DNA of 64,000 bases, taken from Micromonospora sp. HM5-17. GTDB taxonomy: Bacteria > Actinomycetota > Actinomycetes > Mycobacteriales > Micromonosporaceae. Where the stretch lies: assembly GCF_003762835.1 (NCBI RefSeq), contig NZ_RJWA01000008.1, positions 186,001-250,000 of the forward strand. The letters are read 5' to 3'. The notes below the pieces were generated by a model. It made no database searches. It was not told the origin of the DNA and saw only the letters and a list, made by a program, of their open reading frames with translations. This document shows, in pieces, positions 1-64,000 of this stretch. How positions within the stretch are numbered: the first letter of the stretch is position 1; every line of letters begins with the position of its first letter. A program made the translations under genes and the position numbers.

Positions 1-873
1 GAGTGGGAAGGGCAGGTACCCGATGTCGGCCTTGTTGGGCGCCGCCTCCTGCATCTGCACGATGGCCCAGGAGCCGAGCATCATCGTGGCGATCTTCCCC
101 GTGCCGAGCATGGCCTTGGACTGTTCCCAGTTGGTGGTGGTGGGGTCCGGCTCGGTGAGGCCCTGTGCCACGGCGTCGAAGAGCAGTGAGTCGATGATGT
201 AGTGCTCCTTGCCCGGGGCCCAGGGCGCGTCGTCGCGGCCCAGCTTGATCGCCGCGTCGGGATCGCCGCTCACCACGCCCCGCAGGCCCTCCCACTGGCC
301 GAGGGGCCACTTGTCCTTGTAGTTCGTGTAGAGCGGGATCGCGTCGGTCCGGTCCCGGATGGCGGTCAGGGCGGCCAGGAACTCGGCCGGGGTCTTCGGT
401 GGCGTGGTGATCCCCGCCTGCTGCCAGACCCTCTTGTTGTAGACGAAGCCCTGCGCGTTGCCGGTGATGGCGAGGCCGTAGACCGTTCCCTCGAAGGACT
501 GCTCGCTCCGGACGAACCGGTACCGGTCCTTCAACTCCTCGACGGTGCCGAGCGGCTCGAAGAAGGTGGGCAGCATGTCCGCCGTGACGGAGTTCGGGAT
601 GAGAAGGACGTCGCCGTACTCCTTGGTGTTCATCCGGATCCGGATTTCACCCTCGTAGTCGGTTATCGCCTCGAACTTGACGGTCGTGCCCGGATACTTC
701 GCCTCGAACCGCCTCTTGTAGTCCTGGAACACGGTGTTGACGATGTCGGTCCGCTGGGTCAGCACCGTGATCTCGCCGGTGATGGCCCCGTCGCTGCTGC
801 CGTCGTCCCCGCCGCAGCCCGCGAGGGCCAGGGAGAGCACGAGTGCCATGCCGGCGATTCCGTACTTCCTCAT
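1..873 (-). CDS. Sugar ABC transporter substrate-binding lipoprotein (partial)
   Basis: Extracellular family 1 solute-binding protein that would deliver an oligosaccharide to an ABC permease. The gene reads leftward and is cut by the window start, so only the first 291 residues are visible. It begins at an ATG (873) behind a GAAGGGTGG ribosome site. The N terminus is a short basic stretch and hydrophobic segment ending in the lipobox LALAGC, so it should be a lipid-anchored protein. The body has the family look: TDIVNTVFQDYKRRFEAKYP near the start, then a TGNAQGFVYNKRVW segment and a GSWAIVQMQEAAP segment. The permease genes would lie outside the window to the left. Two LacI-type palindromes upstream suggest sugar-dependent repression. 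Confidence 0.85.
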   Translation of the reverse strand, partial: MRKYGIAGMALVLSLALAGCGGDDGSSDGAITGEITVLTQRTDIVNTVFQDYKRRFEAKYPGTTVKFEAITDYEGEIRIRMNTKEYGDVLLIPNSVTADMLPTFFEPLGTVEELKDRYRFVRSEQSFEGTVYGLAITGNAQGFVYNKRVWQQAGITTPPKTPAEFLAALTAIRDRTDAIPLYTNYKDKWPLGQWEGLRGVVSGDPDAAIKLGRDDAPWAPGKEHYIIDSLLFDAVAQGLTEPDPTTTNWEQSKAMLGTGKIATMMLGSWAIVQMQEAAPNKADIGYLPFPL

Positions 874-1041
874 ATGCGCGTTCCACCCTTCGGTGTCCAC
901 ATTAGACAAAGCGCGATGCGTAGCGCGCGCCTCGGGGAGGGCAGGGGATAGGCGGGCACGACTTGCAGGGGAAAGTACACGCGGGTTACAGCCGTGTCAA
1001 TGACGTGACAACGTCGTACGGGAACTGAACCGTTAAGTGCA

Positions 1042-1053
1042 TGAACCGGTTCA
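1042..1053. promoter_or_regulatory. LacI-type operator, copy 1
   Basis: Perfect 12-bp palindrome TGAACCGGTTCA with the central CG typical of LacI-family operators. It lies about 170 bp upstream of the sugar-binding lipoprotein start. An identical copy lies 92 bp away. No LacI regulator is encoded in the window, so the cognate factor is unknown. Confidence 0.55.
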
Positions 1054-1133
1054 GGTATAACCGCAGGCAGACTGCGGTTTTCGTCCCGTCGCAGGCGCCA
1101 CCCTCGGCGTCACGAGGTGGGATCCGGGGACCG

Positions 1134-1145
1134 TGAACCGGTTCA
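1134..1145. promoter_or_regulatory. LacI-type operator, copy 2
   Basis: Second perfect copy of TGAACCGGTTCA. A spacing of 92 bp (about nine helical turns) between the two centres would permit looping by a tetrameric or paired dimeric repressor; that is inference. Confidence 0.5.
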
Positions 1146-1603
1146 GGCATCAGCTGTGCGGCGGCGTGCTCGCCAGACGGGAGAAGGAGGCCGACCGAGA
1201 CGGTGAGGAAGCGACGGTCGACACTATGTCTTGCGCGTCTTGCGCGCGTCGGTCGGGTAGTCGGCGAGGACACGTGTGCCGGTCAATCGGCATTTCGCGG
1301 TACCGGCGACCCGCGCTGCGCGCGCCTCGGCACGCGGGGGAATCGCGTGGCCGCCGGGCCGGCCGGGACGACCCGTCCGTACGCCGGGCCGCGCCGACAG
1401 GTTCGTCGCGGGGTGCGACGTGCTGGTGGCGGGGCGGCGAGGATGGCCGGCGACGGCGACCCGGCTGCGGTCTCACGACGGTCCAATCAGGACATCCGAC
1501 CCGGACCCGTCCGCCTCACGCGGCGGAGGACCGGGTCCACCACGCTGGGCGGCGCGGACCGGATCGCGGTGCCCGGTCCGCCCGTCCGGAACCGATCCGG
1601 GTG

Positions 1604-1644
1604 GGTCGCCCATGCTGTGCCGCCACTCAGCGGCGTGGGCGACC
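1604..1644 (+). promoter_or_regulatory. Structured leader hairpin
   Basis: Two nested perfect stems: GGTCGCCCA (1604-1612) pairs with TGGGCGACC (1636-1644), and inside it GCCGC (1619-1623) pairs with GCGGC (1630-1634) around a CACTCA loop. It ends 70 bases before the metallophosphoesterase start. It could be an attenuator, a terminator or a stabilising leader structure. No known riboswitch class was recognised. Confidence 0.4.
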
Positions 1645-1714
1645 GCATCCCGGGCGTGTCATGCTGCACACCTGGGCCGGAAGATTCACCCCATCTCCTC
1701 AGGAGTCACCATCC

Positions 1715-2896
1715 GTGTCAGCCAGTGACGCCGTTTCCGCAACTCCGGTACGCCGCGTGTGGCGACCGCTGCTCGTCAGTCTCACGATCGCCGGCATCGT
1801 CGCGGTCCTGTTCGGCGTGCCGTGGTGGACCCTGTTCGCGGCGGGCGCGGCCTGGCCGACCCCGGTCGTCGTCGCCGGCACGGTCCTCTTCGGCACCGCC
1901 CTCGTCGCGTTCCCGGTACTGATGGTCCTCGGGCACGGCGGTCGCCGGCTCGACTGGGCGGCCCGGATCGGCGACACCCTCCTCGGGGTGGTCTGGGTTC
2001 TCTTCGTCTGGGCGCTGCTCGGCACCGTGCTGCGGCTCGGGCTCGGGCTCGGCGGCGTTCCTGATCCGGCCCGGTCCCGCCTCACCGCCGCCGTGGTCGT
2101 GGCCGTCACGCTGGTGCTGCTCCTCTGGGGGCACGTCGAGGCGATGCGGGTGCCGCGGGTCCGCCGGGTGGAGGTGCCGATCCGGCGTCTCGGGGCGGGG
2201 CTGGACGGTGCCCGGGTGGTGCTGCTCACCGACACGCACTACGGACCAATCGACCGGGCCGGCTGGTCGGCGCGGGTGGTTGCCACGGTCAACGCCCTCG
2301 AGCCCGACCTGGTCTGTCACACCGGGGACATCGCCGATGGCACGGTCGACCAGCGGCGGGCCCAGGCGGCGCCGCTCCGGGACGTCCGGGCCCGGCTCGC
2401 CCGGGCGTACGTCACCGGCAACCACGAGTACTTCGGCGAGGCGCAGGGCTGGCTCGACCACATGCGGGAGCTGGGGTGGGAGCCGTTGCACAACCGGCAC
2501 ATCGTGGTCGAGCGGGACGGCGCCCGCCTCGTGGTCGCCGGGGTGGACGACGTCACCGCCGGGGGCTCGGGGCAACCCGGTCACCGCGCGGACCCGGCCG
2601 CCGCCCTCGCCGGCGCCGACCCCGAACTGCCGGTTCTGCTTCTCGCGCACCAGCCCAAGCAGATCGACGCCGCCGTCGCGCACGGCGTCGACCTTCAGCT
2701 CTCCGGGCACACCCACGGTGGTCAGATCTGGCCCTTCCACCTGTTGGTGCGGCTCGACCAGCCGACGGTGCGGGGCCTGAGCCGGCACGGCGACCGCACC
2801 CTGCTCTACACCAGCCGGGGTACGGGCTTCTGGGGACCGCCGTTTCGGATCTTCGCGCCGAGCGAGATCACTCTGCTCACGCTCCGCGCGGCGTGA
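1715..2896 (+). CDS. Membrane-anchored metallophosphoesterase
   Basis: Calcineurin-like phosphoesterase of the YkuE type, 393 residues. The N-terminal part has about four hydrophobic segments (residues 20-135), so the enzyme is membrane-anchored. The catalytic domain follows with its dinuclear-metal motifs in order: DTHYG, GDIADG, GNHEYF, LLAHQP and SGHTHGGQ. YkuE-like enzymes act on phosphate esters near the membrane, and lipid precursors such as UDP-sugar lipids have been proposed; the substrate here is unknown. The GTG at 1715 was chosen because AGGAG lies nine bases upstream; an in-frame open stretch continues further 5-prime without a good ribosome site. Confidence 0.85.
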   Translation: MSASDAVSATPVRRVWRPLLVSLTIAGIVAVLFGVPWWTLFAAGAAWPTPVVVAGTVLFGTALVAFPVLMVLGHGGRRLDWAARIGDTLLGVVWVLFVWALLGTVLRLGLGLGGVPDPARSRLTAAVVVAVTLVLLLWGHVEAMRVPRVRRVEVPIRRLGAGLDGARVVLLTDTHYGPIDRAGWSARVVATVNALEPDLVCHTGDIADGTVDQRRAQAAPLRDVRARLARAYVTGNHEYFGEAQGWLDHMRELGWEPLHNRHIVVERDGARLVVAGVDDVTAGGSGQPGHRADPAAALAGADPELPVLLLAHQPKQIDAAVAHGVDLQLSGHTHGGQIWPFHLLVRLDQPTVRGLSRHGDRTLLYTSRGTGFWGPPFRIFAPSEITLLTLRAA

Positions 2897-3085
2897 CCGC
2901 GACCGGCTGGCGTGGCGTCACCGCCGCGGCGTGTCGGCCGGGGTGACCGGGGCGGGTGGCGTCGGCGAGGGCCGGGGCGGATGAGGAGGGCCGGGCGGCG
3001 CCACCCGGCCGGCGTGGTGCCGTCGGACGGACGGCGCGGCGTCGGTGACGTGCGGGGCCGGCGCCGGCGGCGAGACTTCGGAACC

Positions 3086-3808
3086 TCACCGGGGTGCCGG
3101 CACGCGGCGTGGCATCCGTTCCGCGTACGCCTCGACGAGTTGGCGCTCCGCGGTGCGCAGGTAGTCGTCGAGCACGTCGTGGGCGCGGTCGGCGTCGCCG
3201 GCGCGGATCAGCTCCAGCAGGTCCCGGTGCCGCGCGAGGTACGGCTGGTGGAAGGCCCGCGGGGCGGCGATCACGTGGAACGCCAACCGGATCTCGGCCA
3301 GGGTCTGCCGCATGATCTCCGCGATCCGCGGGCTCCCGGCCAGCGCGGCGATGGCCTGGTGGAACCGCATGTTGGCGGTGGCGACGTCGGCCCACCGCTG
3401 CTCGGTGGCGGCCCGTTCGCCCTCGAGCAGCGCGGCCTCGAGCGCGGCCAGCGCGGTGGCCGAAGCGGGCCGGGCGTCGCGGACGGCCGCGCACTCCAGC
3501 GTCCGGCGTACCCGGTAGAGGTCGATCACGTCCTCGACGTCGAGAACCCGGACGAAGACGCCGCGGTTGAGCTCGTGTACGACGAGCCGCTCGTGCACGA
3601 GCAGCCGGAACGCCTCCCGCAGGGTGTTGCGGGAGACGCCGAGCGCGGTCCCGATCATCTCCTCCGAGAGTCGGGTGCCGGGAAGCAGGGCACCCTCGGT
3701 GATCCGTGTGCGCAGGATCTCGGCGACCCGCTGCGCGGTGCTGGCCCGGCCGAGCAGCGCGCGGTCGTCCCGCAGCGTCGCGAGCCACGGCACGCGGTCG
3801 TCCTCCAT
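3086..3808 (-). CDS. GntR-family (FCD) transcriptional regulator
   Basis: 240-residue regulator of the FadR/FCD branch of GntR. Residues about 20-90 form the winged helix ([20 protein letters not shown] is the recognition part). The rest is the all-helical FCD ligand domain, with [15 protein letters not shown] and [16 protein letters not shown] segments typical of the metal/ligand pocket. It is divergent from the 5-oxoprolinase genes and 129 bases from pxpA. A TNGTNNNACNA palindrome lies between them, so it most likely represses the pxp operon and itself; the effector would be an organic acid, possibly 5-oxoproline. Confidence 0.9.
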
Positions 3809-3877
3809 GCGGCGGCGCCCTCGGTCAGCAGACGGGTCCCTGGTACGACGAGGGTACAGGTCAGCATGCGATTGACG

Positions 3878-3892
3878 GATTGTTCAACAATC
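3878..3892. promoter_or_regulatory. GntR/FCD operator
   Basis: GATTGTT-C-AACAATC is a perfect 7-1-7 inverted repeat. Its core TTGTTCAACAA fits the FadR-subfamily consensus TNGTNNNACNA exactly. It lies between the divergent GntR gene and pxpA, where it could control both promoters. Confidence 0.65.
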
Positions 3893-3937
3893 TGCCACGC
3901 TGGCCATGCGGCGCTCGGCGTGTCCGGGGGAGGTGCG

Positions 3938-4699
3938 ATGTCGATCACCGTCGACCTGAACAGCGACCTCGGCGAGGGCTTCGGGATCTGGCAGCTCGGC
4001 GACGACCTCGCCCTGCTGGAGATCGTGACCAGCGCCAACGTCGCCTGCGGCTTCCACGCCGGTGATCCGACGATCATGCGCAGGACCTGCGCCGAGGCCG
4101 TCGCCCGGAACGTGGCCATCGGCGCCCAGGTCGGCTACCGCGACCTGGCCGGCTTCGGTCGGCGGGCGATCGAGATCGAGCCGGACCGGCTCGCCGACGA
4201 CGTGCTCTACCAGCTCGCCGCCCTCGACGGGATCGCCCGCAGCGAGGGCGGCCGGGTGCGCTACGTCAAGCCGCACGGCGCGCTCTACAACCGGACCGTG
4301 ACGGATCCGGTGCAGGCGGCCGCCGTCGTCTCGGCGGTCGCCGCGTACGATCCCGGCCTGCCCGTCCTCGGCCTGCCCGGCTCCCGCCTGCTGCAGAAGG
4401 CGGAGGATGCCGGCCTCCGGGCCGTGCCGGAGGCGTTCGCCGACCGGGGTTATCAGGGCGACGGCACCCTGGCGCGGCGGGGCAGCCCCGGTGCGCTGCT
4501 CACCGATCCGGCGGTGGTCGCCGCACGCTGCGTCGGTATGGTGACCACCGGCCAGGTCACCGCCGTCGACGGCAGCACCGTCACCGTGCGGGCCCGGTCG
4601 ATCTGCGTGCACGGCGACACCCCGGGCGCGGTGGACCTGGCCCGCCGGGTGCGCGGCGCGCTGCAGGACGCCGGAGTCCGGCTCGCCGCGTTCACCTGA
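3938..4699 (+). CDS. pxpA: 5-oxoprolinase subunit A (LamB/YcsF family)
   Basis: 253-residue LamB/YcsF protein. With PxpB and PxpC it forms the prokaryotic ATP-dependent 5-oxoprolinase that opens 5-oxo-L-proline to glutamate, a housekeeping damage-repair and salvage reaction in the cytosol. Diagnostic segments are [11 protein letters not shown] at the N terminus, [24 protein letters not shown] and a C-terminal [12 protein letters not shown]. The ATG at 3938 follows GGGGGAGGT. It is the first gene of the pxpA-B-C operon; the gap to pxpB is 69 bases. Confidence 0.93.
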
Positions 4700-4768
4700 A
4701 GTGGAGTCCGACGAGGTGCGACGCTCGTACCTCGACCCGTGCGCCGTCGGCGGGGGAGTGGGTGGGAC

Positions 4769-5383
4769 ATGCGGTTCGTTCCGGTCGGGCTGCGGGCGTT
4801 GCTGGTGGAGGTGCCGGACCCGGCGTACGTCCCGGCGCTGGTCGCGGAGCTCGACCGACGCCGGGCCGCCGGTGAGCTGTCCGACGTGGACGACGTGGTC
4901 CCCGGGGAGGTCACCGTGCTGATCGACGGACCCGCCGATCCGGCCGGCCTGGCCCGTCGGCTCGCCGCCTGGCGACCGGAGTCGGTCCGGCCGCCGGACG
5001 GTCCGCTGGTCGAGGTCCCGGTCCGGTACGACGGTGCCGACCTGGCCGAGGTGGCCCGGCTCTGGCGGGTGTCGGAGGAGGAGGTGGGACGGATCCACAG
5101 CGCACCGGAGTACCGGGTGGCGTTCTGCGGATTCGCTCCCGGATTCGGCTACCTCACCGGGCTGCCGGAGCGGTACCACCTGCCCCGCCGGCCGGTGCCG
5201 CGGACCCGGGTGCCGGCCGGCTCGGTGGCGGTGGCCGGCGGCTACGCCGGGATCTACCCCCGGGAGTCGCCCGGCGGCTGGCACCTGCTCGGCGCCACCG
5301 ACCTTGTCCTCTTCGACCCGGACCGGGATCCGGTCGCGCTGCTCACCCCGGGCACCCGGGTCCGGTTCCGAGCGGTCGGATGA
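4769..5383 (+). CDS. pxpB: 5-oxoprolinase subunit B (KipI family)
   Basis: 204-residue allophanate-hydrolase subunit 1 / KipI-like protein, the cyclophilin-like half of the PxpBC module. Family hallmarks are the [15 protein letters not shown] segment and the [20 protein letters not shown] segment followed by [10 protein letters not shown]. In the complex PxpB and PxpC carry out ATP-dependent phosphorylation of 5-oxoproline (or of its enol form) for PxpA. The ATG at 4769 puts MRFVPVG at the N terminus; a slightly longer open frame exists upstream. It overlaps pxpC by ATGA. Confidence 0.92.
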
Positions 5384-6267
5384 CCGGCCGCCACCTGGAG
5401 GTGGTCCGGCCCGGTGCGCTCAGCACCGTGCAGGATCTCGGTCGGCCCGGCCACGCCCACCTCGGGGTGCCCCGCTCCGGTGCCGTCGACCTGCCGGCGC
5501 ACCGGTTGGCGAACCGACTGGTCGGCAACCCGCCGGAGGCGGCGACGATCGAGACCACCGTCACCGGCGTCGCGGTACGGCTCAGCCATCCCGGCACCGT
5601 CGCGGTGACCGGTGCCTGGGCGCCGGTCACCGTCGACGGCCGACCGGCGAGTTGGTCCGCGCCGGTGTCGGTGCGGGCCGGGGCCGTGGTCGAGGTCGGC
5701 GCCGCGATCCGCGGGGTCCGCAGCTACCTCGCCGTCGCCGGTGGGATCGCGGTACCACCGGTGCTCGGCAGCCGCGCCACCGACCTGCTCTCCGGCCTCG
5801 GGCCGGCTCCGCTCGTCGCCGGCGACCGGTTCCCGCTCGGCGAGATCGTCGGTCCGCCCGCCCCGGTCGACGTGGCCCCGACCCGCGGCCTCGCCGAGGA
5901 GGTGACGCTGCGGGTCCTGCCCGGTCCCCGCGCCGACTGGTTCACCGCCGAGGCGCCCGACATCCTCACGACCGGCCACTACGTCGTCTCCACCGCCAGC
6001 AACCGGATCGGCATCCGCCTCGACGGTCCCGCCCTACCTCGCCGGATCACGGCCGAGCTGCGCAGCGAGGGCGTGGTGCTCGGTGCGGTCCAGGTGCCGG
6101 CCGCGGGAACCCCGGTGATCTTCCTCGCCGACCACCCGACCGTGGGCGGCTACCCGGTGTTCGGGGTGGTGCACCCCGACGACCTGCCGCAGGCGGCCCA
6201 GGCCGCCCCGGGCACCCCGGTCCGCTTCGTGGTGTCGGCCGCGGCGGGGTTCGGCGGGTTCGCCTAG
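5380..6267 (+). CDS. pxpC: 5-oxoprolinase subunit C (biotin-dependent carboxyltransferase family, KipA)
   Basis: 295-residue KipA / allophanate-hydrolase subunit 2 family protein and third 5-oxoprolinase subunit. Visible hallmarks: [21 protein letters not shown] at the N terminus, [20 protein letters not shown] in the middle, [11 protein letters not shown], and [13 protein letters not shown]-like text near the end (here [14 protein letters not shown]). The start codon overlaps the pxpB stop (ATGA), so the two are translationally coupled. No urea carboxylase or allophanate hydrolase gene is nearby, which favours the Pxp role over urea breakdown. Confidence 0.92.
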
Positions 6268-6563
6268 CCCGAGGCCGGGGTGTGCCGGCGCGATCCCGGC
6301 GTCGCGGGCACTCCACAACGGACAAGATCATGCTTGGATGGATGCGCACGCCCGTGCCCCGGCCCACGCGGGCGGGCACCGCGGCCGTACGGCACGCCGT
6401 CCACGGTGCGGCGTGCCGGGGTGGCGCGGTCCCGCGTCACGGCGACGGCCCGGACCGTGCCCGAGGCGGATGGGACTCCACGCCCGGAGGGCAGGGGACC
6501 GCGGCCCGGAGGGGTGCGCGGGTCGAGCGCGTCCGTGGGGACACCGGTGGGAAGGAGCAGATC

Positions 6564-6989
6564 ATGACGAGCCGTCCCGGGTTCCACCTCGCGATTCCGG
6601 TCGACGACCTGGCGCGGGCCCGCGCCTTCTACGGCGGCGTGCTCGGGCTCGCCGAGGGACGCTCGGCCGAGACCTGGGTGGACTGGAACTTCTACGGACA
6701 CCAGCTGGTGACGCACGCCGTACCGGCGGCGCGGCAGGCCGACGCGGGCCACAACCCGGTCGACGGGCACGACGTACCGGTGCCGCACTTCGGGCTCATC
6801 CTCTCCATCGAGGACTTCCACACCCTGGCCGACCGGATCCGCGCCGCGGGCATCGAGTTCGTGATCGAGCCGTATCTGCGGTTCGCGGGTGAGCCGGGGG
6901 AGCAGTGGACGATGTTTCTCCGTGACCCGGCCGGCAACGCCCTCGAGTTCAAGGCGTTCCGGGACGAGTCGCAGATCTTCGCCCGGTGA
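6564..6989 (+). CDS. VOC-family (glyoxalase-like) protein
   Basis: 141-residue vicinal-oxygen-chelate protein. The beta-alpha-beta-beta-beta modules are visible: [20 protein letters not shown] at the start, then [19 protein letters not shown], and a final [15 protein letters not shown] carrying the usual metal-binding glutamate. The His near the start (FHLAIP) and the His in PHFGL could be metal ligands. Members include glyoxalase I, dioxygenases and resistance proteins; the exact reaction cannot be told from sequence. GAAGGAG precedes the ATG. It stands alone, convergent with the oxidoreductase at 7101. Confidence 0.85.
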
Positions 6990-7100
6990 CGGGCCGATGA
7001 GCTCGACCGGGACGGGCCGGCCTCCCGGTTCGTCCGACCGCGGCACAACAACCCGGTCGCGACATCGCCGAGGCGCTGCGTACGGCCGGCGTGGGGAGGC

Positions 7101-8180
7101 TCACCACCGGGCTCCGGTGCCCTCCATCCTCCGGTAGAAGGGTGAGTCGGCGGTGAGTTCGGCCGCCCGGACGGGGCTTCGGGTGAACGCCGAGGCGTAC
7201 ACCCCGGCGATCAGCTGCATCGTGCGGCGGCTCTCGGCCGAGGTCACCGGCGGCGGCGTGCCGGCGCGCAGCGCCCGGACCACCTCGGCGAACTGCGCCC
7301 GGTGCGCGCTGCGGACTCCGGCGGCGCCGGCCCGCCACGCCGCCAGCACCTCGTCGGCGTACTCCGGCGCCGGGGTGATCCGCCAGTCGTCGTCGCCGTA
7401 GCCGTACAGGTGGGTCACCTCGACCGTGGCCCGCTCGAAGTCGAACCGCAGGTAGCTCTCCTCCCGGATGGAGAGGAGGCTGTTCACCACGCTGGCCACC
7501 GCGCCGTTGGCGAAGCTGACGTGCGCCATGCTGACGTCCTCGGTCTGGATCCGCCGGGCCTGGCGCCGGGCGATCGCGGAGACCTCGGTCCAGTCGCCGA
7601 GGATCGCGCAGAGCAGGTCCATCTGGTGGATCCCGTGCCCCATGGTGGGTCCGCCGCCCTCCGTGTCCCACCGGCCCCGCCACTCCACGTCGAAGTACGC
7701 CTGGCTGCGGAACCAGGTGGTGTGGCAGATCGCGACGAGGGGGCGGCCGAGCACCCCGGCGTCGATCAGGGCACGCAGCCGCAGCGCGCCGGTGCCGAAC
7801 CGGTGCTGGAAGACGGTGGCGAACCAGGCGTCGTGTTTCCGCTCCGCCTCGACCAGGTCGTCCAACTCGGCGAGGCTCAGCGTCGGCGGCTTCTCCACCA
7901 GCACCGTGCTACCGGCCTGGAGGCAGGCCAGGGCGAGCGGATGGTGCGAGCCGGGCGGCGTGCAGAGGTGGACCAGGTCGGGGCGCTCCTGCTCCAGCAG
8001 GCTCGCCAGATCGCGGTGGCGGGCCGGTACGTCGTACCGGTCGCCGAACGCCGCCAGCCGGTCGGGGTCGACGTCGACCGCGCCGACGAGGCGTACCTCG
8101 TCGCCGAGGTCCCGCAGTGACTCGGCGTGGATACGGGCGATGTTGCCGGTGCCGACGATGGCGACACGGAGGGGTGCCAC
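7101..8180 (-). CDS. Gfo/Idh/MocA-family oxidoreductase
   Basis: 359-residue NAD(P)-dependent sugar oxidoreductase. The N-terminal Rossmann fold shows VAIVGTGNIARIHAESL, and the family signature VEKPPTLSLAELDDLVE supplies the conserved lysine (EKPP) near residue 95. The C-terminal sheet domain has the GGGPTMGHGIHQMDLL stretch. Such enzymes oxidise or reduce sugars and inositols. It is third in a minus-strand operon after the DUF6807 and cupin genes, so it probably takes part in the same carbohydrate pathway. A LacI-type site lies upstream of the operon. Confidence 0.9.
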   Translation of the reverse strand: MAPLRVAIVGTGNIARIHAESLRDLGDEVRLVGAVDVDPDRLAAFGDRYDVPARHRDLASLLEQERPDLVHLCTPPGSHHPLALACLQAGSTVLVEKPPTLSLAELDDLVEAERKHDAWFATVFQHRFGTGALRLRALIDAGVLGRPLVAICHTTWFRSQAYFDVEWRGRWDTEGGGPTMGHGIHQMDLLCAILGDWTEVSAIARRQARRIQTEDVSMAHVSFANGAVASVVNSLLSIREESYLRFDFERATVEVTHLYGYGDDDWRITPAPEYADEVLAAWRAGAAGVRSAHRAQFAEVVRALRAGTPPPVTSAESRRTMQLIAGVYASAFTRSPVRAAELTADSPFYRRMEGTGARW

Positions 8181-8223
8181 GGGTGCTCCTTCTTAGGGTG
8201 GGGGTCGTGTCGGCGGGCGGTGC

Positions 8224-8961
8224 TCAGCCGCGTTCCGGGCGGAGGCGGTCGTACGCGTGCAGGTAGCCGCACATGCCGAACGTCTGCTGGTCCGGTCGCG
8301 CGATCCGGGAGACGGTCGCCCCGGCGAGGTATCGGTGGTCGCCGCGGCGCAGCGCCGCGATCTGCTCCCCGGTCTGCCGGCTCACCGCCGCCGGGCCGTC
8401 CGCCCAGCGTCGCTGCCAGTCGTCGAGCTGGGGGCGGACCAGGGCGGCCGCCGCCGCGTAGAACTCCTCCAGCGCGGTGGTCTCTCCGGCCGCGCAGCGG
8501 CGCCGCAGCTCGGCGAAGCCCCGGACCGCCAGGTCGCGGCGGGCCCGGGCCCGCTCCGCCGACGGACGACCCGTCGCGTCGACCAGCGCGACCGCGTTCC
8601 GGTACGTCTCCGGGTCGGTCAGGTACTCCGGCGGCAGGGTGAGCACGGCGTCCCCGGCCTCCGGCAGCCCGCCGTTCTGCATCACGACGACGACCCGCAG
8701 CTCCCCGTCGTCGTTGACCGCCCGGTGGATGGTGCCGGGGGTGAACCAGACGACGTCACCGCCGGTCAGCGGAGCTTCGGCGAACCCCTGCGCGGTCAGC
8801 GTCTGCAGCCGGCCCCGGCCGCCGACCACCACGTAGCACTCCGCGCAGCAGAGGTGGACGTGTGGCGCGCCGCCGTGCAGCCCGTCGTCGGCCTGCCACG
8901 GGTAGACCTGCAACCCGGTGATCCCCACTCCGCCCGGAAAGGGCTGGCGCTCCTCGGTCAC
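8224..8961 (-). CDS. Cupin-domain protein
   Basis: 245-residue protein with an N-terminal cupin fold. Metal-binding-type motifs are PHVHLCCAECYVVVGGRG (first cupin motif, with two His and a Glu) and GTIHRAV (second motif). The C-terminal 110 residues are helical and unlike a cupin. The GTG at 8961 overlaps the upstream DUF6807 stop as GTGA, fixing the start; an open frame extends further but inside that gene. The function may be sugar isomerisation, epimerisation or ligand sensing. It lies between a DUF6807 gene and an oxidoreductase. Confidence 0.85.
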   Translation of the reverse strand: MTEERQPFPGGVGITGLQVYPWQADDGLHGGAPHVHLCCAECYVVVGGRGRLQTLTAQGFAEAPLTGGDVVWFTPGTIHRAVNDDGELRVVVVMQNGGLPEAGDAVLTLPPEYLTDPETYRNAVALVDATGRPSAERARARRDLAVRGFAELRRRCAAGETTALEEFYAAAAALVRPQLDDWQRRWADGPAAVSRQTGEQIAALRRGDHRYLAGATVSRIARPDQQTFGMCGYLHAYDRLRPERG

Positions 8962-9896
8962 CGTCCGTGCTCCGCCACGAACGCGTCGATCTCCGCCCGC
9001 TCCCAGGCCCGGTCGGCGATCACGACCCGGTGGGCGAGCCGGAGTGTCTCGCCGGGCGCGAGGGAGACCTCCTGGTCGAAGGCGGGCGAGGGGTTGATCG
9101 CCGGGAACGGGGTGTTGCGGACGAACCACTTCAGCGGGACCGCGGCGCTGGAGGTGCCGGCAAAGACCAGCACCGTGCCGCCGCCGTCCACCTCGTCGTG
9201 TTCCCCGGTGTACGCCAGCCAGGGTGACACCGTTCCCATGCTCTCCGGGTCGCCGCCGCCGTCCGGGGTGAGGATCCGCCCGCCGGTCCAACCGCGCGGG
9301 CCGCGCCAGAAGAAGCCGGTGTAGCCGGCGTTCGGTCGGCCGTGCGTGGTCGGGCTGCCGATGGAGAGCTCGGCGCCCCGGATGTTACGTAGTTCGGTGT
9401 CGAAGTCCAGCATCCAGCTGCCACGCTCCGGGTCGACGCCGTGGAAGCGGAGCTCCCGGCGTTCGGCGACCCAGTGCTCGCCGGCCGCGGTGATCCAGGT
9501 CAGCGACTCGCGCAGGGTGAGTGCGGTCGGGGTGACGTCGACGAGGTCGAACGAGTCGTGGCGCATCCGGCCGACGTTGTCGAGCGTGGTGTAGCCGCGG
9601 CCGCGGACGTACGAGGGTCCACCCCAGAAGTTCTGCCCGGACAGGTGCGAGATCGTCATCTGGATGCCCTTGTGCCACCGGTGGTCGTTGGGCCGGTACG
9701 CCGTGACCGGCGCGCCGCGCAGCGTGCGCAGTGGGTGCAGGTACGGCTTGGGCGCCTCGAACGGGGGAGTCCGGGAATCGTCGTAGACGTAGGTGGCGAT
9801 CTCCACTCCGGCGGCGGCGACCACGATCCGGTGTCCGTACTCGTGGCTGACGGTGAGGGTGCCGGTGTGCTCGGTGGGACTGGGGGTGGATGTCAT
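8958..9896 (-). CDS. DUF6807 / PmoA-family protein
   Basis: 312-residue protein of the DUF6807 (annotated PmoA-like) family, common in carbohydrate-utilisation operons of actinomycetes. It has a conserved central HRWHKGIQMTISHLSGQNFW segment and a GRPNAGYTGFFWRGPRG segment. The Pfam family has no firmly assigned chemistry; the name comes from a methane-monooxygenase annotation and does not imply methane oxidation. It is the first gene of the operon with the cupin and Gfo/Idh/MocA enzyme. No signal peptide is seen, so it should be cytosolic. Confidence 0.82.
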   Translation of the reverse strand: MTSTPSPTEHTGTLTVSHEYGHRIVVAAAGVEIATYVYDDSRTPPFEAPKPYLHPLRTLRGAPVTAYRPNDHRWHKGIQMTISHLSGQNFWGGPSYVRGRGYTTLDNVGRMRHDSFDLVDVTPTALTLRESLTWITAAGEHWVAERRELRFHGVDPERGSWMLDFDTELRNIRGAELSIGSPTTHGRPNAGYTGFFWRGPRGWTGGRILTPDGGGDPESMGTVSPWLAYTGEHDEVDGGGTVLVFAGTSSAAVPLKWFVRNTPFPAINPSPAFDQEVSLAPGETLRLAHRVVIADRAWERAEIDAFVAEHGR

Positions 9897-10023
9897 GGGA
9901 GCGTCGGTGCCCTTCCTCTGGCGGCGCTGACCGCCGCCGGGTCGTACGGTGGCGGGTCGGCGGAGGCGGCGGCGCGGGTCCGCGCTGACCGATGGTGCTG
10001 CCGACCGCTACGGCTCCGCTGGT

Positions 10024-10037
10024 GGTAAACGCTTTCC
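10024..10037. promoter_or_regulatory. LacI-family operator-like site
   Basis: GGTAAACGCTTTCC resembles the LacI/CcpA-type operator with a central CG (AAACGCTTT core). It lies about 130 bases upstream of the DUF6807-cupin-oxidoreductase operon. Differs from the 1042/1134 palindromes, so a different LacI protein may bind it. Confidence 0.45.
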
Positions 10038-10108
10038 TGGAGCTAACCGCCTTCCCGTCACGGCGTCAAGATCCCCCGGTTGTCCCGACCGGGATCGCGG
10101 GCCCGGGA

Positions 10109-10193
10109 CCCGTCCCGCGCCGGGCGGCTACGCCAGGCCGAGGGCGGTGAACCCCAGGTGCAGACCGCCCGTCCCGCGCCGGGCGGCTACGCC
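10109..10193. repeat. 26-bp direct repeat spanning a gene end
   Basis: Two exact copies of a 26-base unit at 10109-10134 and 10168-10193, 59 bases apart. The unit contains a GGCGTAGCCGCCC core read on the minus strand. The right copy includes the stop codon (10187-10189) of the small membrane protein gene, so the 3-prime end of that gene seems to have been duplicated. Confidence 0.7.
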
Positions 10194-10549
10194 GGTCCGC
10201 CGGTGGGGTGCGAGGGGCGGGTGGGGGTGGTGTCGGCCGGTTCGTTCGGCGTGTCGGCGGGCGGACGTGTGCTCCCCGTACCGCCCGAGGTCTGCTGCCC
10301 GGGCCGCCACAGCGCGATCGCCCCGACGATCAGTGCCGCGACGCTGGAGAGTTTGTCCGCGAGATCGGGACCCAGGGTGACCACGCCGCCGACACTGACG
10401 AGGATGGCGAGCAGGACGAAGGTGACGGTCCGCAGCCGCGTCCGGCCGGCGCTGGTGATCCACCTGCGCGACGTGGCCCGGACCGCGAGCTCCAGCAGCA
10501 CGATGCCGGCCATGACCAGCACGGGTACCTGCCACAGTTCGATCGTCAT
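10187..10549 (-). CDS. Small two-helix membrane protein
   Basis: 120-residue protein with hydrophobic segments at about residues 6-22, 43-59 and 67-83, followed by a proline/threonine-rich hydrophilic tail. No family was recognised. It sits 32 bases downstream of the solute-binding protein gene with an AAGGAGGG ribosome site, so the two are probably co-transcribed. It may be an accessory membrane component for that binding protein, though no ABC permease or ATPase is present here. Confidence 0.7.
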   Translation of the reverse strand: MTIELWQVPVLVMAGIVLLELAVRATSRRWITSAGRTRLRTVTFVLLAILVSVGGVVTLGPDLADKLSSVAALIVGAIALWRPGQQTSGGTGSTRPPADTPNEPADTTPTRPSHPTGGPA

Positions 10550-10581
10550 GTCGGTCCCTCCTTCGGCCGTCGGACTGCCGG

Positions 10582-11817
10582 TCAGTTCAGCGCCGCCTGG
10601 AGTTGATCGATGAACTCGGACGTCAGCCGCCCACCGTCCAGCAATGCCTGGGTGTGGACGCGGACTGCGTCGGAGAACTGCGGATAGTTCGGGGTGATCG
10701 GCCGTGGCCGCGCCCGCTCGACCGCGGTGCGGAGTTGGCCGAGGTGCGGTGCGAGCATCCGGAAGTCGGCGTCCTCGTAGACGTCGAAGCGGACGGGCGC
10801 CAGCCCGTAGGCGGCGAGCACCTTCTGCGCCGGCCGGTCGGTCATGAAGTCGATGAACCGCTTGGCCAGCTCGGGGTGGGGCGAGCTGGCGACGAGCGCC
10901 AGGTTCTGGCCGCCGAGCACGCCCCGGTCCAGCGGGCTGAGCCGGATCCGCGACGCTCTCGCGTCGGCGTCCCCCTCCTTCTGGAGTTCGCGGTACTGCA
11001 GGGGCCAGTTGCGCATGAAGCGACGCCGGCTGTCCTCCCGGAACGCCTGCCGGCTCTGGTCCTCGTTGCCGGAGCGGGTGACCTTGCCGGCCCGGACGGC
11101 CGCCACGAGCGGCGCCAGCGCCTCCTGCCACTGCCCGAGGTCCCGGGACACCGTGCCGTTGGGGGTGAGGATGCCCGGGTCCACCGAGAGGGCGTGCTCG
11201 AGGATGTTGACGACGAACGCCTCGTAGGAGGTCGACTGGTCGGGGTTCAGCTGCCCCACGAACTGGGCCTGGCCAGCCGGGATGCGGTCCAGCGTCCGCC
11301 ACAGCGACACCTCGGTCAGGTCGCTGCCCTCCGGCTGGCGGTCGAACAGCATGCCGACGTCGGTGTTGAACGGCGCGGCCCAGTAGCGGTCCGAGGTGTC
11401 GGGGACCCGGAGCGCGTACCGGATGGATTCGAAGATCTCGCCGGGGTCCACGAGCGTGATCGGGGTGATGAGACCCTTCCGGGCGAACTCCGGGACGTGG
11501 ATGATGTCGAGGTTGACGATGTCCACGTTGCCCGATGCGGCGAGGTCCTGCATCACCAGCCGTTCGTCGCGGGTCCCGCTGGGGGTGATGTCGGTGCTCA
11601 CCGGCGTCTGCGGGTTGCTCCGGTTCCACATCTCGATCAGCAGGCCGCGGGCTCCGGTGGGGTCCCGGCCGCTGGCGAGGCGGAGTTCGGTCTCCACGGG
11701 GCCCGGGGGCGGGGGAGCCGACCGACCGCCGGGGAGCAGGTAGATGGTGCCCGCGGTGGTGATCCCGCAGGCCAGCACGCCGGTGAGGAACAACCGCCGG
11801 GAGTATGGCTCGGGCAT
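10582..11817 (-). CDS. Extracellular solute-binding protein with Tat-type signal
   Basis: 411-residue family 1 extracellular solute-binding protein. The N terminus has a twin-arginine motif (SRRLFLTG) and hydrophobic run ending in VLACG, a weak lipobox, so it is probably exported folded and lipid-anchored. The mature part has LLIEMWNRSNPQTPV, AAPFNTDVGMLFDRQ and SPHPELAKRFIDFMTD segments typical of sugar-binding proteins of trehalose/maltose type. ATG 11817 is chosen because the hydrophobic signal follows it directly; a TTG 17 codons earlier is less likely. Its permease partners are not in the window. Confidence 0.85.
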   Translation of the reverse strand: MPEPYSRRLFLTGVLACGITTAGTIYLLPGGRSAPPPPGPVETELRLASGRDPTGARGLLIEMWNRSNPQTPVSTDITPSGTRDERLVMQDLAASGNVDIVNLDIIHVPEFARKGLITPITLVDPGEIFESIRYALRVPDTSDRYWAAPFNTDVGMLFDRQPEGSDLTEVSLWRTLDRIPAGQAQFVGQLNPDQSTSYEAFVVNILEHALSVDPGILTPNGTVSRDLGQWQEALAPLVAAVRAGKVTRSGNEDQSRQAFREDSRRRFMRNWPLQYRELQKEGDADARASRIRLSPLDRGVLGGQNLALVASSPHPELAKRFIDFMTDRPAQKVLAAYGLAPVRFDVYEDADFRMLAPHLGQLRTAVERARPRPITPNYPQFSDAVRVHTQALLDGGRLTSEFIDQLQAALN

Positions 11818-12040
11818 TGAGCACGACCTCGATCTCGATCGGGGGCATGAGACCCGGACGTGGCGCAATCTGTTAATTGAAGATTACCGGCCGTTTCCCG
11901 TCTTGGTCGTTCCCTGATCGGCTCGGCGTGGTCGGCGTGTCACCGCGCCGGGCGCGGCTCGCCTGGCCTGCCCAGGGGCAGGGCTCGCGCCGGGCGAAAA
12001 CCCGGGTGCCCGCCCGGCACGGCGGCCGCAGAATCGGGCG

Positions 12041-12550
12041 ATGCGGATCCGGCCAGTCAGAGACCACGAACTCGACCTGCTGCGCGACCTCGAGCGGGCG
12101 GCGGGCCGATGCTTCCGAGACGTCGGCATGCCCGAGGTCGCCGACGACGAGCCACTGTCGATCGAGGTGCTCTCCGGGTACCAGCGGGCGGGCCGGGCCC
12201 GGGTGGCGGTTGACGCGACCGACCGGCCGATCGCCTACCTGCTCGTCGAGCCGGTCGACGACGCGCTCCACGTCGCGCAGGTCTCGGTGCACCCGGACCA
12301 CGCGCGGCGCGGGATCGGACGCCGGCTGCTCGAGGACGCGGCGGACCGGGCGGTGGCGGACGGCGTACCGGCGCTGACCCTGACCACCTTCGCCGACGTG
12401 CCGTGGAACGCGCCGTACTACGTGCGCTGCGGGTTCCGAATCCTCCAGGAATCCGAGTGGACCCCCGGACTGCGGGCGATCCGGCGCCGGGAGGCGGCGC
12501 ACGGACTGGACCGGTGGCCCCGGGTGTGCATGCGACGTGACCTCCGCTGA
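12041..12550 (+). CDS. GNAT-family N-acetyltransferase
   Basis: 169-residue acetyltransferase with the four GNAT elements. The acetyl-CoA loop is VSVHPDHARRGIGRRLLEDA (motif A, R-x-x-G-x-G), and the C-terminal VPWNAPYYVRCGFRIL is motif B. GNATs transfer acetyl from acetyl-CoA to amines of small molecules or proteins; the substrate is unknown. The gene is monocistronic. It is divergent from the solute-binding protein gene across 223 bases that contain a short AT-rich stretch (11871-11888). Confidence 0.88.
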   Translation: MRIRPVRDHELDLLRDLERAAGRCFRDVGMPEVADDEPLSIEVLSGYQRAGRARVAVDATDRPIAYLLVEPVDDALHVAQVSVHPDHARRGIGRRLLEDAADRAVADGVPALTLTTFADVPWNAPYYVRCGFRILQESEWTPGLRAIRRREAAHGLDRWPRVCMRRDLR

Positions 12551-12865
12551 CCGTGGGGGCGGCTCGCCGGGGCCCGACCCGGGACGCGTCGGACCGCGCG
12601 CGCCTCACCGGCCGGAGTGGCGCGTCGGGTGCCGGGTCGGGGCGAGCGCCCGACCGCCGGGCGGTCCGCGTCCCTCAACGACCCGCCCGGGGTGGCATGT
12701 CGGGTCCGGCACGTCGCCCACCCCGGGCTCCGGTCCGCTCCGTCGAACGCGCCGAGATCGACCGAACCGTTCGGGGCCGCGGCCCGTACTCCCGCACGAC
12801 ATCGGGGTGGAACGACGAGGGAAAACGGTACGATCGGGGCAAGTTGCCCAGATAGCCGGGAGAGG
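12551..12865. other. Intergenic region before fkbM-like gene
   Basis: 315 bases with no supported gene. A TACGAT hexamer at 12829-12834 is a plausible minus-10 element about 30 bases before the methyltransferase start. I see no clear hairpin or repeat. Confidence 0.4.
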
Positions 12866-13702
12866 ATGACTGTGCGGACCGATCACGGGCACCTCCCGCG
12901 CGCACTGCGCCGCGCCTACGGGATCACCCGGTCCCTGGTCATGTACCACGGCCAGCCGGGCCGGTACCGCCGGGCCCAGCGGCTCTACCGGGAGTTCCTC
13001 GGACCCGGCGACCTCGGCTTCGACATCGGCGCCCATGTCGGGAGCCGGGTCCGGACCTGGCGCCGGCTCGGCGCCCACGTGGTCGCGGTCGAGCCGCAGC
13101 CCGACTGTCTGCGCGTGCTGCGGCTCTTCTTCGGCCGGGACCCGGAGGTCACCATCGTCCCCGAGGCCGTCGGCGCGCACCGCGGGCGGGCGACGCTCGC
13201 CGTCTCCACCGCCACCCCGACCGTCTCGTCGATGTCCACCGAGTGGATCGAGTCGGTCGTCGCCGACCGCCGGTTCGCCGGCATCCGTTGGGACCAGTCG
13301 GTGGAGGTGAGCGTGCAGACCCTCGACGACCTCGTGGCGGTGCACGGCATGCCGGCGTTCTGCAAGATCGACGTCGAGGGGTACGAGGTCGACGTGCTGG
13401 CCGGACTGAGCCAGCCCCTGCCCGCGCTCTCCTTCGAGTACCTCCCGCCGGCGCACGACGCCGCGCTCACCGCTCTCGACATGGTGGACCGGCTCGGTGC
13501 CGCCTCCGGCGGCTACCGCTACAACTACTCGCCGATCGAGACGATGCGCTACGCCAGCCAACGCTGGCTCGACGCGACCGACCTGGTTCGGCTGCTCGAC
13601 CGGTTCCGCCCGCTCGGGCGCTCGGGCGACGTCTACGCGCGGCTGCCCGACGCCGGCCCCGGTCGGTACCCGGCCAGGGCGGCGGGTCCGTCGGCGGCCT
13701 GA
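12866..13702 (+). CDS. FkbM-family SAM-dependent methyltransferase
   Basis: 278-residue methyltransferase of the FkbM type, which O-methylates sugars, glycolipids or natural products. The SAM site is LGFDIGAHVGSRVRTWRRLG, the acidic loop is VVAVEPQPDCLRVL, and the catalytic/structural motif FCKIDVEGYEVDVLAG is diagnostic of FkbM proteins. ATG 12866 follows GGGAGAGG. It converges on the FAD monooxygenase that begins the pigment-like PKS cluster; it could be a tailoring enzyme for that pathway, but the gene is separated by a bidirectional terminator candidate. Confidence 0.85.
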   Translation: MTVRTDHGHLPRALRRAYGITRSLVMYHGQPGRYRRAQRLYREFLGPGDLGFDIGAHVGSRVRTWRRLGAHVVAVEPQPDCLRVLRLFFGRDPEVTIVPEAVGAHRGRATLAVSTATPTVSSMSTEWIESVVADRRFAGIRWDQSVEVSVQTLDDLVAVHGMPAFCKIDVEGYEVDVLAGLSQPLPALSFEYLPPAHDAALTALDMVDRLGAASGGYRYNYSPIETMRYASQRWLDATDLVRLLDRFRPLGRSGDVYARLPDAGPGRYPARAAGPSAA

Positions 13703-13708
13703 GGCGTC

Positions 13709-13758
13709 ACCGGTCCGGCCGCGGGCTCGCGGGGTTGTCCCGACGGCCCGGGACCGGT
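13709..13758. terminator. Candidate bidirectional terminator
   Basis: ACCGGTCC (13709-13716) pairs perfectly with GGACCGGT (13751-13758) across a GC-rich loop that can fold further. It sits in the 61-base gap between two convergent genes. Confidence 0.4.
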
Positions 13759-13763
13759 CGGCC

Positions 13764-15107
13764 CTATGCCCCCCGGTAGTTGTAGAGCTGGTCGACGAAC
13801 TTGCGGCGCAGCGGCGGCACCCGGCTGGTCACGCTGAAGTAGCCCCGGGCGGCGAGCATCGCGAGGCGGCCGATGACGGGCTTGTAGATCGGGTCGTCGC
13901 CGTTGGTGCCGTTGGTCCGCAGCGAGTCGGCGACCCGGGCGAAGCCGTACCGGATCATCTCCCTCTCGTAGTCGGCGACCGCCGCCAGCAGCGGCTTGGC
14001 GCCGGCCTCGACGGCGACCAGTTCCCGGCGGAGCAGGGCCGCGTCCCGCAGCGCCGTGTTGGCCCCGACCCCGCGACCCGGGGTCATGGTGTGGATCGCG
14101 TCCCCGAGCAGCGTGACGCTGCTGCTCGGCCAGGGCTCGACCGGGACCGACGTGGCGACCCGGATCGGGACGACGCTGCCCGGGTCGGCGCTGCGTAGCA
14201 GTTCCCGCAGGTGCGGATGCCAGTTCCGGGTCAGCTCCAGGGCGATCCGGGTCAGGGGCTCGCCCCGCAGCTCCATCACGTTCGCCGGGAAACGGCTCGC
14301 CGTGCTCCAGACGATCAGGTTGATGTGGTCGCGGGTGTTGTCGTAGAGGAGGCCCGGCCAGCGTTCGATCATGCTCGCCTCGGTCACCCCGATCCCCGGC
14401 TTGACCGCACCGCGCCGGTCCCACCTGAACTCCATGACGTGCAGGACGCCCATCACGCCGCCGGCCCCGAAGATGAGTGAGATCCCCTGTCGGACCTCGT
14501 CGGAGAGGAGACTCCGGGTGCGGTCGGTGAGCGGGATCTTGCTGGCGATGTTGATACTGCCGGCGTCCTTGACCACCGCGTGCGGCAGGTACTGCCGGCG
14601 TACCGCGGAGTGGGTGCCGTCGGCGGCGACCAGCAGGTCGCCGGTCGCGGAGGTGCCGTCGGCGAAGTACGCCGTGACCTGTCCGTCGTCGTGCTGCTGG
14701 TAGTGGGTGAAGGTCTTGTCGAAGTGGACCACGTCCTCCAGTCCGGTCAGCAGGACCTGGCGTAGGGTCATCCGGGAGACCGACTGGTCGATGCTGGTCG
14801 GGTCGGCGTCCGGCCGTAGCGGGAACGAGGCCGTGCGGTGCAACTGCTCGGTGAGCACGTTGAAGAACCGGGGCGGCCGGGCGCAGGTGGCGAGGAACGT
14901 CTCGAACAACTCGGGTGGCAGGCACTCCCGCAGGGCCCGGCAGCCGGTCGGGTTGATCCCGACCCGGTACCCCAGCAGACCATCGGTGCGGGTGCGGTAC
15001 CGCTCGTAGACCGCCACGCTGATGCCGGCGCGTCGCAGGCCGTGCGCCAGGCACATGCCGCCGGTGCCGGCGCCGATGACGAGTACGTGCAGCGGTGTGC
15101 GGGACAT
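13764..15107 (-). CDS. FAD-dependent aromatic polyketide hydroxylase
   Basis: 447-residue class A flavoprotein monooxygenase. It has the Rossmann motif VIGAGTGGMCLAHGLRRAG, the DG-type motif VAADGTHSAVRRQYLP and the FAD ribityl motif LLGDAIHTMTPGRGVGAN. Enzymes of this type use NAD(P)H and oxygen to hydroxylate polycyclic aromatics. In whiE-type spore pigment clusters an FAD hydroxylase is divergent from the PKS core, as here. It follows the TcmI-like cyclase (19-base gap) on the minus strand, so the two form an operon downstream of the SARP gene. Confidence 0.9.
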   Translation of the reverse strand: MSRTPLHVLVIGAGTGGMCLAHGLRRAGISVAVYERYRTRTDGLLGYRVGINPTGCRALRECLPPELFETFLATCARPPRFFNVLTEQLHRTASFPLRPDADPTSIDQSVSRMTLRQVLLTGLEDVVHFDKTFTHYQQHDDGQVTAYFADGTSATGDLLVAADGTHSAVRRQYLPHAVVKDAGSINIASKIPLTDRTRSLLSDEVRQGISLIFGAGGVMGVLHVMEFRWDRRGAVKPGIGVTEASMIERWPGLLYDNTRDHINLIVWSTASRFPANVMELRGEPLTRIALELTRNWHPHLRELLRSADPGSVVPIRVATSVPVEPWPSSSVTLLGDAIHTMTPGRGVGANTALRDAALLRRELVAVEAGAKPLLAAVADYEREMIRYGFARVADSLRTNGTNGDDPIYKPVIGRLAMLAARGYFSVTSRVPPLRRKFVDQLYNYRGA

Positions 15108-15126
15108 CCGACGCCCTCCCGCCGGG

Positions 15127-15471
15127 TCAGTGGACGGGGCCGGGCGCGGTCGCCGGCCTGTCCCACCGATAGAAGCACCGGGCCATCGCGTCCCGAGGAG
15201 ATCGCCAGGTCGGCGAGTACGGCGCGAGGTAGGCGCCGAGCCGTTCCTGGACGCTGGCGACGAGCGGGTGGCGGCTGGCCTGGGCGAGCCGGGCCGGGCC
15301 GTCGTCCTCGGTCTCCATCAGGTGCAGGCACAGGTCGCCCAGGCAGTAGAGCGAACGGTGACGTACCCCGGTCACGGCGTGCAGGTCCGTCTCGTCCGCC
15401 TCGGCGAAGATCTTTTTGATCTCCTCCTCGGTGCCCGGGACGATCTTTCCCACGATCAGCACGCGGTCCAT
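15127..15471 (-). CDS. TcmI-family polyketide cyclase (copy 1)
   Basis: 114-residue protein of the TcmI / Cyclase_polyket family (ferredoxin-like fold). Such enzymes close the later rings of aromatic polyketides without cofactors. Family hallmarks are VLIVGKIVPGTEEEIKKIF, GVRHRSLYCLGDLCLHLME and the C-terminal PTWRSPRDAMARCFYRW. It is a paralogue of the copy at 17200; both share RHRSLY and the last 16 residues. ATG 15471 was chosen over an upstream in-frame start because homologous copy 2 begins MDRSLIV and this one MDRVLIV. Confidence 0.93.
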   Translation of the reverse strand: MDRVLIVGKIVPGTEEEIKKIFAEADETDLHAVTGVRHRSLYCLGDLCLHLMETEDDGPARLAQASRHPLVASVQERLGAYLAPYSPTWRSPRDAMARCFYRWDRPATAPGPVH

Positions 15472-15756
15472 GTCGGCTCTCCCATGCGGTAGGGCGGTCG
15501 GCCCGGCCACCATCGCGCCCGCCCCGTCACCGGTCCATTACCAATCGGGGGCGACCGGTTGCGGCGGAATGACGTCGAGGTGACGTCCGGCGGGTCACCC
15601 TGGACCAGCCAGCGTGCCCGAGGCCCGGAGCCGTGCCCGGGTCGGGAGCCCGCCGCTGGTCAGCCGTGCCGCCGGACGCGGCCGGCCCGGCGGGACGAAC
15701 CCCGGAGCCGGCGGGTCCCGGAGCGGGCGTACCCGTTCCGCACCGCCGATTCCGCG

Positions 15757-16668
15757 TCAGCGTTGCCTCGGTACGGCCGACAGCGCCGATCGGCCACGGT
15801 GCGGCGCCGGCCGCGCCGGGTCCGCGGGAGCCGGCCGGACGGCGGGGTGCGGGCCGGGATAGGGGTAGGGCCGTGGCGACCGGGTGATCTTCGGGCGGGG
15901 GATCGGGTCGAGGAGGTCGCTGAGCAGGGCGCACATCGCCGGGGACGGCTCCAGTTGCAGTTCGCGCACCAGCAGGTCGCGGTAGACGTAGAACGCCTGC
16001 AACGCCTCGTAGGCGTTTCCCTCGGCCAGGTGGGTCTCGACGATCAGCCGGTGCGGCGTCTCCCGCAGCGGTTCCGCCCGGACCGCCTCCAGCGCCGCCT
16101 GCAGCGCCTCGCCGTGCCGTCCGGCCCGCAGGTGGCCCCGGGCGACCTCTTCGAGCAGGTGCAGCCGTAGCTGGCGGAGCCGTTCCCGTTCCAGCAGGAC
16201 CCAGTCGTCGTACCAGCCGGGCAGCAGGTCGTGCCGGCCGGCGGTGAGCACCGCCGCGGCCTGGCGCGGGTCGCCGCCGTCGCGGACCTGCTCCGCCACG
16301 CGAACGAGGTCGTCGACGTCCAGCTCGACGGCCGGGTCGAGCCGGACCGTGTCCCCGGTGACCAGGATCGGGCAGTTCCCGTCCTGGCGCAGCCGCCACA
16401 GCGCGGTCCGGAGCGAGGACATCGCCCGTTCCTCCGAGGTATCCGGCCAGAGCAGACCCGCCAGGTAGGCACGGGTCGCGCCAGGGCGCAGGCCGACCAG
16501 TGCGATGATCCGTTGCAGGCCCCGAGGTACGACGACGGGCGCCCCGTCGTGCAGCAGGGTGAACCCGTCCAGGAGCAGCAACCGGATCGTCCGCGCCGGG
16601 CGGGGCGCGGCGGGGCGATGCGGTGGCCGGTGTGCCCGGCCGTGCGGCGCGCTCTCCCGAGAGGTCAC
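15757..16668 (-). CDS. SARP-family pathway activator
   Basis: 303-residue Streptomyces antibiotic regulatory protein. Residues about 25-110 form the OmpR-type winged helix (RTIRLLLLDGFTLLHDGAPV at its start, MSSLRTALWRLRQDG as the recognition region). Residues 115-265 form the bacterial transcriptional activation domain, with LPGWYDDWVLLERERLRQL and EALQAFYVYRDLLVRELQLE. SARPs switch on biosynthetic operons by binding heptamer repeats at 11-bp pitch beside the minus-10 element. The GTG at 16668 has GGAGG seven bases upstream; earlier in-frame codons lack a ribosome site. Divergent from the PKS operon. Confidence 0.92.
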   Translation of the reverse strand: MTSRESAPHGRAHRPPHRPAAPRPARTIRLLLLDGFTLLHDGAPVVVPRGLQRIIALVGLRPGATRAYLAGLLWPDTSEERAMSSLRTALWRLRQDGNCPILVTGDTVRLDPAVELDVDDLVRVAEQVRDGGDPRQAAAVLTAGRHDLLPGWYDDWVLLERERLRQLRLHLLEEVARGHLRAGRHGEALQAALEAVRAEPLRETPHRLIVETHLAEGNAYEALQAFYVYRDLLVRELQLEPSPAMCALLSDLLDPIPRPKITRSPRPYPYPGPHPAVRPAPADPARPAPHRGRSALSAVPRQR

Positions 16669-16849
16669 GGCCAACCCTCCTGCACCTGGAACCCTCTGCC
16701 GGAGTTCCGCTCCGTCGGCCGGATGACGGCCGCCCAGCCGCCCGACCTCTCTGCTGCCGCACTGCGTCCCGTACGGTCGTCCGGCGGTCGGCGCACCCGG
16801 CCGGTCGTAACCGCAAAGCGTGACGAACGTTATCAATCACCGTTACGCT

Positions 16850-16868
16850 CGGTCAACGGCCGGTCAAC
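16850..16868. promoter_or_regulatory. SARP-type direct repeat, pair 1
   Basis: CGGTCAAC at 16850-16857 and again at 16861-16868, an exact 8-base match at 11-bp pitch (one helical turn), as in SARP operators. It lies about 190 bases upstream of the SARP start, so it may serve autoregulation. Confidence 0.55.
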
Positions 16869-16995
16869 AATCCGACCCGGTGGAGTGATCCGGAGACAGG
16901 CCGGCTGACCTGCACAGAAGCGTGTGCGAAGAGCCTTCGACCGGGCCCCTGGCGCGCCCGACGAGGTGTCCGGATCGCGCATTGTGCCCCGTCGC

Positions 16996-17012
16996 CGTCA
17001 CCAGAGCGTCAC
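16996..17012. promoter_or_regulatory. SARP-type direct repeat, pair 2
   Basis: CGTCAC at 16996-17001 and 17007-17012, 11-bp pitch. It shares the GTCA core with pair 1. Confidence 0.5.
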
Positions 17013-17040
17013 GAGTTCGGCGACCCGGTGGACCCCGTCG

Positions 17041-17057
17041 GGTGACGGCCCGGTGAC
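17041..17057. promoter_or_regulatory. SARP-type direct repeat, pair 3
   Basis: GGTGAC at 17041-17046 and 17052-17057, 11-bp pitch; on the other strand it reads GTCACC, the same core as pair 2. A TAGCAG hexamer at 17065-17070 is a possible minus-10 for the PKS operon, close to the usual 8-base distance from a SARP repeat. Confidence 0.5.
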
Positions 17058-17199
17058 AGCCGGATAGCAGGGTGGTCAGCAGTGTTCGGACGAGGCCGCC
17101 GCTGGCGGACCACCCATGGTCAGCCCGCGTCCCGGCGGCCCGGCATCCGGTTGCCCCTCGCCGCGAGGCACGGCACACCGGACCCAGGGAGGCTGCCCC

Positions 17200-17544
17200 A
17201 TGGATCGCTCGCTGATCGTCGCCAGGGTCGTCCCGGCCGCGGAACGACAGGTGGCGCGGATCTTCGCCGAGTCGGACCAGACCGAGTTGCCGCACCTGGT
17301 CGGGGTTCGTCACCGCTCGCTCTACCGGCTGCACGACCTGTACGTCCACCTGATCGAGACCGATCGGCCGGGCGCCGCCGCCGTGGAGAACGTCCGCCGA
17401 CACCCGGAGTTCGTCCGGATCAGCGAACGGCTCTCCCCGCACGTCACGCCGTACCTGCCGACGTGGCGGAGCCCGGCGGACGCGATGGCGCGCTGCTTCT
17501 ACCGCTGGGACGCTCCGGCCGGCTCCGCCGGGAGCGGGCGATGA
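17200..17544 (+). CDS. TcmI-family polyketide cyclase (copy 2)
   Basis: 114-residue paralogue of the cyclase at 15127, first gene of the PKS operon. Shared features are MDRSLIV at the start, GVRHRSLYRLHDLYVHLIE, and PTWRSPADAMARCFYRWD at the end. It would catalyse a late ring closure of the poly-beta-ketone assembled by the KS pair. AGGGAGG precedes the ATG. Its stop overlaps the start of the AccDA gene (ATGA), so carboxylase and cyclase are translationally coupled. Confidence 0.93.
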   Translation: MDRSLIVARVVPAAERQVARIFAESDQTELPHLVGVRHRSLYRLHDLYVHLIETDRPGAAAVENVRRHPEFVRISERLSPHVTPYLPTWRSPADAMARCFYRWDAPAGSAGSGR

Positions 17545-19519
17545 CCCCCGACCGCGACCGGTCGTCGTGGGTTCGGTGCCGCTCCTGCCGGGCGCTGCTC
17601 TACCGCCGGCGGCTGCGCCGCAACCTCGACGTCTGCCCCGAGTGCGGTGACCATCGGCGGCTCGACGCGCCGGAGCGGATCCGTCAGCTCGTCGACCCGG
17701 GAAGCTTCACCGCGTTGCCCGACCGGGCGGTCGTGGTGGACCCGATCGGCTTCGTCGACTCGGTGCCGTATCCGCGCCGGCTGGCCGAGGCGCGCGCCGA
17801 GACGGGCCTAGCCGAGGCGGTGGTCTGCGGTACGGCACGCCTCGGCGGCCACCGCCTCGTCCTCGCCGTGATGGACTTCCGGTTTCTCGGCGGCAGCCTG
17901 GGTTCGGTGACCGGCGAGCTGATCACCCGGGCCGCGGAGCGGGCCCTCGCCGACGAGCTGCCACTCCTGCTCGTCACCGCCTCCGGCGGCGCCCGGATGC
18001 AGGAGGGCGTGCTGGCCCTGATGCAGATGGCCACGGTCAGCCAGGCGATCGCCGCGTTGCGGGAGGCCGGACTCCTGACCCTCAGCCTGGTCACCGATCC
18101 GACCTACGGGGGAGTGGCCGCCTCGTTCGCCACCTGCACGGACATCGTGCTCGCCGAGAGCGGCTCCCGGTTGGGGTTCGCCGGTCCCCGGGTGATCCGA
18201 CAGACGATCGGGCAGGACCTGCCGGACGGCTTCCAGGGCAGCGACTTCCTGCTGCGGCACGGTCAGGTCGACATGGTCGTGCCGCGGCGGCAGCTGCGAC
18301 CCCGGCTGCGGTGGCTGCTCTCCGCCGCCGAGTCCGCCCGGTCCGGCGCCGCCGCTGCCCGTACCGCCCCCGCCTCGAGCGATGCCGCCGCTGCCGGCGT
18401 CGTCCACCTCGGTACCGCCCCGGTCGGCTCGGCGCCCACCGGTACCGGCACGGTGGGCCGCGCCGGCGTCGCAGGCGGTCGGCCGCCCGCACGCGCTGCC
18501 CAGGGAGAGCCGCCGTCCTCGTCCGGTACGGAGGGCGACCGGAGCGCGGCGGAGGCGCAGCTCGGAGACGCCCTCCCCGGGACGCCGCACCGGAGCGTGC
18601 CACCGGATCCGGACCCGGCGGGGGACGCCTGGCGGATCGTCCGCTCCGCCCGGCACGCGGGTCGACCGACCACCCTGGACTACCTGGCGACCGCCTTCGA
18701 CGGCTTCGTCGAACTGCACGGCGACCGCCTCGGGGTGGACTGTCCGGCGATCGTCGCCGGCCTGGCCCGGCTGGGCGACCGGTACGTCGCCGTGGTCGGA
18801 CACCAGAAGGGGCACGATCCGCGCGAGCAGCAGGCCCGGAACTTCGGGATGGCAACCCCGGCCGGCTACCGCAAGGCGCTGCGGGTGATGCGGCTCGCCG
18901 CCGGACTGGGTCTGCCGGTGGTCACCCTGATCGACACCCCCGGGGCGTACCCGGGGGTCGAGGCCGAGCAGCAGGGCCAGGCGGCGGCCATCGCGGAGAG
19001 CATCCTCACGATGAGCGGTCTCCGGACCCCCGTCGTCGCCGCCGTGATCGGAGAGGGTGGCAGCGGTGGGGCTCTGGCCCTGGCCGTCGCGGACCGGGTG
19101 CTGGTGCTGCGTAACGCGGTCTACTCGGTGATCAGTCCCGAGGGCTGCGCCGCGATCCTCTGGAACGACCGGGCGGCGGCACCCCGGGCCGCCGCGGCAC
19201 TCCGGCTCACCGCGCCGGACCTGCTGCGGCTCGGCGTCGCCGACGCGATCGTCCCGGAACCGCCCGGGGGAGCGCACCGGGACCGAGCCGGAGCCGCCGC
19301 GCTGCTCCGCCAGGCGCTGCTCGACGCCCTGACGCCGCTGCTCGACGTACCCGTCGCCGAGCTGGTCCGCCGTCGACGTCGCCGGTTCCGGCGGTACGGT
19401 GCCGCGGCGTCGGTGACCCCCGAGGTGGGGACGAAGGTCGGTGACGATCGACCCGGGGCGACCGCCCGGCCCGGGGTGACGGCGGAGCCGGCCGTCCTGA
19501 CCGTCGGATCGGGGTCCCG

Positions 19520-19523
<4 letters not shown>
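17541..19523 (+). CDS. accDA: Fused acetyl-CoA carboxylase carboxyltransferase (AccD-AccA)
   Basis: 660-residue fusion of both carboxyltransferase subunits of a bacterial (four-component) acetyl-CoA carboxylase. The N-terminal beta part has the AccD zinc ribbon with Cys13, Cys16, Cys32 and Cys35 and then VTASGGARMQEGVLALMQM and DPTYGGVAASFA. A low-complexity Ala/Gly/Pro/Thr linker covers about residues 265-355. The alpha part begins near ARHAGRPTTLDYL and has GHQKGHD, TLIDTPGAYPGVEAEQQGQ and IGEGGSGGALALAVADRV. It transfers carboxyl from biotin to acetyl-CoA, giving malonyl-CoA for the PKS. The housekeeping actinobacterial carboxylase is built differently, so this one looks dedicated. Confidence 0.93.
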
Positions 19524-23013
<3,490 letters not shown>

Positions 23014-23017
<4 letters not shown>

Positions 23018-24285
23018 ACCGGCGCCGGAGCGTGGTGACCGGGATCGGTGTGGTGGCACCCGGCGGGGTCACCCGGGACGAGTTCTGGGCCACCATCACC
23101 GCCGGCCGGACGGCGACCCGGCGCATCACCTTCTTCGACCCGTCGCCGTTCCGCTCCCAGGTCGCCGCCGAGTGTGACTTCGACCCGGTCCGGGCCGGGC
23201 TCAGCGTGGCGGAGCGGCAGCGCGCCGACCGGTACGTCCAGTTCGCCCTGGCCGCCTCGGCCGAGGCGCTCACCGACAGCGGCCTGGAGCTGACCGACGC
23301 GACGCGGGAGCGGACCGGGGTGGTGCTCGGCTCGGCCGTCGGCGGCACGATGCTGCTCGAGCAGGAGTACGTCCGGGTCAGCGACGCGGGCGCGGAGTGG
23401 TTGGTGGATCCGGACCGTGCCGGTCCCTTCCTCTACCAGGCGCTGATGCCGAGCAGCCTCGCCGCCGACGTCGCCTGCCGGTACGGCCTGCACGGCCCGG
23501 CCCAGGTCGTCTCCACCGGCTGCACCTCCGGGATCGACGCGATCGGTTACGCCCACCAGCTGATCGAGGACGGGGAGGCGGACGTGGTGTTGGCCGGTGC
23601 GTCGGACAGTCCGATCTCGCCGGTCACCGTCGCCTCCTTCGACGCGATCAAGGCGACGACACCGTGCAACGACGATCCGGCCCACGCCTCCCGGCCGTTC
23701 GACCGGGACCGCCAGGGTTTCGTCCTCGCCGAGGGCGCCGCGGTGCTCGTCCTCGAGGAGGCGGCGTTCGCCGCCCGGCGGGGGGCGCGGATCTACTGCG
23801 AGGTGGCCGTGTACGCCAACCGGAGCAACGGCTACCACATGACCGGGCTCCGCCCGGACGGGGTGGAGATGGCACTGGCCATCCAGGACGCGCTGGCCCA
23901 GGCCCGACGCAATCCCGACGAGGTGTCCTACATCAGCGCGCACGGCTCGGGTACCCGGCAGAACGACCGGCACGAGACGGCCGCGTTCAAGCGGGCCCTC
24001 GGGTCGGCGGCGTACCGCATACCGATCAGCTCGATCAAGTCGATGGTCGGGCACTCGCTCGGGGCGATCGGCGCGATCGAGATGGCCGCCTGCGCGCTGG
24101 CGGTCGCCCACCACGTCGTCCCGCCGACGGCCAACTGGGCCAACCGCGACGAGGAGTGCGACCTGGACTACACCCCGAACGTGGCCCGGGAGGTCAAGGT
24201 CGACGTGGCGCTCTCGGTCGGCAGCGGCTTCGGCGGCTTCCAGTCGGCGATGGTCTTCGCCGGATACGGCGGGCCGGACCGGTGA
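23014..24285 (+). CDS. Type II PKS ketosynthase alpha subunit
   Basis: 423-residue KS-alpha that condenses malonyl-ACP units with KS-beta. Catalytic residues are in place: Cys170 in [13 protein letters not shown], His in [15 protein letters not shown], and His in [14 protein letters not shown]. The start [20 protein letters not shown] and the end [15 protein letters not shown] are canonical. [20 protein letters not shown] is the usual KS-alpha central block. GTG overlaps the cupin stop. Because no ketoreductase gene lies nearby, the chain should remain unreduced. Confidence 0.96.
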
Positions 24286-25538
24286 CCGGGGCAGGGGGCG
24301 CCGGCCCGTCGTCGCGTCGGGCCGTGGTGACCGGGATCGGCGTGGTGGCGCCGAGCGGGATCGGCGCGGAGGCGCACTGGAAGTGCGTCCTCGCCGGGCA
24401 GCACCGGATCGGCCGGATCACGCTCTTCGACCCGAGTCGCTATCCGGCGACGCTGGCCGGCGAGGTCGCCGACTTCGACGCGCTGCAGCACGCGGAGAAC
24501 CGCCTGGTCGTCCAGACCGACCGGTGGACGCACCTCGGCCTCGCCGCGACCCGGCTCGCGCTGGCCGACGCCGGGCTGCCCGAGGTCGCCGACGACCCGT
24601 ACGGGTACGCGGTGACCCTGGCCAGCTCCTCCGGAGGCAATCTCTTCGGCCAGCGGGAGCTGCAACGGCTCTGGCGCGGCCCGGGACGGACCGTCGGGGC
24701 ATACCAGTCGATCGCCTGGTTCTACGCGGCCAGCGTCGGCCAGCTCTCCATCCGTCACCAGTTCAAGGGACCGTGCGGGGTGCTCGCCGCGGAGAGCGCC
24801 GGCGGGTTGGACAGCCTGGCCCACGCCGTCCGGCTGGTCCGCCGGGGCACCCCGGTGGTGCTGGCCGGCGCCACCGAGTGTCCGCTGAGCCCGTACGCCC
24901 TGACCTGTCAGCTGCGCAGCGGTCTGCTCAGCACCTGCGCCGACCCGGAGCGGGCGTACCGGCCGTTCGACGTGGCGGCGAGCGGGTACGTCCCCGCCGA
25001 GGGCGGCGCCGTCTTCGTGGTGGAGGAGTGGGAGCACGCCCGCGCCCGGGGCGTCACCGGGTACGCCGAGGTGGCCGGCTGGGGGGCCAGCCACGATGCC
25101 CGGCACACCGACGGGTCCGCCGGCGGTGATGTCGGGCAGTACGCCCGGGCCATGGGGCTGGCGCTCGAGCGCGCCGGGGTCGAGCCGTCGGCGGTGGACG
25201 TCGTGGTGCCGGACGCGCTCGGCGTGCCGCGCCACGACCGGAGCGAGGCGGAGGCGCTCCGGCGGGTCTTCGGGCCCCAGCCGCCGCCGGTGACGACCCA
25301 GAAGGCGCTGACCGGCCGGGCACACCAGGGTGGCGCGGCGCTGGACGTGGCGACCGCGCTGCTCGCGATGCGCTACGGCGTACTACCGCCGTCTGCGGGG
25401 CCGGACCGCCCGGCGCCCGGCTGTGACCTGGACTTCGTCCGGGAGTCCGGTCCCCGACGGGTGGCGACCGCCCTGGTCTGCGCCCGTGGGTTCGACGGCT
25501 TCAACAGCGCGGTGCTGCTGCGCCGCACCGCCGGGTAG
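24282..25538 (+). CDS. Type II PKS chain-length factor (KS-beta)
   Basis: 418-residue partner of KS-alpha. It has the same fold ([20 protein letters not shown] at the start, [11 protein letters not shown] at the end), but the active-site Cys is absent: the sequence is [11 protein letters not shown] with Ser172 at that place, where most chain-length factors have Gln. KS-beta proteins set chain length and decarboxylate malonyl-ACP for priming. GTG start overlaps the KS-alpha stop (GTGA), giving equal translation of both subunits. The second catalytic His region is also replaced ([13 protein letters not shown]). Confidence 0.95.
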
Positions 25539-25556
25539 GGGAAGGAGGGCGACGAG

Positions 25557-25868
25557 ATGGCCAAGGCCAGGGTGTTGTTCCTGATGAGGGTGCCGCGCGA
25601 CCGCACCGAGGATTTTCTGAAGGCGTACGAGCAGATCCGCTACCAGGTCGCCGAGGGGGTGGCGGGGCACCTGGTCGACCAGGTCTGCGAGTCGACCACC
25701 GATCCGGAGCAGTGGTTGATCACGAGCGAGTGGGCCTCACTGGCCCACTTCGAGGCGTGGGAGCGTAGCCCGGCGCATCGGGAACTGGTGGCGCCGATGC
25801 GAGCCTGCATGACCGAGGCGAGGTCCATCCGGTTCGTCGTCCGCGAGGAGACGTCGGCGCGCCGGTGA
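25557..25868 (+). CDS. Antibiotic biosynthesis monooxygenase (ABM) domain protein
   Basis: 103-residue dimeric ferredoxin-like fold protein of the ABM family. FLMRVPRDRTEDFLKAYEQI begins the domain; SEWASLAHFEAWERSPAHRE is the typical second half. Such small proteins act as cofactor-free monooxygenases that make quinones in aromatic polyketides or as accessory cyclases. It is the last gene of the PKS operon, 18 bases after KS-beta, with a GAAGGAG site. A hairpin terminator follows at 25905. Confidence 0.88.
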   Translation: MAKARVLFLMRVPRDRTEDFLKAYEQIRYQVAEGVAGHLVDQVCESTTDPEQWLITSEWASLAHFEAWERSPAHRELVAPMRACMTEARSIRFVVREETSARR

Positions 25869-25904
25869 GGCCCGGCCCCGGGTCGCGGTCCCGGTCCGGC
25901 GCGG

Positions 25905-25927
25905 ACCTCCCCACCGTACGGGGAGGT
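25905..25927 (+). terminator. PKS operon terminator
   Basis: ACCTCCCC (25905-25912), loop ACCGTAC, GGGGAGGT (25920-25927): a perfect 8-bp stem 37 bases after the last PKS gene. There is no T-run, as usual in high-GC actinomycetes. Confidence 0.65.
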
Positions 25928-26015
25928 GGCTCCGGCCCTCCGCCCCGTCCTCCGGCGGTTACCCGCGCCCGTCTCGGGTAACGGCGACTCGGAGGATTCG
26001 GCGGCGGAGGCGGGG

Positions 26016-26438
26016 ATGGAGTTCGAGTCCGCGGTCCGGACGGTCGGTACGGTTCTCGACGCCGTCGGGGTGGCGATCATCCTGGTGGGCGCGCTCGCCG
26101 GCACCGGCCTGTTCGTCCGGGGGGTGCTGCGCGGCCAGCCGTTCGGCGACACCTACCGCCGGTACCGCCAGGGACTCGGCCGGGCGATCCTGCTTGGCCT
26201 GGAGTTTGTCGTCGCCGGCGACATCATTCGGAGCGTCGCCATCTCGCCCACCTTCCAGAGCGTCGGCGTCCTGGCGGTGATCGTCCTGGTCCGGACCTTC
26301 CTCAGCTTCTCGCTGGAGGTCGAGTTGCGGGGCCGCTGGCCATGGCAGGACCGCGCACCGCGTCCGGCTCGGCGGTCGGCGGGGGAGACCGACGGCGACC
26401 CGCCGGGCGGCGCCGACACCGGTGCCGCCGACCGGTAG
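26016..26438 (+). CDS. DUF1622 membrane protein
   Basis: 140-residue inner membrane protein with three hydrophobic segments (about residues 15-35, 60-78 and 87-102) and a charged C-terminal tail. The segment RYRQGLGRAILLGLEFVVAGDIIRS matches the DUF1622 family, whose function is unknown. ATG 26016 follows GGAGG with six-base spacing. Monocistronic, convergent with the chitinase gene. Confidence 0.82.
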   Translation: MEFESAVRTVGTVLDAVGVAIILVGALAGTGLFVRGVLRGQPFGDTYRRYRQGLGRAILLGLEFVVAGDIIRSVAISPTFQSVGVLAVIVLVRTFLSFSLEVELRGRWPWQDRAPRPARRSAGETDGDPPGGADTGAADR

Positions 26439-26531
26439 AGCGGCACGGGTTCCCGTCCGGGAGCGGACAGGGGCGGGCGGCCGGACCCCCGCTGGTGGGA
26501 AAGGGATCCGACCACCCGCCGTCCGGGACGG

Positions 26532-27941
26532 TCAGGGAAGCCGCCAGACCTGGTTCGCGCCGCCGAAGCAGTCCCAGATCTGGAGCCGGGTGCCGTCGGC
26601 GGAACTGTTGTCGGTGGCGTCGAGGCACTTGTTCGACTGTGGGTTGCGCAGCACGCCGTTGCTCTGGGGTTGCCACACCTGGGCGCCGGTGCCGTTGCAG
26701 TCGTAGAGCTGCACCTTGGCGCCGTTGGCGGTCGCGCCCGCGGTGACGTCGGCGCACTTGCCCAGGGCCCGCAGCGTGCCGTCGCTGCCGATCGTCCACT
26801 GCTGGGCGTTGGTGCCGTTGCAGGTCCAGAGCTGGATCGGCGTCCCGTTGGCGGTGGAGGCGCCGGCGACGTCGACGCACTTGCCGCCGATTCCGGTGAT
26901 CTGGCCGGTACGGCCCGGCGGGTTCGTACCGCCACCCATCACGGTGTCGTAGATGGCGCTCACCAGCGAGGTGGCGTCGGTGCGGTCCTGGGACAGCTCC
27001 CAGTTCATCATTCCGCCGGCGTTGGCCAGGGCCCACTGCGTCTTCCGCTTCACGGTCGGGATGCCGTTGTAACACTGCTGGGCACCGCCGACGGTGACGC
27101 AGTCGCGGTTGGCGTTGGCCGGGTCCATGCCGACGAGCGCGGAGTAGGTGTAGTAGCCGGGCCGGCTGTAGAACGGCACGCCCAGGACGGCCTTGCTGGC
27201 CGGGAGGCCCCGGGCCTTCCAGCCGTTCACGCTGTTGATCGACCAGTCGTAGTTGGCGTGCGGGCTACCGCCGTCGTACGCCATGATGTTGAGCCAGTCG
27301 ACGTAGCCGAAGACGGCGGGTTGGATCCCCTCGACGTACCAGCCCTCGGAGACCACCGCGGCGGTCAGCAGCTTGCCACGGGGCCGCAGGGCTCCGCTGA
27401 GCTGCTGCATCAGCGCGGTGTAGTTGGCGGCCGAGGCGCCCGGGTCGGGGTACTCCCAGTCCATGTCGACGCCGTCGAGGTTGTACTGCTCGACGAAGCC
27501 GACCACGCTGTTGACGAACGTGGTCCGGCTCGAGGCGTTCGCGGCGAGGGCCTCGAAGGCCGAGTCGTCGCCGTTGTTCCAGCCACCGATCGCGATCGAC
27601 ACCTTCACGTTGTTGCGGTGCGCCAGCGACACCAGAGCGGAGAGCTTGCCGGGGTTCTCGATGGGGCGCAGTGTCCCGTTCGCGTTGGGGAGCGCGAAGG
27701 CGTAGTTGATGTGGGTGAGCTTGCCGTACTGGATGGTGTTGACGTCGCCGGACCAGGACGGCAGGTACCCGACGCTCTTGAAGTTGTTCGGCAGCACGAC
27801 GGCCGCCGCCGGGGACTGCGGTCCGAGCGCGGCGGCGGTGCCGGCGACGGCCGTCGCCAGGGCGAGCCCGCCGGCCGTGAGGACGGACCGGAGGCGTCGA
27901 CGTGGCGGGTACGACCGGTGCGGGCTTGCGGTGGGTGACAT
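26532..27941 (-). CDS. Secreted GH18 chitinase with C-terminal ricin-type lectin domain
   Basis: 469-residue endochitinase. A signal peptide (basic MSPTASPHRSYPPRRR, then LRSVLTAGGLALATAVAGT) directs secretion. The GH18 barrel (about 50-345) has SIAIGGWNN and the catalytic DGVDMDWE motif with acid Glu near residue 166. Residues 345-469 form a CBM13 beta-trefoil with three QxW repeats (QQWT, QVWQ, QVWR). The enzyme would degrade chitin outside the cell, the lectin keeping it on glycans. ATG 27941 follows AGAAGGGA. Convergent with the DUF1622 gene; an AT-rich element upstream may control it. Confidence 0.95.
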   Translation of the reverse strand: MSPTASPHRSYPPRRRLRSVLTAGGLALATAVAGTAAALGPQSPAAAVVLPNNFKSVGYLPSWSGDVNTIQYGKLTHINYAFALPNANGTLRPIENPGKLSALVSLAHRNNVKVSIAIGGWNNGDDSAFEALAANASSRTTFVNSVVGFVEQYNLDGVDMDWEYPDPGASAANYTALMQQLSGALRPRGKLLTAAVVSEGWYVEGIQPAVFGYVDWLNIMAYDGGSPHANYDWSINSVNGWKARGLPASKAVLGVPFYSRPGYYTYSALVGMDPANANRDCVTVGGAQQCYNGIPTVKRKTQWALANAGGMMNWELSQDRTDATSLVSAIYDTVMGGGTNPPGRTGQITGIGGKCVDVAGASTANGTPIQLWTCNGTNAQQWTIGSDGTLRALGKCADVTAGATANGAKVQLYDCNGTGAQVWQPQSNGVLRNPQSNKCLDATDNSSADGTRLQIWDCFGGANQVWRLP

Positions 27942-28076
27942 CGCGGGTCCCTTCTGCGGAAGGTGGCACCTCGGCGCACGCCGCTCCGCCCTCGGACGTG
28001 GCCGGGGAGTCCCGAGGGTCCCTCGTGTCCGTCGGGGGTGCGAGGGTGACATCGACGTGGCTGAGTGGCAGAAAGA

Positions 28077-28093
28077 TTAGGAAAGTTAACTAA
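28077..28093. promoter_or_regulatory. AT-rich palindromic element upstream of chitinase
   Basis: TTAGGAAAGTTAACTAA has TTAG/CTAA outer arms and a perfect GTTAAC centre, in an island far richer in A and T than its surroundings. It lies about 140 bases upstream of the chitinase start and is a candidate control site for chitin or carbohydrate response. Confidence 0.4.
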
Positions 28094-28281
28094 GGAAGTC
28101 AATCATTCCAGTTTGGTTACCGAGTGACCCGCGCCGGGCCTGGCCCGCGCCGGCCAGGCCGGGACGGGCAGCACTGCCGGCGCCGCACGCCGACGCCGAG
28201 CCGGGACGGGGGCGAAGGCGGCGGGCACGGGCAGACCGGTTGACCCGGATCTCGGTCCGCGTGGCGTGGCATCGCCGTGCG

Positions 28282-28370
28282 GGCCGCGTCGCTGACGCGG
28301 CCGTGCGCACCGGCGGCTGGGTCGAGGGAGAGCGCCAGCGGCCCCATCGTGTGGGCGGCGTCGCTGACGC
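28282..28370 (-). terminator. Two related hairpins after the anti-sigma gene
   Basis: GGCCGCGTC-GCT-GACGCGGCC (28282-28302) is a perfect 9-bp stem. A related hairpin with the same GCGTC-GCT-GACGC core lies at 28358-28370. Together they form a tandem terminator for the leftward anti-sigma gene ending at 28439. Confidence 0.55.
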
Positions 28371-28438
28371 GGCGCGCCGCCGTCTGGCCGGCTCGGTGCG
28401 CCGTCCGGACGGGTGGTCGCCGGGGTGCCGAGGCCCGG

Positions 28439-29242
28439 TCAGGCCGCCCGTCGCGGGTCGCGGACCCGGACCGGGGCGGACCCGCGGTCGGCCTCGACCG
28501 TGACGGAGCCGGAACCGAGCCGCGCGGTCGGGGCGGAACCCGGCAGCAGGCGAAGCCGGGGCGGGTCGGGCTGGTCGTCCTCCTCGAACCTGACCCGCCA
28601 GCCGGCGCGGCCCCGCAGCCCCGGGGGCTCGCCGGGGTCGTGCCGCCGGCGCGACAGTCCGAGGATGAGCAGGTAACCGGCCAGGATGAACCCGTGGCTG
28701 AGGAGTCGGCCGGGGTCGACCCGTCCCGCGATCAGATCGTTGGCGGAGAGCAGGGTGAGGACGGCGACGAACGCGGTGAGGGTCGGCAGCAGCCCCTGCG
28801 GGCGGGTTCGGCGTAGCGCGATCCAGGCGAAGCCGGCGCCGAGCGCGACGTTCCACGCGGCCGACTCGTGCCAGAGGTGGTTCGGGCCGCCGCCGAGCAC
28901 GACCTCCAGCCCGTGCGGGTGGCCGGCGTCCCCGATCCCGGCGATCTGAGCCGCACCAAGCAGGAACTGGGCGACCCCGACGACACCGAGGGCGCCCCAG
29001 AGTGTCCGGCCGGACCGGGTGTTACGGGGACCGGGTGCGGCGTCGAGGAGTCTCGCGTCGATCTCGGGCGGTGGCGGGACCAGACTGGTCCGGGCCAGCC
29101 GGTTGAGCGCCGCCGCGCTCTCGAGCCAGGCCCGGCACTCCGCGCAGTCGGCCAGGTGGCGATCCGTCGCCGCCCGATCCTCGGGCGTCTCCTCGCCGTC
29201 CAGTCGCGCCGACAGTGCCTCTCGATACCGTTCGCACCCCAC
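28439..29242 (-). CDS. Membrane anti-sigma factor with zf-HC2 domain
   Basis: Protein of about 267 residues. The N-terminal zinc anti-sigma motif is RHLADCAECRAWLE (His-x3-Cys-x2-Cys). After a linker come about five hydrophobic segments (residues 80-205), then a charged tail. Such proteins hold an ECF sigma factor at the membrane until a signal arrives. It is divergent from the sigma gene at 29377, a classical partner arrangement in which both may share a promoter region. The start is uncertain: GTG 29242 gives a compact N terminus, but ATG 29329 is possible. Confidence 0.8.
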   Translation of the reverse strand: MGCERYREALSARLDGEETPEDRAATDRHLADCAECRAWLESAAALNRLARTSLVPPPPEIDARLLDAAPGPRNTRSGRTLWGALGVVGVAQFLLGAAQIAGIGDAGHPHGLEVVLGGGPNHLWHESAAWNVALGAGFAWIALRRTRPQGLLPTLTAFVAVLTLLSANDLIAGRVDPGRLLSHGFILAGYLLILGLSRRRHDPGEPPGLRGRAGWRVRFEEDDQPDPPRLRLLPGSAPTARLGSGSVTVEADRGSAPVRVRDPRRAA

Positions 29243-29376
29243 ACCGTCATAGTCGGACCAGCGGCGGGCCTGGTTCCCGCCGGGGGTAGCGGAGCTCCTT
29301 CCGTCCCGGGTAGGGGCGGTCTTTCCCATGCCGGGCGGGGGTACTCGTCGGCGGGCGGCCCCGGTAGCGTGAAGGC

Positions 29377-29958
29377 ATGCCTTCCCCCGGCGTCGACGGC
29401 GACGAGATCACACGCTGGGCACTTGCCGCCAGGGCCGGAGACCGCGCGGCGGCGGCGGCCTTCATCCGGGCCACCCAGCACGACGTCCACCGGTTCGTCT
29501 CCCACCTGGTCGGCCCGGGTGAGGCGGAGGACCTGACCCAGGAGACGTACCTGCGGGCGATGCGCGCGCTGCCCCGCTTCGCCGGCCGCTCGAAGGCGCT
29601 GACCTGGCTGTTGGCGATCGCCCGGCGGACCTGCGCCGACCACGTCCGGCTCGCCATGCGCCGGCCCCGGGTGGCGGCGCTGCCGGACTGGCAGCTCGCG
29701 GCCGACGCCGAACAGGCCCGGGACGCCGTCGGCTTCGCCGGCGCGGTCGAGCTGGTCCGGCTGCTGGAGGACCTCCCTCAGGACCGGCGTGAGGCGTTCG
29801 TCGCCACCCAGGTGGCCGGCCTGAGCTACGCCGAGGCGGCCGAGGTCTGCGACTGCCCGGTCGGCACCATCCGGTCCCGGGTGGCCCGGGCCCGGGAGGA
29901 TCTCGTGGCGGCGATGCGTGCCGACCAGCCCGGCCGGCACCTCCGGTCGACCAGCTGA
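29377..29958 (+). CDS. ECF RNA polymerase sigma factor
   Basis: 193-residue group 4 sigma factor. Region 2 shows HRFVSHLVGPGEAEDLTQET and WLLAIARRTCADHVR; region 4 has LSYAEAAEVCDCPVGTIRSR as the minus-35 recognition helix. It has the region 2/4 layout of SigC/SigL-like proteins with zf-HC2 anti-sigma partners. The neighbouring divergent anti-sigma gene supports this. Targets are unknown. A perfect palindromic terminator follows two bases after the stop. Confidence 0.93.
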   Translation: MPSPGVDGDEITRWALAARAGDRAAAAAFIRATQHDVHRFVSHLVGPGEAEDLTQETYLRAMRALPRFAGRSKALTWLLAIARRTCADHVRLAMRRPRVAALPDWQLAADAEQARDAVGFAGAVELVRLLEDLPQDRREAFVATQVAGLSYAEAAEVCDCPVGTIRSRVARAREDLVAAMRADQPGRHLRSTS

Positions 29959-29959
29959 C

Positions 29960-29983
29960 CGCCGCGGCCTCGAGGCCGCGGCG
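29960..29983 (+). terminator. Sigma gene terminator
   Basis: A perfect 24-base palindrome with CGCCGCGGCC arms and a central TCGA that can form a four-base loop on a 10-bp stem. It starts two bases after the sigma factor stop codon. Confidence 0.75.
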
Positions 29984-30560
29984 TCCACCGGTGGTCGGGC
30001 CCTGACCATGTGAGCTCTCCCGTCTGCCGCCGGTCGTACCGCCATCGGACCTGGGCGACGGGACCGCGCCGGCGGGTGGTGCCGACCACAATGGGGCGGG
30101 CTTCCTTTCCGCCATAAAGCGGTACGGATCGTCGCCGGGGATTCGGCCGACGGCGGCGGACATTTCTGGGGCGGATACGGACGATTAGCGTGCGTGCCCC
30201 GGATGGGATTTCGATCCGGCCCGTCGGCCTCGGTGGAGGGTTGGGTGTGCCGTAACGGTCGGCTCTGGTGGCGGGCCCGGAGCCGACCCCGGCCGCGCGC
30301 CGTGAGCAGGGCGCAGGTGCAGGATGCAAGGCGCCCTCGCCGCCATGGTCGGGGTCCGGGTGTGCGTCCGCATATGCGGGGTACGGAGTGCGTCAGACCA
30401 CTGCGGTAACGAATGTCTTGACTTCCCATCCTGGGCGAGCGCATCGTGGGAATCCCTGATGTTGCGGGGTTTTCGACGGTCGACACATTCCCCGGCGGCC
30501 GGGACATTGCCGGCGAGTGTGTGCGCCAACCGCGCCCGCGGCGTCGGCCAGGAGGCGATT
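29984..30560. other. Intergenic region before the cytochrome P450
   Basis: About 580 bases with no supported gene. A TTGACT hexamer near 30418 may be a minus-35 element for the P450. The region is slightly lower in GC than its surroundings. Nothing else was recognised. Confidence 0.4.
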
Positions 30561-31808
30561 ATGGAACTTCGCCCGTTTACTGGTACCTATCTCACCGACC
30601 CGGCCGCCGTCTGGCATGACCTGCTGCGTCGCGATCCGGGCGTGCACTACGCCGAGGATCTTGGAATGTGGCTGATCAGCCGACACGAGCACGTGCGTGA
30701 GGCCTTCGCCGATCCGGAGAGCTTCGGTAACGCGCTGACGCTGGCGCCGGTCTACGAGATGTGCCCGGAGGCGCTCGAGGTGCTGGCGCGGCTCGACGTG
30801 CCGCCGACCACCGCGGCGGCCGACGCGCCGGTCCACACCCGGACCCGGCGGGCGTTGCGGGCGGCCTTCGCCGCCACGGCCGGCCGGGTCGAGGCCTGGT
30901 ACGGGCCGATCGTGCGCCGCCGCGTCGAGCAGCTGGTCTCCGGGTTGGCTCGGCGGCGCGGTGAGGTGGTCGATCTCGTGCCCGAGTTCACCGCCATCCT
31001 GCCCCTGCTCGTGGTGGTGGACATCCTCGGCGTACCCGAGCGGGACGTGTCGCGGATCCGCGGCTGGGCGGACGGCCAGATCGCCCTCGTCTGGGGCCAC
31101 CCCGAGCCAGCGGAACAGGTCAGGCTCGCCCGGGGGCTGTTGGAGTTCTGGCACTACTGTCAGGATCTCGTCGCACGTCGGAACGCCGAGGGATCCGGCG
31201 GGGACGACTTCGTCAGCCGGGCGCTGCGCCACCGGGACGGCCGCGACGACGTCCTCACCCTGACCGAGGTCGCCAGCATGGCGTTCAACCTGCTCGTCGC
31301 GGGGCACGAGACCACCGCCGGGCTGCTCGCCCACGCGCTGGACCAGGCGCTGTCCGTACCGGAGCGCTGGCGGTGGCTCGCCGCCGTACCGGAACGCCTG
31401 CCGGGCTTCATCGAGGAGGTGCTGCGGTACGGCCCGGCGATCGACGGCTGGCTGCGGGTGACCCGCCGGCCGGTGACGATCGGCGGCGTCGCCATCCCGG
31501 CCGGGGCGCGGTGCCTCCTGCTGATCGGCGCCGCGAACCGCGACCCCGCCGTCTTCACCGAACCGGACCGGTTCGATCCGGCCCGGCCCGCGCTGCGAGA
31601 TCATCTTTCCTTCGGTCACGGGCCACATTTCTGCATCGGGGCCGCGTTGGCCCGGCTGGAGGCGGACATCGCCCTGAGGCGACTCGCCGAGGCAATTCCG
31701 GGGCTGCGGCTGGCGGATGGGCACGTCACCGCGTACAAGCCCAATCTCGCGTTCCGCGCGCACCGGATGCTGCCGGCGGTCGTCGACGCTGACGTCCGGG
31801 CGGTCTGA
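30561..31808 (+). CDS. Cytochrome P450
   Basis: 415-residue soluble bacterial P450. The I-helix oxygen motif is AGHETTAG (near residue 247), the ExxR pair is EEVLRYG, and the heme loop FGHGPHFCIGAALARLE has the axial Cys near residue 358. It needs external ferredoxin and reductase, which are not adjacent. The substrate is unknown; the family includes macrolide and polyketide hydroxylases. ATG 30561 follows AGGAGG. It stands before an XRE regulator and a conservon-like sensor; conservons often carry a P450, though usually downstream. Confidence 0.95.
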   Translation: MELRPFTGTYLTDPAAVWHDLLRRDPGVHYAEDLGMWLISRHEHVREAFADPESFGNALTLAPVYEMCPEALEVLARLDVPPTTAAADAPVHTRTRRALRAAFAATAGRVEAWYGPIVRRRVEQLVSGLARRRGEVVDLVPEFTAILPLLVVVDILGVPERDVSRIRGWADGQIALVWGHPEPAEQVRLARGLLEFWHYCQDLVARRNAEGSGGDDFVSRALRHRDGRDDVLTLTEVASMAFNLLVAGHETTAGLLAHALDQALSVPERWRWLAAVPERLPGFIEEVLRYGPAIDGWLRVTRRPVTIGGVAIPAGARCLLLIGAANRDPAVFTEPDRFDPARPALRDHLSFGHGPHFCIGAALARLEADIALRRLAEAIPGLRLADGHVTAYKPNLAFRAHRMLPAVVDADVRAV

Positions 31809-32065
31809 GCCGTCCGGGCGTCCCGGCCGGTGGGGCACGATCACGAATCGCCTCGCGCCGTGCCTGCCGGTCGCGCCCCGAGCCGGGCACCGGCGGCGGC
31901 AGAGATCCATTCTCGGAGTCAAGTAGCCCGGCGTAGGAGGTTTTTCACTTGCCGTCAACGATGAGTGGTGCGCACGTCTTCACAGAGCGTGGCTCGGACC
32001 GTAAGAATTGGCCCCGGCAAATGTTGGATCATGATCTTCAGTTAGCTGACCCGTGATCCTCGAAT
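31809..32065. other. Intergenic region before the XRE regulator
   Basis: With the 17-bp repeats this gap is 305 bases. It becomes AT-rich from 31960 and contains several GATC-centred short palindromes, for example TGGATCATGATCTTC around 32024-32038. No gene is supported. Confidence 0.4.
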
Positions 32066-32099
32066 TGATCAAATCGCTGACGTGATCGAATCGCCGACG
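32066..32099. repeat. Tandem 17-bp repeat upstream of XRE gene
   Basis: TGATCAAATCGCTGACG (32066-32082) is followed directly by TGATCGAATCGCCGACG (32083-32099); 15 of 17 bases are identical. A partial third copy (TGATCCTCGAA) begins at 32054. It ends 14 bases before the XRE gene and is a good candidate for its own operator. Confidence 0.65.
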
Positions 32100-32113
32100 C
32101 GCGAAGGTGAGTA

Positions 32114-32815
32114 ATGGATGCTGCGTCCTCCGCGGGTACCGCGGATTTGACGGCCGCCCGACTGTTTCAACGGGAACTGCGCCGCTGGCGTACCCGTCGG
32201 GGACTGACCCAACGCGCCCTCGCCGACCGGGTCCGGTTCAGCCGGGAGACCGTGGCGGCGGTCGAGGCGGGCCGTCGCTACGGCAGTCAGGAACTGGCCA
32301 TCCGGTGCGACCAGGTGCTCGGCACCGGCGGACGGCTCGCCGAGCTGTGGCCGAGGGTGGCGGAGGAGCAGCTGGCCGCCGATGGCCGGCGGGGCCCCCG
32401 CCCGGCCGGCGCCGAGCGCCTTCGCGCGCCCGGTTCGGCGGCGGATCCGGAGGCGCGGGAGCGGCGCGCCGTGGTCGAGGCGATCGACGAGCTACGCGAG
32501 TTGATCGACCAGATGCTGCGGGTGCACTTCCCCGCCGCGGAGGAGCGGCCACTCGTGGCCGGGTCCGAGCAGCGGGCACCGACCGCGGAGCGGGCGCTCC
32601 CCTCCGCGCCGAGCCCGCCGCCCGCCGCCCACCGCCCGGCGCGGCTGCCCTGTCCGGCCGAGCCCGGCGCGGGGCGGGAGTCCCGAGTCGACCGTCCGGG
32701 ACGGACGGTGGCGGCCGCCGAGTCGTCCGCCGACCGACGGACGCGCGCCGTGGCCGCGTGGCCGGCGGTGGAGTCCCGGCGGGGCCGGACCGGCGCGACG
32801 CGGTGGCAGCGCTGA
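32114..32815 (+). CDS. XRE-family transcriptional regulator
   Basis: 233-residue DNA-binding protein. Residues about 15-75 form a Cro/C1 helix-turn-helix: LRRWRTRRGLTQRALADRVR, then FSRETVAAVEAGRRYGSQEL. A helical stretch around residues 115-140 (VVEAIDELRELIDQMLRVHF) may dimerise. The last 90 residues are Pro/Arg/Ala-rich and unlike a known ligand domain. It is upstream of the CvnA-like sensor by 244 bases and may control the sensor-transporter operon or itself. Confidence 0.82.
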   Translation: MDAASSAGTADLTAARLFQRELRRWRTRRGLTQRALADRVRFSRETVAAVEAGRRYGSQELAIRCDQVLGTGGRLAELWPRVAEEQLAADGRRGPRPAGAERLRAPGSAADPEARERRAVVEAIDELRELIDQMLRVHFPAAEERPLVAGSEQRAPTAERALPSAPSPPPAAHRPARLPCPAEPGAGRESRVDRPGRTVAAAESSADRRTRAVAAWPAVESRRGRTGATRWQR

Positions 32816-32940
32816 GCCGTAAACCGACCACCGTGCCGTCCGGGCGTGCGGACCCCGGTCACGACCGATGGCCGGGGCGGTTCCGGCACCAAGGACGTGA
32901 TGGACGACGGTGACGGTGGGTTCGAGCCCAGGTACAGATA

Positions 32941-32963
32941 GTGGTACGACCTGTTTGTACCAC
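32941..32963. promoter_or_regulatory. Inverted repeat upstream of sensor gene
   Basis: GTGGTAC (32941-32947) and GTACCAC (32957-32963) form a perfect 7-bp inverted repeat around GACCTGTTT. It could be an operator for the neighbouring XRE protein or a terminator after it. Confidence 0.4.
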
Positions 32964-33059
32964 CGGGAACCCTGGTCATCCGTCACCGCCGTCCGGCGAA
33001 ATGGGATTTGCTTACTGCAACATGCAGATCTCCTCAATGACGAGCCGCGGGAGTCAAGC

Positions 33060-35627
33060 TTGGCCTCGACCACCAGATCCCACGCGGCCCGGCTCCAGTC
33101 CGTACGTCGACGCGGCTGGAAGATCGCCTCACGGATGCGCATCATCGTGGCCGCTCCGTTGGTGGCGGTCGTCGGGTTCGCCGGTTTGGCGCTCGCCGAC
33201 AGCGTCCGGCAGGCGGCCCGGGCGAGCGACCTGGGTCTCCTTGCCGAACTCGGTGCGGAGGCGGGCCGACTGGCCTACCAGCTCCAGCGTGAGCGCGCCG
33301 CCGCGGCCGACCTGCTGACCTCGGCCAGCCCACGACAGCAGGACACCTACATCCGGCAGGCGGCCGAGACAGACGTCGTCGTCGCCCGCTACCACCGGCA
33401 GCGCGCACGGATCTCGGAGGTCTCCTCGGCCCCCGCGGCCGTGTTGAGCCGGGTGGACAAGGCGCTGGCCGGTCTCTCGCCACTGCGGACCCAGGTGCGG
33501 ACGGCGGCGCACGCCGCCGTCTCGGCCACCACCTTCAGCTACCGGATCATCATCGCCGACCTGCTCGCCTACCGTGAGGCGATCGCCCAGGGCGTGGCGT
33601 CGGCCGAACTCGCGGACGGCATCCGCGCCGCGGCCGCGCTGTCCAAGACCGCCGAGGCGCTCGGCCAGCAGCAGGTCGCCGTCCTACGGGCGATCGCAGC
33701 CGGGCAACTGACCCCGGCGATGCAGCAGGACATCACGGCGGCGCGGACCGGCTTCACCGAGGCGAGTCTCTCCTTCCTCGCCCTGGCCCGGACCGAGTGG
33801 GACATCTGGTGGGAACGGGCGGGCAGCGGCAAGGAGGCGCTGGCGCTGCAGCGCCTCCAGGACGAGGTCTCGCGGGCCGAGATCGGCGCCCCGCTCGACG
33901 TCGACATCACCGCCTGGATCGCCGCGACGCAGAGTTGGTCGGCCCGCCTCTTCGACGTCCAGCAGCGGGTGGACGACGCGGTGCTCGCCGACGTCGACGC
34001 GGCCCGGGTCGAGCAGCGGTGGCGGGCCGTCGTCGAGGCGGCGGCGATGGCGGTGGCGCTGCTGCTGACCGTCCTGGTGACCTGGGCGGTCGCCCGGCAG
34101 ATCACCCGCCGGTTGCGCCGGCTGCGGGACGCGGCGCACGCCGTCGCCTTCACCGAGCTGCCGGCGATGGTCGCGGAGCTGCGGAACATCGCCAGCAGCG
34201 GCATTCACCCCGAGGCGCTGGCCCGCCAGTACGCGTCCCCGCTGGAGACCTCCAGCGACGACGAGATCGGCGAGGTCGGCCAGGCCTTCACCGCGGTGCA
34301 CCAGGCGGCCGTCCGTACCGCCGCCGAACAGGCGGTGATGCGGGCGAACATGGCGGACATCTTCGTACACCTGAGTCGGCGCGAACAGCGCCTCGTCGAC
34401 GCCGTGCTCGCCCAGGTGGACCGGGTCGAGCAGGACGAGACCGACCCGGAACGGCTGCAGCAGCTCTACAAACTGGACAGCCTGGCGACCCGGATGGGCC
34501 GGATCAACGCCAGCCTCCTGGTGCTCGGCGGCGTCGGCGTCGGCCGGGTCCGGCACGAGGACGTGCCGATGCAGAAGGTCGTCCAGGCAGCCCTCTCACA
34601 GATCGAGCACTACACCCGGGTCCGGCTCGGGGTGGTCGACCCGGACGTGGCGGTCGCCGCCGACAAGGTGGACGAGGTGGTGCACCTGCTCGCTGAGCTG
34701 ATGGACAACGCCACCGCGTACTCGCCACCGGAGACCGACGCCTGGGTGACGGCGCGCAGTCTCGGGGACCGGGTGATCGTGCAGATCAGCGACGAGGGCG
34801 TGGGCCTGTCGCCGAAACGACTGGCCCAGCTCAACGAGGTGCTGTCCCGACCGCCGGCGACCGACGTGGCGGCGGTCCGGGCGATGGGCCTGGTGGTGGT
34901 TGGGCAGCTCGCCGCCCGGCTCGGCATAACCGTCGAACTGCGCCCCGGGCCCCGGCTCGGCACGATCGCCGAGGTCTCTCTGCCGGCGGCGCTGATCCGG
35001 CCCGCGCCGCCCGAGCCCCGGCTGCTGGCACCGGGCCGGCTCGCCGCCGTACCCGACACGCGGGGGCGGGACGTTCCCACCCCGACCTACCCGTACCCGC
35101 CGGTACCGGAGGCACCGGCCCGCAGACCGCCGGCCGAGCGGGCGCTGCCGGCCGGGTCGGTCTTCCGACCGGCGGCCCGGTCCACCGACCGAGGTGACGA
35201 CGCGACCCAGGAACTCGTCATCTTCCAGCAGGTCAACCACTGGTTCCAGACCGACCGGGGCTCCTCGCCGGCGGTGGCGGTGACCACCGCGAACCGAGCG
35301 GCGCCCGGGGAGGGAGCGAGCCGGGCGGATGGCCGCGCTGGCTGGGGCTGGCAGACCCGGGCGGACGAGGGATGGCGGGCCGCGAGCGGGCTCGCCAACC
35401 CCGAGATCACCGCCACCACCCCCTCCGGGCTACCGATCCGCCAACCGCAGCGGCACCTCGTGCCGGGCGGCGTGGCGCCCGTACCCCGGCAGTCCCAGGG
35501 CGCCGACCGCCGCGACCCGGCGGAGGTCGCCAACGCGATGTCCGCGTACGCCCGCGGTGTGGCCGCCCGCCGTCCCCGGCTGGTGAACTCCGCCGCGACA
35601 AGCGACTCGACAGGGAGTACCACGTGA
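33060..35627 (+). CDS. CvnA-like sensor histidine kinase (nitrate/nitrite-sensor type)
   Basis: About 855 residues. After a basic N terminus comes a membrane segment ([20 protein letters not shown]), an extracellular NIT-type helical sensor (to about residue 315), a second membrane segment ([17 protein letters not shown]), HAMP-like helices, then a HATPase_c domain with N box [19 protein letters not shown] and G1 box ISDEGVGLS. The usual phospho-acceptor His motif is not evident, as in other CvnA proteins. A long Pro-rich tail follows. The start is uncertain; TTG 33060 has GGGAG upstream. It overlaps the roadblock gene by GTGA. Confidence 0.82.
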
Positions 35628-36028
35628 CCAACCAACGCGACCTGGGCTGGATGCTGGACAGCTTCGTCGAACGGGCCCCGGAGGTCAGCCACGCCATCGC
35701 CATCTCCGCGGACGGCCTGATGGTGGCGTCCACCCGGAACCTTCCGCCGGACCGGGCCGACCAGCTCGCCGCCACCGGCAGCGGCCTGGTCAGTCTGCTC
35801 CGCGGCGCCGCCGGCTTCTTCGAGGCGGGTGCGGTGATCTCCAACGTCACCCAGCTCGAGGGCGGCTTCATGTTCTCGATGGCCTTCAACGACGGTGCCT
35901 CGTTACTGGTCCTCGCGGCGCCGAACTGCGACGTCGGCAAGGTCTCGTACGAGATGACCGAACTGGCGAACCGGATCGGCGACGTGTTGACCCCGGTCGC
36001 CCGGTCCGCGCTCCCCCACGGCCGGTGA
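35624..36028 (+). CDS. Roadblock/LC7-domain protein (CvnB-like)
   Basis: 134-residue roadblock/LC7 protein. [40 protein letters not shown] and [20 protein letters not shown] are hallmarks of the conservon CvnB family. In full conservons (CvnA-B-C-D) this protein works with a DUF742 protein and a small Ras-like GTPase in a membrane complex reminiscent of eukaryotic G-protein signalling. Both of those partners are missing here; the next genes encode a Liv-type transporter instead. GTG overlaps the sensor stop (GTGA). Confidence 0.92.
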
Positions 36029-36117
36029 ACCAGGGCGTCCGATCGCCGCCGGCCCAGCCCGGTCCCGCCACCCCCGACTCCCCAGCATCCTCTCTCACCC
36101 CCTCTTATGGAGACGCC

Positions 36118-37314
36118 ATGCCTTCTTCTACCGGGACCAGCCGTCGCCGGGCACTCGCCGGCGCCGTGCTCGCCCTCGGGTTGACCCTGGCCGCCACCGG
36201 CTGCAACAGCGGCGCCGCCGGCGACACACCAGGGACGATAAAGATCGGACTTCTCGCCTCACTCTCCGGCACCTACGAGGCCGTCGGTACGGAGATCCGG
36301 GACGGGTTCGAGCTCTACCTGCGGATGCACGACAACAAACTCGGCGGCCACAAGGTCGAGCTGATCGTCGCCGACGAGGGGAACGGCGCGCCCACCGCCG
36401 TACCCGCGGCGACAAAGCTGATCAAGCAGGACCGGGTGGATGTGCTGACCGGCATCGTCGGTGGCGGTTCGGTGGCCGCCGTCTATCCGCTGCTCACCGA
36501 GGCGAAGATTCCGTTCGTCGGCTCGAACGGCCGGCCCGAGCTCAAGGACGTCTCCCGCATCTGGACCACCTCCTACCTCTCCGACGAGCCCGGCGCGGCC
36601 ATCGCGGAGTACGTACGGGACAACGTCAAGGGCGAGGTCTTCGCGATCGGCCCCGACTACCAGGGCGGTTGGGACGAACTACGCGGCTTCACCGAGACCT
36701 TTACCAAGATCGGCGGCAAGCTCGCCAACCCGGACGGCAAGACGCTCTGGACCCCGTTCCCGCAGACCACCAACTTCACCCCCTACTTCGCCCAGATCAA
36801 GGCGTCCGGCGCCGAGGCGGTCTACACGTTCTACGCCGGCAGCGCCGCGGTCGACTTCGTCAAGCAGTACGCCCAGTCCGAGATCCGGGACCTGCCGCTC
36901 TACGCCGCCGGCTTCCTGACCGAGGGCAGCGTGCTGGCCGCCCAGGGCGAGGCGGCGAAGAACATCTTCTCGGTGCTGAACTACTCGCCCGACCTGGACA
37001 ACGCGGAGAACAGGTCCTTCGTCGCCGCGTGGAAGGAGACCCACGACGGTTTGCCGACCACCTACGCGATGGCCTCGTACGACGCGGCGGCGGTGCTGGA
37101 CAAGGCGATCGCGGCGGCGGGGAAGGACCCCACACCGGAGGAGATCAACAACGCGATCGCCGGGTTGGGCCAGATCGACAGTCCACGGGGGACCTGGCAG
37201 TTCTCCCCGACGACCCACTCGCCGGTGCAGAAGTGGTACCTGCGGCAGGTCCGCCAGGACGGCCGGGCGCTCTCCAACACGGTCGTCGGTGATCTGGCGA
37301 CCGTGGGCGGATGA
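36118..37314 (+). CDS. livK: Branched-chain amino acid/amide ABC transporter substrate-binding lipoprotein
   Basis: 398-residue periplasmic-type binding protein of the Leu/Ile/Val (type 1, Peripla_BP_6) family. A signal peptide ends with lipobox ATGC (LAATGCNSG). The mature domain has IKIGLLASLSGTYEAVGTEI, GIVGGGSVAAVYPLLTEAKI and TYAMASYDAAAVLDKAI. Such proteins bind branched-chain or other hydrophobic amino acids, urea or aromatic acids; the ligand cannot be told. It follows the roadblock gene by 89 bases and overlaps livH (ATGA), linking sensor and transporter in one apparent operon. Confidence 0.92.
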   Translation: MPSSTGTSRRRALAGAVLALGLTLAATGCNSGAAGDTPGTIKIGLLASLSGTYEAVGTEIRDGFELYLRMHDNKLGGHKVELIVADEGNGAPTAVPAATKLIKQDRVDVLTGIVGGGSVAAVYPLLTEAKIPFVGSNGRPELKDVSRIWTTSYLSDEPGAAIAEYVRDNVKGEVFAIGPDYQGGWDELRGFTETFTKIGGKLANPDGKTLWTPFPQTTNFTPYFAQIKASGAEAVYTFYAGSAAVDFVKQYAQSEIRDLPLYAAGFLTEGSVLAAQGEAAKNIFSVLNYSPDLDNAENRSFVAAWKETHDGLPTTYAMASYDAAAVLDKAIAAAGKDPTPEEINNAIAGLGQIDSPRGTWQFSPTTHSPVQKWYLRQVRQDGRALSNTVVGDLATVGG

Positions 37315-38234
37315 CCGGCCACGCGGCGCCGCTGACCGACTCGGTCGACCCGTACCTGATCCCGGCCCTGGATGGTGTCGCCTACGGGTTGCTGCTCTTC
37401 GTCGCGGCGTCCGGACTGGTGCTCTGCTTCGGGGTGGCGAACATCCTCAACCTGGCGCACGGCACCCTCTACGCGATCGGCGCGTACACCGTGGCGGCGC
37501 TGACCGACGGCGGTTGGGGCACCCTGGCATTGGCGCTGGTCGTCGGGGTCGCCGTCGGGGCCGGCGCGGGTGGTCTGCTCGCCGGGCTGCTCGCCCCGGT
37601 CGCCCGGCGGGACCACCTCACCCAGGCGCTGCTGACCTTCGGCGTCGCGCTGGCCGGTGGTGCGGTGCTGGTTGCCGTCTTCGGCCCGGACAACCTGCCG
37701 GTGCGGATCCCGCCGTCCCTGGAGGGGACCGTGGAGGTGGCCGGCCACCGGTACGCCGCGTACCGGCTGGTCTTCATCGGCGTCGCCGCGCTGATCGCGG
37801 CGGTGCTCGCGCTGGTGGTGGCCCGGACCCGGGTCGGCATGCTGGTGCGGGCCACCGTCGACGACGCCGACATGGTCGCCTGCCTCGGGGTGAACCCCGC
37901 CCGGATCCGGCTCGGGGTTCTCGCGGTCGCCGGCGGGCTGGCCGGGGCGGCGGGAGTGCTCGGCGCGCCGATCATCGGTCCGGCGCCGACCACCGCCGAC
38001 ACCGTGCTGCTGCTCTCGCTCGTGGTGGTGGTGCTCGGCGGTCTCGGCTCCGTCCGCGGCACGCTGCTGGCGGCCCTGGCGGTCGGCGAGATCCAGACCC
38101 TGGGCGTCGCGCTCGCGCCGGCGGTCGCGCCGTTCCTGCTCTTCGCCGCGATGGCGGTGGTGCTCGCGGTCCGGGCCCGGGGGCTGCGGGCACGGTGGCC
38201 GCGGCTTCGGCCTCGCTGGGGAGGTGCGGCGTGA
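37311..38234 (+). CDS. livH: Liv-type ABC transporter permease
   Basis: 307-residue permease with about eight membrane helices. LNLAHGTLYAIGAYTVAAL near residue 45 and GGLGSVRGTLLAALAVGEIQ near residue 245 are LivH hallmarks. It forms the membrane channel with LivM. ATG overlaps the stop of the binding protein (ATGA), and its stop overlaps livM (GTGA). Confidence 0.93.
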   Translation: MTGHAAPLTDSVDPYLIPALDGVAYGLLLFVAASGLVLCFGVANILNLAHGTLYAIGAYTVAALTDGGWGTLALALVVGVAVGAGAGGLLAGLLAPVARRDHLTQALLTFGVALAGGAVLVAVFGPDNLPVRIPPSLEGTVEVAGHRYAAYRLVFIGVAALIAAVLALVVARTRVGMLVRATVDDADMVACLGVNPARIRLGVLAVAGGLAGAAGVLGAPIIGPAPTTADTVLLLSLVVVVLGGLGSVRGTLLAALAVGEIQTLGVALAPAVAPFLLFAAMAVVLAVRARGLRARWPRLRPRWGGAA

Positions 38235-39307
38235 CCCCGACCCTGGGACGTCGGCTCGGCCAAGCCGGGACCGTCGGCGCCCTCGCCGTCGCGGTGGCGG
38301 CGCCATGGCTCACCGATCCGTACACCACCTCGCTGCTGGCCCGTACCCTCGTGCTCGGTCTGGTCGGGGTGAGTGTCGCCCTGCTCACCGGCATCGCGGG
38401 GCTGCCGACACTCGGTCAGACCGGGCCGTACGCCGCCGGCGCGTACGCCGGTGCCGTCGTCGGACTGCACGTCTCCCCGGTCGGGGTGGTGCAGGTGCTG
38501 GTCGGCGCGGCGGCAGGCGCGCTCTTCGGCGCCCTCACCGTGCCGCTGGTGGTCTACGCCCGGGGTGTCGTCGTCCTGATGATCACCCTTGCCATCGGTG
38601 AGCTGACCGTGACCGCCGCCAGTCGGTGGCGGTCGGTGACCGGAGGGACGGACGGCCTCGCCGGGATGCCGGCGGTCCAGCCCGTCTGGGGTATGGGTGT
38701 GCTGGACAGCGACCGGGCACGCTACCTCTACATCCTGATCGTCGTCGCGGTGGTGGTGGCGGTCGTGCTGACCGTGCTGCGTACCCCGGCCGGACTGCTG
38801 CTGCGGGCCAGCCGGGACGACGAGGCACGGATGCGGGCCAGCGGGCACCGGGTCACGGGCTATTTCGCGGTGGCGTTCGTGGCCGCCGGGGCGCTGGCCG
38901 GGATCGCGGGGTCCCTGCTGGTCACCGCCCAGCAGTACGTCTCCCCGGCCGACTTCGGGTTCGAGGTCTCCGCCCTGCTCCTGCTCGGTGTGGTGATCGG
39001 CGGTGCGACCTCGGTCGGCGGCGCGATCGCCGGTACCGCGCTGGTGCTCGCGGTCCGGGACTGGTTCGCCGGCCTGCTGCCCGGTCAGGCCCCGCTGCTG
39101 CTCGGCGGGCTGTTCGTGGTGACCGCATACCTCTTCCCCCGGGGCGTGGCAGGCTTCTCCGCCGGGGTCGCCACCCTGCTCCGGACCCGTACGCGCCGGG
39201 GCACGGCGCGACCGGACCCGGGCGGTCCCGGTGAGGGTCCCGTGCCGGCCCTCGCCGCGCCGGTCCGCGGCGGACGCGCCCACCGGGGACCGGGGGCGGG
39301 GACGTGA
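38231..39307 (+). CDS. livM: Liv-type ABC transporter permease
   Basis: 358-residue permease with about nine membrane helices. GLPTLGQTGPYAAGAYAGAV, SASRDDEARMRASGH-like cytoplasmic loop (LLRASRDDEARMRASG) and GATSVGGAIAGTALVL are family signatures. The C-terminal tail is rich in Arg, Pro and Gly. GTG start overlaps the livH stop, and the stop overlaps livG (GTGA). Confidence 0.92.
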   Translation: MTPTLGRRLGQAGTVGALAVAVAAPWLTDPYTTSLLARTLVLGLVGVSVALLTGIAGLPTLGQTGPYAAGAYAGAVVGLHVSPVGVVQVLVGAAAGALFGALTVPLVVYARGVVVLMITLAIGELTVTAASRWRSVTGGTDGLAGMPAVQPVWGMGVLDSDRARYLYILIVVAVVVAVVLTVLRTPAGLLLRASRDDEARMRASGHRVTGYFAVAFVAAGALAGIAGSLLVTAQQYVSPADFGFEVSALLLLGVVIGGATSVGGAIAGTALVLAVRDWFAGLLPGQAPLLLGGLFVVTAYLFPRGVAGFSAGVATLLRTRTRRGTARPDPGGPGEGPVPALAAPVRGGRAHRGPGAGT

Positions 39308-40095
39308 CCGGGATGGCCGACGTTCGGGTCGGGTCAGGGGCCGCCGGTCCGCCCGCGCTGCTGACCGCCACGGCGGTGACCCGGCGGTACGGGTCTCTGA
39401 CCGCGGTCGACGCGGTGGACCTACGGGTCGTCGAGGGGGAGCGGCACGCGCTGATCGGTCCGAACGGGGCTGGGAAGACGACCCTGCTCGACCTCGTCGG
39501 CGGCGCGACCCGCGTCGACGACGGCCGGATCGACTTCGCGGGTCGGGACGTCACCCGGCTCGGGCCGGCGCGCCGTGCCCGGCTCGGTATCGGCCGCATC
39601 CACCAGCGTCCCGCCGTGTGGTCCTCGCTGACCGTCCGGGAGAACGTCGAGGTGGCCGCCTGGCGGCGGGTCGGCGGGCTGCGCAGGGTGGCCACGCCGG
39701 GGCGGTTCCGCCGCCGGTTGCGGGAGCCGGCGCTGGCGCTGCTCGACCGGGTCGGCCTCGCCGACCTGGCGACCAGCACCGCGGCGCACCTCTCCCACGG
39801 GCAGCGGCGACTGCTGGAGATCGCGATGGCGCTCGCCAACCAGCCCCGCCTGCTGCTCCTCGACGAGCCGGCGGCTGGGCTCTCCGGCGTCGAGGTGCAA
39901 CGGCTGGCCGCCCTGCTGGCGGGGCTGCCCCGCGAGGTCTCGGTGCTGCTGGTGGAGCACCGGCTGGATCTCGTGTACGCGCTCGCCGACACCGTCACCG
40001 TGCTGTACGACGGCCGCCGGGTCGCCAGCGGCGGGCCGGCCGAGATCCGCGACTCGCCGGAGGTCCGGCGGGCCTACGCCGAGGCGGTGCGCTGA
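39304..40095 (+). CDS. livG: Liv-type ABC transporter ATPase
   Basis: 263-residue ATPase. Walker A is GPNGAGKTT, the ABC signature LSHGQRRLLEIAMAL, Walker B RLLLLDEPAAGLS, with switch His in LLVEHRLDL. The RIHQRPAVWSSLTVRENVEV segment is typical of LivG (Q-loop). It hydrolyses ATP to drive uptake with LivF. GTG overlaps the livM stop; TGATG links it to livF. Confidence 0.93.
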   Translation: MTGMADVRVGSGAAGPPALLTATAVTRRYGSLTAVDAVDLRVVEGERHALIGPNGAGKTTLLDLVGGATRVDDGRIDFAGRDVTRLGPARRARLGIGRIHQRPAVWSSLTVRENVEVAAWRRVGGLRRVATPGRFRRRLREPALALLDRVGLADLATSTAAHLSHGQRRLLEIAMALANQPRLLLLDEPAAGLSGVEVQRLAALLAGLPREVSVLLVEHRLDLVYALADTVTVLYDGRRVASGGPAEIRDSPEVRRAYAEAVR

Positions 40096-40991
40096 TGTTG
40101 CGGGTGACCGGCCTTCACGCCGGCTACGACGGCGGCACGGTGTTGCACGACGTCAGCCTGGAGGTGGCGGTCGGGGCGGTCCAGGCGGTGGTCGGCCGCA
40201 ACGGCGCGGGGAAGAGCACCCTGGTGCACACGGTCGCCGGTCTGCTGCGGCCGTACCGGGGCGAGGTCCGGGTCGACGGGATCGACCTGACCGGCCGTCC
40301 CGCGTACCAGGTGGCCCAGGCCGGCGTCGCACTGGTGCCGCAGGGCCGGCGGGTGTTTCCCCGGCTGACCGTGGCCGAACACCTGACCCTCGCCTCCGGC
40401 GTCCGGCGTCCCCGTGCCGCGCAGTCCGGTCCCGTCTGGACCGTGCCGCAGGTGCTGGAGCTGCTGCCCCGGCTGGGGGAACGGCTGCGGCACCGTGGTG
40501 ACCAGCTTTCCGGTGGCGAGCAGCAGATGCTCGCGATCGCCCGGGCGTTGCTGACCCGGCCCCGGGTCCTCCTCCTCGACGAGCCGGGCGAGGGGCTCGC
40601 CCCGGACCTGGCGGCCCGGATCCGGGACCTCGTCGGCCGGCTGGCCTCGGCCGGGTTGAGCATTCTCCTCGTCGAACAGCAACTCGCGCACGCGATCGAG
40701 GTCGCCGACCAGATCGCCGTGCTCGACTACGGCCGGCTGGTCTTCACCGCCTCCACGGCCGTGGTACGTGCCGACCCCGCTCCGGTCGAGGCGTTGCTGA
40801 GCGTGGCCGGCACAGCCGTTTCGGACCGGACCGGTCCGGTCGATCCGGGGTCGACCCCGATCGGCGTCGACCCCGTCCCACCCGTACCTGTGGGCAGGGC
40901 AGGCGGGCAACCCGGCCAACCCGGTTCCCCGACCCCGCCCAGCCCGTCGCCGGCCTCGACCGCGGCACCCCCATCCTCGTCCGCACCCTGA
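40095..40991 (+). CDS. livF: Liv-type ABC transporter ATPase
   Basis: 298-residue ATPase. Walker A GRNGAGKST, Q-loop VPQGRRVFPRLTVAEHL, signature LSGGEQQMLAIARAL, Walker B RVLLLDEPGEGLA. The last 60 residues form an unusual Pro/Ser/Gly-rich tail not found in typical 235-residue LivF proteins, so the tail may be disordered or an annotation extension; no earlier stop exists in frame. It completes the transporter. Confidence 0.92.
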   Translation: MLRVTGLHAGYDGGTVLHDVSLEVAVGAVQAVVGRNGAGKSTLVHTVAGLLRPYRGEVRVDGIDLTGRPAYQVAQAGVALVPQGRRVFPRLTVAEHLTLASGVRRPRAAQSGPVWTVPQVLELLPRLGERLRHRGDQLSGGEQQMLAIARALLTRPRVLLLDEPGEGLAPDLAARIRDLVGRLASAGLSILLVEQQLAHAIEVADQIAVLDYGRLVFTASTAVVRADPAPVEALLSVAGTAVSDRTGPVDPGSTPIGVDPVPPVPVGRAGGQPGQPGSPTPPSPSPASTAAPPSSSAP

Positions 40992-41089
40992 CGTACGCCG
41001 TACCACACCTTGCGTCGCCCCTCCGGTGCCGACGCCGATGCCGCATGGCCGGCGCGTCGTCATCGATCATTATCAGGGAGGTACCGACA

Positions 41090-41899
41090 GTGACTTCCAC
41101 CCCTGTCCAGACCGGTTACGCCTTCGACAACCGCTCGCCCGAAGCCGAGGCGCAGATGCGGGCCCTGGAGGCGTTCCTCGATCCGATAACGGCGGACCGG
41201 CTCGCCGCCCCGATCCTCACCCCCGGCGCGCGCTGCTGGGAGGTGGGCGCCGGAGGCGGGTCGATCGCCCGGCTGATGTCCCGGGTCGTCGGGCCGACGG
41301 GACTGGTCGTCGCGACCGACATCGAACCCTCGCACCTGGTCTCGGAGGGCAATCTCGTGGTCCTGCGGCACGACGTCCGGGACGGGGCGCCCGAGGGCGG
41401 ACCCTTCGACGTGATCCACGCCCGGCTCGTCCTGCTGCACCTGCCGGAGCGGCGCCGGGTGCTGGCCGAGCTGGTCCGGGCCCTGGCCCCGGGCGGCTGG
41501 CTGGTCGTGGAGGAGTTCGACTGTACGGCGGGGCTGCGGGTGCTCACCGCGCCGACCGACGACGCGGCGAAGCTCTTCCAGGAGGTGATGGAGGCGACGC
41601 TCGGCATCCTGCGGGACCGGGGCGCGGACCTGGCCTGGGCGCAGGACGTCCACACCGAGATGGTGTTGGCCGGTCTCGTCGACGTCGACACCATCACCCA
41701 CTCGCAGAGCTGGCCCGGCGGCTCCACCGGCGCGTCGCTGCACGCGACGAACTCTCGGCAGCTCGAGCCGCGACTGCTGGCCACCGGGCTGTCGCCGAGC
41801 CAGTTGGAGCTCTTCCGGGAACTCGCCGAGGACCCCGCCTTCGCCTCGCTGTCGTACCAGTTCGTCTCCACCCGGGGGCGCCGGCCGCTCGGGTCGTAG
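41090..41899 (+). CDS. Class I SAM-dependent methyltransferase
   Basis: 269-residue methyltransferase. The SAM loop is CWEVGAGGGSIARLMSRVVG, followed by VVATDIEPSHLV and a FDVIHARLVLLHLPER motif IV. It starts with QTGYAFDNRSPEAEAQMRAL, a stretch shared with small-molecule methyltransferases in actinomycete natural-product clusters. The substrate is unknown. GTG 41090 follows a strong AGGGAGGT site with seven-base spacing; a longer in-frame start lacks one. Monocistronic. Confidence 0.88.
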   Translation: MTSTPVQTGYAFDNRSPEAEAQMRALEAFLDPITADRLAAPILTPGARCWEVGAGGGSIARLMSRVVGPTGLVVATDIEPSHLVSEGNLVVLRHDVRDGAPEGGPFDVIHARLVLLHLPERRRVLAELVRALAPGGWLVVEEFDCTAGLRVLTAPTDDAAKLFQEVMEATLGILRDRGADLAWAQDVHTEMVLAGLVDVDTITHSQSWPGGSTGASLHATNSRQLEPRLLATGLSPSQLELFRELAEDPAFASLSYQFVSTRGRRPLGS

Positions 41900-42202
41900 T
41901 CCCCGTCGTCGGCCGGGCCGGTGCGGCCCGTTCCCCCGGCCCGGCCGGCAACCTGCCGCCCGCGGTGCGGACGACCCCCGGCTCGCCGACCTGCACCGCG
42001 CACCACCGCGCCCCGCTGCCGGCGGGTCGTCGGCCACCTGGCGCCCCCGGCGGCCCGGCACGTCCCGGGTGGCGCGTGACAACTCGTCGCGCCCGTCGAC
42101 GAGCGCGACGCGGTGACGGCCGCCGACCGGGGATCTTCCGCGCCCGGATGGCTGGGCCGGCACGCCGGGAACCGCCGACGGATCCGATCCGTCAGAGCGG
42201 GC
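41900..42202. other. Intergenic region
   Basis: 303 bases between the methyltransferase and lipoprotein genes. GC-rich without a recognisable promoter, repeat or hairpin. The open frames here are not supported. Confidence 0.35.
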
Positions 42203-43084
42203 ATGAGCGGAAGGTGGATAGTGCGGGCGGCCCTGGCCGGCCTGCTGGTGGTGCCGGTCGCGGCCTGTGCGCGCGTCGACGCCGGAGAGGTCGGCGGAAC
42301 GGCGATCGGTGGCCTTGGTGGCGACGGTAACGAGGTGGTCCTCCGGGTGGAGCAGACCGGTGGGCTTCTTCCCCCGGCAGCTCTGTTCGGTCGCCTGCCG
42401 GTGGTGACGGTCTACGCCGACGGCCGGGTGTTCACCGAGGGCCCCCAGACGCTGGCCTTCCCCGGACCCGCGCTGCCGAACATCGAGCTGCGGCGTATCA
42501 CCGTCGAGGACGTCGACGCGCTGGTGGCGCGCGCCCGCGCCGCCGGGGTGGGCTCCGGCGTCGATCTCGGCCATCCCGCCGTCGCCGACGCGCCCTTGAC
42601 CCGCTTCACCCTCACCGTCGCCACCGGCACCGAGGTTCTCGAGGTGTACGGGCTGGTCGAGGGCGACCAGCCGGCGGATGGTCTGACCGAGGCGCAGCGG
42701 GCCGGCCGGGCGAAGCTGCGGGACCTGCTCGCCGCGCTCACCGACCTGCCCGGGACGTTGGGTTCGGACCGGGTCGGTGCGGCCGAGCCGTACGCCCCGT
42801 CGGCGGTCGCGGCGCTGGCGTCACCCTGGCACGGCGATCCGGCGGGATCGCCCGCCTCGTCGGCGGTCGCCTGGCCCGGTCCGGCGCTGCCGGGGCCCCC
42901 GCTGCGGTCGGGTCTGGAGCAGGGGTGCGTCGTGGTACGGGGCGACGCCGCGACGGAGCTGCTGACGCTGGCCGCGAAGGCGAACGCCCAGACCCCGTGG
43001 ACGTGGGGCGACGACCGGTGGAGCGTCGTGCTGCGTCCGCTGCTCCCCGACGAGACGGAGTGTGCCGACCTTGCAGCCGATTAG
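42203..43084 (+). CDS. Putative lipoprotein
   Basis: 293-residue secreted protein. A signal peptide ends with lipobox VAAC (PVAACARVD). The body has VVTVYADGRVFTEGPQ and a helical ITVEDVDALVARARAAGVGS block seen in uncharacterised actinobacterial lipoproteins. No catalytic motif is visible. GTG 42221 has a better ribosome site (GGAAGG) than ATG 42203, and gives a 16-residue signal peptide. Its last codons lie in a 24-bp tandem repeat. The next gene encodes a papain-like protease. Confidence 0.82.
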   Translation: MSGRWIVRAALAGLLVVPVAACARVDAGEVGGTAIGGLGGDGNEVVLRVEQTGGLLPPAALFGRLPVVTVYADGRVFTEGPQTLAFPGPALPNIELRRITVEDVDALVARARAAGVGSGVDLGHPAVADAPLTRFTLTVATGTEVLEVYGLVEGDQPADGLTEAQRAGRAKLRDLLAALTDLPGTLGSDRVGAAEPYAPSAVAALASPWHGDPAGSPASSAVAWPGPALPGPPLRSGLEQGCVVVRGDAATELLTLAAKANAQTPWTWGDDRWSVVLRPLLPDETECADLAAD

Positions 43085-43310
43085 TTCCCCGGCCTTCCAA
43101 CCGATCAGCCTGCCGGGATTCCAGCCGATCAGGTCACCCGAGCGCCCGGTCGGACCGACCCGGACACGACCGCGCCGGCGCACAATGGGGGACGCGACGG
43201 CGTTGACGCGGACCAACCTGTTCCCGGTGCCGGCCAGCGACGCGGATCGGGCCGGAGGGGATGGTGCCCGGGCCACGCGCGGTCCGGACGGTCGTCCCCC
43301 CGACCGATAG
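43062..43310 (+). CDS. Possible small repeat peptide gene
   Basis: 82-residue reading frame with high G or C at third positions, overlapping the end of the lipoprotein gene in another frame. The 24-bp tandem repeat is read in frame, giving three eight-residue units (LQPISSPA, FQPISLPG, FQPIRSPE), then a basic stretch and a neutral tail. A second possible start is ATG 43185. There is no clear ribosome site for GTG 43062, so this is tentative. It ends 40 bases before the protease gene and could encode a substrate or regulatory peptide. Confidence 0.3.
   Translation: MPTLQPISSPAFQPISLPGFQPIRSPERPVGPTRTRPRRRTMGDATALTRTNLFPVPASDADRAGGDGARATRGPDGRPPDR
43071..43142. repeat. Three tandem 24-bp repeats
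   Basis: Units at 43071-43094, 43095-43118 and 43119-43142. Each starts TTsCArCCGATyAG; units 2 and 3 are closest. The array spans the lipoprotein stop codon (43082-43084). On the minus strand the same DNA would read as LIGWxxGx repeats. Confidence 0.8.
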
Positions 43311-43350
43311 CCGGCGCCGTCGCCGGAGGGCCGGCGAGAGAGGCGAGGCG

Positions 43351-44172
43351 ATGGAGCAGTCGCGGCGTGTTGCGGTGGACCCGCCGGAGACCAGCGCGAG
43401 CGTGGCGCTCGGTCCCCAACTACTCGGTTGGCGGTACCGGCCGGACGCACGGGACTGGGACATTCCTCGCCTGCTGGAGATCGCCGAGCCGCCGGAGTCG
43501 ATTCGGCAGATGACCGTCGAGCAGGTGTTGACCGAGACGCCGTACTTCTCGGACTGGCGGGCGTACCTCGTCTTCTGGCGCTGGCTCAAGACGCAGCGGG
43601 CGCCGCGGACGACGCGCGACTCGGCTCCGGCCTGGGAACTGCCGATCCAGCTCGACCAGGGGCAGACCGGACACTGTGTGGGGTTCGGCTGGGCCGGCTG
43701 GGTGGACGCCACGCCGGTCGCCGGTACGTACCAGAACGCCGACGCACACGCCCTCTACTACGAGTGCAAGGTCATCGACGGGGAGCCGGGCCGGGAGAAC
43801 GGTTCGACCGTCCGGTCCGGCGCCCTGGCCGTGCGGGAGCGGGGTCGGCTCGCCGCGTTCGCGTTCGCCCACACCCTCGCCGAGATCGACGAGTGGATCG
43901 ACACCCAGGGGTCGATCGTGGTGGGGACCATGTGGACGGCGGACATGTTCGATCCGGACGAGAACGGGTTCGTCAGGCCGACCGGGGCGGCGGCCGGCGG
44001 GCACTGCTACCTGATGCTCGACCGGATCGAGGACGAGGACGCGTACCTGTTCCAGAACTCCTGGGGCGCGGCCTGGGGACAGGGTGGGCGGTTCAAGATG
44101 CGTCGCGGCGACTTCGACGGCCTGCTCCAGGACCGCGGAGAGGCCTGCTGCGCGGTGGAGCTGCCACATTGA
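43351..44172 (+). CDS. Papain-like (C1-family) cysteine peptidase
   Basis: 273-residue protein with the papain triad in the normal order: Cys109 in GQTGHCVGFGWAG (the Gln of the oxyanion hole is three residues ahead), His218 in GGHCYLMLDRI, and Asn236 in FQNSWGAAWGQGGRFKM. No signal peptide is seen, so it may act in the cytosol. The first 90 residues could act as a short propeptide (WRYRPDARDWDIPRLLEI). ATG 43351 follows GGCGAGG. The next gene encodes a chagasin-like inhibitor, which suggests protease control. Confidence 0.88.
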   Translation: MEQSRRVAVDPPETSASVALGPQLLGWRYRPDARDWDIPRLLEIAEPPESIRQMTVEQVLTETPYFSDWRAYLVFWRWLKTQRAPRTTRDSAPAWELPIQLDQGQTGHCVGFGWAGWVDATPVAGTYQNADAHALYYECKVIDGEPGRENGSTVRSGALAVRERGRLAAFAFAHTLAEIDEWIDTQGSIVVGTMWTADMFDPDENGFVRPTGAAAGGHCYLMLDRIEDEDAYLFQNSWGAAWGQGGRFKMRRGDFDGLLQDRGEACCAVELPH

Positions 44173-44212
44173 GCCGGGGCGGACCCGCGGGAGTACGGGG
44201 GTCGGGAGACCG

Positions 44213-44533
44213 GTGGCCCGGCGGGAGGTGACCGAGCGTGACAACGGGCGGTCGTATCCCGCCGCGCCCGGCGACCAGATCGTGGTGCGGTTGGACGAGA
44301 CGCCGAGTTCTGGCTACCGATGGCGGCTCGACGGGGTCGACGAGCGCGTGCTCGTCCCGGCCGGGGACGGCTTCCGATCCGAGGCGGGTGGGCTGGGCGC
44401 CGGCGGACGTCGTCAGCTCCGGTTCGACGCGGTCGGCCCGGGCCGGACGATCCTGCGGTTGTCGTTGCGGCGCGGCTGGCCGCCGGACGAGCGGCCTGTC
44501 CGCCGGTTTGAGGTGACCATTACCGTACGGTGA
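44213..44533 (+). CDS. Chagasin-family cysteine protease inhibitor
   Basis: 106-residue protein of the chagasin/I42 fold. The three inhibitory loops are recognisable: LDETPSSGYRW (NPTTGY-type loop), GLGAGGRRQLRF (GxGG-type loop) and RGWPPDERP (RPW-type loop). Chagasins block papain-like proteases by filling the active-site cleft. It is 40 bases after the C1 protease gene, so it is likely its self-inhibitor or regulator. GTG 44213 has GGGAG upstream. No signal peptide is visible, consistent with the protease. Confidence 0.8.
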   Translation: MARREVTERDNGRSYPAAPGDQIVVRLDETPSSGYRWRLDGVDERVLVPAGDGFRSEAGGLGAGGRRQLRFDAVGPGRTILRLSLRRGWPPDERPVRRFEVTITVR

Positions 44534-44604
44534 CGAGGTCGTGCCGGTGTGGATGACCGGACCCGGGTGGCGGGGCGTACGACGCGTCGGTCGCCGGACA
44601 GGTA

Positions 44605-44633
44605 TTGACATCTATCTATTTCTGTGGATACGG
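44605..44633 (+). promoter_or_regulatory. Sigma-70-like promoter of doxX gene
   Basis: TTGACA at 44605-44610, then about 16 bases of AT-rich spacer and GATACG at 44627-44632. It precedes the doxX start by 55 bases. Confidence 0.5.
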
Positions 44634-44687
44634 TGACGTCGCCGTGGGACCTGACAGTTGCTTCCTGCCAACCGCAAGGAGTGCTCC

Positions 44688-45137
44688 ATGATCAGCGCCC
44701 GCGTCAGCGACCTCGTCACCTCGTTGTTCCGGATCGTGGTCGGCCTGTTGTTCGCCCTGCACGGCACCGCCTCCCTCTTCGGGGTCTTCGGTGGCAACCG
44801 TGGTAGCGGTGAGGCGATCCCGCTCGGCACCTGGCCGGGATGGTACGCCGCGGTCATCCAGTTTGTCGGCGGTGCGCTGGTGCTCGTCGGGCTGGGCACC
44901 CGGGTCGCGGCGCTCGTCTGCTCCGGGTCGATGGCCTACGCCTACTTCGTGGTGCACCAGCCGGAGGCGCTGCTGCCGCTGAACAACGGCGGCGAGCTCG
45001 CCGCCCTGTTCTGCTGGTCCTTCCTACTCGTCGCCGTGCTCGGTGGCGGACGGTGGTCGATGGACGCGGTGCTCGCCCGGCTCCGGAACCGGGCCGCCGT
45101 CGAGGAGACCGAACCGGTCGCCGCGTCGGCCCGGTAG
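44688..45137 (+). CDS. DoxX-family membrane protein
   Basis: 149-residue protein with four hydrophobic helices. LFRIVVGLLFALHGTASLFG near the start and YFVVHQPEALLPLNNGGELA are typical of the DoxX family. Related proteins in mycobacteria join superoxide-detoxifying membrane complexes and others support thiosulfate or thiol oxidation; the partner here is unknown. ATG 44688 follows AAGGAG. A TTGACA promoter and a strong terminator show it is a single-gene unit. Confidence 0.88.
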   Translation: MISARVSDLVTSLFRIVVGLLFALHGTASLFGVFGGNRGSGEAIPLGTWPGWYAAVIQFVGGALVLVGLGTRVAALVCSGSMAYAYFVVHQPEALLPLNNGGELAALFCWSFLLVAVLGGGRWSMDAVLARLRNRAAVEETEPVAASAR

Positions 45138-45442
45138 CGGGGGTTCGCCGCTCCCGGCCCGGACCACGTGCCGGCCCGGCCGCCTTCTGGCCGGGCCGCC
45201 GCCATAACGCGGTAGACCCGCGCGGGCGGCCGACTCGCCGCGACCTCCCGCCCACCCCGGCCGTATCGCCGGGGTACCGCACCCTGTCTCTCCGCCTCGG
45301 AGACGGCGCCCGGTCGCCTCGCGCCAGGGAACGGCCACCGCCGGCTTGCCACCGGGCCGGGGTGGTGGGGGTGACCCGGGGTGTGGCGGAGCCACGCTGA
45401 CCGGCAGGATGATGAGCCGTCAGCGTGGGAGGAGACCAGATC
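45138..45442. other. Intergenic region after doxX
   Basis: 305 bases. It holds the terminator at 45172-45198; after it I see no gene or clear promoter before the thiolase. Confidence 0.4.
45172..45198 (+). terminator. doxX terminator
   Basis: CGGCCCGGCC (45172-45181) and GGCCGGGCCG (45189-45198) form a perfect 10-bp stem around GCCTTCT, 34 bases after the doxX stop. Confidence 0.7.
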
Positions 45443-46624
45443 GTGACGACCGACGTGTACGTACTCGACGCCGTCCGGACCCCGATCGGCCGGTACGGTG
45501 GCGGTCTGGCGGGAGTACGCCCCGACGACCTTGCGGCGCACGTGGTGGGAGAACTCGTGCGGCGTAGCCCAGACCTCGATCCGGCCCGGATCGACGACGT
45601 CATGTTCGGCAACGCCAACGGTGCCGGCGAGGAGAACCGCGACGTCGCCCGGATGGCCGTACTCCTCGCGGGGCTGCCGCCCACCGTGCCCGGCGTCACG
45701 GTGAACCGCCTCTGTGGCTCCGGCCTGGAGGCGGTGATCGGCGCGGCCCGGGCCATCGCGCTGGGGGACGCCTCGATCTGCATCGCCGGGGGCGTCGAGT
45801 CGATGACCCGCGCTCCCTGGGTGCTGCCGAAGCCGGAGAGCGCCTTTCCGCGTGGCCCGGAGACCCTGCACTCCACCACGCTCGGCTGGCGCCTGGTCAA
45901 CCCGCGGATGCCCGACACCTGGACGGCCCCGCTCGGGGAGTGTACGGAGATTCTCGCCGACCGGTACGGGATCTCCCGGGAGGAGCAGGACGCCTTCGCG
46001 CTCCGCAGCCATCAGCGGGCCGCCCGGGCCTGGGCGGACGGGCTCTTCGCCGACGAGGTGAGTGTGGTCCCGGGCACCGACCTCACGACGGACGAGAGCG
46101 TGCGACCGACCACCTCGGCTGAGGCGCTGGCCGCGCTCAAGCCGGTGTATCGGCCGGACGGTACGGTCACCGCCGGCAACACCTCACCGCTCAACGACGG
46201 CGCCAGCGCGATACTGCTCGCCGACCAGGCCGGCGCCGAGGCCGTCGGCCGGGCTCCGCTGGCCCGGATCGTCTCCCGGGCGGTCACCGCGGTCGAGCCG
46301 CAGTTCTTCGGGATCGGCCCGGTGCGCGCCGCCGAACAGGCGCTGCGCCGCGCCGGCGTGAGCTGGTCCGACCTGGATGTGGTCGAAATCAACGAGGCGT
46401 TCGCCGCTCAGGTGCTGGCCTGCCTGGCCGAGTGGCGGGACCTCGACCCCGAGATCGTCAACCCCCAGGGCGGCGCGCTCGCCCTCGGACACCCCCTGGG
46501 CGCCTCCGGAGCACGCATCCTCGGCTCGCTCGCCTGGCAGTTGCGCCGCCGCGGCGGGGGACTGGGCCTGGCCGCGATCTGCATCGGCGTGGGGCAGGGC
46601 CTGGCGGTGGTCCTGGAGGCCTGA
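45443..46624 (+). CDS. Acetyl-CoA acyltransferase (thiolase), 3-oxoadipyl-CoA thiolase-like
   Basis: 393-residue thiolase. The acylated Cys is in VNRLCGSGLEAV, the general base in ALGHPLGASGARILGSL and the second Cys in ICIGVGQGLAVV. The text RPDDLAAHVV...DDVMFGNANGAGEENRDVARMA matches the PcaF/3-oxoadipyl-CoA thiolase branch. It would cleave 3-oxoacyl-CoA with CoA; without other pca genes nearby, a general degradative role is possible. GTG 45443 has GGGAGGAG at eight bases; an earlier GTG (45425) is too close to that site. Confidence 0.93.
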   Translation: MTTDVYVLDAVRTPIGRYGGGLAGVRPDDLAAHVVGELVRRSPDLDPARIDDVMFGNANGAGEENRDVARMAVLLAGLPPTVPGVTVNRLCGSGLEAVIGAARAIALGDASICIAGGVESMTRAPWVLPKPESAFPRGPETLHSTTLGWRLVNPRMPDTWTAPLGECTEILADRYGISREEQDAFALRSHQRAARAWADGLFADEVSVVPGTDLTTDESVRPTTSAEALAALKPVYRPDGTVTAGNTSPLNDGASAILLADQAGAEAVGRAPLARIVSRAVTAVEPQFFGIGPVRAAEQALRRAGVSWSDLDVVEINEAFAAQVLACLAEWRDLDPEIVNPQGGALALGHPLGASGARILGSLAWQLRRRGGGLGLAAICIGVGQGLAVVLEA

Positions 46625-46813
46625 CCGAGAGGAGGTATCCGCCCGGGGCCGGCCCCGCCTTCTCGTCCGCGGCGCCGCCCGTTCGTCCGCTTCGGTACGC
46701 CGCGCGCCGCCCCGCGGCGTCCGGCGTGCGCTGTCCATCCGAGGGCTGTCCGTCCTGGCATGCGTGCGCCGTCCAGGCCTCACCTGCGCTGGTGGTCCCG
46801 GCCTACGCCGTCT

Positions 46814-46839
46814 GCGGATCCGGTGTGCGCCGGATCCGC
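46814..46839. terminator. Bidirectional terminator
   Basis: GCGGATCCGG (46814-46823), loop TGTGCG, CCGGATCCGC (46830-46839): a perfect 10-bp stem between the convergent thiolase and DUF1349 genes. Confidence 0.7.
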
Positions 46840-46886
46840 CCGGACCCCACACGGCCTTTGGTGCCCCGTCGGTGGCCCCGGCTGCC

Positions 46887-47495
46887 TCACCGACCGTCGC
46901 GGAGATCGGCCAGCCGGGCCGCCTCGAATCCGATCCGGTCGAACACCACCGTGCAGCCTGACCCCGTGGGGGACTGTGCCTCCAGCCCGATCCGGAGCGG
47001 CTCACCGGCCGCGTCGAGCCGGAAGTAGCGGACAAAGTGCCACCAGTTTCCGTCCGTGCTGGCGTGGAACGCCCAGGCCGGGCCGAGCCGCGAGATTCGC
47101 AACCAGAGCGGCGTCCCGGCGGGTACGACAAAGCCGTTCGCGTCGTCGGAGGCGCCGCGGGTGACGACCGAGACGGCCATCCCGTCGCCCTGCGGCGACC
47201 GCTCGTACGCGAGCTTCGCCCAGGTGTACGGGTCCCCGTAGACCAGGAGACAGCCCGCGTCGTAGGTGGCGGCGAAGTCGACCCGGACCCGGGTCGAGAG
47301 CTGGAAGTCGCCGTCCGGCGCCGGGCCGAGCAGCCGGGGCGCGGTGAGGACCGGTTCGGCACCGGCGGGATCCACGAACAGGTCGGTCCCGGGCCCGGCG
47401 GCGACGGTGAGGGAACCGTCGGCGCCGTCGCGCCAGGACACGGGGGCCACCTCCCAGGCCAGCGGCATCGGGATCGGGATCGGGGTGATGTCCAT
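46887..47495 (-). CDS. DUF1349-family protein
   Basis: 202-residue beta-rich protein of the concanavalin-like DUF1349 family. Segments STRVRVDFAATYDAGCLLVY, GDPYTWAKLAYERSPQGD and DGNWWHFVRYFRL are typical. The family fold suggests carbohydrate or glycan binding, but no function is established. No signal peptide is seen. It stands alone, convergent with the thiolase. Confidence 0.88.
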   Translation of the reverse strand: MDITPIPIPMPLAWEVAPVSWRDGADGSLTVAAGPGTDLFVDPAGAEPVLTAPRLLGPAPDGDFQLSTRVRVDFAATYDAGCLLVYGDPYTWAKLAYERSPQGDGMAVSVVTRGASDDANGFVVPAGTPLWLRISRLGPAWAFHASTDGNWWHFVRYFRLDAAGEPLRIGLEAQSPTGSGCTVVFDRIGFEAARLADLRDGR

Positions 47496-47567
47496 CCGGA
47501 AAGGATGCCAGAAGGGACCTGACCCGCAGCCCTCCGCGGCGCACCGTCCCGGCCCGCGCCGACGCGC

Positions 47568-47595
47568 GTAAACCCGAGACCCTTCCGGGGTTTAC
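47568..47595. promoter_or_regulatory. Inverted repeat in divergent promoter region
   Basis: GTAAACCC (47568-47575) and GGGTTTAC (47588-47595) form a perfect 8-bp inverted repeat with a 12-base loop. A nearby GGGGTTACC repeats part of the right arm. It lies between the divergent DUF1349 and L,D-transpeptidase genes and may be an operator. Confidence 0.4.
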
Positions 47596-47718
47596 CCCGG
47601 CGTTCAGCGGCGATTCCGGGGTTACCGGCGGTTCCCCGCCTGAACGTGCTGCTTCGCACCGGGCGCGCGACGAAAAAGGACACGACGAGACGCAGGAGGG
47701 AAATGGGGTGGGTGGAGC

Positions 47719-48990
47719 ATGCTACTGAGGCGTCGAGTGGTGTTGCTACTGATGATGCTGTTGACGGCCGTACCGTTGGTCCTGACCGGCTGCACGGGCA
47801 ATCCCCTCGAACGGGCGGGCCGACCGGCGCCGCCACCACCCAAGTTGGCGATCACCCCGGCTCCGGACAGTAAGGATGTGCCGATCAGTGTGGAGATCGG
47901 TACCGCGGTGACCGACGGGAAGATTTCCGAGGTCATCGTCACTGATGACAAGGGGGGCCGGGTCGACGGGGCGATGCGCCCGGACGGTACGAGCTGGATG
48001 CCGAGCAAGCCCCTGGCGCCCAAGCGGACCTACACCGCACAGGTGACGGCGAAGAATGACGCCGGGAAGACGGTCACGCAGAAGACCAGCTTCACCACCA
48101 TGGACAAGCCCGCACGGCGGACCGTCACCAACCTGAATGTGCAGGACAATCAGACGTACGGCGTGGCGATGCCGGTAACGGTGTCATTCGACTCGGATAT
48201 TCCGAAGGAGGCCCGGGCGGGTATTCAGCGGCGTCTGCTGGTCACCACCGACCCGCCACAGCCCGGCGTTTGGTCCTGGGACGACAACGGACGTCAGGTC
48301 TCCTACCGGGCTCCCGACTTCTGGCAGCCCGGCACCCGGATCAGCGTCCGGGCGGCGCTCGACGGGGTGCCGATGGGTGACGGCAGTTACGGCGACACCG
48401 ACCGGACGGCGAGTGCCCGGATCGCCGACCATCGGATCTTCCTGGAGATCGACAACGCGACCAAGCAGATGTCGGTGTTCAAGGACGACCAGCTCATCCG
48501 CAAGATTCCCGTGAGCCTCGGCAAGAGCAGCACCCCGACGTCGAGCGGCAAGATGGTGATCATGGAGAAGCACGAGTGGACGATCTTCGACACCACGGGC
48601 TCCCCGGACCCCTACGTGGTCGAGGTGGAGGACGCCCAGCGGCTGACCTGGGGTGGCGAGTTCATCCACGCGGCGCCGTGGTCCGTCGGGGACCAGGGGA
48701 GCCGGAACGTCTCGCACGGCTGCACCAACGTCTCGAGCGCCAACGCGGACTGGCTGATGAAGACCACCCGGATCGGCGACCTCGTCACCATCAAGGGCAC
48801 CGAGGTCCAACTCGAACAGGGCAACGGTTGGACGGCCTGGAACGTGAGCTGGGACGAGTTCATCAAGGGCAGCGCCCTCCCGGTGCCCGCCGACCTCAAG
48901 CCGGCTCCGCCCGCGCCGGGTAGCGCTCCCGGGGGCCCGCCGGCGGCCGACAAGGCGCCGACGCCGACGCCATCGAACGGCGGCCGGTAG
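47719..48990 (+). CDS. L,D-transpeptidase (YkuD) lipoprotein
   Basis: 423-residue cell-wall cross-linking enzyme that makes 3-3 bonds in peptidoglycan. A signal peptide ends in lipobox LTGC. Two Ig-like domains (about residues 40-245) are followed by the YkuD domain with the catalytic motif HGCTNVSSANADWL, Cys near residue 333, and FIHAAPWS. A Pro/Ala tail ends it. The layout matches mycobacterial LdtMt2-type proteins. The ATG has a weak GTGGAG site four bases upstream. A 13-bp hairpin terminator follows. Confidence 0.93.
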   Translation: MLLRRRVVLLLMMLLTAVPLVLTGCTGNPLERAGRPAPPPPKLAITPAPDSKDVPISVEIGTAVTDGKISEVIVTDDKGGRVDGAMRPDGTSWMPSKPLAPKRTYTAQVTAKNDAGKTVTQKTSFTTMDKPARRTVTNLNVQDNQTYGVAMPVTVSFDSDIPKEARAGIQRRLLVTTDPPQPGVWSWDDNGRQVSYRAPDFWQPGTRISVRAALDGVPMGDGSYGDTDRTASARIADHRIFLEIDNATKQMSVFKDDQLIRKIPVSLGKSSTPTSSGKMVIMEKHEWTIFDTTGSPDPYVVEVEDAQRLTWGGEFIHAAPWSVGDQGSRNVSHGCTNVSSANADWLMKTTRIGDLVTIKGTEVQLEQGNGWTAWNVSWDEFIKGSALPVPADLKPAPPAPGSAPGGPPAADKAPTPTPSNGGR

Positions 48991-49008
48991 GCCCGCTCCT
49001 GTCGAGTC

Positions 49009-49040
49009 GGGTGCCACCGACACCGTCGTCGGTGGCACCC
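49009..49040. terminator. Strong bidirectional terminator
   Basis: A perfect 13-bp stem: GGGTGCCACCGAC (49009-49021) with GTCGGTGGCACCC (49028-49040) around ACCGTC. It separates the convergent L,D-transpeptidase and lsr2 genes. Confidence 0.8.
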
Positions 49041-49196
49041 AGGGCTGTCCCGCCGGACGGGTCCCGATCGGCGGGAGGTGGGTTCGCGGGGCCGCCCCCC
49101 GGCCCCGCTCGCTGACCGGCGGATTCCGTGACCAGGCTGTGCGGCAGTACGGAAAGAGACCGGTACGGGTGCGGCGGGCCGCGGCGTCGGGCCTGC

Positions 49197-49547
49197 CTAC
49201 CGCCGGTTGTTGTATGCCTGGACCACCGAGGACGGAATGCGGCCACGCTCGGAAACCTTGTAGCCGTTCTGCACGGCCCATTCCCGGATGGCGCGGTTCA
49301 GTTCCCGGTCGCTCCGGGTGGGGCTCGAGGTCGTACCGCGCCGCCCGCCACGTCGGCTTTCGATCGAACTGCGCCCGACGCGGGTGCCTGCTTTGATGTA
49401 GACGTCCAGGGCCTTGCGAAGCTTGCCCGCGTTCTTGTCCGACAGGTCAATCGTGTAGTTGACGCCGTCGATACCGAACTCCACGGTGCGATCGGCCTCG
49501 CTGCCGTCGAGGTCGTCTGTCAGCAGCGTGATTACCCGCTTCGCCAT
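49197..49547 (-). CDS. lsr2: Lsr2 nucleoid-associated protein
   Basis: 116-residue Lsr2, the actinobacterial H-NS analogue that binds AT-rich DNA in the minor groove and silences acquired or secondary metabolic genes. The N-terminal dimerisation domain begins [18 protein letters not shown]; the C-terminal DNA-binding domain has [19 protein letters not shown] with the RGR AT-hook. Start and length match the family. It could act on the AT-poor clusters here only at their AT-rich islands. A palindrome just before its start may be self-regulation. Confidence 0.96.
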
Positions 49548-49950
49548 GGTCGACTACTCCTTGTGAACAATTGTTGCTTGGAGTTGAGTTTGACTGATCG
49601 ACGGGTAATTCTGCAAGACATCCGGCATTTGCGGCGCGAAAGTCCCGGGCGACGTCGGTCTTTCCTTCCCCGCTTCCGTGCAGCTTCCGGTAACGCGGCC
49701 TTTAGCGGCTGGTATCCCAGCTGTCGGACACGACACCGGTCGATACGGGCCGCTCGGCGCGGGTGCGCCTCCGGCGCCGACACCCGGATTCGACCTGGTC
49801 GGATCGACAGGCGCCGAAACCGGCGTCCCCGCCATCCTGGAGATTGGTCCTCCGCGCGCGTACTGGTCCGTCCGCGGCCCGGCTGGCATGCTTCGCGGTG
49901 GGGTGCGCCGTCCGGGGCGCCCTCTGGTCCGAGAAGCCTGGTGGTGCCCG
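49548..49950. other. lsr2 promoter region and uncertain PPTase leader
   Basis: About 400 bases. The first 90 are AT-rich and hold the lsr2 promoter and palindrome. The rest is open in the PPTase frame, but contains a rare TTA codon and poor third-position bias up to about 49800, so I do not count it as coding. Confidence 0.45.
49566..49575. promoter_or_regulatory. AT-rich palindrome before lsr2
   Basis: AACAATTGTT, a perfect 10-bp palindrome 19 bases upstream of the lsr2 start codon and inside an AT-rich leader, is a plausible Lsr2 autoregulatory site. Confidence 0.4.
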
Positions 49951-50778
49951 TTGACCCAACCTGGCCGTCCCGCCGTCGAGCCGCCTGCGGCGCCACCGTC
50001 CGGCACGCCGCCGGCCGCCGGCGCGGCGCCCACCACCCCGGCCCCGCCGGTACCCGGCGAGTGCCAGGTGTGGCGCCTGCCGCTCGGCGCAGGACACTGG
50101 GCCGGCCTGGACGTCCTCGACCCCACGGAGCGGGAGCGGCACGCCCGGTTCCTCCGGGCCGCCGACCGGGATCGCTACCAGGCCGCGCACCTCGGCGTAC
50201 GGCTGCTGCTCGGCCACTACCTCGGCGTTCCCCCCGCCGAGCTGCGCTTCTCCCGGCGGTGCCGGCACTGCGGTGCTGGACACGGCAAACCGACGGTCGC
50301 ACACCCGGCCACCAAACTGGACTTCTCGCTCACCCACTCCGGCGACTGGGTCGCGCTCGCGGTCGCGGCGGCACCGGTCGGCCTGGACGTGCAGGAGATT
50401 GGGGACAGTACGGACCTGGCGATCCTGAGCGCCACGGTGCTCGCTCCGGCGGAGCTGCGGTGGTGGCGCGAACAGCCGCCGGCGCGGGCCAGACGAGCCT
50501 TCTTCCGGTACTGGGCCCGCAAGGAGGCGTTGCTGAAGGCGACGGGGTACGGCCTCGCCGTGCCGATGAACGCCATCACCGTCAGCCCACCCGACGAACC
50601 GGCGCGGCTGCTCGACTGGTCGGCCCACCGCTCGCTCGACGGTCCGGTGCAGCTGTACGACCTCGATACCGGGCCGGACTACACCGGCGCGGTCGCGGTG
50701 CTGTCCAGCCTGCCGGTACGGATCACGCAGGCGCCGCTGCCGCTCGGTGCCGTCCGGTCGGCGCTGTCCGGCGGATGA
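49951..50778 (+). CDS. Sfp-type 4-prime-phosphopantetheinyl transferase
   Basis: At least 210 well-conserved residues of a PPTase that converts apo-ACP to holo-ACP using CoA. Signatures: VLDPTERERHARFL, LDFSLTHSGDWVALAV, VGLDVQEIG (magnesium site) and FFRYWARKEALLKATGYGL (W-x-x-KEA-x-x-K). It could activate the ACP of the polyketide cluster 28 kb away, which has no PPTase of its own. The start is unsure: TTG 49951 is a compromise; the frame stays open to 49678 but with poor codon bias. Confidence 0.85.
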   Translation: MTQPGRPAVEPPAAPPSGTPPAAGAAPTTPAPPVPGECQVWRLPLGAGHWAGLDVLDPTERERHARFLRAADRDRYQAAHLGVRLLLGHYLGVPPAELRFSRRCRHCGAGHGKPTVAHPATKLDFSLTHSGDWVALAVAAAPVGLDVQEIGDSTDLAILSATVLAPAELRWWREQPPARARRAFFRYWARKEALLKATGYGLAVPMNAITVSPPDEPARLLDWSAHRSLDGPVQLYDLDTGPDYTGAVAVLSSLPVRITQAPLPLGAVRSALSGG

Positions 50779-51014
50779 CCGGGACCACGGTCGAGGCGTG
50801 CCGGGTCGTCCGGGCACCCCGGCCGGCCTGACGGAGTCGGTACGGGTGCGGATCGGGCGGCGGACGGAGCCACCCCGGCCCGCGGGCGTGTCGGTGGGGC
50901 GATCGCGGGACACCGGAGCGGCGCAGCGGTACCCGCGCGCCATCGGGAGAGCGTGCGGCTGTCGCGGTCCACTCCGGAGGCCCCGGCGTCCCCGACCAGA
51001 TCCGGGGCGGTGTC

Positions 51015-51326
51015 TCAGAGCCCGAAGACGGTCTCTTCGGCGCCGTCGCGCGCGCCGTCGACGAAGCCCCGGAACGCCGGGTCGTCCCGGTCGGCCGTCA
51101 CGCTCGTGACCTGCTCTCCGGTGGCCTCGGCCACCGCGTCCACCAACGGGGCGTAGGTGAGGTCGATCTCCCCGAGTTCGTCCTCGTCGAGTTCGGCCAG
51201 GTTCAGCACGTCCTGTAACTCCTCGGCGGGAGTGTCCGGATCGGCGGCCCAGGACTCGCCGAGCGCGTAGCACTCGTCGTACAGCGCCCGTTGGTCCTCG
51301 GTCCAGTCGTCGTCGTAGTCCCTCAC
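51015..51326 (-). CDS. Small acidic protein of unknown function
   Basis: 103-residue strongly acidic protein (DDDWTEDQRALYDECYALGE at the start). It has no recognised domain. The reading frame has good codon bias, and GTG 51326 follows GAGAGGAG at eight bases. It is monocistronic and divergent from the glnX-glnH-pknG operon. Confidence 0.7.
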   Translation of the reverse strand: MRDYDDDWTEDQRALYDECYALGESWAADPDTPAEELQDVLNLAELDEDELGEIDLTYAPLVDAVAEATGEQVTSVTADRDDPAFRGFVDGARDGAEETVFGL

Positions 51327-51547
51327 GCCGTACTCCTCTCGGCCGGCCCTACCACCCTGAGCATGCCCCCGAGCCAGCCCCGGTCGGGCGGAAACGCCCC
51401 GGTGCCGTGGGCGGGTGGACCGACGTGGGGGACCCGGCCACCGCCGGTTGAGCCGATTGGCTACCGTGAACCGGGTCGTCCTGACCCGGCGGTCCGCGCG
51501 CCCGAAGCGGCGGCGCGTGCGGGATTGTGGGGATGGGGAGGTCACGG

Positions 51548-52900
51548 GTGGGTTCACACGGGTCGGCGGTCGCTGCTGTCCCCGGCCGGTCGGTCGTCCC
51601 ACCACCCCGTCCGTGGACGGTCCTGCGCCGGATGACGGCGCCGCTGAGCCAGACCCCCGGCCGACTCACCGCCATCCTCGCCGGCGTGGTCGCCCTCGGC
51701 CTGCTCTTCGGGGCGACCGCCCTGGTCGGGGTCCGGCAGCGTGCCGACCTCGTTCGCGGGGTGACGGTCCGCAGCGGAGAACTGCTGGTCGCCGCACAGA
51801 ACCTGTACCGAGCCCTCTCCGACGCCGACGCGATCACCGCGAGCGCCTTCCTCTCCAACGGCCTCGAACCACCGGAGCTGCGCGAGCGGTACCAGCGGGA
51901 CCTCGCCGACGCTGCGGCGGCGCTGACCGTGGTGTCGGCCGCCACCGACGGGCGGAGCGCCTCGGCGGCCGCCCGGATCGCCGCCCGGCTGCCGGTCTAC
52001 AGCGGCCTGGTGGAGACCGCCCGGACCTACAACCGGCAGGGTCTCCCGCTCGGCGTGGCGTACCTGCAGGAGGCCTCGGGCCTGATGCGCGACGAGCTGC
52101 TTCCGGCCGCCCGGGAACTCTACGCCGCCGCCTCCGCCGAGCTGGACGCCGCACGTGACCGGGCTGCCGGCTTTCCCTGGATCGCGACGCTGCTCGGCCT
52201 CACCACCCTCGGCGCCCTCGTGCTGGCCCAGCTGTACCTGACCCGGCGGACCAACCGGTTGCTCAACGTGGGACTACTCGTCAGCACCGGGGCGGCCGTG
52301 CTGTTGCTCGGGTGGCTCATCGCGTCGGCGGTCGCCGCGGCGGCGTACCTGCAGGCGAGCCGCGATGACGGCTCCGCGCAGATGAATCTCCTGGCCGAGG
52401 CCCGGATCGCCGGCCTGCAGGCCCGCGCCGACGAGGCGCTGACTCTCGTCGCCCGGGGCAACGGCGCCGCGTTCGAGCAGCACTACGTCGTCGTCATGGA
52501 GCAACTGGCCGGCGCCGACGGCGCCGGCGGGCTGCTCGGCGAGGCCCTGGCCGCGGCGTCGGACCAGCCCACACGGCAGGCCGTCGAGACGGCGATCGCG
52601 CAGAGCACGGCGTGGAGCGCCGCCCACCGGCAGGTACGGGCGCTTGACGACCGCGGTGAGTTCACCGAGGCGGTGCGGGCCACCATCGGCCCCGGGGACC
52701 AGACGACGGCGGCGATATTCAACCGGCTCGACGAGGCCCTCGCCCAGGCCATCACGTACAACGGAGAGCGGTTCGAACGCAAGGCGACCAGCGCCGGCCG
52801 CGCGCTGACCGGCGCGGACGTCGGGTTCGTCGTGCTCACCATCCTCATCCTGGCCGGAGCGGTGGTTGGGATGCAGCGGCGGATAATGGAGTACCGATGA
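51548..52900 (+). CDS. glnX: GlnX-like membrane sensor
   Basis: 450-residue membrane protein. Four hydrophobic helices lie near residues 45-65, 210-230, 240-265 and 425-445, with extracytoplasmic helical domains between them that contain LYRALSDADAITASAFLSNG. No kinase or HAMP output is present. In mycobacteria and corynebacteria, GlnX links the amino-acid-binding lipoprotein GlnH to the kinase PknG. The order here is the same. GTG 51548 follows GGGGAGG; the glnH start overlaps its stop (ATGA). Confidence 0.85.
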   Translation: MGSHGSAVAAVPGRSVVPPPRPWTVLRRMTAPLSQTPGRLTAILAGVVALGLLFGATALVGVRQRADLVRGVTVRSGELLVAAQNLYRALSDADAITASAFLSNGLEPPELRERYQRDLADAAAALTVVSAATDGRSASAAARIAARLPVYSGLVETARTYNRQGLPLGVAYLQEASGLMRDELLPAARELYAAASAELDAARDRAAGFPWIATLLGLTTLGALVLAQLYLTRRTNRLLNVGLLVSTGAAVLLLGWLIASAVAAAAYLQASRDDGSAQMNLLAEARIAGLQARADEALTLVARGNGAAFEQHYVVVMEQLAGADGAGGLLGEALAAASDQPTRQAVETAIAQSTAWSAAHRQVRALDDRGEFTEAVRATIGPGDQTTAAIFNRLDEALAQAITYNGERFERKATSAGRALTGADVGFVVLTILILAGAVVGMQRRIMEYR

Positions 52901-53889
52901 TGTCGCGGCACCTCGTCGGTCGGCTGCTCGCCGGCCTCCTCACCGTCGTGGTCACGGCCGGCGCGGCCGGGTGCGGTGCGGACGACGCGGCACTGCCCGA
53001 CTACCAGGTCCCGGCGGACCCACCCCGACCGGTCGGCATGCGGGATCCCGCGGTGGTGCCGAGCAGCGCCCCGAACGCCTCGGAATCGTGCAATCCCCGG
53101 GCCAGCCTGCGGCCGTCCGGTGCGTTGCCGCCGCCGCGGCAGATGCCGCCCCGGACCGCGATGGCGCGGATCGTGCAGCGCGGTCGACTGGTGGTCGGGG
53201 TCGACCAGAACAGCTACCAGTTCGGCTTCCGGGACCCGCTCACCGGCGAGCTGACCGGGTTCGACATCGACATCGCGCGGGAGATCGCGCGCAGCCTCTT
53301 CGGCGACCCGGACAAGATCCAGTTTCGGGCGATCAGCTCCGCGGACCGGATCAAGGTGGTCAAGGACGGCACCGTCGACATGGTGGTCCGGACCATGACC
53401 ATGAACTGCGAACGCTGGCGGGAGGTCTCGTTCTCCACCGAGTACTTCACCGCCGGGCAGCGGATCCTGGTCACCCGGAGCTCGGGGATCGAGTCGATCG
53501 CGCAGCTCCGCGGCAAGAAGGTGTGCGCCGCCGACGGCAGCACCTCGATCCGGAACATCGCCGAGGCCGGCACGATACCGGTCTCGGTGGTCAACTGGAC
53601 CGACTGCCTCGTGCTGCTGCAGCAGAACCAGGTCGTCGCCGTCTCGACGGACGACAGCATCCTGGCTGGTCTCGCCGCACAGGACCCGAACACGCAGGTG
53701 GTCGGGCCGCGGTTCAGCGACGAGCCGTACGGCATCGCCATCGCCAAGACGTCGCCGGAACTGGTGCGGTTCGTCAACGCCGTACTCGAGAAGATCCGTT
53801 CCGACGGTACCTGGACCCGGCTCTACAACCGCTGGCTGCGGTCGCTGGGGCCGGCGCCGGCGCCGCCGAAGGCCCAATACCGTGACTAG
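52897..53889 (+). CDS. glnH: GlnH-like amino-acid-binding lipoprotein
   Basis: 330-residue SBP_bac_3 (type 2) binding lipoprotein. The signal peptide ends with lipobox AAGC. The binding domain has LVVGVDQNSYQFGFRDPLTG, FDIDIAREIARSLFGD and RSDGTWTRLYNRWL-like ending (IRSDGTWTRLYNRWLRSL). In mycobacteria GlnH binds aspartate and glutamate and signals through GlnX to PknG. No ABC permease or ATPase is adjacent, which supports a sensing rather than a transport role. Confidence 0.92.
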   Translation: MMSRHLVGRLLAGLLTVVVTAGAAGCGADDAALPDYQVPADPPRPVGMRDPAVVPSSAPNASESCNPRASLRPSGALPPPRQMPPRTAMARIVQRGRLVVGVDQNSYQFGFRDPLTGELTGFDIDIAREIARSLFGDPDKIQFRAISSADRIKVVKDGTVDMVVRTMTMNCERWREVSFSTEYFTAGQRILVTRSSGIESIAQLRGKKVCAADGSTSIRNIAEAGTIPVSVVNWTDCLVLLQQNQVVAVSTDDSILAGLAAQDPNTQVVGPRFSDEPYGIAIAKTSPELVRFVNAVLEKIRSDGTWTRLYNRWLRSLGPAPAPPKAQYRD

Positions 53890-54015
53890 GATGTCGCGTC
53901 CGCTCCGGTACCCGACCGGGTCGGCGTCCGAGGGGCGGCCCGCAGGCGTTGCCGGTCGCCGTGCCCGGAACCACCGCGCCGGGCGTGGCGGGTCCGGTCG
54001 AAGGGAGCCGTAGCC

Positions 54016-56598
54016 ATGAGCGTCCGCTGCCTGCGGCCCGGCTGCCCAGGCACGTACCGTGCCGACGGGTCCTGCACCCACTGCGGCGACCGGACCCCCA
54101 CCGCCGCCGGCCCGCCGACGGCGCGGTCCGCCGGCCATCCCGGTCAGCCCGTCGTTCCGACGCAGCCCACGGGGCGCAGCACTGGTCGGGCAGCGGTACC
54201 GGCCGCCCCGGCGCCCGTGGTGGGCGTCCCCGGCGGCGGACCGGTCGGGCCGGGCGGTGTGCCCGGCCCCGGCGGCGGGTGGGCGCCGGGGACGTCCGGC
54301 CCCGGCGCGCCGGGAGTACCGGCCGCTGGTGCGCCGGCGGCCGCTGGTGGCCCCGGCCCGGCTTCGGTCCCGGGCGGCCCTGGCGCGACGTCGGCCCAGA
54401 GCGTCGGCGGACGGCTGCCCAGCGGTCCGAGCGCGGCGTCCACCGGCACCGGCGCGGCATCCAGCCGGGCCACGGTGGGGTCGCGAAGCGGCTCCCGGTC
54501 CCGAAGCGCCTCCCGGGGTGGCCTCGGCGCCGGACTGGTCGAGATTCCCCGGGTGCCCCTGCGGGATCCCGCCACGGCGGTGATGGCCGAACCGAGGGTC
54601 GCGGAGTCGCGACGGTTCTGTGCCCGCTGCGAGAAGCCGGTGGGGCGGGGGCGAGACGGTCGGCCGGGGCGGACGGAGGGCTTCTGCCCGTACTGTGGCA
54701 CGCCGTTCTCGTTCGTGCCCCGACTCAACCCGGGCGACATCGTCAACCAGCGCTACGAGATCCTCGGTGCCCTGGCATACGGCGGGGTGGGGTGGATCTA
54801 CCTGGCGCGGGACCGGAACGTCAGCGACACGGTCAGCGACCGCTGGGTCGTACTCAAGGGGCTCATCAACACGTCCGACGCCGACGCGATGGCCTCGGCG
54901 GTGGCGGAGCGCCGGTTCCTGGTCGAACTGGACCACCCCAACATCGTCAAGATCCACGATTTCGTGGAGCATCCCGACCCGCGTACCGGCACCCCGGTCG
55001 GCTACATCGTGATGGAGTACGTCGGCGGGCAGTCACTGCGGGACATGCTGCTCACCCGCCGGCGCGAGACGGGCGAGCGGGCCCTGCCGCTGCCGGAGGT
55101 GCTCGCGTACGGAATCGAGATTCTGCCCGCGTTGGACTACCTGCACGACCGGAACCTGCTGTACTGCGACTTCAAGCCGGACAACGTCATCCACGCCGAG
55201 GAGCAGCTCAAGCTCATCGATCTCGGCGCCGTGCGACACGTCGACGACACCACCAGCGCGATCTTCGGCACCCCCGGGTACCAGGCGCCGGAGATCGGCA
55301 CCCTCGGCCCGTCGGTGGCGTCCGACATCTACACCGTGGGCCGGGCGCTGGCCGTGCTCAGCCTCGACTTCCGGGGCTTCTCCACCACGTACGCCAACCG
55401 GCTGCCGGATCCGGCCGAGGCGCCGCTGTTCGCCGCCGAGATGTCGTATTACCGGCTGCTGCGTCGGGCCACCCACCCGGATCCCGCCCGGCGGTTCCAG
55501 AGCGCCGGCGAGATGAGCGAGCAGCTGCTCGGCGTCCTGCGGGAGGTCCTCTCGGCCGCCGACGGCGTGCCCCGGCCGGCGGTGTCCCGGCAGTTCACAC
55601 CGGAGCGACGACCCTTCGGTACCGATGCCGGCGAGGTCGACCTGGGGCTGGCCAATCCCGCCGGCGGCCCTGGCGGTGGCCTGCCGCTGGGTGCCATCGC
55701 GCCGGCACCGGCGGCGGTGGCCGCCGCGCTGCCGCTGCCCCAGGTCGACGTGCTCGACCCGGCGGCGGGATTCCTCGCCTCGCTCGGTGCGACGGACCCG
55801 GCGGAGCTGATCCGGCAGCTGAGCACGGCCCCGGTACGCAGCGTCGAGGTCGCGTTCCGGCTCGTCCGGGCCCGGATCGAGGCGGGTGATCTGGCGGGCG
55901 CCGCCGCCGATCTCAACCGACTGGCCGCCGCGGACCCGTACGACTGGCGGGTGGACTGGTACAGGGGCCTGCTGGCGCTCACCGCGAACCGGCCGGCCGA
56001 GGCCCGGGCGGCGTTCGACGTGGTCTACGACGTACTCCCCGGCGAGCCGGCGAGTCGGCTGGCCCTGGCCGCGAGCGCCGAGTGCGCCGGGGACCGGCCC
56101 CTCGCCGCCCGCCTGTACGAGCGGGTGTGGTGGGTTGACCACAGCTACCTGAGCGCGGCGTTCGGCCTGGCCCGGATTCGCTTCCTCACCGGCGACCGGG
56201 CCGGCGCGCTGGCCGTGCTCGACCAGGTCCCGGACAGTTCGATCCATTACGTCACCGCGCAGATCGCGGCCGTCCGGGCGAGCCTGCCGGGACTCAGTAC
56301 CGCGGCCGGGCCGGATGACCTGTTGCGGGCGTCCGCCCGGCTGGAGCGGCTCGGCCTGGACCTCGAACGGCAGACCCGACTCACGATCGAGGTCCTGGAG
56401 GTCGCGCTCGCCTGGATCCGGAACCGGCCGGCCCCGGTCTCCGGCCTGCGGATCCTCGGCCACGACCTCACCGAACGTGGCCTTCGCTTCGGGTTGGAGC
56501 GGGCCTACCGAACGCTGGCCCAGCTCGCCCGGGAACCGCAACTCCGCGTCGCGCTGATCGACCACGCGAACGCGGTCCGACCGAGGACGCTGGTATGA
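54016..56598 (+). CDS. pknG: Serine/threonine protein kinase PknG
   Basis: 860-residue PknG. Order: an N-terminal zinc ribbon (CLRPGCPG...CTHCG) unusual for mycobacterial PknG, a Pro/Gly-rich linker, a rubredoxin-like CARC...CPYC pair (about residues 200-235), the kinase domain, and TPR-like helices to the end. The kinase has no HRD Arg (YCDFKPDNV) and DLG in place of DFG, both PknG features. PknG phosphorylates OdhI/GarA and so holds back 2-oxoglutarate dehydrogenase, tying the TCA cycle to amino-acid supply. It overlaps the PP2C gene (ATGA). Confidence 0.96.
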   Translation: MSVRCLRPGCPGTYRADGSCTHCGDRTPTAAGPPTARSAGHPGQPVVPTQPTGRSTGRAAVPAAPAPVVGVPGGGPVGPGGVPGPGGGWAPGTSGPGAPGVPAAGAPAAAGGPGPASVPGGPGATSAQSVGGRLPSGPSAASTGTGAASSRATVGSRSGSRSRSASRGGLGAGLVEIPRVPLRDPATAVMAEPRVAESRRFCARCEKPVGRGRDGRPGRTEGFCPYCGTPFSFVPRLNPGDIVNQRYEILGALAYGGVGWIYLARDRNVSDTVSDRWVVLKGLINTSDADAMASAVAERRFLVELDHPNIVKIHDFVEHPDPRTGTPVGYIVMEYVGGQSLRDMLLTRRRETGERALPLPEVLAYGIEILPALDYLHDRNLLYCDFKPDNVIHAEEQLKLIDLGAVRHVDDTTSAIFGTPGYQAPEIGTLGPSVASDIYTVGRALAVLSLDFRGFSTTYANRLPDPAEAPLFAAEMSYYRLLRRATHPDPARRFQSAGEMSEQLLGVLREVLSAADGVPRPAVSRQFTPERRPFGTDAGEVDLGLANPAGGPGGGLPLGAIAPAPAAVAAALPLPQVDVLDPAAGFLASLGATDPAELIRQLSTAPVRSVEVAFRLVRARIEAGDLAGAAADLNRLAAADPYDWRVDWYRGLLALTANRPAEARAAFDVVYDVLPGEPASRLALAASAECAGDRPLAARLYERVWWVDHSYLSAAFGLARIRFLTGDRAGALAVLDQVPDSSIHYVTAQIAAVRASLPGLSTAAGPDDLLRASARLERLGLDLERQTRLTIEVLEVALAWIRNRPAPVSGLRILGHDLTERGLRFGLERAYRTLAQLAREPQLRVALIDHANAVRPRTLV

Positions 56599-58004
56599 CG
56601 ACCGTTGACGGCGGTGTCGCCGGAACCCTGCCGATGCCCTGCCCCGAGCACGGGCCGCCCTACGCACCGGATCACCGGTTCTGTGAGGAGTGCGGCCGCG
56701 AGCTGGAGCGGGTCCCGGTCGACGCGGCGGGCGGGCAGGCCGCGGTCCCACCCGTGGACGTATCCGGCGGTGCGGCGCCTCAGACTCCCGGCCCCGGCTC
56801 CGGCGCCGCCGTCGTCCCGGCCGGCCCGACGCCGGGCACCGACGGTGGGCCACCGGCATCCGCCACAGGTGCGACTTCCGCCCCGTCCGCTCCGGGTGCG
56901 GCTTCCGGTCCGGAGACGGCGGCGGGGGAGGCCCTGGCGGGTCCGGACGTACCGGGCCGGCTCGACGCCCTTGCCGGACCGGCCACGTCAGCCAGCCGAC
57001 CGGCCGCCGCGCCGGCCGGACCACCGGAACCCGCCCAGCCGGCCGGACCCCAGGCCCCCGCAGGAACTCCCGCACCCGCCTTGGTCTCGTCCGCCGGGCC
57101 GGCGTGGTTGTCATCGCGCATGGCCGGCCAGCCCTGTCCCCGGTGCGGCGCCGTGCCCTCCGGCAATCCGGGCCACTGTGAGCGCTGCGGCCAACGCTGG
57201 CCGGTCGGCCGGGACCGGGCCGACCTCGACCTCGGTACGGTGGCGGCGGTGACCGACCGGGCGCGGCGGCGCCGCAACGAGGACGCGGTCGCCGTGGGAC
57301 GGTTTGGCCGGGCGACCGCGGCGGTCGTCTGCGACGGGGTGTCGACGTCGCTGCGCGCCGACGTCGCCGCGCATGCGGCGGCCGAGGGCGGGCTGATGGC
57401 GATGCTGTCCGCGCTGGCGGGTGGCGCCGCCGCGACCGAGGCGATCGTGACCGGCGCCCGCGCCGCCGCGGCGGCAACCCGGGCGACCGCCGTGGCCGAC
57501 GACGGAGCGGTGCCCCCGAGCTGCACCTACGTCGCCGCCGTGGTCACCGTCGGCTCGGTCACGGTCGGCTGGATCGGCGACAGCCGCGCGTACTGGCTCG
57601 GCCCGGACGGCGCGGCCGACGAGGCCACCTGTCTCACCATCGACGACTCGATCGTCGCGCGAATCCAGGCGGGCCGGCCGGTGCCGCCCGGTGCGGAACT
57701 GCACCCCACGTCGCGGGCGCTCGTCCGCTGGCTCGGTGCCGACTCGGCCGACACCGAACCGGAGGTGGTGACGTTCCAACCGACCCGGCCGGGACGGCTG
57801 GTCCTCTGCACCGACGGGTTGTCGCACTACCTGCCCGACCCGGTGGCGCTCGCGGCGCAGGTGCCGGGTGCGTCGGGTGGCACTCCGATCGCGATCGCCC
57901 GTGACCTGACCCGGTTCGCCGTGGAGTCCGGTGGGCACGACAACGTCGCCGTCGCCGTACTGCCCTTCCCGCCGGTCGCCCGTCCGACCGGTCCCGCGGT
58001 CTAG
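56595..58004 (+). CDS. PP2C-family serine/threonine phosphatase with zinc ribbons
   Basis: 469-residue PP2C. Two zinc-ribbon motifs, CPEHGPPYAPDHRFCEECG at the N terminus and CPRCGAVPSGNPGHCERCG near residue 180, frame a 110-residue Pro/Ala-rich linker. The phosphatase domain has RRRRNEDAVAVG, VVCDGVSTS, WIGDSRAYWL, LCTDGLSHYL and GGHDNVAVAVL with the metal-binding Asp residues. Overlap with pknG suggests that it reverses PknG action, perhaps on GarA/OdhI, or controls PknG itself. PknG operons usually lack a fused PP2C gene. Confidence 0.93.
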   Translation: MTTVDGGVAGTLPMPCPEHGPPYAPDHRFCEECGRELERVPVDAAGGQAAVPPVDVSGGAAPQTPGPGSGAAVVPAGPTPGTDGGPPASATGATSAPSAPGAASGPETAAGEALAGPDVPGRLDALAGPATSASRPAAAPAGPPEPAQPAGPQAPAGTPAPALVSSAGPAWLSSRMAGQPCPRCGAVPSGNPGHCERCGQRWPVGRDRADLDLGTVAAVTDRARRRRNEDAVAVGRFGRATAAVVCDGVSTSLRADVAAHAAAEGGLMAMLSALAGGAAATEAIVTGARAAAAATRATAVADDGAVPPSCTYVAAVVTVGSVTVGWIGDSRAYWLGPDGAADEATCLTIDDSIVARIQAGRPVPPGAELHPTSRALVRWLGADSADTEPEVVTFQPTRPGRLVLCTDGLSHYLPDPVALAAQVPGASGGTPIAIARDLTRFAVESGGHDNVAVAVLPFPPVARPTGPAV

Positions 58005-58131
58005 CAACGGCCACCGTCCGGGGGTTCCGTCGCCGGGTGCGGCATTCGGCGGCCGCGGGGCCGACCGACGGCGGCGGGCGCGCGCCGGCCGAGGCCGCGA
58101 TCCCACCGCCGTCGACGCCGGCGGCCGTCCC

Positions 58132-58153
58132 GGTCGGGCCACCCGGCCCGACC
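58132..58153. terminator. Bidirectional terminator
   Basis: GGTCGGGCC-ACCC-GGCCCGACC, a perfect 9-bp stem and four-base loop between the convergent PP2C and FKBP genes. Confidence 0.75.
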
Positions 58154-58200
58154 GCGGGCGACGCCGACTCCGCGTTCTCCGGGAACCGTCCCGGATGGCG

Positions 58201-58569
58201 CTACATCATGCTGACGAGATCGACGACAAAGACGAGGGTGGCGTTCGGCTTGATCCGGTTGCCGGCCCCCCGCCGGCCGTAGCCCAGGTGCGGCGGGACG
58301 ATGAGCCGGCGTCGCCCGCCGACCCGCATACCCAGGACGCCCCGGTCCCAGCCCTCGATGACCCGGCCACGCCCGACCTGGAAGCCGAACGGGGTACCCC
58401 GGTCCCACGAGGAGTCGAACTCCTCGCCGGTGTCGAACGAGACGCCGACGTAGTGCACCTCGGCCCACCGGCCGGGCTCGATCTCCGGGCCGGTGCCGAC
58501 GGTGATGTCCTCAATGACAAGGTCGGTCGGGGGAGGTCCCTCGACCGGACCCACGGTGGGCTTGTGCAT
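58201..58569 (-). CDS. FKBP-type peptidyl-prolyl cis-trans isomerase
   Basis: 122-residue FKBP that speeds proline isomerisation in folding proteins. Hallmarks: VHYVGVSFDTGEEFDSSWDR, FGFQVGRGRVIEGWDRGVLG, VGGRRRLIVPPHLGYG and LVFVVDLVSM. The active-site aromatic residues are in place. No signal peptide, so it should be cytosolic. ATG 58569 is the best start; a longer in-frame ORF exists upstream. Convergent with the PP2C gene. Confidence 0.93.
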   Translation of the reverse strand: MHKPTVGPVEGPPPTDLVIEDITVGTGPEIEPGRWAEVHYVGVSFDTGEEFDSSWDRGTPFGFQVGRGRVIEGWDRGVLGMRVGGRRRLIVPPHLGYGRRGAGNRIKPNATLVFVVDLVSMM

Positions 58570-58752
58570 TCCGGAAAGATACGGCGGCGCGGCCCCAAGA
58601 TCGTGTAGCACGTGCCGGTGGTGGAGATGCGTCGCGCTGCGAAACCGACGCGGCGCGGTGTCGTGGTCCGTCGGCGCGGAGACCCGGGCGATTCCCGGCC
58701 AGGAGGACAATTCGGTTGCGTCCGCTCCGGCTGGCTGAGCTACGGTGGACCC

Positions 58753-58869
58753 GTGTCAGGCACGTTTCACGCCCTGATCCGCGGCTTCCTGACCGGGATG
58801 CGCACCGCGGGTAGGGCCATCCAGCTTCTGCTGCGCCACCGGGCCGGGCGATCCGCCCTGGCCGGCTGA
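58753..58869 (+). CDS. Possible small leaderless ORF
   Basis: 38-codon frame starting at GTG 58753, only six bases after a TACGGT minus-10-like hexamer at 58741-58746, as in leaderless actinobacterial mRNAs. It encodes a basic peptide with a short amphipathic helix (FHALIRGFLTGMRTAGRAIQ). It precedes the erm-like gene by about 350 bases. It may be a leader peptide or unrelated; evidence is thin. Confidence 0.3.
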   Translation: MSGTFHALIRGFLTGMRTAGRAIQLLLRHRAGRSALAG

Positions 58870-59216
58870 GCGCAGCGAGCCGAGCGACCACCGGCGTCCC
58901 CGTCGTCTGACGCGGTGACGGTCGCGTACGTCCGCTTGCCGGCGCCCCGCGCCGCCTGACCCCGCCTCGTCTCGCATCTCCGCGCGACGCGTCTGCCCCG
59001 TCTCCGTACGGCGGCGTTGGCCCGTCGGCCGCCGCCCGGCGTCCGGTGGCGGTCGCACCGAGGTGGGCGCGTCTGGTGTACGGGGCGGGGCGCGGGCCGT
59101 CGCCCACGCACGTCCAGGGTCACCCGAGTCCAGACCACCTCGGGACAGGTCCCGGCCGTGCGCGTGCCGCCTGTCCCGCGAGCCTGCCCGGCCGCGCCGG
59201 GCGAGAGGACACGGCT
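58870..59216. other. Intergenic region before erm-like gene
   Basis: 347 bases, very GC-rich, with no supported gene. GAGAGGA precedes the erm start. I could not identify an attenuator stem with confidence. Confidence 0.35.
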
Positions 59217-60050
59217 GTGCCACGCGACAGTGTCGACCAGACGAACCGACCCCGCCGGGCCGCCTCCGGTCCCCGGACCGCCCGGGATCGGTCCCGGCGG
59301 GTGTTCGGACAGAACTTTCTCCGAGACAGACGAACCATTGACCAGATCATCGCCGCCGCCCGACCCGACCCGGACCGGCTGATCCTCGAGATCGGCGCCG
59401 GGGAGGGGGCGCTGACCAGGGAGCTGGCCCGGCTCTGTCGCCGGGTCGTCGCGTACGAGATCGACCTCGATCTGGTGGCGCGGCTGCGCGCGGAACTCGG
59501 GGCCGCGGTGCGGGTGGTGCCCGGGGACTTCGTCGCGGCGCGACCACCCCGGGAGCCGTTCGCGGTGGTCGGGAACATCCCGTACGCCTCGACCAGCAGG
59601 ATCGTCGACTGGTGCCTGGCCGCGCCCGGGCTGACCTCCGCGACCCTGGTCACCCAGCTGGAGTACGCCCGGAAGCGCTGTGGCGACTATGGGCGCTGGA
59701 CGCTGCGAACCGTGCAGACCTGGCCGCGGTTTCACTGGCGGCTGGCCGGCCGGATTCCCCGCGAGCGGTTCCGGCCGATGCCCGCGGTGGACTCGGCGAT
59801 CCTGCGCCTGGATCGTCGCCCGGTCGACCTGCTGCCGCCCCGCCAGCTCGGCGCGTACCGGCGGTTCGTGGCGCTGGGGTTCAGCGGCGTGGGCGGCTCG
59901 TTGCGCGCCTCGCTGTCTCGCTGCTATCCGGTCCGCCGGGTGGACGCCGCCCTGCGGGCCAACCGGGTGGACGCCGACACGCTGGTCGGGTACGTCTGGC
60001 CGGAACAGTGGCTCGCACTGTTCCGGGCGCTCCACTCCGACCGCCGCTGA
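59217..60050 (+). CDS. Erm-type 23S rRNA adenine N6-dimethyltransferase
   Basis: 277-residue methyltransferase of the Erm/KsgA family. VFGQNFLRDRRTIDQIIAAA is the GQNFL motif; EIGAGEGALTRELARL is the SAM loop; GNIPYASTSRIVDWCL is motif IV with NIPY. The TRL-type C-terminal helices (VGYVWPEQWLALF) fit Erm rather than KsgA, as does the lack of a dim1-type extended end. Erm dimethylates A2058 of 23S rRNA and gives resistance to macrolides, lincosamides and streptogramin B. GTG 59217 follows GAGAGGA. No macrolide cluster is adjacent, so it is likely intrinsic resistance. Confidence 0.88.
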   Translation: MPRDSVDQTNRPRRAASGPRTARDRSRRVFGQNFLRDRRTIDQIIAAARPDPDRLILEIGAGEGALTRELARLCRRVVAYEIDLDLVARLRAELGAAVRVVPGDFVAARPPREPFAVVGNIPYASTSRIVDWCLAAPGLTSATLVTQLEYARKRCGDYGRWTLRTVQTWPRFHWRLAGRIPRERFRPMPAVDSAILRLDRRPVDLLPPRQLGAYRRFVALGFSGVGGSLRASLSRCYPVRRVDAALRANRVDADTLVGYVWPEQWLALFRALHSDRR

Positions 60051-60172
60051 GTTCCGGCCGGGACGGTACCGATGACTGGGGCGCCGCCGAAACCGACGCG
60101 TGCTCGGCCGGCGACCGGCCCCCAGGGGTCGCGGCCTCCTGGGCGGCGCGGCCGGTGGCCGGTCTCCTGATG

Positions 60173-60198
60173 GCGTGCCGGCGACCGGCCCGGCACGC
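60173..60198. terminator. Bidirectional terminator
   Basis: GCGTGCCGG (60173-60181) and CCGGCACGC (60190-60198) make a perfect 9-bp stem between the convergent erm-like and AmaP-like genes. Confidence 0.7.
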
Positions 60199-60249
60199 AC
60201 GCCGGTCAGCGGGCCGGGCTGGCCACCTCCGGCCCGGTGGGGACGCCCG

Positions 60250-60852
60250 TCAGCGGACCCGGGCCGGGCCGGAGGTGTCGATCCGCGCGATCACCTCGAG
60301 CCGGCCCGGGACCAGCCCGGAGGTGGCCCGGAACCGCCCGACCGCGGCCGAGACGTGATCCCGGACGGTGGTCAGCGCGGCCCGGGAGCCGAGCTGCAAC
60401 TCGATCCAGAGCTCGGGGTCCGCGGCGGTGCCGGCGAGCACGACGGAGGCCCGGCGGACCTGGGGGTCCCGGGCCAGGTCCCGCTCGAGGCCGCGCACCA
60501 GGCAGGCGCCGCGTACCCGGGTGGTGCCCGGCGGCAGTCCAGCCGCGCCGGCGGCCGGACCCGTGACGGTCCGCAGGTCCAGGTCGCCCATGGCCGGGTG
60601 CCGGCGGGGCCGGAGCTGCCGTCCGAGCAGATGGGCACCGAGCCAGGCGAGGAGGAGCCCGAGCGCGCCGAGGATGGCGAGGCCCCACGGTTCGATGGCC
60701 CGCCAGAGGCGGAGCAGGCCCGACCAGATCAGCGGCGCATCCTCGTCCACCCCCGCGAGATGACCGAGGCTGGCGACCAGCCCGACCACGCCGATCGTGG
60801 TCAGGACCAGCCCGACGATCGTCCAGAGCACCCGCAGGCTGCTGTTCGTCAT
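60250..60852 (-). CDS. AmaP-like alkaline shock membrane anchor protein
   Basis: 200-residue membrane protein with two hydrophobic helices (about 8-30 and 55-75), then a cytosolic alpha/beta domain. VLWTIVGLVLTTIGVVGLVA and GLAILGALGLLLAWLGAHLLG fit the AmaP family, which anchors Asp23-like proteins. It is the last gene of a minus-strand operon with DUF2273, two Asp23-like and a DUF6286 protein. Confidence 0.82.
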   Translation of the reverse strand: MTNSSLRVLWTIVGLVLTTIGVVGLVASLGHLAGVDEDAPLIWSGLLRLWRAIEPWGLAILGALGLLLAWLGAHLLGRQLRPRRHPAMGDLDLRTVTGPAAGAAGLPPGTTRVRGACLVRGLERDLARDPQVRRASVVLAGTAADPELWIELQLGSRAALTTVRDHVSAAVGRFRATSGLVPGRLEVIARIDTSGPARVR

Positions 60853-60865
60853 CTCCTCGGCCGCC

Positions 60866-61414
60866 TCACCGTCGCAGCCGAATCCCGGCGAGCGGGACGG
60901 GTCGCGGCCCGACCATGTCGACGTGGACCGGGTCGTCCGGGTCGGCCCCGAGCCGCGCCAACTCGCGCCGGACCGCGTTCTCCACCGCCGTACCGAGCGA
61001 CGCCTCCCCGACGGCCCGGACCCGGGTCCGCCACCCGCCGCCCTCCCGGCGGACCATCACGCTCGCGAAGGCCACCCCCGGGACGCTGTCCGCCGTACCC
61101 GCCAGGTGGCGTTCGACCGAACGTCGCTGGAGATGCCACCCGTCCGCGAGCCGGGTCGGCAGCCGCTCCGGCTTCCACCGGACGGTTTGCCCGACAAGGA
61201 TCAGCAGGCCGGTAACACCGGCGGTGACGATCCCGGTCCGGACCCAGGGGTCACGCAGCCGGGTGGTGGTGAGGGCGCGGTACCAGCTCTCGTGGTCGAC
61301 CACCAGTCCCGGCCGGTGCAGCGCCACGGCGAAGACCTCGATGATCACGAGTGCGCCGCCCCCCAGCAGGGTGAGGGCCAGCAGGATCGCGGCGAGCCGG
61401 TTGATCAGGCGCAC
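60866..61414 (-). CDS. DUF6286-like membrane protein
   Basis: 182-residue protein with two hydrophobic helices (LAAILLALTLLGGGALVII at the start, and IVTAGVTGLLILVG) and a soluble C-terminal domain. Its layout is similar to the downstream AmaP-like protein. The GTG at 61414 lies two bases after the upstream stop codon. Its role is likely structural in the Asp23 membrane complex. Confidence 0.75.
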   Translation of the reverse strand: MRLINRLAAILLALTLLGGGALVIIEVFAVALHRPGLVVDHESWYRALTTTRLRDPWVRTGIVTAGVTGLLILVGQTVRWKPERLPTRLADGWHLQRRSVERHLAGTADSVPGVAFASVMVRREGGGWRTRVRAVGEASLGTAVENAVRRELARLGADPDDPVHVDMVGPRPVPLAGIRLRR

Positions 61415-61415
61415 C

Positions 61416-61853
61416 TCAACCCCCGGCGGACGGTTCCGGCAGGTCGATGTCGTCGACGACCACCTCGACGGAGGGGTGCTGGCCAAACCCGTCCAGTACG
61501 TGGCGGACCGCGGCGCGGACTCGTCCGGCGAGCGGACCGATCGGCACGGCGGCGACCTCGACGTGCACCTCGACCGGATCACCGAGCCGGATGCCGGGAA
61601 TCGTGCCGCCCGGGAACTGGGTCGACACCTCGACGCCACCGCTGCCGGAAGCGAGCCGGGTCACCCCGGGCACGGCGAGCACCGCCGTCCGCACCGCCGT
61701 GGCGACGGCACGCGCGTCCGGGGCAGCGTGGGCCGGGGTGCCGGTGGAGCTGCCCGGTCCACCGGACGTCCCGGACGGGCGTGCCGGTTCACCGGTCGTC
61801 CCGGCGGCGTTCGCCGGTGGCCCGGCGGTCGCCACCGTCGGCCGCGCGGTCAT
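61416..61853 (-). CDS. Asp23/Gls24-like protein (short form)
   Basis: 145 residues. After an Ala/Gly/Pro-rich N terminus of 45 residues comes a small Asp23-like domain: VRTAVLAVPGVTRLASG and RVRAAVRHVLDGFGQHPSVE. It lacks the long beta core of full-length Asp23, so it may be a divergent partner. Its start overlaps the Asp23 stop (ATGA) and its stop is next to the DUF6286 start. Confidence 0.75.
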   Translation of the reverse strand: MTARPTVATAGPPANAAGTTGEPARPSGTSGGPGSSTGTPAHAAPDARAVATAVRTAVLAVPGVTRLASGSGGVEVSTQFPGGTIPGIRLGDPVEVHVEVAAVPIGPLAGRVRAAVRHVLDGFGQHPSVEVVVDDIDLPEPSAGG

Positions 61854-62350
61854 TGCCCCTGCGGGGAGCGACCGTCGTCGCGGCCCTCCTGGTCACCCTC
61901 GACGTAGACGTCGTCGACGTTGATGTTCACCTCGACGACCTTCAGGCCGGTCATCCCCTCGACCCGTTCGACGACGTTCCGGCGTACCGCCTCGGAGACG
62001 TCGACGATGCTCTGGCCGTACCAGGTGACCACGTCGAGGTCGATGGCCGCCTCCCGCTCGCCCACCTCGACGGAGACGCCCTGCCGGATGTTCTCGGCGC
62101 CGCCCGGTACCAGGCCGCGTAACTGTCCCACCCGCCGGGCGATCCCGGCACCCATCGAGTGCACACCCGGGATCTCGCGGGCGGCGAACCCGGCGATCTT
62201 GGCGACCACACCCTCGGCGATTCGGGTCTTGCCGGCCTCGGTGGTCAGTTGGGCCCGCGCCGGCTCCCCGCCGGGGCGGCTCGGCCCCGGCGCCGTCGCT
62301 CGGTTCGCGTCCGTGGTTGCGGAACTGGCATCGGCCATCTTCGTCCCCAT
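61850..62350 (-). CDS. Asp23/Gls24-family envelope stress protein
   Basis: 166-residue Asp23 family protein. KTRIAEGVVAKIAGFAAREI begins the domain, VSVEVGEREAAIDLDVVTWY is the conserved core, and VERVEGMTGLKVVEVNINVD ends it. Asp23 proteins form membrane-bound oligomers that report or buffer cell-envelope stress in Gram-positive bacteria. Start is ATG 62350 or ATG 62338; the latter has a better ribosome site. Second gene of the operon after DUF2273. Confidence 0.9.
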   Translation of the reverse strand: MGTKMADASSATTDANRATAPGPSRPGGEPARAQLTTEAGKTRIAEGVVAKIAGFAAREIPGVHSMGAGIARRVGQLRGLVPGGAENIRQGVSVEVGEREAAIDLDVVTWYGQSIVDVSEAVRRNVVERVEGMTGLKVVEVNINVDDVYVEGDQEGRDDGRSPQGQ

Positions 62351-62432
62351 CTCTTCCGGCGGAGGGTCGTCCCGTCCGCCCGTTGCCGGTCTTCGGGCCG
62401 GTGGCGGTGGGCCCGGCCGGGGCGCGTGTCCG

Positions 62433-62621
62433 TCAGCGCCGCCGCGGTGCGGAGGTTCGGTCGGCCAGGCCGGCGACCGTGATGTCACCGTCGAGCACGC
62501 GGACGACAAGCCAGCCGACCAGGCCGGCGAGCAGCGCACCGGCCGCCGCGCCGAACCCGGCGACGGCCCACACCGTCGCGACGAGGAAGCCGGCGACGAA
62601 ACCGAACTGTTGGCGGGACAT
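62433..62621 (-). CDS. DUF2273-like small membrane protein
   Basis: 62-residue hydrophobic protein: FVAGFLVATVWAVAGFGAAA and ALLAGLVGWLVVRVLDGDI are two helices with a Gly/Ala-rich middle, as in the DUF2273 family found with Asp23. It probably helps anchor the complex. GGGAGG precedes the ATG at five bases. It is the first gene of the operon; a perfect CRP-type site lies 85 bases upstream. Confidence 0.82.
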   Translation of the reverse strand: MSRQQFGFVAGFLVATVWAVAGFGAAAGALLAGLVGWLVVRVLDGDITVAGLADRTSAPRRR

Positions 62622-62705
62622 GCGTTCCTCCCGTGGCACGGCGGCAGGTCCGATCTGGCATACACGCTCTGGCCGGAGTCGAACCCGGCACCGCCGGAAC
62701 CATGG

Positions 62706-62721
62706 TGTGATCTAGATCACA
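62706..62721. promoter_or_regulatory. Perfect CRP-type operator
   Basis: TGTGATCTAGATCACA, a perfect 16-bp palindrome matching the classical CRP consensus TGTGA-N6-TCACA. It lies 85 bases upstream of the first gene of the Asp23 operon and 111 bases beyond the end of the MFS gene. Actinobacterial CRP/GlxR-type regulators recognise the same sequence. Confidence 0.75.
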
Positions 62722-62831
62722 TATCCGCCAGGGGTGGGCGCCCGCCGTTGACCCGCCAGCGCCGCCCCTCGTACGCCAGCCGCGCAGGGTGGGCCCTGGG
62801 CCTAGTCGAAGCCGCGACCGCGTCGGGCCGG

Positions 62832-64000
62832 TCAGCCGCCGCGGGCGGCCGCGGCAGGGGCACCGAGCCGTGCGGTTCGGCTGTCCACGACGGCGGCCAC
62901 CAGGGCGACCAGGACGAAGCCGATGGTGGCCAGGAGCGCCTCCCGGAACGCCAACGACCAGTCACCGTGGGCCGCCAGGGCGCCGAAGAAGATCGCGCCG
63001 ACGCCGGCGATTCCGGCCGCCGCGCCGATCCGCTGGCCGGTCTGGAGCATGCCGGCGGCGCTGCCCGCCTGGTCGACCGGCACCTCGGAAAGGGTGAGCG
63101 TCTGGTTGGGGGTGATGACCAGGCCGCTGCCGAGCCCCGCCAGCAACAGCGGCGCGGCGATGGCGACCGACGCGCCGCGACCGGGCGTGAGGTGCAGCGC
63201 GACCGCCATCCCGGCGAGCCCGAGCGCCACCGTGGCCAGGCCGAGCGCCACCAGCGACCGTCCGAACCGGTTGACGATCCGGCCGCCGAGCGTCGCTGTG
63301 ACCGCCGAACCGAGCGCGAACGGCGTGACCGCCAGCCCTGCCTCCAGAGCCTGGTACCGGAGCCCGATCTGCAGGTACAGCGGGTAGAGGAAGAAGACCG
63401 CGACGAAGCCGGCGAAGTAGAGCAGCCCGATCAGCGCACCCAGGGTGTACGACCGCAGCCGGAACAGCGCGAGGTCGAAGAGCGGCTCCCGACGCCGGCG
63501 GTACCGCAGTTCCCAGCCGACGAAGCCGAGCAGCGCCAGGAGACCGGCCGGGACCAGCAGCCACACGAGCGCCCCCCGCCACTGCCGCCCCTGCACGAGT
63601 GGCAGCAGGAGGAGGGTGACACCGAGTCCGAGCAGCAGTACGCCGACCGGGTCGAGGCTCTGCCGCCGTACCGGCTTCCCCGAGGCGGTCGGGAACAGCC
63701 GCCAGCCGAAGACGACCGCGGCGATGCCGACCGGGATGTTGACGAAGAACACCCACCGCCAGCCCTCCGGCGCGCCGCCGAGTTCGATGAGCGCGCCGCC
63801 GAGCAGCGGACCGACCGCGGTGGAGACTCCGATCGTGCTCCCGAGCATGCCGAACGGGCGGCCCCGGGCCGCGCCCGGGTAGAGCTGCTGGATCAGCCCG
63901 GTCACCTGCGGGTTGATGAGCCCGGCCGCCGCGCCCTGGAGCAACCGGGCGCCGATCAGCCAGGCGGGGGACCGGGCGAGCCCGGCCGCCGCGCTGGTCG
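62832..64000 (-). CDS. DHA2-family MFS drug exporter (partial)
   Basis: The 3-prime 389 codons of a 14-helix MFS transporter; the start lies beyond the window. ARLLQGAAAGLINPQVTGLI and GRPFGMLGSTIGVSTAVGPL (motif C of DHA2 antiporters) are visible, followed by WRWVFFVNIPVGIAAVVF and several hydrophobic helices. Such proteins export drugs or natural products using the proton gradient. It runs in the same direction as the Asp23 operon, separated by 210 bases that contain a CRP-type palindrome. Confidence 0.9.
   Translation of the reverse strand, partial: TSAAAGLARSPAWLIGARLLQGAAAGLINPQVTGLIQQLYPGAARGRPFGMLGSTIGVSTAVGPLLGGALIELGGAPEGWRWVFFVNIPVGIAAVVFGWRLFPTASGKPVRRQSLDPVGVLLLGLGVTLLLLPLVQGRQWRGALVWLLVPAGLLALLGFVGWELRYRRRREPLFDLALFRLRSYTLGALIGLLYFAGFVAVFFLYPLYLQIGLRYQALEAGLAVTPFALGSAVTATLGGRIVNRFGRSLVALGLATVALGLAGMAVALHLTPGRGASVAIAAPLLLAGLGSGLVITPNQTLTLSEVPVDQAGSAAGMLQTGQRIGAAAGIAGVGAIFFGALAAHGDWSLAFREALLATIGFVLVALVAAVVDSRTARLGAPAAAARGG

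Follow-up and report, generated by a model that had tools for sequence, protein, structure and literature searches.

Type II polyketide synthases (PKSs) have been described as mono- or didomain proteins with purely transient contacts, and the weakness of their complexes makes protein contacts very hard to study (2025 review, PMC12664062). Cyclases joined to another pathway protein are on record, including the cyclase-methyltransferase fusion TcmN and the cyclase-ABM fusions BenH and WhiE-I, none of which contains a carrier protein as described (PMC6689052). In Micromonosporaceae, the pks3 cluster of Salinispora tropica CNB-440 is an orphan for which 18 of 25 proteins were seen by proteomics and a spore pigment was suggested (PMC7888443). 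In Micromonospora, whiE-ks, whiE-clf, and whiE I, II, VI, and VII were reported in all members tested but one, in a list without a separate ACP gene (PMC5765111). The frankiamicin cluster (fkm) of Frankia has the order TcmI-ACP-ARO-cupin-KS-CLF-ABM together with a ketoreductase (KR) and two ABM-type proteins, and pentangular clusters are said to hold a KR invariably, along with two adjacent ABM-type monooxygenases (PMC4383371). Persiamycin (per), from Streptomonospora sp. PA3, is made by a characterized tcm/whiE-like cluster that includes dedicated acetyl-CoA carboxylase genes (perHIJ), WhiE/Tcm-type cyclases, a SARP, a ketoreductase-type protein (PerA), and eight glycosylation genes, and in which the ACP (85 aa) and the aromatase (162 aa) are distinct proteins (PMC7296137).

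The locus analyzed here lies in a 64-kb stretch of Plantactinospora DNA (hereinafter referred to as the window). It is the Plantactinospora copy of the Micromonosporaceae family to which pks3 belongs, that is, a known orphan family, and it displays a new architectural variant in which the ACP and the aromatase/cyclase (ARO) form one protein.

Gene content and organization

A type II PKS gene set with WhiE/TcmN-type cyclases is present at 13764-25868 (Table 1). Searches with Pfam and NCBIfam profiles detected every part that had been listed in the original prediction, including KS-α, KS-β, a START aromatase, two TcmI cyclases, a cupin, an ABM protein, and an FAD hydroxylase. The catalytic Cys, His, and His of KS-α were likewise intact, a state shared by all 45 sequences in the alignment. 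Two points of layout were revised. The ACP and the aromatase, listed separately there, are encoded by a single open reading frame, and the SARP gene, placed inside the coupled operon, lies on the minus strand, divergent from it. The locus thus comprises two arms: nine tightly packed, coupled genes on the plus strand, running from a TcmI cyclase through AccDA, biotin carboxyl carrier protein (BCCP), biotin carboxylase (BC), ACP–aromatase, cupin, KS-α, and KS-β to the ABM protein, and SARP, a second TcmI cyclase, and the FAD hydroxylase on the minus strand. For the SARP, the Pfam match was confined to the BTAD part; its DNA-binding part gave no Pfam Trans_reg_C match at 0.001, and the partial NCBIfam AfsR alignment covered AfsR 29-269.

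Table 1. Features of the type II PKS locus and its divergent promoter region (positions in the window).
Feature	Position	Strand	Basis
FAD-dependent hydroxylase/monooxygenase, 447 aa	13764..15107	-	PF01494, E 6e-21
TcmI-type polyketide cyclase 1, 114 aa	15127..15471	-	PF04673, E 2e-34 (longer frame, to 15513)
SARP-type regulator, cluster-situated, ~303 aa	15757..16668	-	BTAD PF03704, E 1e-17; partial AfsR match; GTG start assigned by eye
CGGTCAA direct repeat, 11-bp period, possible third SARP site	16850..16867	.	
Putative SARP-type operator, CGTCACC / CGTCACG direct repeat, 11-bp period, conserved	16996..17013	+	
Putative SARP-type operator, inverted, GGTGACG / GGTGACA, 11-bp period, conserved	17041..17058	-	
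TcmI-type polyketide cyclase 2, operon gene 1	17200..17544	+	PF04673, E 5e-44
AccD-AccA fused carboxyltransferase, 660 aa	17541..19523	+	TIGR00515 and TIGR00513 above cut-off
Biotin carboxyl carrier protein	19520..20164	+	TIGR00531 above cut-off
Biotin carboxylase (AccC)	20183..21586	+	PRK08591 above cut-off; Pfam
ACP-aromatase/cyclase fusion, 314 aa	21583..22527	+	Pfam ACP and Polyketide_cyc (START)
Cupin cyclase, TcmJ/WhiE-II type	22520..23017	+	PF07883 (Cupin_2), E 6e-20
KS-α, Cys-His-His intact	23014..24285	+	Pfam/NCBIfam and alignment
KS-β/chain-length factor, Ser at the position of the act Gln	24282..25538	+	Profile match and alignment; start by eye
ABM-domain protein	25557..25868	+	PF03992, E 2e-16

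Beyond the ABM gene, the region 26016-31808 encodes DUF1622, GH18, and P450 proteins identified by Pfam, and two genes read by eye as an anti-sigma factor and an ECF sigma factor. The full block was conserved in five of six congeners, the sixth stretch (L043) beginning inside AccDA. Of the genes next to the block in the window, none was detected beside it in L039-L044; the one exception in the wider neighbourhood was in P. mayteni (L059), in which some 8 kb separate ABM from a shared GH18 stretch (89%). Since the block is kept in congeners and its flanking genes are not, the cluster boundaries originally proposed are right. A scan for promoter and terminator consensus sequences found nothing useful.

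The gene order of both divergent arms (FADox-TcmI-SARP / TcmI-AccDA-BCCP-BC-ACP/ARO-cupin-KS-CLF-ABM) is identical in S. tropica CNB-440 pks3, with 80% identity for KS-α and 69% for the FAD hydroxylase, and the ACP-ARO fusion and the promoter repeats are shared as well. Downstream of ABM, the S. tropica locus carries AMP-ligase, ketosynthase, and AMP-ligase genes that match the published description of pks3, whereas 26016-31808 of the window has none of them. The full two-arm order with carboxylase, SARP, and fusion was found in five congeners, S. tropica pks3, and one further locus (L118); other loci with the fusion lacked some accessory genes.

A complete heteromeric (E. coli-type) acetyl-CoA carboxylase (AccA, AccD, BCCP, and AccC) was identified in the cluster by profile search, and a genome search for AccA gave a single strong match, the AccD-AccA fusion of the cluster itself. 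The carboxylase and the SARP had been regarded as setting the locus apart. Both are present, but neither is unusual: a complete carboxylase was found in 13 of the 15 other fused loci and a SARP in 14, and persiamycin has both. They are normal for the pks3-type family. No carboxylase genes were found in the fetched stretch of L048 (genome G009). In the same 15 loci (12-20 kb fetched each), an ABM protein was found in 10, an FAD hydroxylase in eight, and a separate second TcmI in seven. A further set of 47 fused and 34 unfused loci lists some places more than once, so that its members cannot be counted as independent.

Phylogeny of the ketosynthase pair

The original prediction assigned the locus to the whiE/spore-pigment family and named a KS phylogeny as the check. 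In a tree of KS-α and KS-β, from which L062 and two duplicates (L059 and L061, of L040 and L041) were omitted, seven Streptomyces whiE loci formed a clade without the window (UFBoot 100). The window fell instead in a sister group, together with the frankiamicin-type Frankia loci (UFBoot 100), which themselves form a clade with 100% support that excludes the window in this tree without pdm and ben sequences. The pair thus falls outside whiE and beside, not inside, the KR-bearing frankiamicin clade. The outcome that the original prediction had named as refuting, a position outside the spore-pigment and the pentangular clades alike, is thereby only half realized. The assignment of the seven loci (L103-L108 and L110) to Streptomyces is based on one member, the ARO of which shares 90% identity with S. 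coelicolor WhiE.

That the locus is a true whiE spore-pigment locus, rearranged and having acquired the carboxylase, SARP, and fusion, has several features on its side. All seven whiE loci gave KS, CLF, ARO, cupin, TcmI, and ABM matches, as did the window, some gave FAD-oxygenase matches, and none gave a KR match. The window also encodes a WhiE-type ARO/CYC, whose closest relative among solved structures is WhiE ARO/CYC, and printed annotation assigns whiE genes to Micromonospora genomes (PMC5765111). Against this stand the tree and the gene order, which is cupin-KS-CLF-ACP-ARO-TcmI in whiE; in the window, ACP-ARO lies upstream of the cupin and TcmI at the start of the operon, and ACP-ARO-cupin-KS-CLF-ABM follows fkm. 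Furthermore, the CLF active-site residue, Gln in act, is Ser in the window, and Ser, Ala, or Thr across 16 fused loci, versus Glu in all seven whiE loci. Unlike the window, the whiE loci have unfused ACP and ARO and gave no carboxylase or SARP match within the 20 kb fetched. We consider a rearranged whiE locus improbable. As the KS pair lies outside the whiE clade, spore-pigment function is not transferable from Streptomyces, and what has been labelled "whiE" in Micromonospora includes a KS lineage separate from the Streptomyces whiE lineage. Replacement of the CLF Gln suggests that chain initiation may differ in the fused loci. CLF Gln does not go together with a KR, as the position is occupied by Gly or Thr in the fkm-type loci, which do bear one. 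With the Act numbering applied, the chain-length gating positions of the CLF alignment showed V, N, G, and K in Act; these do not correspond to the gating residues of Act, and the numbering was rejected.

The grouping with Frankia loci raises the alternative of a pentangular polyphenol antibiotic of the frankiamicin or pradimicin kind rather than a spore pigment. The fkm-type loci share the larger KS group and gene order with the window, and SARPs usually control antibiotics. PKMiner predicted one pentangular-type cluster each in S. tropica, S. arenicola, and M. aurantiaca, and put an S. coelicolor cluster, presumably whiE, in the same class (PMC3462128). On the other hand, the absence of a KR from the 64-kb window was borne out (best E = 1.7 with the KR of fkm-type L112 as query), and a single ABM gene is followed by DUF1622 without an adjacent second ABM-type monooxygenase, as against the invariant KR and the two adjacent ABM-type proteins reported for pentangular clusters (PMC4383371). 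A KR is present in the fkm-type loci (L112-L114), in which the ARO is not fused to the ACP and no carboxylase match was found within the 20 kb fetched. A KR could also be supplied from elsewhere in the genome; in two congeners (L040 and L041), SDR genes that are 35-38% identical to the fkm KR occur some 1 kb past ABM, and in L039 such a gene is found on the opposite side. KS-α was found in all six congeners searched (86-89%), as would be expected of a constant pigment more than of an antibiotic carried as an accessory trait. A pentangular antibiotic is accordingly judged unlikely, less so than a rearranged whiE locus, and a pks3-family pigment PKS is the preferred reading.

Fusion of ACP and aromatase/cyclase

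Within the fused protein, the ACP domain occupies about residues 28-100 (Ser62; modest Pfam E-value, 1e-6) and the START ARO/CYC domain about residues 154-306 (Arg221), with residues 109-123 and 126-150 of the linker predicted to be disordered. Both domains were modelled with block-mean pLDDT of about 85-98. Ser62 and Arg221 were invariant in 15 of 15 aligned fused loci (L048 left out of the alignment), and dN/dS relative to the window was 0.26-0.51 for ACP and 0.18-0.38 for ARO (14 comparisons).

Every one of the 16 loci that make up a single KS clade (UFBoot 100) carries the fusion in frame, so that it has one origin in the sampled tree. Among 200 Micromonosporaceae genomes sampled, 89 had matches, and 58 of these, spanning several genera, carried the fusion. 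One of the 58 (G122) has one TGA in its ARO match; it was scored as fused on account of the in-frame overlap between its ACP and ARO matches and the one open frame given in the search table. For the 31 genomes without a visible fusion, DNA was checked in five (G015, G024, G025, G028, and G029), and the search table alone was the basis for 26. No such fusion was found elsewhere among the loci sampled, outside the fused KS clade and Micromonosporaceae, and no description of one was found in the titles and passages of the open-access literature searched.

Joining the carrier to the first-ring aromatase/cyclase throughout a lineage might allow the nascent poly-β-ketone to be folded in cis at a fixed 1:1 stoichiometry, in a type I-like manner resembling fungal PT domains. 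We put this forward tentatively. A neutral fusion, in which a stop codon was lost in a tight operon and the chemistry was unaffected, is somewhat easier to credit, at a little short of an even chance, and would be compatible with the preferred reading in everything except cis action. In L111, the closest relative without the fusion, a gap of 20 nt separates the ACP match from the ARO match, and the linker ranges from about 3 residues in S. tropica to about 50 in the window with no conserved sequence, both of which favor neutrality. The spread over 58 genomes of several genera, the lack of any return to separate genes in the fused clade (16 loci in the tree), and the invariance of both active sites weigh against neutrality without excluding it. 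If cis action is true, the ACP-ARO lineage would stand between discrete and multidomain PKS architectures as a natural intermediate kept across Micromonosporaceae, and hand-over of the chain from carrier to first cyclase in a type II system could be tested on a naturally stabilized pair. The natural fusion, especially with the ~3-residue linker of Salinispora, is itself a stable pair available for structural studies, and engineered pathways could use it as a template for joining carriers to cyclases.

Divergent promoter region

SARP target promoters carry heptamer direct repeats with an 11-bp period. Three repeats with this period were found in the 64 kb (0.40 expected), all of them in the intergenic region between SARP and the plus-strand operon, and the two inverted putative operators lie 45 bp apart. 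Repeats in both orientations were conserved in 10 of 13 intergenic regions of fused loci; they were absent from L121, and L046 and L122 had them in one orientation only. These 13 regions come from the 16 fused loci after leaving out L043 (which begins inside AccDA), L047, and L048. This conservation suggests that the SARP may bind the repeats.

Proposed pathway and product

As a whole, we consider it fairly probable that the locus encodes a pks3-family PKS making an unreduced aromatic pigment, likely of spores, under SARP control. The SARP would turn on both arms through the two inverted direct-repeat sites. Malonyl-CoA would be supplied by the cluster's own E. coli-type carboxylase (AccDA, BCCP, and BC), and KS-α/KS-β would extend an unreduced poly-β-ketone on the ACP, probably, if WhiE and frankiamicin are comparable, to a long chain of about C24. 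Closure and aromatization of the first ring may then be carried out by the ARO/CYC domain on the same polypeptide while the chain is ACP-bound, at C9-C14 if TcmN and WhiE are a guide. Later rings would be closed by the cupin and TcmI cyclases, and the ABM protein, together with the FAD hydroxylase of the minus-strand arm, may oxidize the core or help to maintain the fidelity of the pathway. Most likely, the locus makes a dark aromatic pigment, which is probably found in spores.

A product is known for no family member found, and the pks3-type family would represent a widespread orphan pigment family in Micromonosporaceae. A plasmid search returned named Streptomyces clusters, uncharacterized as far as their annotation shows, and one unannotated Nonomuraea record.

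Gene content and limits of the cluster

Gene calling and domain scans identified every element predicted for the type II polyketide cluster, which is located in a 6.17-Mb genome (51 contigs). The original prediction placed both the carboxylase and the SARP inside one coupled operon; the carboxylase genes lie within it, and the SARP gene belongs to the minus-strand arm. According to the gene coordinates, adjacent operon genes overlap by 4-8 bases or are separated by 18-base gaps. The same block was retained in five of the six Plantactinospora congeners, the sixth being cut by the start of its contig. The immediate flanking genes of the window were not found beside the block in these congeners, with the exception of a GH18 stretch approximately 8 kb past the ABM gene in P. 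mayteni. Because the block is kept in the congeners while the immediate flanks are not, the comparison bears out the predicted limits.

Features of the cluster and its divergent promoter region
Feature	Position	Strand	Content
Cluster	13764-25868
Divergent arm		-	SARP, TcmI cyclase 1, FAD hydroxylase
Plus-strand operon	17200 (TcmI cyclase start) to 25868 (ABM end)	+	TcmI cyclase, AccDA, BCCP, biotin carboxylase, ACP-aromatase, cupin, KS-alpha, KS-beta, ABM
ACP-aromatase gene	21583-22527	+	Fused ACP and START aromatase/cyclase (ARO)
KS-beta (CLF) gene	24282-25538	+
Direct repeat	16996-17013		CGTCACC-N4-CGTCACG, SARP/TcmI 2 divergent region
Inverted pair	17041-17058		GGTGACG-N4-GGTGACA, 45 bp beyond the first pair

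AccDA, BCCP, and biotin carboxylase constitute a complete heteromeric acetyl-CoA carboxylase. Nothing else in the genome matched AccA strongly (E-value 1e-107 for the AccA part of this enzyme versus 9e-10 for the next match), and on this basis the carboxylase looks dedicated to the pathway. A dedicated carboxylase was also present in several unfused relatives and has been reported for the persiamycin cluster (PMC7296137).

Other regions were also noted. A row of GFO/IDH/MocA oxidoreductase, cupin, and DUF6807 genes (window 7101-9896) is likely a sugar-catabolism operon unrelated to the cluster. On the same contig, ketosynthase domains were found in two large open frames, of 1658 and 2445 aa, which probably encode a type I PKS (G000:C50:57641-63744). 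A second type II KS-alpha/KS-beta pair in this genome (L055; G000:C1:613056-615043; KS-alpha 66%), accompanied by a TcmI gene, several SDRs, and a distant START protein, represents a different pathway and grouped with locus L123 in the KS tree.

ACP-aromatase fusion protein

In one predicted protein, a domain scan found PP-binding at residues 31-98 and START Polyketide_cyc at residues 163-271; the ACP and the aromatase/cyclase are thus encoded as a single polypeptide, which the original prediction had overlooked. The ARO half matched WhiE ARO/CYC (3TVR) with an E-value of 1.7e-60 and TcmN with 3e-48. In the AlphaFold model, the ACP forms a helical bundle and the ARO domain a helix-grip fold, each predicted with high confidence; approximately 40 residues of the linker between them were predicted to be disordered. 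The best structural match of the modelled fusion was 3TVR, at 59% identity; none of the best 50 structural matches listed was an ACP-START didomain. The carrier serine Ser62 and Arg221, the latter corresponding to Arg69 of TcmN/WhiE as counted by eye on the alignment, were invariant in all 15 aligned fused proteins, and both domains were under purifying selection. The linkers were not conserved, the shortest having about 3 residues and the longest about 50; in the model of the Salinispora tropica fusion, residue 81 closes the last ACP helix and residue 85 opens the first ARO strand. This variability is compatible with a neutral fusion that has no effect on the chemistry, a view to which we assign a little under an even chance.

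Distribution of the fusion

The fusion was found in eleven Micromonosporaceae loci (L039-L049; KS-alpha at least 80%) and in L117 (S. tropica CNB-440 pks3), L118, L121, and L122; L050-L053, L057, L060, and L111 were unfused. In a sample of 200 Micromonosporaceae genomes drawn from a larger group, 89 matched the fusion protein at a cut-off of 1e-20; 58 of these carried the fusion, and the remaining 31 were not shown to be fused. The 58 comprised nine genomes in which a single unbroken match covered both domains, 48 with paired matches, which shared frame and open reading frame in every case (48/48), and G026, assigned by direct inspection of the DNA (L046). At the class level, 40 of 246 genomes matched. 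Two were Micromonosporaceae (G009 and G074), both fused; the other 38 had no ACP match in an uninterrupted frame, a test that divergent ACPs would escape. Of 34 unfused entries (counted with repeats), none had an in-frame ACP motif preceding ARO.

In one of the 38 class-level genomes from outside the Micromonosporaceae, G417, both domains matched in a single frame interrupted by a TAG stop. At this unfused locus (L135; G417:C47:41973-42824), the single TAG lies inside the match, an arrangement that pictures how such a fusion could arise. Genome G007 harbored a fused copy (C1:3327846; L049) together with an unfused paralogue (C1:5894091; L050), and G138 had a fused copy and a second ARO match, possibly also representing both types. 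Such strains would allow fused and discrete ACP/ARO to be compared in a single background.

KS phylogeny and classification

In a tree of concatenated KS-alpha and KS-beta (45 sequences; support from unrooted bipartitions), the fused loci were monophyletic with support of 100, as were the Plantactinospora loci. Support was 73 for the fused loci with L111, 100 when L050 was included, and 72 when L054, L115, and L124 were added. The simplest reading of this topology is a single fusion event at the base of a Micromonosporaceae lineage, after its split from L111 and L050.

The seven whiE loci, taken as Streptomyces because the ARO of one is 90% identical to S. coelicolor WhiE, formed their own clade (support 100) apart from the group of the window, and the whiE gene order was not found here; the cluster is therefore not filed as whiE, against the original assignment to the whiE/spore-pigment family. 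At a broader level, the phylogeny grouped the cluster with the Frankia fkm-type (frankiamicin) loci at support of 100. Frankia sp. CcI3 is among the strains that carry a cluster of this type (PMC4383371). The fkm cluster has a ketoreductase (KR) between KS-beta and ABM, whereas none was found in the 64-kb window, in agreement with the prediction. Since pentangular clusters are reported to have a KR invariably (PMC4383371), the cluster is not filed as pentangular either. Against this stand SDR genes with 35-38% identity to the fkm KR near the cluster in congeners L039, L040, and L041 (approximately 1 kb past ABM in the latter two), which the window lacks.

The CLF active-site residue, compared between the window and KS-beta of 44 other sequences, sorted roughly by clade. 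At this position, act carries Gln and the window Ser; the 16 fused loci have Ser (5), Thr (3), or Ala (8). The residue was Glu in 7/7 whiE loci and Gly or Thr in 3/3 fkm-type loci; Gln was found in act, L055, L056, L109, L116, L119, and L120.

Promoter repeats

The divergent region between the SARP and TcmI 2 genes spans approximately 530 bp. The motif GTCAM-N6-GTCAM occurred three times in 64 kb, all in this region (0.40 expected), a count reached by 1 of 100 shuffles. The repeats were conspicuous in an alignment of seven intergenic regions; both orientations, spaced by 42-45 bp, were present in 10 of the 13 regions examined, one orientation in L046 and L122, and none in L121. Such a repeat arrangement is expected of SARP operators, which suggests that the SARP may drive both arms through these predicted sites.

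Relationship to the pks3 family

The two-arm gene order of S. tropica pks3 was identical to that of the window. Downstream, pks3 has AMP-ligase, ketosynthase, and AMP-ligase genes, as described for this orphan cluster (PMC7888443). A type II PKS present in every S. arenicola strain has been proposed as the source of the black spore pigment (PMC12838356), and we infer that it is this same cluster. In Micromonospora, whiE-ks, -clf, I, II, VI, and VII were reported in all tested strains but one (PMC5765111); the gene list given there has no entry for a separate ACP of the whiE type, as expected if the ACP is hidden in a fusion. The cluster is thus a member of a known orphan aromatic-polyketide family, probably for spore pigment; the part not found described in the open-access literature searched is the ACP-aromatase (carrier-cyclase) fusion.

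Among the 15 other fused loci (12-20 kb fetched each), the core of ACP-ARO, cupin, KS, and CLF was present in all, and a complete carboxylase in 13 (L043 is cut and L048 lacks it). SARP was found in 14, ABM in 10, FAD hydroxylase in eight, and a separate second TcmI gene in seven, the oxygenases thus being variable. L048 (G009; genus of S. tropica) had the fusion, but the 20-kb stretch retrieved contained no genes for the carboxylase; its SARP gene and a TcmI gene directly adjoin ACP-ARO on the opposite strand.
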